A stretch of DNA of 34,585 nucleotides from Alphaproteobacteria bacterium (GTDB lineage Bacteria > Pseudomonadota > Alphaproteobacteria > Rs-D84), in the NCBI GenBank assembly GCA_017616785.1, contig JAFZXK010000016.1:1-34585 (forward strand), in the 5' to 3' direction. Below are positions 1 to 34,585 of this stretch, piece by piece. Made by a program: the position numbers and the translations under genes. The notes beneath the pieces were generated by a model. That model was not told where the DNA came from, made no database searches, and saw only the letters and a program-made list of their open reading frames with translations. Every line of letters begins with the position of its first letter. The first letter of the stretch is position 1.

Positions 1-693
1 CATGTAACCGTTCCACATCAGGGCGGCGGTCATAAACGTAAATACAGATTGATTGATTTCAAACGCAAAAAATTGGATATGCCGGCGACGGTTGTTCGTT
101 TGGAATATGACCCGAATCGTACGGCGTTCATTGCGTTGATTGAATATAAAGACGGTGTGCGTTCTTATATTTTGGCACCACGTGACTTAAAGGCGGGCGA
201 TGTTGTTATTTCCGGCACGCGTGAGGATATCAAGCCGGGTAACGCGATGCCACTTAAGAATATGCCGATTGGAACGATTGTTCACAATGTTGAATTGAAA
301 CCTGGCGCGGGCGGCCAGTTGGCACGCAGCGCGGGTTGCTATGCCCAATTGATGGGTAAAGACGGTGTGTATGCCCAAATCAAGATGAACAGTGGTGAGT
401 TGCGCAAAGTTCATTCTGATTGTCGTGCGACGGTTGGAACGGTTTCTAACCAAGACCAACGCAATGTCAATTTGGGTAAGGCGGGTCGTGCGCGTTGGCT
501 TGGGATTCGTCCGTCAACACGCGGTATGGCACAAAACCCGGTGGATCATCCAATGGGTGGTGGTAATGGCCATTCCAAAGGACATGAACCTGTGTCAAGA
601 ACTGGTATCCCGGCCAAGGGCTATCGCACACGCAGAAATAAACGTACAGCCAAAATGATTATTCGTAGCAGACATTTGGCGAAAAAAAAGTAA
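1..693 (+). CDS. rplB: 50S ribosomal protein L2 (5' end outside window)
   Basis: Frame 1 is open from the first base and reads [19 protein letters not shown], the L2 RNA-binding core, so the apparent TTG start at 49 is internal and the gene begins upstream. About 230 of the usual ~275 residues are present. Further hallmarks are ERLEYDPNR-like [20 protein letters not shown] and the C-terminal [10 protein letters not shown] loop near the peptidyl transferase centre. The functionally important first His of that loop (His229 in E. coli mature numbering) is kept, while the following HGGG His is Met, a substitution I believe occurs in other bacteria. L2 is needed for subunit association and sits in the S10 operon just before rpsS, as expected. 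Confidence 0.98.
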
Positions 694-720
694 AATAAGA
701 TAAAAAACGGAGTTAGATAA

Positions 721-1005
721 ATGTCTCGTTCAGCTTGGAAAGGTCCATATATTCATCCGTCTCTTTTTGAAAAAATCAAGAGAGCAATTGAAAAAGATGA
801 TCATAAACCAATTAAAACTTGGTCACGTGGCAGTACGATTGTTCCGTCGATGGTCGGTTTGACTTTCGAAGTTCACAATGGTAACAAGTTTATTCCGGTT
901 TCGATTGTCGAAGATATGGTCGGACATAAACTTGGTGAATTTGCGCCAACACGTACCTTTAAGGGGCACGCCGCAAATAAAAAGGCCGCGGCCGCAGGAA
1001 AATAA
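721..1005 (+). CDS. rpsS: 30S ribosomal protein S19
   Basis: A 94-aa protein beginning [15 protein letters not shown], with the S19 core [19 protein letters not shown] and [17 protein letters not shown]. These are diagnostic for S19, which binds 16S rRNA in the head of the 30S subunit together with S13. Length matches the family (about 92 aa). It follows rplB by 27 nt, with a GGAG Shine-Dalgarno at 709-712, and precedes rplV, the canonical order. The Ala/Lys-rich C-terminus ([11 protein letters not shown]) is ordinary for the family. Nothing looks damaged. Confidence 0.98.
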
Positions 1006-1027
1006 TACAAATAAAAGGCATTAGGTT

Positions 1028-1432
1028 ATGACAAGATATGGAATAAAAGATAATCAGGTTCGCGCGTTTAATAAAATGATACGCATCAGCACCCAAAAAT
1101 TGAACTTGGTATGTGCCATGGTTCGTGGGTTGCCGGTTGACCGTGCCATTGATGTGTTGAAATTTTCCAAAAAGCGTGTTGCGGGCGAAGTGTTGAAAAC
1201 TTTGATGTCTGCGATTGCAAATGCGGAACATAACAAGAATTTGCCGGTTGATACTTTGTTCATCAAGGAAATTTGGTGCGGCAAAGCGTTGACTATGAAG
1301 CGTATTATGCCGGGACCACGCGGAAGTGCACGGCCGATTTTGAAACCGTTTTCAAATTTGACGATTGTTTTGGAATCTGGCGCGGCGCCGAAAAAAGAAA
1401 CGGCAAAAAAGAAAGAAGCAAAAACAAAGTAA
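1028..1432 (+). CDS. rplV: 50S ribosomal protein L22
   Basis: A 134-aa protein. The body matches L22: an N-terminal part with RISTQKLNLVCAMVRGLPVDRAIDVLKF, then the extended hairpin region with MKRIMPGPRGSARPILK that lines the nascent-peptide exit tunnel. E. coli L22 is 110 aa. Here a Lys-rich tail (KKETAKKKEAKTK) adds length, and Lys-rich tails recur elsewhere in this window (L17, L6). It lies between rpsS and rpsC as usual, but is followed by an unusually long 81-nt spacer. Confidence 0.97.
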   Translation: MTRYGIKDNQVRAFNKMIRISTQKLNLVCAMVRGLPVDRAIDVLKFSKKRVAGEVLKTLMSAIANAEHNKNLPVDTLFIKEIWCGKALTMKRIMPGPRGSARPILKPFSNLTIVLESGAAPKKETAKKKEAKTK

Positions 1433-1513
1433 CAATGTTTGGTGGTATGGGGGTGACCCCTGAATAAAACCAAAGGGTTTCAAGAACACCAAGCATAAAC
1501 ATAAGGGAAAAAA

Positions 1514-2221
1514 ATGGGACAGAAAGTATCGCCAATTGCACAGCGTTTATCCATAAATAAAGTTCCGGATTCGCGCTGGATTGTGGACAAGAAGCATTAT
1601 GCGGCTTGCCTGGCGGAAGATAATGTGATTCGTAAATTCTTGGAAAAGAAGTTGAAAAAAGCGGGTATCGCAAAAATTGTTATTGACCGTATCGCAAGAA
1701 AGGTTGTTATAACGGTGCATACTTCGCGTCCGGGTATGATTATCGGTAAAAATGGTGCCGATATCGAAGCATTGCGTAACGATATCAAAAAATTGGTTAA
1801 AAATGACCAGGTAGTTGTGAATATCTATGAAGTGCGCAGGCCGGATTTGAACGCGCAATTGGTTGCACAAAACATTGCGCAACAGATTGAAGGTCGTGTT
1901 TCATACAAACGCGCGATGAAAAAAGGCGTGCAAAATGCACAAAAAGCCGGTGCACAGGGTGTCAAAATTATGTGCTCTGGTCGTTTGAACGGTGCGGAAA
2001 TTGCACGTAGTGAACAAATTCGTGAGGGTCGTATTCCGTTGCATACTTTGCGTGCGGATATTGACTATGCCGCGGTCCAGGCCAAAACCACATACGGTGT
2101 TGTTGGGGTAAAGGTTTGGATTTACACTGGGGATGTTGTGAACAAGGAAAAATGGGCATCCGAAATGGCGCGGCCAACCGAGTATGCCGGAACCAGTGAT
2201 AACAACAAAAGAACAAAATAA
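1514..2221 (+). CDS. rpsC: 30S ribosomal protein S3
   Basis: A 235-aa protein starting MGQKVSPIAQRL, very close to the S3 N-terminus (GQKVHPNGIRL). The KH domain carries the GxxG loop in PGMIIGKNGADIEALR, and the C-terminal domain has SGRLNGAEIARSEQIREGRIPLHTLRADIDY. S3 lies at the mRNA entry channel and contributes to ribosomal helicase activity and to 30S head assembly. Length fits the family (about 233 aa). The start is preceded by AAGGG at 1503-1507. Order rplV-rpsC-rplP is canonical. Confidence 0.98.
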   Translation: MGQKVSPIAQRLSINKVPDSRWIVDKKHYAACLAEDNVIRKFLEKKLKKAGIAKIVIDRIARKVVITVHTSRPGMIIGKNGADIEALRNDIKKLVKNDQVVVNIYEVRRPDLNAQLVAQNIAQQIEGRVSYKRAMKKGVQNAQKAGAQGVKIMCSGRLNGAEIARSEQIREGRIPLHTLRADIDYAAVQAKTTYGVVGVKVWIYTGDVVNKEKWASEMARPTEYAGTSDNNKRTK

Positions 2222-2242
2222 TTAGAAAGTTGAGGTTTTAAC

Positions 2243-2656
2243 ATGTTAATGCCAAATAAAACAAAATTTCGCAAACAGCACAAAGGACGTATTCATGGTG
2301 TCGCCAAGGGTGGCAGTGAATTGGCTTTCGGTTCTTTTGGGTTAAAGGCCTTGTCGCCGGAACGCATCACCGCGCGTCAGATAGAGGCGGCGCGTCGCGC
2401 AATTACCCGTCGTATGCGTCGTATGGGGAAACTTTGGATTCGTGTGTTTCCTGATGTTCCGGTTACCGCAAAACCGGCCCAGGTTCGTATGGGTAAGGGT
2501 AAAGGTGCCGTTGAATATTGGATTTGTCGGGTAAAGCCGGGCCGTATTATCTTTGAATTGGACGGTGTTAAACCGGATGTGGCCCAGGAAGCGTTTGCAC
2601 TTGCGGCGGCAAAGTTACCGATTAAGACAAAGATTGTCGAACGCAAAGTGAACTAA
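2243..2656 (+). CDS. rplP: 50S ribosomal protein L16
   Basis: A 137-aa protein starting [16 protein letters not shown], the standard L16 N-terminus. [22 protein letters not shown] and the [20 protein letters not shown] helix are diagnostic. L16 occupies the central protuberance near the A site and helps position tRNA. Length is normal (136 aa in E. coli). The start codon is supported by alignment to the family N-terminus and by a GAGG motif at 2231-2234. It is followed closely by rpmC. Confidence 0.98.
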
Positions 2657-2676
2657 AAGTTAAAAAGGTGGCGAAT

Positions 2677-2862
2677 ATGGCACAAAAGAAAACGGAATCT
2701 TTGAAAAAAGAAGAATTGGAAAGCAGTTTGATTGCTTTGAAAAAAACTCAGATGGATCAACGCTTTCAGCATGCGGCGGGGGCTTTGCCAAAAACACATG
2801 TTTTGCGTAAAACTCGTCGTGAGATTGCACGTGTGAAAACAAAATTGAACGCGGCGCAATAA
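2677..2862 (+). CDS. rpmC: 50S ribosomal protein L29
   Basis: A 61-aa, highly charged, all-helical protein: MAQKKTESLKKEELE, then LIALKKTQMDQRFQHAAG and RKTRREIARVKTKL. This is the two-helix hairpin of L29, with the typical QRFQ...L.....R..RR.IAR.KT pattern. L29 sits near the tunnel exit and contributes to the SRP/trigger-factor docking area. I chose the ATG at 2677 over the in-frame GTG at 2668 because the GTG overlaps the Shine-Dalgarno AAAAAGGTG, which is well spaced for 2677. It lies between rplP and rpsQ as expected. Confidence 0.96.
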   Translation: MAQKKTESLKKEELESSLIALKKTQMDQRFQHAAGALPKTHVLRKTRREIARVKTKLNAAQ

Positions 2863-2879
2863 AAAAACACTAATTTCGG

Positions 2880-2907
2880 TTGAGATTTCCTTTTTTTAGG
2901 TTATCAT
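2880..2907 (+). promoter_or_regulatory. Possible internal promoter upstream of rpsQ
   Basis: TTGAGA (2880-2885), 16 nt, then TATCAT (2902-2907) lies in the 94-nt spacer between rpmC and rpsQ. Spacing and sequence fit a housekeeping promoter, and the spacer is long for a ribosomal operon. Evidence is the match alone. Confidence 0.35.
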
Positions 2908-2956
2908 ATATCGGATTGGGCAAACGAAACAAGAAAAGTATATAAGGGATAGTGTT

Positions 2957-3226
2957 ATGCCAAGACGTATACTGCAAGGTACGGTTAGAAGTACGGCAAA
3001 TGATAAAACGGTCGTTGTAGAAGTTGAACGCCGCTTTCGTCATCCGCTGTATGGTAAATTCGTGAAGCAAAACAAGAAATACAAGGCGCACGATGAAGAC
3101 AACAAATACAAAGTTGGCGACATTGTTGCGATTGAAGAGCATCGCCCGATATCAAAAACCAAATCTTGGGTTGTCAAGGGTTTGGTTGGGGTGTCCAAAG
3201 ACGGTGCTGTTGAGGTAACAGATTAA
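2957..3226 (+). CDS. rpsQ: 30S ribosomal protein S17
   Basis: An 89-aa OB-fold protein: [36 protein letters not shown], then [20 protein letters not shown], the S17 signature (GD.V.I.E.RP.SKTK.W). S17 binds 16S rRNA helices early in 30S assembly. Length is normal (84-89 aa). AAGGGATAG at 2943-2951 provides the ribosome binding site. It follows rpmC in canonical order, but the spacer is long and contains a promoter-like sequence. Confidence 0.98.
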
Positions 3227-3335
3227 ATCAACCCAGGGGCCTTTGAGGGCAGGGCGGTCTTTGGACGGTCGTGTCAGTCGGGTTCCATAACAAAGCGTTG
3301 GGGAACGGCCCCAATCGCAGGACGAGGATAAGGTT
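3227..3335 (+). other. Structured spacer upstream of rplN
   Basis: This 109-nt gap is G-rich and unusually long. It contains a 6-bp hairpin TTGGGG (3298-3303), loop AACGG, CCCCAA (3309-3314), about 20 nt before the rplN start. It could be a leader for regulation or an mRNA processing site. I see no promoter and no U-tract terminator. Confidence 0.3.
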
Positions 3336-3710
3336 ATGATACAAAATGAAACGGTTATGACGGTTGCGGATAATTCCGGGGCACGTAAAGCGATGTGTAT
3401 CAAGGTTTTGGGTGGTTCACATCGTCGCTATGCCACCGTCGGTGATAAAATTGTGGTCGCCATCAAAGAAGCAATTCCGCGTGGCAAAGTGCAAAAAGGA
3501 ACGGTTCAACGCGCGATTATCGTGCGGACCAAGTTCCCGATTAAACGTCCGGATGGTTCAATCATTCGCTTTGATGACAATGCGGTCGTTTTGATAAACA
3601 AGAACAACTTTGAACCGATTGGAACACGTATCTTTGGACCGATTGCGCGTGAAGTGCGTCGTAAATATGATGTTCAAAAGATTGTGTCTTTGGCACCGGA
3701 AGTGTTATAA
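3336..3710 (+). CDS. rplN: 50S ribosomal protein L14
   Basis: A 124-aa protein starting [27 protein letters not shown], an almost exact L14 N-terminus. [25 protein letters not shown] and FGPIAREVR are also diagnostic. L14 is a five-stranded beta-barrel at the subunit interface, forming bridges to 16S rRNA and the docking site for the silencing factor RsfS. Length is standard (122-123 aa). AGGATAAGG at 3325-3333 provides the ribosome binding site. It is the first gene of the spc segment, followed by rplX after 17 nt. Confidence 0.98.
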
Positions 3711-3727
3711 AACAAAGGGTTTGCAAA

Positions 3728-4030
3728 ATGAAAATTAAAAAAGGCGATGAAGTCATAGTTATTTCAGGGAAATACAAAGGCGTCAAGGGGGCGGTGTTGG
3801 AGGCACGCCCAAGCGAATCGCGTGTTGTTGTTGCCGGTGTGAATCGTCATAAATGGCATGTGAAACCGACACAAAATGAACCGGGACACATTGTTGACCG
3901 CGAAGCGCCAATCCATGTTTCTAATGTTGCGTTGGTTGACCCGAAAACCAAGAAAGCGACGCGCGTTGGGTACAAGGTTGAAAAAGGCAAAAAGGTTCGT
4001 GTCGCCAAGAAATCTGGGGCTGAATTATAA
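3728..4030 (+). CDS. rplX: 50S ribosomal protein L24
   Basis: A 100-aa protein with the N-terminal KOW motif, [23 protein letters not shown], followed by [35 protein letters not shown], the typical L24 core (GGI...E.PIH.SNV...). L24 is an assembly initiator for the 50S subunit near the tunnel exit. Length is normal. AAAGGG at 3714-3719 provides the ribosome binding site. It is followed by a small hairpin in the spacer before rplE. Confidence 0.98.
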
Positions 4031-4037
4031 AAAAACA

Positions 4038-4053
4038 TCCCGCTGTTACGGGA
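4038..4053 (+). promoter_or_regulatory. CUGUUA-loop hairpin before rplE
   Basis: TCCCG (4038-4042), loop CTGTTA, CGGGA (4049-4053) forms a 5-bp hairpin in the rplX-rplE spacer. The core CCGCTGTTACGG recurs before rplR. There is no T-tract, so it is not an intrinsic terminator. The shared loop suggests a protein-binding or processing element. Confidence 0.4.
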
Positions 4054-4073
4054 AATAACGTTAAGGATAAGAA

Positions 4074-4619
4074 ATGCAAAGCAGATTGCGTGAAATTTAT
4101 GAAAAGCAAATTGTGCCTGAATTGGTCAAAGAATTCGGATACAAAAATATGTTGGCGGTTCCGAAACTGTCCAAAATCGTTTTGAATATGGGTGTGGGCG
4201 AAGCCGTTGCTGATAAAAAGAAACTTGATGCGGCGGTAACTGATTTGACCGCTATTGCCGCACAGAAACCGATTGTCACCCATGCGAAGAAATCTATCGC
4301 GACGTATCGTTTGCGCGAAGGCCAGGCGATTGGAACCAAGGTAACATTGCGCGGGAAACGTATGTATGATTTCCTTGATAAACTGATTACGATTGCTTTG
4401 CCGCGTGTCAAGGATTTTCGTGGACTTTCGAAATCGAAATTTGATGGACGTGGAAATTATGCGTTTGGCATCAAAGAACACTTGATATTCCCGGAAATTT
4501 CCATTGATAAAATAGATTCTATTCGTGGTATGGATATTGTGATTGCGACAACCGCGAAAACGGATGATGAAGCGCGCGCATTGCTGACTAAAATCGGCCT
4601 GCCGTTGGTATTGAAATAA
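4074..4619 (+). CDS. rplE: 50S ribosomal protein L5
   Basis: A 181-aa protein with L5 landmarks: [68 protein letters not shown] and [29 protein letters not shown]5 binds 5S rRNA and contacts the P-site tRNA in the central protuberance. Length is standard (about 179 aa). AAGGATAAG at 4062-4070 provides the ribosome binding site. In E. coli this start region is the S8 repressor target. Here a small hairpin (4038-4053) lies just upstream, but I cannot show that S8 binds it. Confidence 0.98.
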
Positions 4620-4634
4620 TAAAAGGAACAAAAA

Positions 4635-4937
4635 ATGGCTAAATTGGCTTTAATAAACAAGGACAAATTACGCAGAAAGTTGGTCGAAAAGTACGCGCCG
4701 AAACGCGCCGCACTTAAAGAAAAAATGTCGCGTAATTCAACACCCGAAGAACGCAAAGAGGCGATGTTAAAAATGGCGAAATTGCCGCGTAACGCGAATC
4801 CGACCCGCGTTCATAATCGGTGTAGTATTACGGGACGTGCGCGTGGGTATTCACGTATGTTTGGCCTTTGCCGTCAACAGGTCAGAACCCAGGCGTCCGA
4901 AGGTAAACTGCCAGGTGTCCGTAAGTCAAGTTGGTAA
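4635..4937 (+). CDS. rpsN: 30S ribosomal protein S14, zinc-independent form
   Basis: A 100-aa protein: MAKLALINKDKLRRKLVEKY, then NPTRVHNRCSITGRARGYSRMFGLCRQQVR. It is the long form lacking the paired CxxC zinc knuckle of the 61-aa type, as is usual in proteobacteria. S14 binds 16S rRNA in the 30S head late in assembly. The ribosome binding site AAAGGA lies at 4621-4626. Canonical position between rplE and rpsH. Confidence 0.98.
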   Translation: MAKLALINKDKLRRKLVEKYAPKRAALKEKMSRNSTPEERKEAMLKMAKLPRNANPTRVHNRCSITGRARGYSRMFGLCRQQVRTQASEGKLPGVRKSSW

Positions 4938-4989
4938 AGTTAAACGTGCCGGTTGTGGACAATGCAATCGGTTAGAATAGGAGTAAAAG

Positions 4990-5388
4990 ATGTCATTATC
5001 ACACCCAATCGGAGATATGGTTGCCCGTATACGTAATGGTCAAAATGCGGGTAAAGAATCCATAATTGTTCCGAACAGCAAATTGCGTGCCGCGGTTTTG
5101 GCGGTATTGAAAGAAGAGGGCTTTATCGAAGATTTCCGCAAGGAAGAAATCGATGAGCATCGTTCAAATTTGGTCGTCGTGTTAAAGTATGTCGGCGGAA
5201 ATGGTGCAATCCAAGATATTTCTGTGGTATCAAAGCCGGGACGTCGTGTTTATTCTGGGGCCGCAAAGATGCCGCGCGTTCTTAATGGATTGGGCATTTC
5301 GATTGTTTCAACACCGCATGGTGTCATGACGGATCACAAGGCGCGCCTGATGAATGTCGGCGGTGAAGTTTTGTGCAAGGTTATATAA
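4990..5388 (+). CDS. rpsH: 30S ribosomal protein S8
   Basis: A 132-aa protein starting MSLSHPIGDMVARIRNGQNAGK, with RRVYSGAAKMPRVLNGLGISIVSTPHGVMTDHKA matching the S8 C-terminal RNA-binding core (G.G..I.ST..G.M....A). S8 binds helix 21 of 16S rRNA and in E. coli is the translational repressor of the spc operon. Length is standard (130-132 aa). AGGAGT at 4979-4984 precedes the start. It is followed after 16 nt by rplF. Confidence 0.98.
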   Translation: MSLSHPIGDMVARIRNGQNAGKESIIVPNSKLRAAVLAVLKEEGFIEDFRKEEIDEHRSNLVVVLKYVGGNGAIQDISVVSKPGRRVYSGAAKMPRVLNGLGISIVSTPHGVMTDHKARLMNVGGEVLCKVI

Positions 5389-5404
5389 TTAAAAGGATGT
5401 AATT

Positions 5405-5956
5405 ATGTCTAGGGCAGGAAAATATCCAGTTAAATTGATTGATGGTGTGGTTGCATCTTTGGATGGCGACAAGTTGGTTATCAAAGGGCCAAAGGGCGAA
5501 TTGACCGTCGCGATGAATACAAAAAATTCTTCGTTGGTTGATGTCAAGGTGGAGGCCGGTCAGGTTACCGTTACCCCGAAAGATGCCGAAGATAAAGATT
5601 CGCGCGCGATGTGGGGAACAATGACACGCAACATTCGCAACGCCGTTGAAGGTGTGACAAAGGGCTTTTCCAAGGCGATGTATATGAAGGGCGTTGGATA
5701 CAAGGCATCGGTTAGTGGTAAGAAATTCACTTTGGTTGTTGGATTTTCGCACGATGTTGTTATGGAAATTCCGGACGGTTTGACCGTTACAATGGGTGAA
5801 ACACCGACTGAATTCACCATCAGTGGTAATGACAAGTGTGCGGTAGGTTTGTTTGCGGATAAAATTCACAAGATTCGCAAAATGGACCCGTACAAGGCCA
5901 AAGGTATCTTTTATAAGGGTGAAAAGGTTCGCCACAAAGAAGGTAAAAAGAAATAA
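5405..5956 (+). CDS. rplF: 50S ribosomal protein L6
   Basis: A 183-aa protein starting MSRAGKYPVKLIDGV. It has the two repeated alpha/beta domains of L6 and the signature DPYKAKGIFYKGEKVRHKEGKKK near the C-terminus (family: PDPYKGKGIRY..E.VR.KEGKK). L6 lies near the factor-binding site of the 50S subunit. Length is normal (177-184 aa). AAAAGGATG at 5391-5399 precedes the start. Confidence 0.98.
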   Translation: MSRAGKYPVKLIDGVVASLDGDKLVIKGPKGELTVAMNTKNSSLVDVKVEAGQVTVTPKDAEDKDSRAMWGTMTRNIRNAVEGVTKGFSKAMYMKGVGYKASVSGKKFTLVVGFSHDVVMEIPDGLTVTMGETPTEFTISGNDKCAVGLFADKIHKIRKMDPYKAKGIFYKGEKVRHKEGKKK

Positions 5957-5964
5957 TAAATAAA

Positions 5965-5986
5965 AATTTCCGCTGTTACGGGAATT
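5965..5986 (+). promoter_or_regulatory. CUGUUA-loop hairpin before rplR
   Basis: An 8-bp stem (one G-U pair), AATTTCCG (5965-5972) with CGGGAATT (5979-5986), closes the same CTGTTA loop found before rplE. It lies in the 47-nt rplF-rplR spacer and lacks a T-tract, so a terminator is unlikely. Confidence 0.4.
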
Positions 5987-6003
5987 GGAAAAAAGGAAAA
6001 AAA

Positions 6004-6360
6004 ATGTTGAAACATTTATCTACTGAACAAAGACGCAAATTGGTTACACGCGTTGCGTTGAAAAAGAAAAATCCTGGGAAAATTCGTCTGTCGGTTTTCC
6101 GCAGTGGGCGTCATATTGAAATTCAGGCCATTGATGATGTGCACGGTCGCACGATTTGTGCCGCATCGTCCAAGGAAAAGGGCTTTAAGGGAAATGGTTG
6201 GAATGTCGCCGGTGCCGAGTTGGTTGGCAAGGCGTTCGCGGAACGCGTTGTCGCGGCGAAAATTGCGGACAAATGTTATTTCGACCGCGGGGCATATCGC
6301 TATCATGGTCGTGTAAAGGCATTGTGCGAAGCGATTCGCGCGGGTGGCGTTAGAATCTAA
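6004..6360 (+). CDS. rplR: 50S ribosomal protein L18
   Basis: A 118-aa protein. [47 protein letters not shown] is the L18 N-terminal RNA-binding region, and [25 protein letters not shown] is its signature end (FDRGGY.YHGRV.ALA...R..G). L18 binds 5S rRNA with L5 in the central protuberance. Length is normal (117-120 aa). AAAGGA at 5993-5998 provides the ribosome binding site. Confidence 0.98.
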
Positions 6361-6381
6361 ATATAAATACGGAGTTTATAA

Positions 6382-6945
6382 ATGGCACGTTTTGATGATA
6401 AAAAATTACAGACAGATAATTTAGTGGATAAATTGGTTTCTGTGAACCGCGTTTCTAAAACTGTGAAGGGCGGTAAGAATATGTCTTTTTCGGCGTTGGT
6501 CGTCGTTGGGGACAAGGCGGGTAAGGTCGGCTTTGGTAAGGGTAAGGCGTTGGAAGTCCAATCCGCCGTTCAAAAGGCAACCAAGGCCGCCAAGGCAAAA
6601 ATGATTCGCGTTCCGCTTAAAGAGGGTCGCACCTTGCATCATGACATTTCGGTTAAATATGGTGCAAGTAAATTGGTTTTGCGCAGTGCTGTTCCTGGTA
6701 CCGGTATCATTGCGGGCGGGGCGTTGCGTGCGGTGTTCGATTGTTTGGGTGTCCAAGATGTCGTTGTGAAATCCCAGGGTGCAAACAATCCGAACAATAT
6801 GGTTCGCGCGGTGTTCTTGGCGTTTTCGAAGATGAATTCGCCAAAGACGGTTGCGGCGCGTCGTGGTAAAACGGTTGCGGAAATCGTTGCGGGGCGTGAT
6901 GGTAGAAAAATGGCCGAAGAAACGAAAGAAACGGAAGACAAATAA
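6382..6945 (+). CDS. rpsE: 30S ribosomal protein S5
   Basis: A 187-aa protein with the S5 double-stranded-RNA-binding-like N-domain ([27 protein letters not shown], then [13 protein letters not shown]) and the C-domain with [21 protein letters not shown] and [11 protein letters not shown]5 is at the mRNA entry channel and affects decoding fidelity. E. coli S5 is 167 aa. An acidic/Lys tail ([11 protein letters not shown]) adds residues. It is followed after 15 nt by rpmD. Confidence 0.98.
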
Positions 6946-6960
6946 TAAAAGGTGATTGTT

Positions 6961-7143
6961 ATGGCAAAAAAAATAATTGTAAAACAAGTCAAAAGTGTTA
7001 TCGGTCGTCCGGAATCACAACGCAAAGTTTTGGCGGCATTGCACTTGGGACGTATCGGAAAATCAAATGAATTTGAAGATAATGCTTCGATTCGTGGCAT
7101 GATTGCCAAGGTCGCACATTTGGTAACGGTGACAGAGGAATAA
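6961..7143 (+). CDS. rpmD: 50S ribosomal protein L30
   Basis: A 60-aa protein, MAKKIIVKQVKSVIGRPESQRKVLAALHLGRIGKSNEF, with the L30 pattern (QV.S.IGR...Q...L..LGLR...) and the C-terminal GMIAKVAHLVTV. It is the small bacterial form. I chose the ATG at 6961 over the in-frame GTG at 6952 because the GTG is part of the Shine-Dalgarno AAAAGGTG. Position between rpsE and rplO is canonical. The following 73-nt spacer contains a 7-bp hairpin (ATGCGGA/TCCGCAT) of unknown role. Confidence 0.96.
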   Translation: MAKKIIVKQVKSVIGRPESQRKVLAALHLGRIGKSNEFEDNASIRGMIAKVAHLVTVTEE

Positions 7144-7216
7144 TATTATAAAACCGAGTATGCGGATACTTGTCCGCATGCGCAAACGAACTATATAGGT
7201 TCATAGGAGTAAAAAG

Positions 7217-7675
7217 ATGAAATTAAATGCTTTGATGGATAATAAAGGTGCACGCCAGGATATTAAACGCGTCGGGCGTGGTATGGCGTCGGGCTATGGT
7301 AAAACCGCGGGTCGTGGAACCAAGGGTCAAAAGGCGCGCGCAGGTTCGCGTAAACAGGCAACTTTCCAGGGTGGTCAGATGCCAATTTTGCGTCGTTTCC
7401 CGAAGTACGGTTTCCAAAATCCGTTCGCGAAACACTATGCGACAATCAACCTTGGCGATATTGAAAAGTTTATTGCGGCGGGCAAAATTGACGCTGGCAA
7501 AGAAATCAATATCGATTCTTTGATGGCGGCGAAAATTTTGAATCGTCGTATGTCGGGCTTAAAGGTTTTGGCCAAGGGCGAAATTAAAACCGCGGTGAAC
7601 ATTGTTGCGGAAAAATGGTCAGCGGCGGCGGAAACCGCAATCACCAAAGCGGGTGGCACAATCAAAAATAAATAA
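7217..7675 (+). CDS. rplO: 50S ribosomal protein L15
   Basis: A 152-aa protein: MKLNALMDNKGARQDIKRVGRGMASGYGKTAGRGTKGQKAR, the Gly/Arg-rich N-terminal extension of L15 that threads into 23S rRNA, and GGQMPILRRFPKYGF, its strict signature. The globular C-domain follows. Length is normal (144-156 aa). AGGAGT at 7205-7210 provides the ribosome binding site. It precedes secY by 27 nt, the usual pairing. Confidence 0.98.
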   Translation: MKLNALMDNKGARQDIKRVGRGMASGYGKTAGRGTKGQKARAGSRKQATFQGGQMPILRRFPKYGFQNPFAKHYATINLGDIEKFIAAGKIDAGKEINIDSLMAAKILNRRMSGLKVLAKGEIKTAVNIVAEKWSAAAETAITKAGGTIKNK

Positions 7676-7702
7676 TCGGGATAAAGGCAAGAGAGACGGC
7701 GC

Positions 7703-9019
7703 ATGAAATTCATATCAAGGTTTTTCGGTAAACTTTCAGATTTGCAAAAGCGTATTTTGTTTACGTTGGGTGCGCTGGTCATCTATCGTATCGGGTCGTT
7801 TATTCCGTTGCCGGGTGTGAATGCGTCGGCGGTGTTGCATTTGTTCACCGGCGAAGGCAGTGGTATGATGGGCATGTTCGATATGTTCACCGGTGGTTCG
7901 CTTTCGCGTATGTCGGTGTTGGCGTTGAATATTTTCCCGTATATCTCGGCTTCTATCGTGTTGCAACTTTTGACCGCGACCAGCAAATCGTTGAACGATT
8001 TACGCAAAGAAGGCGAATCGGGTCGTATCAAAATCAACCAATATACGCGTTATTTGGCGGTTATCTTGGCGATTGTTCAGGGTTGGGCCGTCGTGCGCGG
8101 GTTGGAAGTTATGGCGCCGGTCAATGGTGTTCGCGCCGTTGTGAATCCGGGCTTTTCTTTTGAATTGTCCGCGATTATCGCGTTGGTTGGCGGAACGGTT
8201 TTCGTCATGTGGCTTGCGGAACAAATTACCGCGCGTGGCATAGGTCAGGGTGCATCGCTGCTTATCTTTGCGGGTATTATCGCCCAAATCCCAGAGGGGG
8301 TCGCAAAGATTGTATCGCTTGGGTCGGTTGGGCAAATGTCGCCGGCGATGATTGCGTTGGTGATTTTGTTTGTGGTTGGTATTGTCGCGCTGATTGCGTT
8401 TTTTGAATTGGCCCAGCGTCGGGTTCAGATTCTTTATCCGCGCCAGGTTATGGCGAACGGTGTCGTGAATACAAACGCGTCTTATTTGCCAATAAAGGTC
8501 AATATGTCGGGCGTTATGGGGCCGGTGTTCGCATCGTCCGTTATGATGTTGCCCGCGTTTGTGCAACGTTTCGTGCAAAGTGAAAATTTGATTGTGCAAA
8601 ATATAATGGGCTTCTTTGCGTATGGTGCGTGGTCCTATATCATTTTATACACGATTTTGATTGCGTTCTTTGCGTATTTCCAAACTGCGGTTGTGTTCAA
8701 TTCCGAAGAAACAAGTAACAATCTGCGCAATGCCGGCGGGTATATTCCGGGCGTGCGTCCGGGTGAACAAACGGTAAAGTTCCTTGATTCTATGGTTTCC
8801 AAGGTTACGGCGATTGGTGTTTTGTACCTGATTGTCGTGTGTGTTTTGCCAATCATTTTGAATACGCACTTTGGAATGCCGTTGATGATTGGCGGAACAA
8901 GTGTTTTAATCGTTGCGGGTGTCGTGCTTGATACCATGAACCAGGTGCAATCTTACTTGGTTGCGAAGCAGTATCATGGTGTTATGGGCGCCGCAAAGAA
9001 AGGTCGTTTCCGTAACTGA
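7703..9019 (+). CDS. secY: Protein translocase subunit SecY
   Basis: A 438-aa polytopic protein, the channel subunit of the SecYEG translocon in the inner membrane. It starts KFISRFFGKLSDLQKRILFTLGALVIYRIGSFIPLPG, has the plug-region GGSLSRMSVLALNIFPYISASIVLQLL, and contains GIGQGASLLIFAGI and the C-terminal DTMNQVQSYLVAKQYHG. About ten hydrophobic segments are visible. Length matches the family (435-445 aa). Every large secreted protein later in the window has a Sec-type signal peptide and would depend on this channel. adk, commonly the next gene in alphaproteobacteria, is not here. Confidence 0.98.
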   Translation: MKFISRFFGKLSDLQKRILFTLGALVIYRIGSFIPLPGVNASAVLHLFTGEGSGMMGMFDMFTGGSLSRMSVLALNIFPYISASIVLQLLTATSKSLNDLRKEGESGRIKINQYTRYLAVILAIVQGWAVVRGLEVMAPVNGVRAVVNPGFSFELSAIIALVGGTVFVMWLAEQITARGIGQGASLLIFAGIIAQIPEGVAKIVSLGSVGQMSPAMIALVILFVVGIVALIAFFELAQRRVQILYPRQVMANGVVNTNASYLPIKVNMSGVMGPVFASSVMMLPAFVQRFVQSENLIVQNIMGFFAYGAWSYIILYTILIAFFAYFQTAVVFNSEETSNNLRNAGGYIPGVRPGEQTVKFLDSMVSKVTAIGVLYLIVVCVLPIILNTHFGMPLMIGGTSVLIVAGVVLDTMNQVQSYLVAKQYHGVMGAAKKGRFRN

Positions 9020-9039
9020 TGTTATCGTGAAACAAAGGT

Positions 9040-9067
9040 TTGACTTTTGCGTTGGTTCGTATAGAAT
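9040..9067 (+). promoter_or_regulatory. Putative promoter for rpsM-rpsK
   Basis: TTGACT (9040-9045), 16 nt, TAGAAT (9062-9067) lies between secY and rpsM, where adk (and sometimes rpmJ) sits in relatives. It could give the rpsM-rpsK pair its own transcription start. Based on the sequence match only. Confidence 0.5.
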
Positions 9068-9103
9068 TGTCGCAATGGCAAAAATAAAAAAGGAAAAACA
9101 AAA

Positions 9104-9481
9104 ATGGCACGTATAGCAGGTGTAAATATACCAACAGAAAAACGTATCGAGGCCGCATTGCAATACATCCACGGCATTGGACCAACCCGTGCGATGCAAA
9201 TTTGCAAGGCGCTTAAACTTAAAGACGGTTTGCGCGCAAAGGATTTGACCGACGACGACGTTATTAAAATTTCGAACTATATCGAACAGAATTTTAAGGT
9301 CGAAGGTGATGTCCGTCGCGAAGTTGCGATGAATATCAAACGGCTGCAAGATTTGAAAACTTATCGCGGTATTCGTCACCGTAACCGTTTGCCGGTTCGC
9401 GGTCAACGGACACAGACGAACGCCCGCACGCGCAAGGGTAAACGTGTCGTGGTCGCTGGGTCTGCGGTCAAGGGTAAATAG
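9104..9481 (+). CDS. rpsM: 30S ribosomal protein S13
   Basis: A 125-aa protein starting [26 protein letters not shown], the S13 signature, with the helix-two-turn-helix, then [26 protein letters not shown], the strongly conserved C-terminal arm that contacts the P-site tRNA. Length is typical for alphaproteobacteria (about 122 aa). AAAAAGGAA at 9088-9096 provides the ribosome binding site. It is followed by rpsK after a 64-nt spacer. Confidence 0.98.
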
Positions 9482-9545
9482 TAAAATTGGGTAGAGATTA
9501 ACACGATAGTTAATTGAAGACATCTAATCAAAGGAAAAAACAAAA

Positions 9546-9923
9546 ATGGCAATAAATAAAAAGAAAGTTGTAAAAAAAGTTTCGCACGGCATTGCACATG
9601 TCGTTGCCACGAATAATAATACGCGTATTACAATTACCGATCAATCGGGTGCGGTTTTGACCTGGGCGACGGCGGGCGCGAATAATTTCAAGGGTGCAAA
9701 GAAATCTACGCCATACGCTGCAACGGTTGTGGCGGACGCGGTTGGCAAAAAGGTCGCTGAAATGGGTATGAAAACCGTCGATGTCCTTATGCGCGGAATT
9801 GGTCAGGGTCGTGAATCCGCGGTACGTGGTTTGGCGAATGCCGGCCTGGTGGTGCAAAGCATTACCGACACAACGCGCATTCCACATAATGGATGCCGAC
9901 CAAAGAAAGTCCGCAGAGTTTAA
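9546..9923 (+). CDS. rpsK: 30S ribosomal protein S11
   Basis: A 125-aa protein: GIAHVVATNNNTRITITDQSGAVLTWATAG, STPYAATVVADAVGKKV, and the end ITDTTRIPHNGCRPKKVRRV, which is diagnostic of S11. S11 is on the 30S platform and contacts mRNA near the E site. Length is normal (about 129 aa). It is the last gene of the + strand ribosomal run. Normally rpoA or rpsD follows, but here a strong terminator comes 1 nt after the stop codon. Confidence 0.98.
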   Translation: MAINKKKVVKKVSHGIAHVVATNNNTRITITDQSGAVLTWATAGANNFKGAKKSTPYAATVVADAVGKKVAEMGMKTVDVLMRGIGQGRESAVRGLANAGLVVQSITDTTRIPHNGCRPKKVRRV

Positions 9924-9924
9924 G

Positions 9925-9950
9925 AAAAAATCCGCTTCGGCGGATTTTTT
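9925..9950 (+). terminator. Rho-independent terminator after rpsK
   Basis: A-tract, TCCGC (9931-9935), loop TTCG, GCGGA (9940-9944), then TTTTTT. With the A/T flanks the stem extends to 11 bp. A UUCG tetraloop and U-tract make this a textbook terminator that closes the ribosomal supercluster right after rpsK. Confidence 0.95.
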
Positions 9951-10058
9951 AATTCCCCTTTCCGTGGGAAAGGGGTGGTGCCGAACGGCATCGGGGTATG
10001 GGGATAAAAACTACCCCACCGCGTCCCGCGGTCCCCCCCTTCTTTGAAAAGAAGGGGA
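9951..10058 (-). repeat. Modular palindromic repeat, module A copy 1
   Basis: About 105 bp, GC-rich, inverted relative to the copy at 20006-20111. Read on the - strand it has: a CCCCTTC..GAAGGGG hairpin, a second variable hairpin, the constant GGGGTAGTTTTTATCCCCATACCCC, a GATGCCG/CGGCAcC hairpin, and a CCCCTTTCC..GGAAAGGGG hairpin. Stem sequences differ between copies while pairing is kept. It contains no credible coding region. Confidence 0.75.
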
Positions 10059-10230
10059 TTTGCGACACCCCGCCCGCTTTCGCTATGCTACAGCGAGGCA
10101 CCCCTCTAGGACATCACCCACGAAAAACGTTGCACATTTTTCGTGGGGCCCGATGGAGGGGAACATGATTCCAGAGTGCAAAGTTCTCCTCTGGCCAGAG
10201 GAGTACGGCGAAGCCGGGAGGTGTCGCCAC
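10059..10230. repeat. Modular palindromic repeat, module B cluster
   Basis: A series of nested and adjacent hairpins without coding potential. Visible are an outer pair GCGACACC (10062-10069) with GGTGTCGC (10220-10227), an 11-bp stem CCCACGAAAAA (10117-10127) with TTTTTCGTGGG (10137-10147), and the perfect palindrome CTCCTCTGGCCAGAGGAG near 10185-10203. The reverse complement of GATGGAGGGGAAC (10152-10164) recurs at 20109-20121, which links this cluster to the element there, though in a different module order. Confidence 0.6.
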
Positions 10231-10257
10231 TACCCGGGTCATGACCCCACTACCCCC

Positions 10258-10286
10258 TTGCAACCATGCTTGTTTTGTGATATAAT
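10258..10286 (+). promoter_or_regulatory. Promoter for the Cys-rich secreted protein gene at 10499
   Basis: TTGCAA (10258-10263), 17 nt, TATAAT (10281-10286), preceded by TGA to give an extended -10 (TGATATAAT). The predicted start near 10293 gives a leader of about 205 nt before the ATG at 10499. Confidence 0.7.
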
Positions 10287-10292
10287 TCTTTT

Positions 10293-10498
10293 GCTGGCGG
10301 GTTGTTTCGCCGGTGGGGTGTAACGACCCTTGAATGTGTTTGTCCGCGGGGACAGAAAACACCTCCAACCAATTTGTGGTTGGAGGGCGGTGAATATATC
10401 GAATAAACCCACTATTCAACACATTATAGTCGTTAACCTCCAACCACACGAAAGCAATTTCGGTGGTTTTAAATTTGCTTGAAAAAAGGAGGAAAAAT
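10293..10498 (+). promoter_or_regulatory. Structured 5' leader with alternative helices (attenuator- or riboswitch-like)
   Basis: This leader has three related segments: CCTCCAACCA (10362-10371), TGGTTGGAGG (10377-10386), and a second CCTCCAACCA (10437-10446). The middle segment can pair with the first (10 bp, 5-nt loop) or with the last (12 bp when extended to 10375-10386 with 10437-10448), not both. The last segment also overlaps a 10-bp hairpin, ACCAC-A-CGAAA (10443-10453) with TTTCGGTGGT (10458-10467), which is followed by TTTAAATTT. Choosing one helix frees or blocks that hairpin. I do not recognise a known riboswitch class, and the weak T-tract leaves termination uncertain. Confidence 0.5.
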
Positions 10499-11971
10499 AT
10501 GAAAAGTTTTTTGTTAGTGGTTATTTTGGCAGGATGTTTTATACAAAATGGTTTCGCAGGTTGTAATACTGACCATACGTTAACGTTTAAAGGGAACCAA
10601 AAACCAGAACACGACGAATTTTTATATTTGGATAAGTATCAATATGATGCAAGTGTTGAAGGGTATAAAAATACAAGAAAACAGAATTCTGGTTCTGGCA
10701 AAGCTTATGAGTGTGATAGCTATCATACTTCAGGGTGTAGTGTTGGAGAAACCGTTACAATGCCTGAGGGACATGTGTTTCAGGGAATTTTGGTCAACAC
10801 TGAACAAAGATATCAATGTGTAAGTGTTCCCTTTAATGATAAATGGGTTGCAGTAGGTGATTGTAAATGTTGTAATTCACTTCAATTTGGAAACATACCA
10901 GTTGGGGGGGCATATAATCGAAATTTATCCAAAGCCGAATGCAGTGGCTATAATAAAACAGATGCTACCCATGGCAGCTTGTTTCAGTTAAGGTGTCAGG
11001 AAAATCGGAACCTTTTATGTTGGGCGATTGAATGTGATGACTCAAATATGGTGCCTGATTCAAATGGAATTTGTGTCGCAAAAAAGAAACCGTCAGATGA
11101 TACCTGTACTGCGGTAATCAAGGGGAGTACTGTTGTATTAAATCGTGGTGAGGAATCATCTATTGACCTTACTGCGGCGGAATGCAGTGCGGCGGTCAAA
11201 GTTGCGCATGGTGGCGGTTCGATGGATCCAAATGGTTTGTATCATTTTTATTGTGGACCAATGTGCAAAAAGGTCAGTTGCCAACAGGGATATGAAAATG
11301 ATGAAAATGGTGTGTGTATCAAAAAGGGAAATAAAAAGACATGTCGTGAACAGCGGGCAGGTATGAGCATAGAGGCGATTGCATGTTGTGATACTGGGAC
11401 AGATGCTGTTTGGGATAAACCAATAAAGGGTAAATGTAACTGTAAAGATTCTAATGCGCATTTTGAAATTATTGGTGGACGTGGTCAATGTGTTGCTAAT
11501 GTTACACCGCCACCTGTTGTTATACCACCTGTTATCCCAGTTACGCAACCTTGTACCGACCCGGACAATATGGATTCGGATTGTCGGTGTACTATTATCG
11601 CGGAAACGGTGGAACGGGGTGGGCGGTGTGTTTGCGTGGATTACAACAAAGAAATAAAAAATGGCAAGTGCGAATACACGGCGGAATATATTGCGAAAAT
11701 GGAATCTGAACTGGATGCGAAATATGCATCGTTAAGTGCGACGATTGGCGGACTTGAAAAATCGGTATGGCGGGACGAGGACGGGAACTTTAATACGGCG
11801 CGTCTTGTGTCGGACAGTGTTGCGGGTGTTGTGCTTGGAACCGTTGGTGGAATTGTAACATCGAACCTTGTTAAAAAAGCACAAGTAAAGCAAGGATTCG
11901 AAGATATCGGTTGCTATATCGGCGGTCAATCCGTTGCGGGTTACGGCGACGAATTTACGGTGGGAAGATAA
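10499..11971 (+). CDS. Cys-rich secreted protein with C-terminal glycine zipper
   Basis: A 490-aa protein of unknown function. The start is the ATG with AAGGAGG 6 nt upstream. The signal peptide is MKSFLLVVILAGCFIQNGFA. It contains a perfect lipobox (LAGC, Cys13) as well as a signal-peptidase-I-like site after A20, so it could be a lipoprotein or a soluble or anchored exoprotein. Two homologous Cys modules (about residues 122-192 and 203-274) share the pattern AEC...F.C...C....C......NG.C. A Cys-pair EGF-like stretch, a Pro/Val linker (337-351), a helix likely to coil (395-422) and a glycine-rich hydrophobic segment (438-456) follow. The 5' two thirds are AT-rich and the 3' end GC-richer. It separates rpsK from rplQ. 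Confidence 0.85.
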   Translation: MKSFLLVVILAGCFIQNGFAGCNTDHTLTFKGNQKPEHDEFLYLDKYQYDASVEGYKNTRKQNSGSGKAYECDSYHTSGCSVGETVTMPEGHVFQGILVNTEQRYQCVSVPFNDKWVAVGDCKCCNSLQFGNIPVGGAYNRNLSKAECSGYNKTDATHGSLFQLRCQENRNLLCWAIECDDSNMVPDSNGICVAKKKPSDDTCTAVIKGSTVVLNRGEESSIDLTAAECSAAVKVAHGGGSMDPNGLYHFYCGPMCKKVSCQQGYENDENGVCIKKGNKKTCREQRAGMSIEAIACCDTGTDAVWDKPIKGKCNCKDSNAHFEIIGGRGQCVANVTPPPVVIPPVIPVTQPCTDPDNMDSDCRCTIIAETVERGGRCVCVDYNKEIKNGKCEYTAEYIAKMESELDAKYASLSATIGGLEKSVWRDEDGNFNTARLVSDSVAGVVLGTVGGIVTSNLVKKAQVKQGFEDIGCYIGGQSVAGYGDEFTVGR

Positions 11972-11973
11972 AT

Positions 11974-12097
11974 AATCCCCTTCGTTGGCGAAGGGGAGGA
12001 CCACTGAAAGTGGCGGGGTAGTGGTGGCGCGAAAGCGCCAATGGACCCATACCCCTCGGCGGTTCCGCCGTACCCCTTTCCATAGGAAAGGGGAATT
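11974..12097 (+). repeat. Modular palindromic repeat, module A copy 2
   Basis: Begins 3 nt after the stop of the secreted-protein gene. It shows the same order of hairpins as copies at 9951 (inverted) and 20006: CCCCTTCG..CGAAGGGG, CCAC-TGAAA-GTGG, constant GGGGTAGT, an additional TGGCGC-GAAA-GCGCCA hairpin with a GNRA-type loop, ACCCATACCCC, CGGCGG-TT-CCGCCG, and CCCCTTTCC..GGAAAGGGG. Stems differ from the other copies but pairing is conserved. Confidence 0.75.
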
Positions 12098-12128
12098 AAA
12101 AAACGGGCACAATTGCGCCCGTCTTTTT
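12098..12128. terminator. Bidirectional terminator between convergent genes
   Basis: AAAAA, ACGGGC (12103-12108), 8-nt loop, GCCCGT (12117-12122), CTTTTT. The A-tract on one side and T-tract on the other allow termination of both the secreted-protein gene (+) and rplQ (-). Confidence 0.75.
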
Positions 12129-12130
12129 GC

Positions 12131-12206
12131 CGTCATACCGCGGAAACGCGGTATCTCTTTGCGTTTGTCGAAGTTCAACAAGATACCGCCTTGCGGCGGT
12201 ATGACG
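12131..12206. repeat. Paired inverted palindromic element (BIME-like)
   Basis: Two hairpins, ATACCGC..GCGGTAT (arm 12131-12155) and ATACCGCC-TTGC-GGCGGTAT (arm 12181-12206), are also inverted copies of each other, both bounded by CGTCATACC/GGTATGACG. The arrangement matches bacterial interspersed palindromic elements. It lies downstream of rplQ. Confidence 0.65.
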
Positions 12207-12210
12207 TTGT

Positions 12211-12238
12211 TTATACTAATTACTAACACTTACCACTA
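12211..12238 (-). repeat. TTAGTG/TAAGTG tract after rplQ
   Basis: On the - strand, immediately after the rplQ stop codon, the sequence reads TAGTGGTAAGTGTTAGTAATTAG, a run of TAGTG/TAAGTG units. Similar tracts occur at 17232, 19995, 20164, 21159 and 29444. Confidence 0.5.
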
Positions 12239-12802
12239 TTACTTTCCGGTGGCGCGGCGTTTTACCGCAACGGTCTTTTTTGCCGCGGTGGCTTTTTTCG
12301 CCACCGGTTCTTTGGCCGGTGTCTTGGCCGGTTTTTCGGCTTTTGGTGTTTTTGCCGTCTTTGGCGCATCGGTTGCGGTTGCTTCTTCGGCCTTGGCCGC
12401 GGCAACCGTTGGTTTTTGCGTCGGCTTTTTAGCATTCACATCGCGGTCAATAAATTCAATTATCGCCATCGGTGCGGCATCGCCATAGCGGAACCCGGCC
12501 TTTAACACGCGGGTATATCCGCCCGGACGTTTGGCATAGCGCGGCCCAAGCACAGTGAACAATTTTTTCACGGTTGCGTCGCATGCGTTGCCAAGTTCCG
12601 ACGCAGTTAAACGGCGGTTCGCAACAGTATCAACCTTTGCACGGGTAACCAATTTTTCCACGACACTGCGCAGATCCTTGGCCTTTGGCAAAGTTGTTTT
12701 GATTTGTTCTTTTTCAATAAGGTTCTTTGCAAGTCCAATAAACAAGGCCTTGCGAGCATTTGTGTCGCGATTAAAAGTGCGACCTGCTTTTTGGTGTCTC
12801 AT
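12239..12802 (-). CDS. rplQ: 50S ribosomal protein L17 with long Ala/Lys tail
   Basis: A 187-aa protein. Residues 1-123 are L17: [20 protein letters not shown], then [23 protein letters not shown], and [33 protein letters not shown]17 lies near the exit tunnel on the solvent side of the 50S subunit. Residues 124-187 form a low-complexity Ala/Lys/Pro/Thr tail (repeats like [18 protein letters not shown]). E. coli L17 is 127 aa. Such tails occur in alphaproteobacterial L17, but this one is long. It follows rpoA on the - strand, with AGGAGTAACC upstream, so the rpoA-rplQ pair is intact though inverted relative to rpsK. Confidence 0.97.
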
Positions 12803-12901
12803 CGGTTACTCCTTTATTTTGTTTCCGCCCTTGTCGGGATTACACCGTTTTCGTGCCCCAGGTTCACCCCAGCAACACGCGCTTTTTCCATATAAATTGT
12901 T

Positions 12902-13930
12902 TTACTTATATGGGTCTTCGTATTTTTTCGCCAACTCTGCAATGTTTTCTGGCGGCCAACCCGGAACTTCCATACCCAGGCCAAGTCCCATTGCCTCTAG
13001 TTGAATCTTGATTTCGTTAAGCGATTTACGCCCAAAGTTCGGGGTCTTTAACATATCGGCCTCGGTCTTTTGGACCAGTTCGCCAAGCCAATTGATTTTG
13101 TCGTTTTTCAAACAGTTGTTCGCACGAACCGAAAGTTCCAATTCGTCCACGCGTTTCAACAATTTCGGGTCGAATTGCAACGCGTCCTTGGCGGCTTCTT
13201 CTTCGGCCGGCGCACTAATTTGCGTTGGGTCTTCGAAATTGATGAACAATGTCAATTGGTCGGTCAAAATACGCGCCGCGAACGCGATTGCGTCTTCGGG
13301 TGTAACACTGCCGTTTGTTTTGACGGTCATTTCCAATTTGTCATAGTCGGTTGATTGCCCAACACGGGTTTCAGAAACCACAGTTGCAACATTCAAAATC
13401 GGCGAAAAGATTGAATCAACCGGAATCACGCCCAACGGTAACCCATCGGCATGCGCGTTCGCCGGAACATAGCCGCGCCCGGTGCCAAGTGTGATTTCCA
13501 TGTCAAGTTGCGCGCCCTTGTCAAGTGTGCAAAGTTCCGCGTCCGGATTCATGATTTCAATCGCACTGGTGCATTCGATCATGCCCGCCTTGACCACGGC
13601 CGGGCCGGTTGCATGCAAACTAACCTTGTGCTGACCTTCGGTGTTGGCCTTGAAATAAACGCCTTTGAGGTTAAGCAAGATATCTGCGACATCTTCGTGG
13701 ACGCCTTGGATACTTGAAAATTCGTGTTGAACGCCATCGATTTTCACATACAGCGGTGCGCATCCCTGGAGTGATGACAACAAGACACGCCGCAACGCCG
13801 TCCCAAGTGTAAGACCAAATCCCTTTTCCAGTGGTTCCGCGACCAATACGGCCATATTTGGATTATGTTCATCGGTGGTGATATTCAGTTTTTTCGGCTT
13901 TATCAAAGCCATCCAGTTTTTTTCAATCAT
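12902..13930 (-). CDS. rpoA: DNA-directed RNA polymerase subunit alpha
   Basis: A 342-aa protein. The N-terminal assembly domain has [27 protein letters not shown], and [16 protein letters not shown] follows. The C-terminal domain carries [21 protein letters not shown] with the UP-element/activator-contact Arg, then [13 protein letters not shown] and [14 protein letters not shown]. Length is typical for alphaproteobacteria. The alpha dimer nucleates RNA polymerase assembly. AAAAGGA lies upstream of the start. The gene normally follows rpsK on the same strand. Here it is transcribed toward rpsK with rplQ behind it. Confidence 0.98.
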
Positions 13931-14002
13931 CTATGTTTCCTTTTAGCTTAGTTTATCATTTTCGCCAATCGGCTGCGCCCAAATCCCTTTGTGCGCCCGC
14001 GT

Positions 14003-14031
14003 ATTTTATAACCATTTTTTTCAAAAGTCAA
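14003..14031 (-). promoter_or_regulatory. rpoA: Promoter for rpoA-rplQ
   Basis: On the - strand: TTGACT (14026-14031), 17 nt, TAAAAT (14003-14008). The start would be near 13996, about 65 nt before the rpoA ATG. Having its own promoter would let rpoA-rplQ survive separation from the ribosomal operon. Confidence 0.65.
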
Positions 14032-14063
14032 GAAAAGGTTGGGGGGATGTTTGCACGGGGCAG

Positions 14064-14091
14064 GGAACAAAACCGCCCGCATCCGCGGGCG
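14064..14091 (-). terminator. Terminator after the 1031-aa secreted protein gene
   Basis: On the - strand, 3 nt past the stop codon: CGCCCGC (14085-14091), 4-nt loop, GCGGGCG (14074-14080), then GTTTTGTT. A 7-bp GC stem with a moderate T-rich tail. Confidence 0.7.
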
Positions 14092-14094
14092 ATG

Positions 14095-17000
14095 TTAGAA
14101 TTGTGTATCGGTGCATTCTTCGGTAACTTCATCCCAGGTTTTGCAGTATTTGTTACCAAACAGAGGATTTTTTGTTTCGGCACAAGTTTTTGAACGCACA
14201 CACTTGTGGCAAACAAGATTTTCCCAATCAAATGTCGTTGTAATTGTTTCTGTGTAATTCCATTGGTTCGTTTCTTTTGAGGCGACGAGTGGTGCGTTTT
14301 CATCTATTACAAATCCTCGTTGAGTGCCATTTGCAGATGTGTTTCCACTTGTGGCATCGCCAACAAGTCCTATACCTGCAATACCTAACCCACCGACACC
14401 TATGGCTTCAGCTGCAGTAAGTTCAAATGTACCTATTAGTCCTATACTAGTTCCACCAGTAAAAGGTATTGCTATACATGCTGCTGTGATTGCAGCGGCA
14501 GCTAATATTTTTCCGCCAGCACTTTTTGGTGGTTCGGCTGAACGTGCAAGCGATGACATGTCGGCCAAGTATAAGCATGATTGACGTGCGATTTCACGAC
14601 GTAAATCTTTATTATTTTCACCGGCAATTTCGGCTTTGCGTTCCGCAATCGTTGAGTAATCTTTCAACATTTTTGCGTTTAATTCATCATATTTTGCGTA
14701 ATAATTTGCTTTGGTTTGCGCTAATGCAGATGCCGATATAGTACGACGCATTTGACTTGTTAAATTCGGAAAACGTGCTTTATTCGGATCTAGACTTGTG
14801 TCGTTTTGACCTTTAATGGTCCCCAACATTTTTTCATAACCTTGAAATTTGCGACCTTTCATACAGTATTGAACTTTTGGATCAGATTCAATCGCATTAA
14901 TAGCGTTTTGAATGCTCGTTTGCAGTGCTGCTAGTTCATCGTTTATACGACTCATTTGATTTTCTGTGATACTTGTTCTTCGGCCATTACCAGATAATAT
15001 GCCGTTTGACATGCTGCCAGAGCCAGTGCTAGACGATTTACCTCTATTAGGTGTCTGATTACCTGGTCGGTTAGTCCCATCGCGCAAAGGTTCATTTTCG
15101 GCCACATAACCATTTGCCTCGTCTGTATCTTTTTGTTCCAAAGCATCGAAATAGTCAACCGTACTAATTAAACCATCGTCGGTAATTGTAACGCTGTCCC
15201 AATAAATAATTCCATCAATTACCCCTGCGAACGGTTTTTCAGAATTTGAAGTATAGTTTATACTGCCGTCGGTTCCGGTAGTAATATCGCTAGAGTTCCG
15301 TCCGAGTTCGGCATCGGTAATCATATCAATATTTGGTCGACATTGGTTGTAATTGATACTCATGTCATTTGCACTACCTTGATATTCGCATATCTTGTAT
15401 TCCAAACTACGCGACCCAAGATCATTATCCACAACCAGGTCATCACAATTTTCGGTACTGCCACAGACCTTTATCATTGCGGCATCGGCGGCGCGTTGAC
15501 ATGCGGTTAGCATGTTATTATCGATATTAAGGAATATGCCGGTGGCGATGTCATCAAGTGTTTGTTGAACTGTTTTTTTGTCGCCTTGGTATTCATATTC
15601 GCATGCCGTTAATTTATCTTTGGGGCACATTTCGACAATTGTGGCGGTGTCCAATCCGATACACTGCGTATAATCTTCGCCGCAACGGTCTTCGGATTGC
15701 AGGCATGCCTTGAATTCATTTGTGCATGAATCAACACGCATAGATGCAAGGCGCGCCTTTACGTAAGTCATAATGTTGGGTTCGGCTGCTTTGCAGGGTT
15801 CAATTTCAACCCGGCATACTGATTCCAATGTTTCCGGTCGCGTTAGGCACATGTCATACGAACCCTCTGGGTCGTTCGGGTCCATCGTGTCTTTGCACGC
15901 CTTTTGAAAACAGTTTGATATGTTCGAAATACATGATGTGCGCATATTTGATTCAACAATCAATTCCGCAGATTTTATTTGTGGTGCGGCCTCTCGCAAA
16001 AACGCATCCCAAACTTGGTCGCGGACGTTCACACATTGTTGTGTCACCGTCATACAAATGTCTTTCTTGGCCAACAAAGAATCATATGTTTCCGCACGTA
16101 ATTTGATTTTTGATGTTGTTCCCTTTATCGTTTTTTCCTTTGTTGAATTGCCAAGCAAATTTTCGCGCACGGACCATTCGACGCACCCGGTAAAGTCATC
16201 GCCGCAACCGCCGGTGGTTTGCATACACTGTTTGAATTGAACCGTGCATTGCCCAAGGTCGTATTTGTTCGCATTGCGGTATTGTTCCAAGGCGGCTTCG
16301 CGCATCGCGCTTTGCGCCGCATATAGTTTTTGCGCGCTTTGTGTGCGGGATTGGCGCAAACTGTTTTCATACGCGGTGCAATCAGAACGAATGCGCTGTT
16401 TATACATCGATTCCATCAATGTCGATTGCGTTTTGCATTCGGGGATTTGCGCACTGCAAAGTTTCGCCGCGGCGCGATAAAGTGCGTCGCCGGTTTTGTT
16501 GCCGATTGAAACGCCGTCGGATGATATATCGAAAATATCTTCGGCATCAACATCAAAGTCCAATTCCATCGAATTCCATGAACTTAAATCTAACGATTGC
16601 CGTTTGGATTTCGCCGCGTCCGCCGTCACGCGCTTTGTCACCGAATCGGTTTTTGACATTACCGCATCAACGGCGTCGCCCATTTCAATGCGTTCAACGC
16701 CGACGGTCGCAAGTTGATAACTTTGTTCGTCAAGTTTTTGAATTTCTTCCAAAATCGCGTCATATTCGGCGTTCTTATCACTGCAGATACAGCGGCCGCC
16801 GTTCGCGTTGTCCAACATACAGAATGAATCCATACAACCGCTGAACTTGCCCCAGCACACTTGGTCAACCGCAGTGTTTTCCGTGGCGGATGCGACCTTG
16901 GTCCCGGTGCTAAGGACGCTTTGTTTCGCGGCACGTGCATTAGTTGTTGTGGGTTGTTGTATTGCGGCGCGACCGCGTTGCGTTGCGGTTGTGGGTTGTG

Positions 17001-17190
17001 TTGATAGTTGTTGTGTGGCGTTGCGTGACGTAACCGTGCGTGTATTAGATGTTGCGGTGGTTGAAACCGTCTCTTGGGGCGCGCGTGAAACGCGCACATT
17101 GGATGTGGTTGGTGTTGTCGAAGGCCGCGTTGCGCCAAATGCGGCGGACGTGCAGGCAAGAATTACCAATGCAAAAGATATCCGTTTCAA
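14095..17190 (-). CDS. Large Cys-rich secreted protein with repeated C-x6-C motifs (1031 aa)
   Basis: Function unknown. The start is TTG, the only codon that keeps the signal peptide (KRISFALVILACTSAAFG), with AAGGGG 7 nt upstream. Residues 21-110 are Thr/Ala-rich. Cys motifs follow: C112-x6-C119-x4-C124, C315-x6-C322-x6-C329-x6-C336, C379-x6-C386, C420-x6-C427-x4-C432, and C489-x6-C496-x6-C503-x6-C510. They are separated by long, probably helical stretches (140-195, 255-310). The second and last motifs are clear internal repeats (CTVQFKQC.../CTNEFKAC...). A Gly/Ala-rich hydrophobic region (about 900-960) may insert in a membrane, and the C-terminal tail has six or more Cys. The motif is shared with the genes at 17338, 21274 and 23663. 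Disulfide-bonded helical hairpins in the periplasm or on the cell surface are my inference. Confidence 0.85.
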   Translation of the reverse strand: MKRISFALVILACTSAAFGATRPSTTPTTSNVRVSRAPQETVSTTATSNTRTVTSRNATQQLSTQPTTATQRGRAAIQQPTTTNARAAKQSVLSTGTKVASATENTAVDQVCWGKFSGCMDSFCMLDNANGGRCICSDKNAEYDAILEEIQKLDEQSYQLATVGVERIEMGDAVDAVMSKTDSVTKRVTADAAKSKRQSLDLSSWNSMELDFDVDAEDIFDISSDGVSIGNKTGDALYRAAAKLCSAQIPECKTQSTLMESMYKQRIRSDCTAYENSLRQSRTQSAQKLYAAQSAMREAALEQYRNANKYDLGQCTVQFKQCMQTTGGCGDDFTGCVEWSVRENLLGNSTKEKTIKGTTSKIKLRAETYDSLLAKKDICMTVTQQCVNVRDQVWDAFLREAAPQIKSAELIVESNMRTSCISNISNCFQKACKDTMDPNDPEGSYDMCLTRPETLESVCRVEIEPCKAAEPNIMTYVKARLASMRVDSCTNEFKACLQSEDRCGEDYTQCIGLDTATIVEMCPKDKLTACEYEYQGDKKTVQQTLDDIATGIFLNIDNNMLTACQRAADAAMIKVCGSTENCDDLVVDNDLGSRSLEYKICEYQGSANDMSINYNQCRPNIDMITDAELGRNSSDITTGTDGSINYTSNSEKPFAGVIDGIIYWDSVTITDDGLISTVDYFDALEQKDTDEANGYVAENEPLRDGTNRPGNQTPNRGKSSSTGSGSMSNGILSGNGRRTSITENQMSRINDELAALQTSIQNAINAIESDPKVQYCMKGRKFQGYEKMLGTIKGQNDTSLDPNKARFPNLTSQMRRTISASALAQTKANYYAKYDELNAKMLKDYSTIAERKAEIAGENNKDLRREIARQSCLYLADMSSLARSAEPPKSAGGKILAAAAITAACIAIPFTGGTSIGLIGTFELTAAEAIGVGGLGIAGIGLVGDATSGNTSANGTQRGFVIDENAPLVASKETNQWNYTETITTTFDWENLVCHKCVRSKTCAETKNPLFGNKYCKTWDEVTEECTDTQF

Positions 17191-17217
17191 GATGAAACCC
17201 CTTCTACTATTCCCTGT

Positions 17218-17226
17218 ATTTTATCA
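17218..17226 (-). promoter_or_regulatory. Extended -10 for the 1031-aa secreted protein gene
   Basis: TGATAAAAT on the - strand (extended -10, TGnTAAAAT), 28 nt before the TTG start. No clear -35 is visible. It resembles the extended -10 elements before the genes starting at 19875 and 24532. Confidence 0.45.
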
Positions 17227-17231
17227 TAAAA

Positions 17232-17284
17232 TAGTGGTTAGTGCAAGTGTTAGTGAGAAGTGTTAGTGTAAGTGGTTAGTGGTG
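17232..17284 (+). repeat. TTAGTG/TAAGTG tract between two secreted-protein genes
   Basis: About 53 bp of imperfect units GTTAGTG, CAAGTG, GTAAGTG and GAAGTG. The 24 nt at 17258-17281 are identical to 21157-21180. Confidence 0.65.
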
Positions 17285-17287
17285 GAA

Positions 17288-17320
17288 AATAAAAAAAACG
17301 TCCGCGCGGGGCGGACGTTT
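17288..17320 (-). terminator. Terminator after the 845-aa secreted protein gene
   Basis: On the - strand: ACGTCCGC (17311-17318), 5-nt loop, GCGGACGT (17298-17305), followed by TTTTTTT. A strong 8-bp stem with a long T-tract. Confidence 0.9.
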
Positions 17321-17337
17321 ATTGGGACACCACACAA

Positions 17338-19875
17338 TTATTCAAGTCGTATTGGACAATTGTTTATATCCAAGTATTGCTTCGCCTTTTGCGCACTGGG
17401 GCGACATTCTTTGATTGCCGACTGATATTTGCACGCATTCGAAACACGCATTGAACGCGGAACATATATCACCTTGGCCGAATTACAATCGGTTGCATTG
17501 GTAAATAGTTTGCATGCGTTAATCCATTCGTCGCAATTGGAAACCCGTGAAAAGCCCGCATTTGGATCCGGTTCATCGGAATTCGGGTTTGGTGTTGGGT
17601 TTACCAAACATACACCGTTTGATTGGGCCACGCCAAGGTTTGCAATACACGCACTGCCCGACGGGGTGCAAGGATTATTTATCAATGTCGTACTAGACAA
17701 ATTGCCCGGACGATAGTTGAACTTTGCATTGCGGCATTCGTTTGCGTCCGTGAATAACGCGCATGTCAATGACCAGTTATCACAGTTCGTAACAACCGCG
17801 GTCGGTGCAATCGTCGACGGCAAGTTCAACGCCCATTTCACATAGAAATCGCGCAGGCGGTCGATTGTGTACGATTTGCCGAAGCTTACGCGGGCAAGTC
17901 CGTCCGCCACGCGGCAATTGATGTTGTTCTTTTCAACGAACGCCGTGATCGCGGTCGCGGTTCCACCGGTTGCGGCGCCGATTCCCGCACCAACCAGTGT
18001 CGTCTTCAAACGATTGCCTTTTTCGCCCGCCAAGATTTCAATTGAATTAAATAACTGGTCGAGTTTTTTCAGTTGTTCACGGAACTCTTCTCTGGTAAGG
18101 CAACCCTCTTTCTTGGTGCAATACACATCTGTGCCATCGGCCCACGACTGGTTCAGGTTAATAAATTTGCATTCTTTCACTTCTTCCGTTTTGGCCGAAG
18201 TTTTGCTTGAATACCCGATACAATCAGATGTTGTGTTGTTGCCAGCCGGGACCGCGCCGTGTACCCAATTTTTTATTGATTCAAAAATATCATTCGCAAC
18301 ATTTTCGCTGAAACAGTTATTTTGTATTCCGGCCAATGCCTTGGTTGCGACAGTGTTGAAAAGGGTTCTGTCATTAGCAAGCAGTTTGCATGCACAAGGG
18401 TCTGCGCTGCACGCCTCGTGTGTTTGTCCTCTTATGCTAACTTGGGCATGTGTTGCGTCTGGATGATATTTTCCGGTTTCTTTGACACAGTCAATGCGAT
18501 AGCGAAAATGTCCCGCAATAAATCCATCTATATTTGGTTCTTCGACTTTTGTTTCCTCTTTCGTATCACGGCAAGTATCGACCGCCTCTTTGCCCATTTG
18601 CCACAGGTCGTACAGGTCCATAATTTCGCGGCACTGGCCCAGTGTCATGGACTTTGCGGTGGTTGATAAATCTGATGTGATATATTGATTGATTGCGCCA
18701 ATTTTTTGGTTGTCTTTCAATTCTTTTAACAAAGTATTGCGCATGGATTCGTTTGTGCAATCGAATTCACGATCGCCATGTCCGGCCAACGCGCCGATTC
18801 CCGCGCCAAGCAATGTTCCGCCCGGAATTGCGGTTGCCGCAACAGTTTTCGTATTGTTCATAAGTGAAAATCCAAACAAATCTTTGTTGCATGTGAACGA
18901 AGAACCGGTTGCGCGCCATACTTCGGCGGGGGTTTCATCGCCGACTATGCCGAACAGCCAACTATTGGTAATCGGTGTGTCTTTGTTATATGCCGCCACA
19001 CGCAGCAAGCATTGTGCATTTTCGGCGTCCCAACGTGCATAGTACCCGCGTTTGCCGTCAATGCCGGTGTCATTTACCCGCGCGCCAAGTGGGTTTTGTT
19101 TGCTTAGTGAATCATTTCGTGCGCTGTTATACGCGCCGACACGCTGGTCATATTCCGAAGTTACGCTGTCGGTGACCGATACCGCATTAAATGCCGCACC
19201 GTATGTATTGCGGTCAAGCAACAGGCATGTGTTTTCCGCCTGGGTCGGGGTTAGGCCCGTTTGACGCAAAACGAACGCATAGTATTCCGGTTGCACTTTG
19301 CGCGCGTTAAAGTCAAGCCACACATCTGATGTCGATGCGTAAACATATTGACAATTGCGGCGGACGGTTGAAACACAGTGTTCAACCTGGGTCAAACAAA
19401 GGCCCATACCGTTCACGATTGAATTGCGCAAATCTTCATTAAACAGCGAATTTATGCCGTTTGGCAACGCGCCACCATTTACACAGCCCAAAACATCGTT
19501 CATACAGTTTTCGACCGTATATGACGAATTTTCAACACCGCCATCGGCACAGTTCGTCTGTGGCGTTGGTGGGTTTGGTGCCGGCGGAACCGGGGTGTCC
19601 GGGTCGTCTGGCCCTGGGTTTGGGTTCGGATTCGGGTTAGGATTGGGGTTTGGGTTCGGTGTCGGATTTATATCGTTACTGCTAACGGTCATATTGCCAA
19701 CGCCACTTACCGGTAAAATCGGAATAGACGGCATACGCGCCGCCGCCGTTCCGCGTCCACGGTTCGCCGTTGCGGTTCCGCGCGATGCATCGGGAGCCGC
19801 AAAACAGACGGTCGCAATGGCGATGATTGATAAACTTGTTACACTTTTACATACAGTTTTCAGCATATTTCGCAT
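17338..19875 (-). CDS. Large Cys-rich secreted protein with Asn-Pro repeat and glycine zippers (845 aa)
   Basis: Function unknown. The signal peptide is MRNMLKTVCKSVTSLSIIAI with cleavage near CFA-AP. An (Asn-Pro)n linker spans about residues 70-88 and a Pro/Asp-rich spacer follows to 107. Cys motifs include C124-x6-C131 and C160-x6-C167-x7-C175, in the style of the neighbouring secreted proteins. Two glycine-zipper segments, TLLGAGIGALAG (about 355-370) and TTLVGAGIGAATGG (about 625-645), could be membrane-associated. Near the C-terminus a module is duplicated: NCDNWSLTCALFTDANEC and NCDEWINACKLFTNATDC. GGAGGG lies upstream of the ATG and a terminator follows. I infer an exported, disulfide-rich envelope protein. 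Confidence 0.85.
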   Translation of the reverse strand: MRNMLKTVCKSVTSLSIIAIATVCFAAPDASRGTATANRGRGTAAARMPSIPILPVSGVGNMTVSSNDINPTPNPNPNPNPNPNPNPGPDDPDTPVPPAPNPPTPQTNCADGGVENSSYTVENCMNDVLGCVNGGALPNGINSLFNEDLRNSIVNGMGLCLTQVEHCVSTVRRNCQYVYASTSDVWLDFNARKVQPEYYAFVLRQTGLTPTQAENTCLLLDRNTYGAAFNAVSVTDSVTSEYDQRVGAYNSARNDSLSKQNPLGARVNDTGIDGKRGYYARWDAENAQCLLRVAAYNKDTPITNSWLFGIVGDETPAEVWRATGSSFTCNKDLFGFSLMNNTKTVAATAIPGGTLLGAGIGALAGHGDREFDCTNESMRNTLLKELKDNQKIGAINQYITSDLSTTAKSMTLGQCREIMDLYDLWQMGKEAVDTCRDTKEETKVEEPNIDGFIAGHFRYRIDCVKETGKYHPDATHAQVSIRGQTHEACSADPCACKLLANDRTLFNTVATKALAGIQNNCFSENVANDIFESIKNWVHGAVPAGNNTTSDCIGYSSKTSAKTEEVKECKFINLNQSWADGTDVYCTKKEGCLTREEFREQLKKLDQLFNSIEILAGEKGNRLKTTLVGAGIGAATGGTATAITAFVEKNNINCRVADGLARVSFGKSYTIDRLRDFYVKWALNLPSTIAPTAVVTNCDNWSLTCALFTDANECRNAKFNYRPGNLSSTTLINNPCTPSGSACIANLGVAQSNGVCLVNPTPNPNSDEPDPNAGFSRVSNCDEWINACKLFTNATDCNSAKVIYVPRSMRVSNACKYQSAIKECRPSAQKAKQYLDINNCPIRLE
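19618..19668 (-). repeat. In-frame hexanucleotide repeat encoding (Asn-Pro)n
   Basis: About eight degenerate units of AAYCCN on the - strand encode the NP repeat of the 845-aa protein. Units are a multiple of three, so copy-number change would alter linker length without frameshift. Confidence 0.8.
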
Positions 19876-19901
19876 GAAAAACCCTCCTTTCTATCTTTGG
19901 T

Positions 19902-19910
19902 ATTATACCA
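19902..19910 (-). promoter_or_regulatory. Extended -10 for the 845-aa secreted protein gene
   Basis: TGGTATAAT on the - strand, a consensus extended -10, 27 nt before the ATG at 19875. AAAGGAGGG lies between them. No -35 match at standard spacing. Confidence 0.6.
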
Positions 19911-19966
19911 CAGAATAGGGCAATAAAAAAGTATTTTTTAAAATTTTATAAAAAATAAATACTTTG

Positions 19967-19994
19967 TTGACAGAAAGAAATTTATGTCTATAAT
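19967..19994 (+). promoter_or_regulatory. Consensus promoter for the membrane protein gene at 20172
   Basis: Perfect TTGACA (19967-19972), 16 nt, perfect TATAAT (19989-19994), with an AT-rich stretch upstream (19921-19960) resembling an UP element. Transcripts would start near 20001 and include the palindromic element as 5' leader. Confidence 0.8.
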
Positions 19995-20005
19995 GTGTTA
20001 GTGTA

Positions 20006-20163
20006 AATTCCCCTTCTTTCCAAGAAGGGGTGGCGGGGAACCCCGCCGGGGTAGTTTTACCCATACCCCGATGCCATTCGGCATCACCCCTTTCCATGGG
20101 AAAGGGGAAGTTCCCCTCCATCGGAAGGGTGCCGGCTAGCAGCCGGCGGGGTGGGGAAAAGGT
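20006..20163 (+). repeat. Modular palindromic repeat, modules A+B copy 3
   Basis: Module A (20006-20111) has hairpins CCCCTTC-TTTCCAA-GAAGGGG, GGCGGGG-AA-CCCCGCC, constant GGGGTAGTTTTACCCATACCCC in the middle, GATGCC-ATTC-GGCATC, and CCCCTTTCC-ATG-GGAAAGGGG. Module B (20109-20163) has TTCCCCTCCATCGG and a GCCGGC-TAGCA-GCCGGC hairpin. Module A is the inverted counterpart of 9951-10058. It fills most of the 5' leader of the following gene and is flanked on both sides by TTAGTG-type motifs (19995 and 20164). Confidence 0.75.
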
Positions 20164-20171
20164 TAATGTAA

Positions 20172-21170
20172 GTGAGCAGTGAAAAAAAATCTTTTACGAA
20201 TTTTTGGCGCGCGGTTGCGTGGACGGGGATTTATGTCTTTGTAATGTGGGCGATTTTGCGCGGGCTTTTTAATTTCAATATGTTTTCGGTTGCGCATTTA
20301 ACGAAACTTTTGCATTTACAGTTGCACGGATTCGCGGGTTTTGTTTTCGGAATCTTGGTTTTGGCGGCGGTGCCGCTTTATGTCGCAACAATGGTCTTGA
20401 CCGTGCGAAATAAAGAAATGCCGGTTAAATTGCCGTTGCCGAAATGTTTTACGGATGCACCCCCGGCCCCGACGCCTGCGCCAGTCGTTCCGGTTGTGAC
20501 GGCCAATGAAACTTTGCCGGAATTGCGTGCCGGTGTGCCGCCCGAGATGCGTGAAACATTTATGCGGGCCAAGAAAAACTATGGCGCGCGGCAGATGTCG
20601 GTGTTTAATCGTCCAAATGCGCCGGTTAAAGCAAACCAAACTGAATTGGTGCCCGAACCCGTTACCGAATCGGTTGTGGCAACAAAGGTTGAAGATGTGC
20701 CGGCGTATGGTGGTATGCCGATACCAACGGACTTTGATATGGATGCGTCCGCGGAAACATCGAACGATGTTCCGGTCTTTGCAGATATAAACTTTGATGA
20801 TGACGATTCGGCCAAAGATACAACCGCGGCGGATGAAAGCCCGACGGAAAAAGTTTGCGCATTGCTACGCGCGGTGGGTGTGGATGCAAATGTTGCCGGT
20901 GATTTAATAGTTGCAAATGGCTATGCGATTGCGGTGCATGATGACGATGATTTTTGGGTGCCGGACGAATTGGACTGGTTCGCGGCGGGGAAACAAAAAC
21001 CGTCGCCGATTGCAGCGCTGAAAAAGGCGGAATCTGAACAGAATTTGAAACCGATTTTGTATCTGGCGACGAACAGCATAATGGATATTGAGGAAAAATC
21101 CGCAGAATGGATTGCGGACGGAATAATGGTCGTGACGGATAAAGATGATTTGAGAAAAGTGTTAGTGTAA
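20172..21170 (+). CDS. Two-TM membrane protein with Pro-rich and acidic linker, unknown C-terminal domain
   Basis: A 332-aa protein that I do not recognise. The start is GTG, the first in-frame start after the promoter, with GGGGAAAAGG upstream. Two hydrophobic segments (about residues 13-32 and 51-73) anchor it in the inner membrane. A Pro/Ala/Val stretch (100-112), a basic patch (128-150) and an acidic region (180-215, FDDDDSAKDTTAADE) lead to a compact C-terminal domain (about 222-332) with CALLRAVGVDANVAGDLIVANG, HDDDDFWVPDELDWF and a final DKDDLRKVLV. It has no Cys motifs like its neighbours and lies on the opposite strand. Its end codons lie within a TTAGTG tract. Confidence 0.8.
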   Translation: MSSEKKSFTNFWRAVAWTGIYVFVMWAILRGLFNFNMFSVAHLTKLLHLQLHGFAGFVFGILVLAAVPLYVATMVLTVRNKEMPVKLPLPKCFTDAPPAPTPAPVVPVVTANETLPELRAGVPPEMRETFMRAKKNYGARQMSVFNRPNAPVKANQTELVPEPVTESVVATKVEDVPAYGGMPIPTDFDMDASAETSNDVPVFADINFDDDDSAKDTTAADESPTEKVCALLRAVGVDANVAGDLIVANGYAIAVHDDDDFWVPDELDWFAAGKQKPSPIAALKKAESEQNLKPILYLATNSIMDIEEKSAEWIADGIMVVTDKDDLRKVLV

Positions 21171-21190
21171 GTGGTTAGTGCAAGTGGGTG
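21159..21190 (+). repeat. TTAGTG/TAAGTG tract overlapping a stop codon
   Basis: GTGTTAGTGTAAGTGGTTAG and the following TGCAAGTG overlap the final codons (Val-Leu-Val-stop) of the membrane protein gene. The 24 nt at 21157-21180 are identical to 17258-17281. Confidence 0.65.
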
Positions 21191-21191
21191 G

Positions 21192-21235
21192 CTACCACTT
21201 CGCCTAGAGCTTCGTGGGACAGGGGAAAGTGGTAG
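21192..21235. repeat. Long-loop inverted repeat between convergent genes
   Basis: CTACCACTT (21192-21200) pairs with AAGTGGTAG (21227-21235), enclosing 26 nt. It lies between the stop codons of two convergent genes. No T-tract on either strand. Confidence 0.45.
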
Positions 21236-21273
21236 TATAGGCAGGGTAGCAATTACAAAAGCTTTTTTTATGG

Positions 21274-23649
21274 CTATGGCTCTATGCAAATGGTTGTAAC
21301 GTCGTAGGCCCCGCCAACATCATCAACAATAGTAGCGTTATATTGAAAAACCGTGTTAAGACCTGGACCGCCAACTCCCCGATATTGAAGCCGCCTTAAT
21401 TGTCCGTTAGTGCATTTTTTTATGTTGTTCAAATAATTATCTGTGTCTAGCCCTTTCCAGCAACCAGAATGACATACGTACATTGTTACATTACTACTTG
21501 CAAATGTTGATTCTTTAGCGTTCTGACCGCATGTATATTTTTGGTTATTAATGGTTAATGATTTTTTACATCCTGGACAATCACACTTATTCTGTATACA
21601 TGTGCCAGAATTATCTTTGTTATTTCTTTGCCAAGTGCCACCATTATTTGTGCACTCATCGATGGCTTTGCAATCTAGAGTATAAGAAGACATTTGGCTA
21701 CTTAAATCTATTGCGCCTAGATCGGTTTTGGCTGTGCAATATTCGGCTGATATACTACAAATAGCATCACTTGGAACATTTTTTAGCGTGACGGTTTCTG
21801 ATTGACTGGATTTTTTATGATAGGTATTACTCTGACATTCTAATGTTGCAAATAATTTGACTTTGCCTGTTTGGTCTGTTATCGGCAATGTTATATTGAC
21901 AGTTTCTGGTTTTTTTGATATGTCGACACAGTCGCTACCGTTCCACCAACATTTTTTTGCGTGTAATATTTGGCAATTTGTTTTGTTGTAATTACTGCAA
22001 TCGACACCTTTGTCTTCTTCCTCTGGTTTGTTTTCTTGCGTTTCTTGTGTAGTTGGTGAAATTCCTTGATTACTACCCCCCCCGGTTGACGAATCAGTTT
22101 TTGCTGTACAGGTATTGTTCTTAAATGTACAGTATTCCGATGGACAATTATTTTGGTTGAACATTTTACAGTATTCTTTTTTATCAATCTCATCCAGAAC
22201 GTTGTAGTCGTTTAATGTATTCGTTAACGTGTCATATGGTTTGTTTCCTGTGGAATTTGAATTGTTCCCGCCGTTGTTATTTGTGCCGGTATTGTCGCCG
22301 CCGGTACAACCGGTTTTGTCGTCCCATGTGCCACCGTTCTTGGTGCAATCTTCCTTTGGTTTGCGCATGTCACATTTGCTGCCCTTGTTAAATCCGGCAC
22401 TGACCCATTCGCCACCGGCGGATTCGCATGCTTCCTTGGCCTGGGCTTCGGCGTTTTGCGTGTCGATTCCGCGTGTAACCGCGCCCGATGTCCAAAGGCC
22501 CGCCGCCGTGCCAAGTCCCGCACCCATTGCCGCCGCGGATGCGGATGTTTGCGACCGGGTTAGACGCTGGGCATTTTCAATGTATGTCGTAATGTCAATG
22601 CCAAACCAATTTGGTGTGCATTGAAACACGTCGCCGGAATAAAGTTTCTTTGACGCGACGGGGTTATCGGTGGATATTTTATCAACAAAGAAATTCACGG
22701 TATATACGCAGTCAAGTGTGCGTTCATCGAACATTGCACCAAACCGCTGGCATTGATTGCGCATTAAATCGCGCAGTTCATAAAGGCGTTTTTCGTCTTT
22801 TTGTGCCTGGGTCGTGGCGGCGGTGCGCAAATCGCCAAACACGCCACTGATACGGCCGGCAAGGCCGCTGTCTTGTTCACGGCATTCATCGGCGATGGAT
22901 TTGCATTTTGCAATCGCACTGTCGCCCGCGGATTTCGAAAGACATTTATCCAATGTTTTGCCGCAAATTCCAAACATGCAATCATTGTATCGATTGCCGC
23001 AATTTACAACAGATTGATAGTATGCAAGTTCGATGCCTGTGTCACGGTCCGCCAATATTTCCGGCGCAAGCATTGTGTATTCATGTCCAGTGCATTTCGT
23101 TTGACGGCGACACGCGTCCATTTTGTTGCCCCAAACGGTGGTGGAATCAGATGCGCACTTTGTGAAATCCGAACCGCATTTTTCCGCCATGCATTTGCGC
23201 AGGCCCGCGTCGCAAACATTTGCCGTTGTTATGCCCGATGAACCGGTTGCATCATTTGCGCTTTTTTCGCTTTGTGCGTCAAGCAATGCGCGCTGGCGTG
23301 CAATGGTGTTGGCAAGTTCGGTTGCGGATGAATCCGATGTGTTCGCACCCATATCCGCCAAGACATCGTTAAACATTGATGTTTTATTATCGACAATTAT
23401 AACCCGCTCTGGTTCGGGTTCCGGTGTTGTTATGGTCGTTTCGGATTGAGTGGTTGTTGTTGTAACCGCGGTTGTCGATTGGGTATTATTTGTTGTGGTT
23501 GGCATACGCGCCCCGGTTGATGGTGTCCGGTTTTGCATTTGGTTTGCCGCCGTATTTGCCAATGTCGGGCGCGCCGTGGTTGCCGCGCACGCAATGCCCG
23601 CGGTTGCCGCGATGACTGCGAACATGGAACAACCGCAAAAGATTTTCAT
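21274..23649 (-). CDS. Large Cys-rich secreted protein with C-x6-C motifs and variable AT-rich C-terminal half (791 aa)
   Basis: Function unknown. I place the start at the ATG at 23649 (MKIFCGCSMFAVIAATAGIACA signal) because GAAGG lies 5 nt upstream. The ATG at 23661, 1 nt after the previous gene's stop, is the alternative (795 aa). A Thr-rich linker is followed by two copies of C-x6-C-x4-C-x6-C (CDAGLRKC... about 146-165 and CGNRYNDC... about 217-236), then a glycine-rich segment MGAGLGTAAGLW. The C-terminal half holds repeated small Cys modules: C-x-NGGTW (twice), and two YC/DC....C.....C....C units like CKMFNQNNCPSEYC. That half is markedly AT-rich. It is probably co-transcribed and translationally coupled with the gene at 23663. 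Confidence 0.85.
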   Translation of the reverse strand: MKIFCGCSMFAVIAATAGIACAATTARPTLANTAANQMQNRTPSTGARMPTTTNNTQSTTAVTTTTTQSETTITTPEPEPERVIIVDNKTSMFNDVLADMGANTSDSSATELANTIARQRALLDAQSEKSANDATGSSGITTANVCDAGLRKCMAEKCGSDFTKCASDSTTVWGNKMDACRRQTKCTGHEYTMLAPEILADRDTGIELAYYQSVVNCGNRYNDCMFGICGKTLDKCLSKSAGDSAIAKCKSIADECREQDSGLAGRISGVFGDLRTAATTQAQKDEKRLYELRDLMRNQCQRFGAMFDERTLDCVYTVNFFVDKISTDNPVASKKLYSGDVFQCTPNWFGIDITTYIENAQRLTRSQTSASAAAMGAGLGTAAGLWTSGAVTRGIDTQNAEAQAKEACESAGGEWVSAGFNKGSKCDMRKPKEDCTKNGGTWDDKTGCTGGDNTGTNNNGGNNSNSTGNKPYDTLTNTLNDYNVLDEIDKKEYCKMFNQNNCPSEYCTFKNNTCTAKTDSSTGGGSNQGISPTTQETQENKPEEEDKGVDCSNYNKTNCQILHAKKCWWNGSDCVDISKKPETVNITLPITDQTGKVKLFATLECQSNTYHKKSSQSETVTLKNVPSDAICSISAEYCTAKTDLGAIDLSSQMSSYTLDCKAIDECTNNGGTWQRNNKDNSGTCIQNKCDCPGCKKSLTINNQKYTCGQNAKESTFASSNVTMYVCHSGCWKGLDTDNYLNNIKKCTNGQLRRLQYRGVGGPGLNTVFQYNATIVDDVGGAYDVTTICIEP

Positions 23650-23662
23650 CGTTGCCTTCATT

Positions 23663-24532
23663 TTACTTTAACACCGCGCATGCTGTTTTATAGAACTGAC
23701 ATAGGCGTTCCGCCATTGAACGTTCGGTTTTGTCATTGTCGCACTTGTTCGGCATATTGTTATTACAGACCGTATTCACGCATGAATTAAATGTGTTGCC
23801 GTTTTTGCAATTCGTTTTTGCACCCGAAAGTTTTGATTCACGTGTGCTTTGATAATTTTTGACCAATGTTTGCAGTACGCTTTCGCGCCGTGCGTATGTG
23901 GTTTTGCGGTCGTTTGTAATTGCGCTGCGAAATTCTGCGATATATTCATCGCAACCGTCCGCGTCCGTTGCGCATTCGGCGATGGATTGTGTAAAGGTTG
24001 CATCTTCTTCGCAATTTTCAAACGATGTACCGCACTTTTTATTCATGCACGTTGTGAACATGGTATTGCAAGATGATTTTGTCGGCTTTTTGCTAATGTT
24101 CTGCATCGCCGTTGTGATTTGCATGTTGACGCCGGCGGCCTTGCAAGATTGTTCGATTAATTTGTCGTAAAGTTTGGATACGTCGTCGGTTGTGCAATCG
24201 GGTAATTTCTTGATACATTCGGTTGTCGCCCAAATATACCTTTTGCCGGGGTCGGACGGGGCAACGCGTAACTCCGTGGCCGTTAGGGTGTATTTTGTTG
24301 ATTGCCCTGCGGTGATTGATGAAAGACCCTTTTGCGATGGGGCATCGCCGGCGGCGGATGTGCCACAGTACTGACACCGGGCGGCCGGATTCATGCCAAT
24401 ATTTATCGCGCATGCGGAATCAAGGCAACGTTGCATATTGACCAATGAACACTGGGGCGCGGCGGAAAACGCGCCAAAAACCGGCACAATTGCGCAAAAG
24501 GTCGCAATAAAAAGCGTTTTGGAATAAATCAT
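23663..24532 (-). CDS. Cys-rich secreted protein with C-x6-C-x4-C-x6-C motif (289 aa)
   Basis: Function unknown. The start at 24532 gives a signal peptide, MIYSKTLFIATFCAIVPVFG, with cleavage near FSA-AP. A longer open frame to 24766 exists but runs over the divergent promoter and antisense to the next gene, so I exclude it. Motif C155-x6-C162-x4-C167-x6-C174 (CNTMFTTC MNKKC GTSFENC) is the clearest form of the family signature. A variant lies at C242-x8-C251-x4-C256-x7-C264. Helical, charged stretches separate them. It has no glycine zipper, so it may be the soluble member of the set. The next gene begins within 1-13 nt of its stop. Confidence 0.85.
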   Translation of the reverse strand: MIYSKTLFIATFCAIVPVFGAFSAAPQCSLVNMQRCLDSACAINIGMNPAARCQYCGTSAAGDAPSQKGLSSITAGQSTKYTLTATELRVAPSDPGKRYIWATTECIKKLPDCTTDDVSKLYDKLIEQSCKAAGVNMQITTAMQNISKKPTKSSCNTMFTTCMNKKCGTSFENCEEDATFTQSIAECATDADGCDEYIAEFRSAITNDRKTTYARRESVLQTLVKNYQSTRESKLSGAKTNCKNGNTFNSCVNTVCNNNMPNKCDNDKTERSMAERLCQFYKTACAVLK

Positions 24533-24551
24533 CTCTCGTCCATTGGCTAAT

Positions 24552-24560
24552 ATTATATCA
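24552..24560 (-). promoter_or_regulatory. Extended -10 for the 289-aa/791-aa secreted protein operon
   Basis: TGATATAAT on the - strand, 20 nt before the ATG at 24532. Consensus extended -10 without a recognisable -35, like those of the other secreted-protein genes. Confidence 0.55.
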
Positions 24561-24602
24561 GAAAAAGCGTGCGCGCGCAAAAAGTTTTTTTGACAAATTG
24601 CC

Positions 24603-24630
24603 TTGACAAGGGTAAAATTTTGTCTATAAT
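24603..24630 (+). promoter_or_regulatory. Consensus promoter for the small membrane-anchored protein
   Basis: TTGACA (24603-24608), 16 nt, TATAAT (24625-24630). The spacer end and -10 read TGTCTATAAT, the same as the promoter at 19967-19994. The start is predicted near 24637. Confidence 0.8.
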
Positions 24631-24659
24631 ACACAGGAACAAATAAAAAGGAGTCGATT

Positions 24660-25067
24660 ATGACAGACGAAAAGAAAATGAGGATTACTATTGCCAGTGT
24701 TGGTGCGGCGATTGCGGGTGCATTAATATTTTGTGGTTTAGTGCGCGGGTGCAAACGCGATTGCAAAGATTGTAATGAACCAGAGCCAAAGAAAGAAATT
24801 GTCGTTGTGAAAGATACTGTGGTTGTTGAACAGTATCATGTTGGTGGTGATATGGTAAATATCAAAGGTGACAACAACGATGTCAATTTCACCAAGGGTA
24901 ATGGCAACAATGTTGCGTCGCGTAACAGTGGAACGCAAACTTGGGAACGTGCGACAAGACCGCAATCCAAGAAAAAGACCGTTGTTCAACCAGAACCACA
25001 GCCGGAACAAATAACAGTAGTGAGTGGGGGTGCCGAATTTGTATTTGTGCACGGTCAATGTCATTAA
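24660..25067 (+). CDS. Small membrane-anchored protein, unknown function
   Basis: A 135-aa protein that I do not recognise. AAAAAGGAG precedes the ATG. After a short basic N-terminus there is one hydrophobic segment (about residues 9-27, ITIASVGAAIAGALIFCGLV), followed by RGCKRDCKDC, a cluster of Cys just outside the membrane. A Val-rich stretch (KKEIVVVKDTVVVEQYHVGG) and an Asn/Gly-rich stretch (MVNIKGDNNDVNFTKGNGNN) follow, suggestive of short beta strands. A Lys/Pro/Gln segment and a hydrophobic end (VVSGGAEFVFVHGQCH) finish it. It is divergent from the 289-aa secreted protein and has its own strong promoter and terminator. Confidence 0.75.
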   Translation: MTDEKKMRITIASVGAAIAGALIFCGLVRGCKRDCKDCNEPEPKKEIVVVKDTVVVEQYHVGGDMVNIKGDNNDVNFTKGNGNNVASRNSGTQTWERATRPQSKKKTVVQPEPQPEQITVVSGGAEFVFVHGQCH

Positions 25068-25092
25068 TGCCATAGATGTGCAAAAAATATAA

Positions 25093-25120
25093 ATCGGGGC
25101 GGGTTGCCCCGATTTTTTTT
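25093..25120 (+). terminator. Rho-independent terminator after the small membrane protein
   Basis: ATCGGGGC (25093-25100), loop GGGTT, GCCCCGAT (25106-25113), then TTTTTTT. An 8-bp stem and strong T-tract, isolating this gene from the autotransporter gene downstream. Confidence 0.93.
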
Positions 25121-25122
25121 GC

Positions 25123-25151
25123 TAGACATAATATTCATTTTTTGGTAAAAT
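25123..25151 (+). promoter_or_regulatory. Promoter for the autotransporter-like gene
   Basis: TAGACA (25123-25128), 17 nt, TAAAAT (25146-25151), with TGG before the -10 (extended). The start would be near 25158, 17 nt before the ATG. Confidence 0.6.
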
Positions 25152-25174
25152 GGCGTGTGATACAGAGAGAATTT

Positions 25175-28100
25175 ATGAAATTCATACGCTTGGTTGTATT
25201 TGCTTTGTTTTTGTGCCCGTTTGTGGCACGTGCGGCGGCCGTGACGGAATTTACCGTTGCGTCGCAGTTGCTGGCCGCGGCGCGCAATGCGGACATTCAA
25301 CAGGTTCAGGCGTTGGTTGCGGGTGGCGCAAATATAAACTTTATTGATGGAACGGGATTGTCGCTTGTTTGTACCGCATTGATGAATAATGATTTGCGTG
25401 CGGCCCAAATTTTACAGATGTATGGTGCGGATGCATCGAAGTGTGACCAGCAAATAAGGAAATATAGAACACGACGCGCGCCAGAGCGAACGGGGGGGCT
25501 GTTCGGTGGCCTATCCACCGCCCAGGGAATGATATTGGCGGCGGCGGGTGCCGCCGTTGTTGTAGGTGGGCTTTTTTTATTGACCGATGTTTTTGACCCG
25601 GACAACGATAATGGCTACGCGGGCAGTGGTGCGGGTTCCGGGTCCGGTGGTGGTGGCGGTGATACGACCGGCACGGGTGTTCCACTTTTTGCATCGGGGT
25701 TGCCGTATGGACCTTTGTTACCGAGTGCAAGTGCAGAAAGCAAAAATTATGCGGAAAATTTGTCGTATTACGCACCGGCGGATACGACAAGTATTTTGTA
25801 TAAGAACTTTCAATATATGAATCAAAATGAAAATTATCTGCTGTTGATGCATGGGTATTCGCCACTTGCACGTGGGTATTTGGGAATGCGGACACTGCGT
25901 GATTCAAGTACATATGCGCCACTGAGTTTAAGTGGATATAATTTAGGAAATGACCCCGTGGAAGGTGGTCGGCCGGTAAATGTTGCGCTGATTACCGCAA
26001 ATGGTGTGAACGCGGCGGCCGGCACATCACTTGAAGATAAATTGGTTGCGTGGACGACCAATGCGGGGCCATCATCGCTAAATCCGGCAAGTAATACCAT
26101 GGTGTCCAGTAAATATTATAACAACAAAATTACCACTGGAACAGATGGTTCTTCAATGGAAGACGATACAACGGCGGAAGATTTTTCTTTGTTAGGGTAT
26201 TTTGATTGGTCCAATTCGGGGACGGCGGTTTATAATGGATTGGCGACGGATGTTGATAATATGCTTGGCAAGATTGTTGCCGGAAATACCGCCGGTTATA
26301 CAAATCCTGATTTTTTTGGTTTTATGCCAAACGGTCAGATGGCAATATATCGCACTGGTGGTGGAACACGTATGGTTACATTGGCGACACCGGTAAATGC
26401 GGGAACATATTCGGGGACGGCGCTTGCCACCGGTGGAACGGTGAATTTATTTAATGAAACGTTGACCGCAAATGTGGTTGGAAGTTCGGTTGTGTTGTCT
26501 AATGAAACATCAACATATAACGGTTATATTGGTACAGATGGGTTGCTGTATATTGATTCTAATGGTGATGGCAAGGTGGATGTGGCATACATTATGAGTT
26601 CTGGCAACCTTGTTCAATCCAAGGAATTGCAAAATACGGATTATTATAACTATAGTGCGATGGTGGATGCCGCCGGACGTGCGCATTCGGGGGACCTTTC
26701 GGGTGGGCGTTCAAAGGTCGATATTATCGCAAATGCCAGTGTTATTGAACCGTTGCATTTGACCGATGCCGCAACAATTGAAACGGTTTTGGCGTCTGGG
26801 GCAACAAATTATGCAACAACATTTGGAAATTTAGTTGCGAATGCGTATGGTGCCACAGATACAAGTAATTTGCCACAGACAAATGCAACATCTTTTTTTA
26901 ATTCGCTTGGGTCGTCGTATTCACCTCTTACGATATTTTCAACGGGTGGGTCGGTTACCGATGCGAATTGGTCGGCTTCGCCACTTGCCGCGACATTTGA
27001 AAATGCGGCGCCGTTGGTGTATCAAAACCTTGAACATTTGTTTATGTCGGTTGTTGCGGTTGGGGCATCGACCGCCGATGCGACTTCGATTCTGGCAAAT
27101 TCTGATACAAATGCCGTGCCGTATCAGTTGGCGCAGTGGGCGGTTGCGGACGCCGCGGCGGGAACAACAACGTATTACAAATCGCGCGTATGTGGTGTCG
27201 CGGGAACGGGTGGAAATGGTATTGATCCGTGGTGTTTTGCGGCGGTTGGGGTGACGGATGAAATGGCGGTCGCGGCGGCGGCCGGTGCGGCGGGTGTGTT
27301 GACGTCTGCGTTTTACTATATGACACCGCAACAGATTTTTATGTTGCTTGCACTGACGGCGGATGGACCATCTTTGGGGCGGCTTAGTTCGGGACAAACA
27401 CTTACGGAATCAGCGCTTGCGTCGTATCTGCAATCGATGTATCAAATGCCGGAATCTTATCAGTTTCGTATAGATAACGGCGAAAATTACTTTGATGTGT
27501 TTAGGGAAGTTTTTGGTTACGGTGTGATAAACCTTGAACGGGCGACGACGCCGGGAACGAATTTATATTTCTATTCGGGTGGCGATATAGTTTCCACATC
27601 GGGTAACGCATATTGGCGTGCCGCGTCGACGACGGGTTTTCGCGGGTCGGCGGCGTTGAATTTGGGACGTGCGGCGATAAGCACCGCGGCGTATGATATC
27701 TTGGAAAATATTGATGGAACGATGCGGTTGCCGCGTATTTGGAAGAATGATTTCGCGCTTGGTGGCGGCACGCGTCATGCGCTTTATATGGGTGATGTGT
27801 TGGGCGATTTGCGAGTGCGGGCGCATGAAGACAACATGGTGCGTATTGGTAACATGGCATTAGGTTTTACGCGTTCTGCGCCTTCGTACGATGATAGTAT
27901 GGGTGGGATTGATAATATGCGGTTTGAATATGCGAATGATTCATGGAAAATTGCTGCGGATTATCAGCGTTATTTAACGGACGCGGAATCGCGGTTTAGT
28001 GGCGTGGCAAATCCGATTTTGGCTTTGGCATCAAATGCGATTTCGACAAGTGCCGATTATAAATATGGAAACTTGTTCTTTGGTGCGCGTGCGATATCTG

Positions 28101-28786
28101 GTGCGATTACGGACGAAGGATTGCTGGCCAATGACCCTACGGTTTCGGCAAATTATGAACCGATGAAACTTGGTAACTTTTCGGCGGTGCAATCAAGTGT
28201 CGGTTTGCGCGCCAAGAAATTTGGCTTGACGACAAGTGTTGGTGTTGCGCGTGAAAGTGATACATTGCTTGGTGCGTCGGGAACTGGGCTTTTGGGACTT
28301 GGGGCGTCGGAAACACATTACTTTGATACAGATGCGTATTGGAATTTGTCCGATAGTTTGCGTTTGCGCGCGCGCGCGACATTTGCGCATACTGTGCCGG
28401 GTGTTGATGGCGGTGCGATTATTTCATTGTCGCCCATCGATTCTAATGCGTTTTCATTTGGTGCGGATTATGGCGGTTTGTCACTTGGTGTGTCGATGCC
28501 TTTGGCGGTGCGCCATGGAAAAATGTATTACGATTACGCCGATTATGATATTATAACAGATGAAGACGGCATGTATGACCTGGTCGTTTCAAACGCAGGT
28601 GTTCGTGATATTGATATTCGTCCCGATGTTCGTGAAGTTCGCTTTAACGCATCATATCGCCACAAAATCGGCGAATTTACCGATGGGGCGATTGGCTTTA
28701 TATATCGTGTGAATCCGAATAATACGCGCGAATTTGGTAATGAATCTATCTTTATGTTAAAAATGTCGCACTGGATTGGTATATAA
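25175..28786 (+). CDS. Autotransporter-like protein: ankyrin-type repeats plus degenerate subtilisin-like passenger
   Basis: A 1203-aa protein. The ATG at 25175 gives a signal peptide (KFIRLVVFALFLCPFVARA). Earlier in-frame starts would cross the upstream terminator. Residues 28-88 form about two ankyrin-type repeats (LLAAARNADIQQVQALVAGG, then GADAS). A hydrophobic segment (118-137) and a Gly/Ser linker (147-166) follow. The passenger resembles S8 serine-protease autotransporters: VNVALITANGV (268-278) in place of the catalytic IDTG strand, and AVGVTDEMAVAAAAGAAG (about 690-707) in place of the GTSMAAP Ser loop, followed by MTPQQIFMLLALTADG and FGYGVINLERAT. The catalytic Asp and Ser appear lost. 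The C-terminal ~350 residues have alternating patterns of an outer-membrane beta-barrel. The family call is by motif, not by search. Confidence 0.7.
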   Translation: MKFIRLVVFALFLCPFVARAAAVTEFTVASQLLAAARNADIQQVQALVAGGANINFIDGTGLSLVCTALMNNDLRAAQILQMYGADASKCDQQIRKYRTRRAPERTGGLFGGLSTAQGMILAAAGAAVVVGGLFLLTDVFDPDNDNGYAGSGAGSGSGGGGGDTTGTGVPLFASGLPYGPLLPSASAESKNYAENLSYYAPADTTSILYKNFQYMNQNENYLLLMHGYSPLARGYLGMRTLRDSSTYAPLSLSGYNLGNDPVEGGRPVNVALITANGVNAAAGTSLEDKLVAWTTNAGPSSLNPASNTMVSSKYYNNKITTGTDGSSMEDDTTAEDFSLLGYFDWSNSGTAVYNGLATDVDNMLGKIVAGNTAGYTNPDFFGFMPNGQMAIYRTGGGTRMVTLATPVNAGTYSGTALATGGTVNLFNETLTANVVGSSVVLSNETSTYNGYIGTDGLLYIDSNGDGKVDVAYIMSSGNLVQSKELQNTDYYNYSAMVDAAGRAHSGDLSGGRSKVDIIANASVIEPLHLTDAATIETVLASGATNYATTFGNLVANAYGATDTSNLPQTNATSFFNSLGSSYSPLTIFSTGGSVTDANWSASPLAATFENAAPLVYQNLEHLFMSVVAVGASTADATSILANSDTNAVPYQLAQWAVADAAAGTTTYYKSRVCGVAGTGGNGIDPWCFAAVGVTDEMAVAAAAGAAGVLTSAFYYMTPQQIFMLLALTADGPSLGRLSSGQTLTESALASYLQSMYQMPESYQFRIDNGENYFDVFREVFGYGVINLERATTPGTNLYFYSGGDIVSTSGNAYWRAASTTGFRGSAALNLGRAAISTAAYDILENIDGTMRLPRIWKNDFALGGGTRHALYMGDVLGDLRVRAHEDNMVRIGNMALGFTRSAPSYDDSMGGIDNMRFEYANDSWKIAADYQRYLTDAESRFSGVANPILALASNAISTSADYKYGNLFFGARAISGAITDEGLLANDPTVSANYEPMKLGNFSAVQSSVGLRAKKFGLTTSVGVARESDTLLGASGTGLLGLGASETHYFDTDAYWNLSDSLRLRARATFAHTVPGVDGGAIISLSPIDSNAFSFGADYGGLSLGVSMPLAVRHGKMYYDYADYDIITDEDGMYDLVVSNAGVRDIDIRPDVREVRFNASYRHKIGEFTDGAIGFIYRVNPNNTREFGNESIFMLKMSHWIGI

Positions 28787-28790
28787 ATTC

Positions 28791-28818
28791 TTGACATTGT
28801 GATTTGCTTTTGTACACT
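28791..28818 (+). promoter_or_regulatory. Promoter for the 174-aa protein gene
   Basis: TTGACA (28791-28796), 16 nt, TACACT (28813-28818), starting 4 nt after the stop of the autotransporter-like gene. The leader would be about 17 nt. Confidence 0.6.
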
Positions 28819-28841
28819 TTTGGGCCGATGAAAGGGCACCC

Positions 28842-29366
28842 ATGGGCATCAAGATTTTAGAGTGGAATATTCGCGATATTGTTTGCACGTTATCGGGTGT
28901 GTTTTTCGGGGAATTTAAAAGAAGGCGACCATATATGTCATTACTGCGTTATTATGTTGGAAAGTTGAATTTATCACCGCGTTGGGAACCGCGGGTCGAA
29001 GATGTTTTGTCGGCGGCTTTGTCGGTGTATAAAATCGAAAAGGATACCGATGCACGCGGACGTAAATATGCCTATGTAGTTTTTTCTGCATCGGATTTTC
29101 GGCATGTATTGGATGTTACGCGTGTGTTTCGTGCAAATGGAATTGTTGGGACATTGTGTTATAAAAATGTTAAGAATAAAGATAATCGATTCCAAGGAAT
29201 GGTCGCAATGCGTGTGCGCGACAGGAATCAGAAATTTATAAATGATGTTCAAAAAACTATCGATGATGTTACATATTTTCGTGATACAGTTTTGCCGGAA
29301 TATAATGCGGCACATGAAAATAAAAAATATATCTTGCCAGAATTATTCGGACCTTTTAGTCGTTAA
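28842..29366 (+). CDS. Hypothetical protein (174 aa)
   Basis: I do not recognise this protein. It is basic and soluble-looking, with no signal peptide. It opens MGIKILEWNIRDIVCTLSGV and contains RRYYVGKL-like LLRYYVGKLNLSPRWEPRVEDVL, then an alternating strand/helix pattern (YAYVVFSASDFRHVLDVTRV, GIVGTLCYKNVKNKDN, GMVAMRVRDRNQKFINDV). The start at 28842 has GAAAGGG upstream. An internal ATG at 28935 with AGAAGG upstream is an alternative (143 aa). It lies between the autotransporter-like gene and a convergent DUF1015 gene. Confidence 0.75.
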   Translation: MGIKILEWNIRDIVCTLSGVFFGEFKRRRPYMSLLRYYVGKLNLSPRWEPRVEDVLSAALSVYKIEKDTDARGRKYAYVVFSASDFRHVLDVTRVFRANGIVGTLCYKNVKNKDNRFQGMVAMRVRDRNQKFINDVQKTIDDVTYFRDTVLPEYNAAHENKKYILPELFGPFSR

Positions 29367-29381
29367 AAATTTTTGAAATAA

Positions 29382-29438
29382 GAAACGGGCGCATCCGTCT
29401 TCGCTATCGCTTCGTCGCGATACATTTGCGCCCGTTTC
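29382..29438. terminator. Large hairpin between convergent genes (possible bidirectional terminator)
   Basis: GAAACGGGCGCA (29382-29393) pairs with TGCGCCCGTTTC (29427-29438), 12 bp, enclosing a small TATCGC/GCGATA hairpin (29405-29422). The stem is strong, but T-tracts are weak on both strands. It could terminate transcription or be another member of the palindromic repeats. Confidence 0.5.
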
Positions 29439-29443
29439 ACTGG

Positions 29444-29469
29444 TCACTTACACTTACCACTAACACTAT
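29444..29469 (-). repeat. TTAGTG/TAAGTG tract after the DUF1015 gene
   Basis: On the - strand, directly following the stop codon: ATAGTGTTAGTGGTAAGTG and a further TAAGTG. Same unit and same gene-end placement as the other tracts. Confidence 0.6.
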
Positions 29470-30708
29470 CTATGACAATTTGTGAATGACCAAACCACTG
29501 CGCAGTTTTGGTTCAAACCATGTTGTTTTGGGTGGCATAATGTTGCCAGTGTCCGCAATATCGATGATTTGCCGCATCGTAACCGGATACAGTGCAAATG
29601 CAACCGCCATTTCACCACTGTCAACGCGTTTTTGCAATTCGCCAAGGCCCCTGATTCCGCCGACGAAGTCGATACGCTTGCTGGTGCGCAGGTCGCCAAG
29701 GTTCAAAATTTTATCGAACACTAAATTCGAAAGAACCGTCACGTCCAACACGCCGATTGGGTCGTTGTCATTGTATGTGCCGGGTTTTGCGGTTAGTGAA
29801 TACCATTTGCCGTTCAAATACATGCCAAAGTTATGCAGTTTATTTGGCTTGTAAATTTCCGTTCCCATTTCCGTAACTTCAAATGATTTCTTAAGTTCCG
29901 CGATAAATTGTTCAGGTGAGAGTCCGTTCAAATCTTTGACCACGCGGTTATAGTCGATAACCTTTAATTGGCTTTCGGGGAAAATCACGGCCAGGAAGAA
30001 ATTGTATTCTTCGTTACCTGTGTGATTCGGATTTTGTTCACGCTTTTCCGCGCCAACACGTGCCGCCGCCGCAGTACGGTGATGGCCGTCCGCAACATAA
30101 AGCGCCGGAATGTTTTTAAAGATTTCGGTAATGCGCGCATTTATTGCATCGTCGCGAATAACCCAGAATTTATGACCAAATCCGTCCGCCGCGGTGAAAT
30201 CATATTCGGGCGCATTATTTTTCACAAAGTTTTCGACAATTTCGTTCATTTCCGGAACATCAGGATACGCAAAGAACACCGGTTCGATATTTGCATTTTG
30301 AATGCGCACATGAATCATGCGGTCGTCTTCTTTATCCTTGCGCGTAAGTTCGTGTTTCTTGATTTTTCCGGTCATATAGTCATCGACATTTGCCGCCGCG
30401 ACCAAACCGTACTGTGTGCGACCGTCCATCGTTTGCGCATAGATATAATACATTTCTTTGTCGTCTTGGACCAACCAACCACGGTCTTGCCATTTTTTGA
30501 AATTTTCGACGGCTTTGTCATATACCGCCTGACTATGTTCGTCGGCAATCGGGTCAAAATCAATTTCTGGCTTGATAATATGCAACAGTGATTTTTCACC
30601 GGCCTCCGCCTTGGCTTCTGCTGAATTCAGAACATCGTATGGGCGCGATGCAACTTCGGCCGCAAGTTCACGTGGTGGACGAACACCGGCAAATGGTTTT
30701 ATTTTCAT
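29470..30708 (-). CDS. DUF1015 family protein (putative SerK-like free serine kinase)
   Basis: A 412-aa protein matching the DUF1015 family by its N-terminus (KIKPFAGVRPPRELAAEVASRPYDVLNSAEA), the central ALYVADGHHRTAAAARVG and the C-terminal LRTSKRIDFVGGIRG. Members share a ParB/SerK-like fold, and an archaeal relative phosphorylates free serine. The enzymatic role in bacteria is inferred, and there is no serA/serC nearby to support it. Length is typical (about 400-415 aa). No signal peptide, so cytoplasmic. AAAGGAGA precedes the ATG, and a good promoter separates it from the upstream hydrolase gene. Confidence 0.88.
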   Translation of the reverse strand: MKIKPFAGVRPPRELAAEVASRPYDVLNSAEAKAEAGEKSLLHIIKPEIDFDPIADEHSQAVYDKAVENFKKWQDRGWLVQDDKEMYYIYAQTMDGRTQYGLVAAANVDDYMTGKIKKHELTRKDKEDDRMIHVRIQNANIEPVFFAYPDVPEMNEIVENFVKNNAPEYDFTAADGFGHKFWVIRDDAINARITEIFKNIPALYVADGHHRTAAAARVGAEKREQNPNHTGNEEYNFFLAVIFPESQLKVIDYNRVVKDLNGLSPEQFIAELKKSFEVTEMGTEIYKPNKLHNFGMYLNGKWYSLTAKPGTYNDNDPIGVLDVTVLSNLVFDKILNLGDLRTSKRIDFVGGIRGLGELQKRVDSGEMAVAFALYPVTMRQIIDIADTGNIMPPKTTWFEPKLRSGLVIHKLS

Positions 30709-30737
30709 GATATCTCCTTTTGTGTTAAACGGTTTCG

Positions 30738-30765
30738 ATTATAGTCCCATTTTTGCAAAAGGCAA
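30738..30765 (-). promoter_or_regulatory. Promoter for the DUF1015 gene
   Basis: On the - strand: TTGCCT (30760-30765), 16 nt, TATAAT (30738-30743), 30 nt before the ATG at 30708. Confidence 0.6.
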
Positions 30766-30777
30766 ATGTAGTTTTTA

Positions 30778-31860
30778 TTACCGATCAATCGCCACGTCAA
30801 AGACCGTTTCGGCGCGGACATTATCCAACGGATGATATTGGAACGGAACCGTTGCAAAATCGATTTTGTTCATATCAATACGCCGTATCGTGCGGTCGAA
30901 CATTGTGTGATAGTAAATTTTCCGATTCGTAATGTCACTTGCGATGGTCCATTGTGTTGCGGACGGCATATCAAATTTTCCATCCTTGGCGGCCTGGGTC
31001 GTGCCGAACGGAACATCAAAGTTGTTCATGATATGAAATGCTTGTTTCACCGTTGATGCGGCGTCCGGTTGTTGGATTGAATAATTTTTAAAGAACGATG
31101 CGCGCACAAACCTTGACGGTGATGAAAAGTCGCCGGGCAGGCCCAGCAAGCCCGTTCCATGACTTAACGATTGCAATTTAATCGGCCCAAATACCGTCGG
31201 CGCGATTGTGCCAGATTGCAAATTGATATAGTTATCAAGGTTCGTCAAATGCCATGTGAATTCCGGCGAATTCGCGATTGTGCCCAGTGGGTTTTCGTGG
31301 AATGTTGGTATGCCGTCGATAATTTCAAGTACGACCACGCGCCCGTTTGGTTCGGCGATGCGCCAATGCACGGTCGATGCGGTTGGGTCTATGTTCACAA
31401 TGTTGACGTGGTCGATTGCGTTTTTCACTTCGTCTATACTGTTAAAGCGCGACAGAATCCATGAAACAACCTGGAAATCCGCAAGTGTGTTGGCGTTGTC
31501 GTTTGGCGAATATGGAACGTATTTGCCATAGTCCGGAAAATAGAACAGGGCGGCGGAAAGTCCGGTCTCGTTCGTGCCATCAACAACAAATTCTGGGCGC
31601 TGCATCCCAAGGCCGACGAAACCGTATTTTGCGGTGAATTCCATGCCGCCTTTGGTGCCATTGGGTAACAACGATTGTTCAGTGTGGCCGCGGGGTGATA
31701 TAACATAGATGTTATCCATTTCCGAACCCGACCAATCGACAGTGCGTGCCATAACGACGGAATCGTCCGCGGCGGTTAGTTTTATGCCGGTACATGCGGT
31801 TGCACTTTGTACGGCGGCGATTGCGATGGCAAGAATAGAAATTGTGATTTTTGTTTGCAT
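30778..31860 (-). CDS. Secreted choloylglycine hydrolase family protein (bile salt hydrolase/penicillin V acylase type)
   Basis: A 360-aa Ntn hydrolase. The signal peptide (MQTKITISILAIAIAAVQSA) ends so that Cys23 becomes the N-terminal nucleophile: TA-CTGIKL. The other catalytic positions fit: Arg and Asp in MARTVDW (mature R17, D20), Asn in NETGLSAALFYF, Asn near TWHLTNL, and Arg in PSRFVRASF. The family cleaves amide bonds of conjugated bile acids, penicillin V or N-acyl homoserine lactones. Periplasmic members are known in Gram-negatives, and I cannot assign the substrate. AGAGGA precedes the start. A longer open frame to 32082 is only antisense of the tRNA gene and is excluded. Confidence 0.9.
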   Translation of the reverse strand: MQTKITISILAIAIAAVQSATACTGIKLTAADDSVVMARTVDWSGSEMDNIYVISPRGHTEQSLLPNGTKGGMEFTAKYGFVGLGMQRPEFVVDGTNETGLSAALFYFPDYGKYVPYSPNDNANTLADFQVVSWILSRFNSIDEVKNAIDHVNIVNIDPTASTVHWRIAEPNGRVVVLEIIDGIPTFHENPLGTIANSPEFTWHLTNLDNYINLQSGTIAPTVFGPIKLQSLSHGTGLLGLPGDFSSPSRFVRASFFKNYSIQQPDAASTVKQAFHIMNNFDVPFGTTQAAKDGKFDMPSATQWTIASDITNRKIYYHTMFDRTIRRIDMNKIDFATVPFQYHPLDNVRAETVFDVAIDR

Positions 31861-31887
31861 GTTGGTTCCTCTTGGTTTGTTGTTGTA

Positions 31888-31893
31888 ATTATA
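31888..31893 (-). promoter_or_regulatory. Possible -10 for the choloylglycine hydrolase gene
   Basis: TATAAT on the - strand (31888-31893), 27 nt before the ATG. No convincing -35 was found. It lies in the spacer divergent from the tRNA gene. Confidence 0.4.
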
Positions 31894-31959
31894 TTGATTT
31901 GGTGCGATCACGACCACAGGAACGAATTCGGCGGTCGTCATCGCACGTGTAAAATTTAT

Positions 31960-31988
31960 TTGCAAAAAGGAATAGGGCGGTATATAAT
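31960..31988 (+). promoter_or_regulatory. Promoter for tRNA-Gln
   Basis: TTGCAA (31960-31965), 17 nt, TATAAT (31983-31988), 10 nt upstream of the mature tRNA 5' end. Confidence 0.65.
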
Positions 31989-31998
31989 TCGCTGGCCT

Positions 31999-32072
31999 TG
32001 GGGCATAGTTTAATGGTAGAACATCGGACTCTGACTCCGCTAGTATTGGTTCGAATCCAGTTGCCCCAACCA
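31999..32072 (+). tRNA. tRNA-Gln (anticodon CTG)
   Basis: A 74-nt cloverleaf with encoded CCA. The acceptor stem TGGGGCA (31999-32005) pairs perfectly with TGCCCCA (32062-32068), and A73-CCA follows. The anticodon loop CTCTGAC gives CTG, decoding CAG. The T-arm is ATTGG-TTCGAAT-CCAGT, with one G-U pair. The anticodon stem has one mismatch at its base (T-C). The 3' half overlaps, antisense, the last codons of the serine recombinase gene, marking it as the integration target of the element to the right. Confidence 0.94.
32040..32072. other. Likely attachment site region (tRNA 3' half/recombinase 3' end overlap)
   Basis: Here the tRNA-Gln 3' half (+) and the recombinase stop region (-) share sequence. 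The recombinase ends LGQLDSNQY, which is the antisense translation of the T-arm and acceptor stem. An integrase gene reading into the target tRNA is the layout of an element end. The core crossover cannot be placed because the other end is outside the window. Confidence 0.6.
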
Positions 32073-33602
32073 AGATGTGCAACCGTTCGTATTTTTAAGT
32101 AAATCGAACGGTTTTTTCAAGGAAATCCAAGCTTTTTTATCAATGATGGTCGAGTTCGAAAGTATCAATTTCAAAAGTGCTCGTTTTTGGTCTATTTTCG
32201 AACTCCGTATTAGATTTCCAATGTTTCCGGCAATTTCGACAATATCTTCAATAATTTTGCCGATTTCATCAAAGTCATTTGAACATTTGGCTAATTCCTT
32301 CTCAATTTCGTCAATTTCGGCTTCTAATTGATGTTTCTTGGTTTCGTATACTTCTTTGGTTATTACACCGTCTAATAAACAATTTACGGCACTATCTAAT
32401 CTGTTTTTAGTATTTGTTAAACGGGTTTGCAATTGTTGTTTATGCATACGATTAAGTCCAGTTTCGTTTTTTATGTATTCTCGAACACTGGATTTTAAGG
32501 CATTTAACGCTTTGTCTGAAAACTTAAAAGCACCGACCAGTTCATTTTCAATTTGTTGAAATACCAATTGTTCGTTTATTGGTTTTTGGTCGCAATTGCC
32601 GTGCATATGACTGCATTTTAAATATGCATATTGTTTTCCGCTTTTCTTTGTGTGTAATTCTGGGGACATTGTGCAACCACATTTTCCGCAACGGAATAAT
32701 CCACGTAATGCAAAATCCATACTGCCATATTCGGTTTTGGTATGAATTTTTGTTTTTCCTGATAATCTTTCTTGCACGGTATTAAACAAATCTTCATCGA
32801 TTAAAGGTTCGTATATGTGTTTGATATAATTCCCTTTGATAAGCATAGTTCCACAATAAAATGGATTTTGTAAAATCGCATGAATTGCTGCCCGGCATAA
32901 TGTTTTCTTTGAGAATTTTGATTTTAAACCGTGTGTTCTGGCCCAAACAACCATATCTTTCAATGAATATAACCCGGTTGCATATTCTTCAAACATTTTT
33001 TTAACTAATGGTCCCATGTCTGGGTCAATAATAACTGTTTTTTTATTGTTTGAATCAAGCGTGTTTAGATAACCTGTTGGTGCCTTGCCTTGCATTTTTC
33101 CATCTGTCCAATTATATTCCATACTTCGTTTAACATTATCCCTTAATGCATCAACATACATTTGTGCCGCTAATATACCCATATTCCATCGGGTCATATC
33201 GGATGCTGAACTATTTTTGGTCAATACAAGGGAATCTTTCCAAAAATGCAGTTCGATTATATCTTTTTCTAATAAATCCTTTATTTCGGATGATTCTTTA
33301 AAACTTCTTTGAAATCTGTCAACACAATATACAACTATTGCCGTTTTGTTTTTTTGCTTTTTTACGAATTCCAACATGTTATGAAATTCTTTTCTGCCAC
33401 CACGTGTCGAACTTTCTTTTAATCTGACTTCTTGAATTATATTAAAATTATGGTTATTACAATATTCTGTAATTTTATTAATTTGAGCATCCAAAGAAGC
33501 ACCTTCTGCCTGTTCTTGTTTCGATACACGAGCAAATGCTATTGCATGATTGCATGGTCTTAATTTATTAAAATTTATTTCTGTGTTTTGATTTATTAAC
33601 AT
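32040..33602 (-). CDS. Large serine recombinase (site-specific integrase)
   Basis: A 520-aa protein. The resolvase catalytic domain has nucleophile Ser27 in AIAFARVSKQEQAEGASLDAQ-like context (written here as FARVSKQEQ) and YCVDRFQRS with conserved Arg. The recombinase domain follows (GKAPTGY, NPFYCGTMLI), then a zinc ribbon (C305-x2-C308, C330-x6-C337) and a coiled coil (about 380-445). The architecture fits phage and ICE integrases. The start at 33602 has AGAGG upstream. The last ~10 codons come from the antisense strand of tRNA-Gln. Base composition is far more AT-rich than the genes to the left. It forms a probable operon with the 62-aa ORF upstream. Confidence 0.93.
   Translation of the reverse strand: MLINQNTEINFNKLRPCNHAIAFARVSKQEQAEGASLDAQINKITEYCNNHNFNIIQEVRLKESSTRGGRKEFHNMLEFVKKQKNKTAIVVYCVDRFQRSFKESSEIKDLLEKDIIELHFWKDSLVLTKNSSASDMTRWNMGILAAQMYVDALRDNVKRSMEYNWTDGKMQGKAPTGYLNTLDSNNKKTVIIDPDMGPLVKKMFEEYATGLYSLKDMVVWARTHGLKSKFSKKTLCRAAIHAILQNPFYCGTMLIKGNYIKHIYEPLIDEDLFNTVQERLSGKTKIHTKTEYGSMDFALRGLFRCGKCGCTMSPELHTKKSGKQYAYLKCSHMHGNCDQKPINEQLVFQQIENELVGAFKFSDKALNALKSSVREYIKNETGLNRMHKQQLQTRLTNTKNRLDSAVNCLLDGVITKEVYETKKHQLEAEIDEIEKELAKCSNDFDEIGKIIEDIVEIAGNIGNLIRSSKIDQKRALLKLILSNSTIIDKKAWISLKKPFDLLKNTNGCTSWLGQLDSNQY
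32081..32117 (+). terminator. Terminator downstream of tRNA-Gln, inside recombinase gene
   Basis: AACCGTTCG (32081-32089), 15-nt loop, CGAACGGTT (32105-32113) with TTTTTT (32112-32117). It terminates + strand transcription from the tRNA while being coding sequence for the recombinase C-terminus on the other strand. Confidence 0.75.
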
Positions 33603-33614
33603 AGTTTTACCTCT

Positions 33615-33803
33615 TTATTTATTTGATTTTACCGAGTTTTCTTGGCTTTGTAAGCCTTTATTTTTTGCTTCGTATGTGTATAATGCACCGGTTGCAAAGA
33701 ATTTGATTAAATCACGAACTGCACCGTTTAATTCTTCGTCTGAAAAAGCGTAATCAGGATACCAAGATTGAATTTCCTGTTTCAAAATTTCAAAATTCGT
33801 CAT
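33615..33803 (-). CDS. Small ORF upstream of the serine recombinase (62 aa)
   Basis: A 62-aa protein of unknown function. The ATG at 33803 has AAAGG 7 nt upstream and is preferred over an ATG 30 nt earlier (33833). It is acidic at the N-terminus (NFEILKQEIQSWYPDYAFSDEELNGAV), with a helix DLIKFFATGALYTYEAKNKG and a polar tail. The stop lies 12 nt before the recombinase start, so they are probably co-transcribed. Small ORFs beside large serine recombinases sometimes act as directionality factors. That is only a possibility here. Confidence 0.65.
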   Translation of the reverse strand: MTNFEILKQEIQSWYPDYAFSDEELNGAVRDLIKFFATGALYTYEAKNKGLQSQENSVKSNK

Positions 33804-33960
33804 ATCAATACCTTTAATTACACAACAACACATCGTTATTGATATTTATTAGAATTCTTTTGAAACAGACGGTTCTCGAACTAAACTTCCAATTCTGTGA
33901 TTTTTTTAATAAATAAAGCGCTTTTTATGATGTTTTTATACAAATTATAACTTATTTGCA

Positions 33961-34005
33961 GTGATGTTGGGAAGTGAACATACCTACATCAATGTTGTGA
34001 TGTTG
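33961..34005. repeat. Short direct repeats between the 62-aa ORF and the invertase gene
   Basis: GTGATGTTG occurs at 33961-33969 and 33997-34005, 36 bp apart, with ACATCAATGTTG in between. The 179-bp spacer is otherwise AT-rich. The repeats could be recombinase or regulator binding sites, but they are short. Confidence 0.35.
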
Positions 34006-34012
34006 TATATCA

Positions 34013-34585
34013 TTACCATCCCATCCGTTGAATAAAATTTGATACAGTTGATGGTGATACAGACATCATTTTTGCAATTCTGTATTTTGTAAATCCTGTA
34101 TCTAACCAGTTTTTAATCTTTTTAGTATTTCGGGATAGTTTTAATTTCTTTGATTGTGCTGAAAATGGTCGTCCCAATCGTTTTCCCATCGCACGAATAC
34201 TATCCAAAGATGCTTTTGTTCTTTGTGATATTAAATTTCGTTCAATTTCAGCGGATAATCCAAAAGCAAATGCCATAACTTTACTTTGAATATCATTACC
34301 CAATCTGTAATTCTCCTTGATAGTCCACACGCAACAATTTTTATTTAGACATTTTTCCAGTATCTGCATAACTTCTAATAAAGACCTGCCTAATCTTGAT
34401 ATTTCAGCTGCAATTAAAATATCACCATCTTGTAATTCTTCTAATAATTGCCCAAGTTTTCTTTTGTTTAATGGTTTGCGCGAAGATATTGTTTCTTCTA
34501 TCCACTTATCTACATTGATGTGATTATGTTCTGCAAATTGTTGAATTTCATAATGTTGATGTTCACATGTTTGCTTGTTTGAAGA
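34013..34585 (-). CDS. Mpi-like serine recombinase/DNA invertase (N-terminus outside window)
   Basis: The - strand frame is open from the window edge to the stop at 34013 (190 residues visible), so the apparent ATG at 34369 is internal. The first visible residues, SSNKQT, fit the end of the RVSS nucleophile motif, so only about ten residues are missing and the catalytic Ser is probably the edge residue. ISRLGRSLLEVMQILEKC, VWTIKENYRLG and SKVMAFAFGLSAEIERNLIS closely resemble Mpi, the master DNA invertase of Bacteroides fragilis. The C-terminal helix-turn-helix is TKYRIAKMMSVSPSTVSNFI. Mpi flips many promoters between inverted repeats. Whether this enzyme does so, or only recombines its own element, is unknown. 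Confidence 0.9.
   Translation of the reverse strand, partial: SSNKQTCEHQHYEIQQFAEHNHINVDKWIEETISSRKPLNKRKLGQLLEELQDGDILIAAEISRLGRSLLEVMQILEKCLNKNCCVWTIKENYRLGNDIQSKVMAFAFGLSAEIERNLISQRTKASLDSIRAMGKRLGRPFSAQSKKLKLSRNTKKIKNWLDTGFTKYRIAKMMSVSPSTVSNFIQRMGW

Follow-up and report, generated by a model that had tools for sequence, protein, structure and literature searches.

The exported proteins P0001 (1031 aa), P0003 (791 aa) and P0004 (289 aa), encoded in a 34,585-nucleotide stretch of DNA (the window) from Candidatus Enterousia, a member of the alphaproteobacterial order Rs-D84 of GTDB, are mutually homologous and, as judged from sequence comparison, form an unnamed family confined to Rs-D84 as far as sampled. 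Both the family and the six-cysteine repeat on which it is built are well supported. Relatives were found by a family profile search in 141 of 142 Rs-D84 genomes and in none of 380 alphaproteobacterial genomes outside the order. A sequence-only reading of this DNA had proposed an undescribed family of exported proteins with a repeated cysteine signature, and this proposal is borne out, no named domain having been found. The fourth exported protein, P0002 (845 aa), is discussed separately below, and the features of the window are listed in Table 1.

How far does the relationship reach beyond the cysteines? An iterated profile begun with P0001 picked up P0004 and then P0003. In contrast, after the first iteration no decoy in which the cysteine positions were fixed and the remaining residues were shuffled scored below E 0.1, so that the homology extends beyond cysteine spacing. 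Profile membership of this kind was found for P0001, P0003 and P0004, and not for P0002. Pairwise hhalign comparisons gave probabilities of 80.4% (A3-A6), 58.8% (A3-A4) and 75.7% (A4-A6), with control maxima of at most 2.0%; the contig scan used A2, A1 being too diverse. The arrangement of the genes is also conserved: in 64 of 66 loci rplQ is no more than 2 kb away from P0001, and 29 of 32 copies of P0004 sit immediately upstream of P0003, in the same orientation. All congeners searched have P0002, P0003 and P0004, each present once if weak extra matches are set aside, and P0001 occurs in tandem copies at 13 of 79 loci. The C-terminal halves diverge among paralogues.

Table 1. Features of the window, with the basis of each assignment
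Feature	Position	Strand	Basis or description
Terminator-like hairpin just past P0001	14072..14093	-	pattern match only
P0001, 1031-aa exported protein	14095..17190	-	signal sequence, linker, four six-Cys units
Hydrophobic Gly-rich double segment of P0001, residues 889-934	14389..14526	-	hydrophobic pattern
U4 of P0001, residues 489-530	15601..15726	-	profile match to U2; C496/C522 co-loss
U3 of P0001, residues 420-466	15793..15933	-	C432/C448 co-loss; order and Cys pattern
U2 of P0001, residues 315-386	16033..16248	-	C322/C379 co-loss; homologous to U4, V1, V2, X2
U1 of P0001, residues 112-271	16378..16857	-	co-loss C112-C252, C134-C271
Terminator-like hairpin between P0002 end and P0001 start	17296..17320	-	pattern match only
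P0002, 845-aa exported protein	17338..19875	-	Pro/Asn linker, C-x6-C pairs, module 2
Module 2 of P0002, about residues 280-360	18796..19038	-	common to P0003; ends in GTLLGAGIG zipper
332-aa predicted membrane protein	20172..21170	+	divergent conserved neighbour of P0002
P0003, 791/795-aa exported protein	21274..23661	-	two six-Cys units, module 2, glycine zipper
Module 2 and glycine zipper of P0003, residues 293-403 (795-aa numbering)	22453..22785	-	profile comparison
V2 of P0003, residues 221-260 (795-aa numbering)	22882..23001	-	V2-X2 probability 94.6
V1 of P0003, residues 150-190 (795-aa numbering)	23092..23214	-	profile matches
P0004, 289-aa exported protein	23663..24532	-	minimal family member; units X1-X3
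X2 of P0004, residues 155-194	23951..24070	-	profile matches

The four-cysteine motifs quoted in the earlier reading were confirmed in all three proteins: CTVQFKQCMQTTGGCGDDFTGC at residue 315 and CTNEFKACLQSEDRCGEDYTQC at residue 489 of P0001, CDAGLRKCMAEKCGSDFTKC and CGNRYNDCMFGICGKTLDKC in P0003, and CNTMFTTCMNKKCGTSFENC in P0004. Shuffling gives an expectation of 0.013 to 0.026 such patterns per protein (p <= 0.001 and 0.0015 for the two-copy proteins, 0.025 for the single copy). The commonest cysteine spacing is C-x6-C, with 29 nearest-neighbour gaps of 6, and P0001 contains 11 such pairs against 1.2 expected. We found that the four-cysteine motif is part of a larger unit, a six-cysteine repeat of the form C-x6-C-x4/6-C-x6-C … C-x6-C followed by a long helix, which is present four times in P0001, three times in P0004 and twice in P0003. 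Units U2, U4, V1, V2 and X2 match one another with probabilities of 50 to 97% (control maxima 1 to 23%); U2 and U4 match at 96.0 (controls at most 4.0), and V1 matches X2 at 97.0, U2 at 93.2 and U4 at 91.9 (controls at most 23). U3, which is degenerate and lacks the CG, and X3 were assigned from the cysteine pattern, without profile support. U1, with cysteines at 112, 119, 124, 134, 136, 245, 252 and 271, is the most widely conserved part of P0001 (CMDxFC...GGRCxCS). Across 96 non-redundant rows, cysteine conservation is 0.91 to 1.00.

Outside these units, P0001 has a linker rich in Thr, Arg and Ala, and its C-terminus consists of a hydrophobic Gly-rich hairpin and a C-x2-C tail; the tail of P0003 is variable and Cys-rich. 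The helical nature proposed from the motif spacing agrees with structure prediction, in which the P0001 core (residues 101-600) has a mean pLDDT of 81.3. With low pTM values of 0.50 for the P0001 model and 0.41 for that of P0003, the predictions do not fix how the repeats are arranged.

How might the cysteines be paired? Cys322, the second cysteine of the motif, is absent in about ten aligned rows, in which Cys315, Cys329 and Cys336 are never lost; in 9 rows it is lost together with C379, which lies in the downstream C-x6-C. Likewise, C432 and C448 are co-lost in seven rows (7/7), C112 and C252 in five (5/5), C496 and C522 in two, from two separate lineages, and C134 and C271 in one (1/1). The exceptions are the loss of C322 alone once, of C379 alone once, and of C503 with C522 in two rows; the last, in U4, probably reflects misalignment in diverged paralogues. 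On a tree built without the cysteine columns, the losses on shared branches number two for C322-C379, one for C432-C448, two for C112-C252, two for C496-C522 and one for C134-C271, and because several co-losses map to few branches, the independent events are few. Cysteines are thus lost as the pairs C1-C6, C2-C5 and C3-C4. Losses of this kind speak against pairing within the four-cysteine motif, and from them we infer three nested disulfides between two C-x6-C helices. The earlier picture of a unit of four cysteines and two helices pinned by two disulfides is not supported, in that C322 is lost with the downstream C379 and not with C329 or C336; for the same reason, C1-C4/C2-C3 pairing within the motif is unlikely.

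P0002 had been credited with a looser form of the motif. It contains no strict copy, only C-x6-C pairs, of which 124/131 and 160/167 are conserved, and its repeat-like segment, compared by profile with the complete repeat proteins, scores no better than the controls, so that we rejected P0002 as a repeat-family member; one stretch matches U2 weakly (18.5%, control 0.5%). Module 2 of P0002, in contrast, matches that of P0003 with an hhalign probability of 86.5% (control maximum 2.5%), and the P0003 module-2 profile recruits it at E 6e-8. On these profile comparisons, P0002 is joined to the set through module 2 and not through the motif. Within 1.5 kb of P0002, a divergent gene for a 332-aa predicted membrane protein is found beside 57 of 60 P0002 genes; the protein has no Pfam match above cut-off and is possibly an accessory.

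All four proteins carry an N-terminal hydrophobic stretch and, by inspection, Sec-type signal sequences. Glycine zippers had been noted in three members; runs of the form GxxxGxxx[GAS] are present in P0002 and P0003, whereas P0001 has a hydrophobic Gly-rich double segment instead, in which residues 889-934 could possibly form a membrane hairpin. A membrane location is suggested by these hydrophobic patterns. The co-occurrence with DsbA and DsbB that had been put forward as a check was found for DsbA (28 of 30 genomes) and not for DsbB, which was undetected in the 30 genomes searched; this tells against the oxidation step of the model proposed below, in which DsbA would need reoxidation. Among distant relatives, family genes adjoin rseP-bamA-skp (L262), bamA (L264) and a LolC-like permease (L261), and in family f5 (L265) five family genes form a single run after rpoA-rplQ. 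These envelope neighbours vary between families and could be due to chance. An envelope or surface role is plausible.

Taking together what the computations show, namely the family, its repeat and distribution, its predicted helical content, the cysteine co-loss, the shared module 2 and the conserved gene neighbourhood, we propose, with about an even chance of being right, that these proteins are exported through Sec and form helical stalks, stapled by disulfides, within an envelope or surface assembly associated with the outer membrane. The core repeat would consist of two helices, each bearing a C-x6-C pair, with the pairs facing each other antiparallel; the nested disulfides C1-C6 and C2-C5 would staple the helices, C3-C4 would close the loop between them, and the long helix would run on to the next repeat. 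The proteins would exit the cytoplasm through Sec and then be oxidised by DsbA, and their repeats would stack to give a rigid stalk of helices. The glycine-zipper hairpins with module 2 in P0002 and P0003, together with the hydrophobic hairpin of P0001, would probably keep the assembly in the outer membrane or next to it, where it would most likely serve stability or partner contact.

A rather unlikely alternative, although one to be taken seriously, is a periplasmic or outer-membrane structural lattice, in which disulfides stiffen the envelope, as those of the cysteine-rich outer membrane proteins OmcA and OmcB do in Chlamydia, rather than serving cell contact. The abundance of paralogues for a reduced genome, the many cysteines, the Sec signals followed by Thr/Arg-rich linkers, and the outer-membrane-biogenesis neighbours in distant families would all suit a lattice. 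However, co-loss predicts the within-unit pairs to be intramolecular, which would leave few cysteines for cross-links, and the order retains RodA, MreB and MrdA (PMC12306168), so that a peptidoglycan wall is expected.

At one locus (L266, family f2), a prepilin-like gene (PF07963, E 0.002, short of the curated cut-off) and a gene for a type IV leader peptidase (PF01478, E 6.6e-8) flank the genes of five exported proteins that have U1-like motifs or module 2; in three of the five, module 2 is supported by profile. This arrangement raises the improbable reading that the proteins are accessory components of a secretion machine or of one resembling a type IV pilus, in which they would be helical, Cys-rich subunits put together with a prepilin; the arrangement is seen in a single genome only, however, and no such prepilin motif occurs in the other loci examined, the window and the Enterousia loci included. 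Distinctly unlikely, too, is a broader version, in which the twin C-x6-C and module 2 proteins would be subunits of an Rs-D84-only surface or envelope machine on which these host-dependent bacteria would rely for partner contact and which, in some lineages, would be linked with a prepilin and its peptidase. Adhesins or secreted factors aimed at host or protist cells, duplicated for variation, would fit the multi-copy family with its tandem copies of P0001, the divergence of the C-terminal halves and the predicted partner-dependent lifestyle (PMC12306168). We regard them as quite improbable, because the core is nearly always present, in a conserved position beside ribosomal genes, and P0002, P0003 and P0004 are single, weak extra matches aside, in every congener searched, which resembles housekeeping genes and not variable effectors.

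The nested three-disulfide hairpin would be a new way to build stable helical repeats, with an origin apparently separate from that of the mitochondrial twin-CXnC hairpins, and it is small enough for expression, oxidation and structure solving. Rs-D84 bacteria are uncultured and gut-dwelling, with very small genomes; the family would serve as a marker and as a first handle on their build or partner encounters.

Searches for a characterised domain returned none from Pfam, NCBIfam or PHROGs: P0001-P0004 have no Pfam or NCBIfam match above family cut-off, 24, 29 and 33 relatives share no consistent Pfam match, and PHROGs gave one weak low-complexity match. We discarded the weak Pfam matches DUF6557, HEPN_RES_NTD1, FTA4 and Trypan_PARP as below cut-off, confined to few members, or of low complexity. 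A sequence search of the PDB returned no match, NDUFB10 included, and Foldseek against the PDB gave nothing below E 1.4 (P0001 core) or 5.1 (P0003). The best VIA-align Z scores against the PDB, 6.4 and 6.2, are in the range of unrelated helical bundles; viral models gave nothing convincing against P0003, and absence from the VIA list excludes nothing. A mobile or phage origin was rejected, there being no viral-contig relative, no plasmid match and only the trivial PHROGs match.

Among known systems, the glycine-zipper outer-membrane proteins of the YMGG-like and YiaD/OmpA types have GxxxGxxxG hydrophobic runs in common with P0002 and P0003, but P0002 scores far under the cut-offs (10.9 vs 28.9 bits and 11.2 vs 175). 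OmcA and OmcB, too, are Cys-rich proteins exported to the envelope, in bacteria that depend on a host and have reduced genomes; the Rs-D84 proteins differ in having no Pfam or NCBIfam family match, in their probable intramolecular nested pairing, and in belonging to an order with wall-shape genes (PMC12306168). The literature on twin C-x6-C motifs yielded mainly mitochondrial cases. In the CHCH (twin CX9C) and small Tim (twin CX3C) proteins of the mitochondrial intermembrane space, an antiparallel helix pair with a C-xn-C on each helix is held by an inner and an outer disulfide, as the co-loss suggests here, and is made through an oxidative folding pathway, as may also be the case in Rs-D84; in TRIAP1, for example, these disulfides are Cys18-Cys37 and Cys8-Cys47 (PMC12114033). 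NDUFB10 (CX6C-X29-CX11C), a mitochondrial protein that contains disulfides and is a CHCHD4 substrate, even has a C-x6-C half (PMC12114033), but x6 in one half only, and it is a single-unit subunit of complex I. In contrast, the Rs-D84 units have x6 in nearly all cases rather than x9 or x3, add a third, innermost cysteine pair, and form tandem repeats linked by long helices; and, in place of CHCH import and MIA40 oxidation, their genes are bacterial, with Sec-type signals and DsbA. We rejected a CHCH assignment on the spacing and the lack of a Pfam match, and the earlier description of the motif as analogous to but distinct from CHCH hairpins is supported: the likeness to the twin CXnC proteins is one of analogy, not homology.

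The 1031-, 791- and 289-aa proteins (P0001, P0003 and P0004) belong to a real six-Cys family of Rs-D84, which is exported, order-wide and predicted to be helical, and which carries a repeated six-Cys unit and a second shared module. An iterated profile seeded with residues 85-600 of the 1031-aa protein picked up the 289-aa orthologues first and the 791-aa orthologues next. With decoys in which every cysteine was fixed and all remaining residues were shuffled, the first iteration gave one marginal match (E 0.015), and from the second iteration onward none fell below E 0.1. The sequence-only reading had placed the 845-aa protein (P0002) in the same family, a claim that we abandon because this protein was never recruited at any iteration. 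Across Alphaproteobacteria, the profile was positive in 141 of 142 Rs-D84 genomes and in none of the 380 genomes sampled outside the order; the viral contigs searched held no relative, and the plasmids searched with P0001 gave no match. The genome of the window (25 contigs, 1.06 Mb, the window being contig C4) contains about nine further family genes, and together with P0001, P0003 and P0004 their ORF lengths sum to ~28 kb, or ~2.7% of the genome. The protein-level relatives are from uncultured alphaproteobacteria, several called Candidatus Enterousia, with assemblies derived in nearly all cases from rumen, gut or faecal metagenomes. Enterousia is assigned to the GTDB order Rs-D84, whose reduced genomes lack respiratory chains and for which partner dependence is thought likely (PMC12306168).

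How is the repeat built? C-x6-C is by far the most frequent Cys spacing in P0001-P0004, and the five complete copies of C-x6-C-x4/6-C-x6-C quoted earlier are all in place, in excess of chance expectation; the 845-aa protein, credited there with a looser form, has no complete copy. Unit-versus-unit alignment revealed that this four-Cys motif is the front portion of a six-Cys unit, C1-x6-C2-x4/6-C3-G-x5-C4, followed by a variable-length linker, C5-x6-C6 and a long helix. Five units align with one another at hhalign probabilities of 50 to 97% (maximum 23% for controls with shuffled columns and Cys columns kept): U2 and U4 from the 1031-aa protein, V1 and V2 from the 791-aa protein, and X2 from the 289-aa protein. 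U1/X1 (CMDxFC...GRCxCS and the P0004 form) and U3/X3 are more diverged, and were assigned by order and Cys pattern. After its repeats, the 791-aa protein has a second module, C...C-V-[YF]-T...G-x-x-F-x-C...FGID, and then a glycine zipper, both of which recur in the 845-aa protein (hhalign 86.5%; control maximum 2.5%). The profile of this module matches no decoy; it picks up the 845-aa family (E 6e-8) as well as three proteins that belong to one cluster of a distant family.

Among 96 non-redundant relatives, each cysteine is retained in 91 to 100% of rows, and losses are mainly pairwise. On a tree that excluded the Cys columns, shared-branch losses numbered two each for C322 with C379 (C2-C5 of U2), C112 with C252 (C1-C6 of U1) and C496 with C522 (C2-C5 of U4), and one each for C432 with C448 (C3-C4 of U3) and C134 with C271 (an extra U1 pair). 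Exceptions were C322 alone once, C379 alone once, and C503 with C522 in two rows; the single loss in relative L031 is probably an alignment slip, because the partner cysteine is likewise missing there in another alignment (A1). Co-evolution, as opposed to chemistry, thus points to three nested disulfides per unit, and the paired losses argue against the proposal that disulfides join one half of the four-Cys motif to the other.

AlphaFold2 models of P0001 residues 101-600 (mean pLDDT 81.3, pTM 0.50) and P0003 residues 127-464 (69.3, 0.41) are largely helical in the repeat region, with C-x6-C pairs inside helices or at helix ends. Foldseek found no significant match to either in the PDB, and VIA-align of the predicted models gave only middling scores, as is usual for helical bundles.

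Enterousia has a stable gene set of rpoA-rplQ, P0001, P0002 (together with a divergently encoded membrane protein), P0003 and P0004: in 64 of 66 loci P0001 has rplQ no more than 2 kb away, the divergent 332-aa gene accompanies P0002 in 57 of 60, and P0004 immediately precedes P0003 in 29 of 32. The P0001 gene is tandemly multiplied in 13 of 79 loci (including L168, L182, L189, L199, L204, L205, L206 and L214), once as a triplication and otherwise as duplications. With rplQ and rpoA on the strand opposite to rpsM and rpsK, the window has a divided and inverted form of the usual ribosomal operon, as do a few close relatives; most congeners keep a single direction. The 502-aa protein has no Pfam family, and its relatives hold the same position in three close relatives (L141-L143). 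The 1236-aa protein often neighbours P0004, and the choloylglycine hydrolase gene is possibly a recent acquisition.

Other features of the window
Feature	Position	Strand	Remarks
rpsM, rpsK, rplQ, rpoA	9104-13930		rpsM and rpsK on strand opposite to rplQ and rpoA
502-aa Cys-rich exported protein	10463-11971	+	glycine-zipper-like stretch; between rpsK and rplQ-rpoA pair
P0001 C-terminus	14095-14250	-	C-x2-C tail VCHKCVRSKTC; NCHVCRMQHVC in paralogue L040
sigma-70-like promoter match	19967-19994	+	12/12; upstream of gene at 20172
sigma-70-like promoter match	24603-24630	+	12/12; upstream of gene at 24660
1236-aa exported protein	25076-28786	+	weak ankyrin similarity near N-terminus; autotransporter-like look
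choloylglycine hydrolase family protein	30778-32082	-	PF02275, E 5.4e-63; adjoins recombinase genes, contig end
two serine recombinases/resolvases	32040-34585	-	PF00239; near contig end

In a genome of another family (L265), rplQ and one intervening gene precede a run of five repeat-family genes (three P0001-like, one P0004-like and one P0003-like), and their counterparts in still other families have rseP-bamA-skp, bamA or a LolC-like permease nearby. We give about an even chance to a joint role of these proteins in an outer-membrane-associated envelope or surface assembly, in which the hairpins might stack into a stiff stalk and be anchored through glycine-zipper hairpins; an envelope lattice and variable adhesins are rival explanations. 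A third rival is a pilus-like machine: in one genome, of family f2, a prepilin-like gene (GRSLIEMLGVLAIM) on one side and a gene for a type IV leader peptidase on the other enclose five Cys-rich or module-2 exported proteins (L266:1376-10642; second module in three by profile). The suggested co-occurrence with DsbA/DsbB held for DsbA, present in 28 of 30 genomes, and failed for DsbB, found in none of the 30 by a search positive in 6 of 14 control genomes; DsbA may oxidize the family proteins.

None of the searched libraries has a name for this family. In general plan, the proposed Rs-D84 hairpin resembles the mitochondrial twin-CXnC hairpins, but it differs from them in its spacing, extra pair, repetition, location and sequence.
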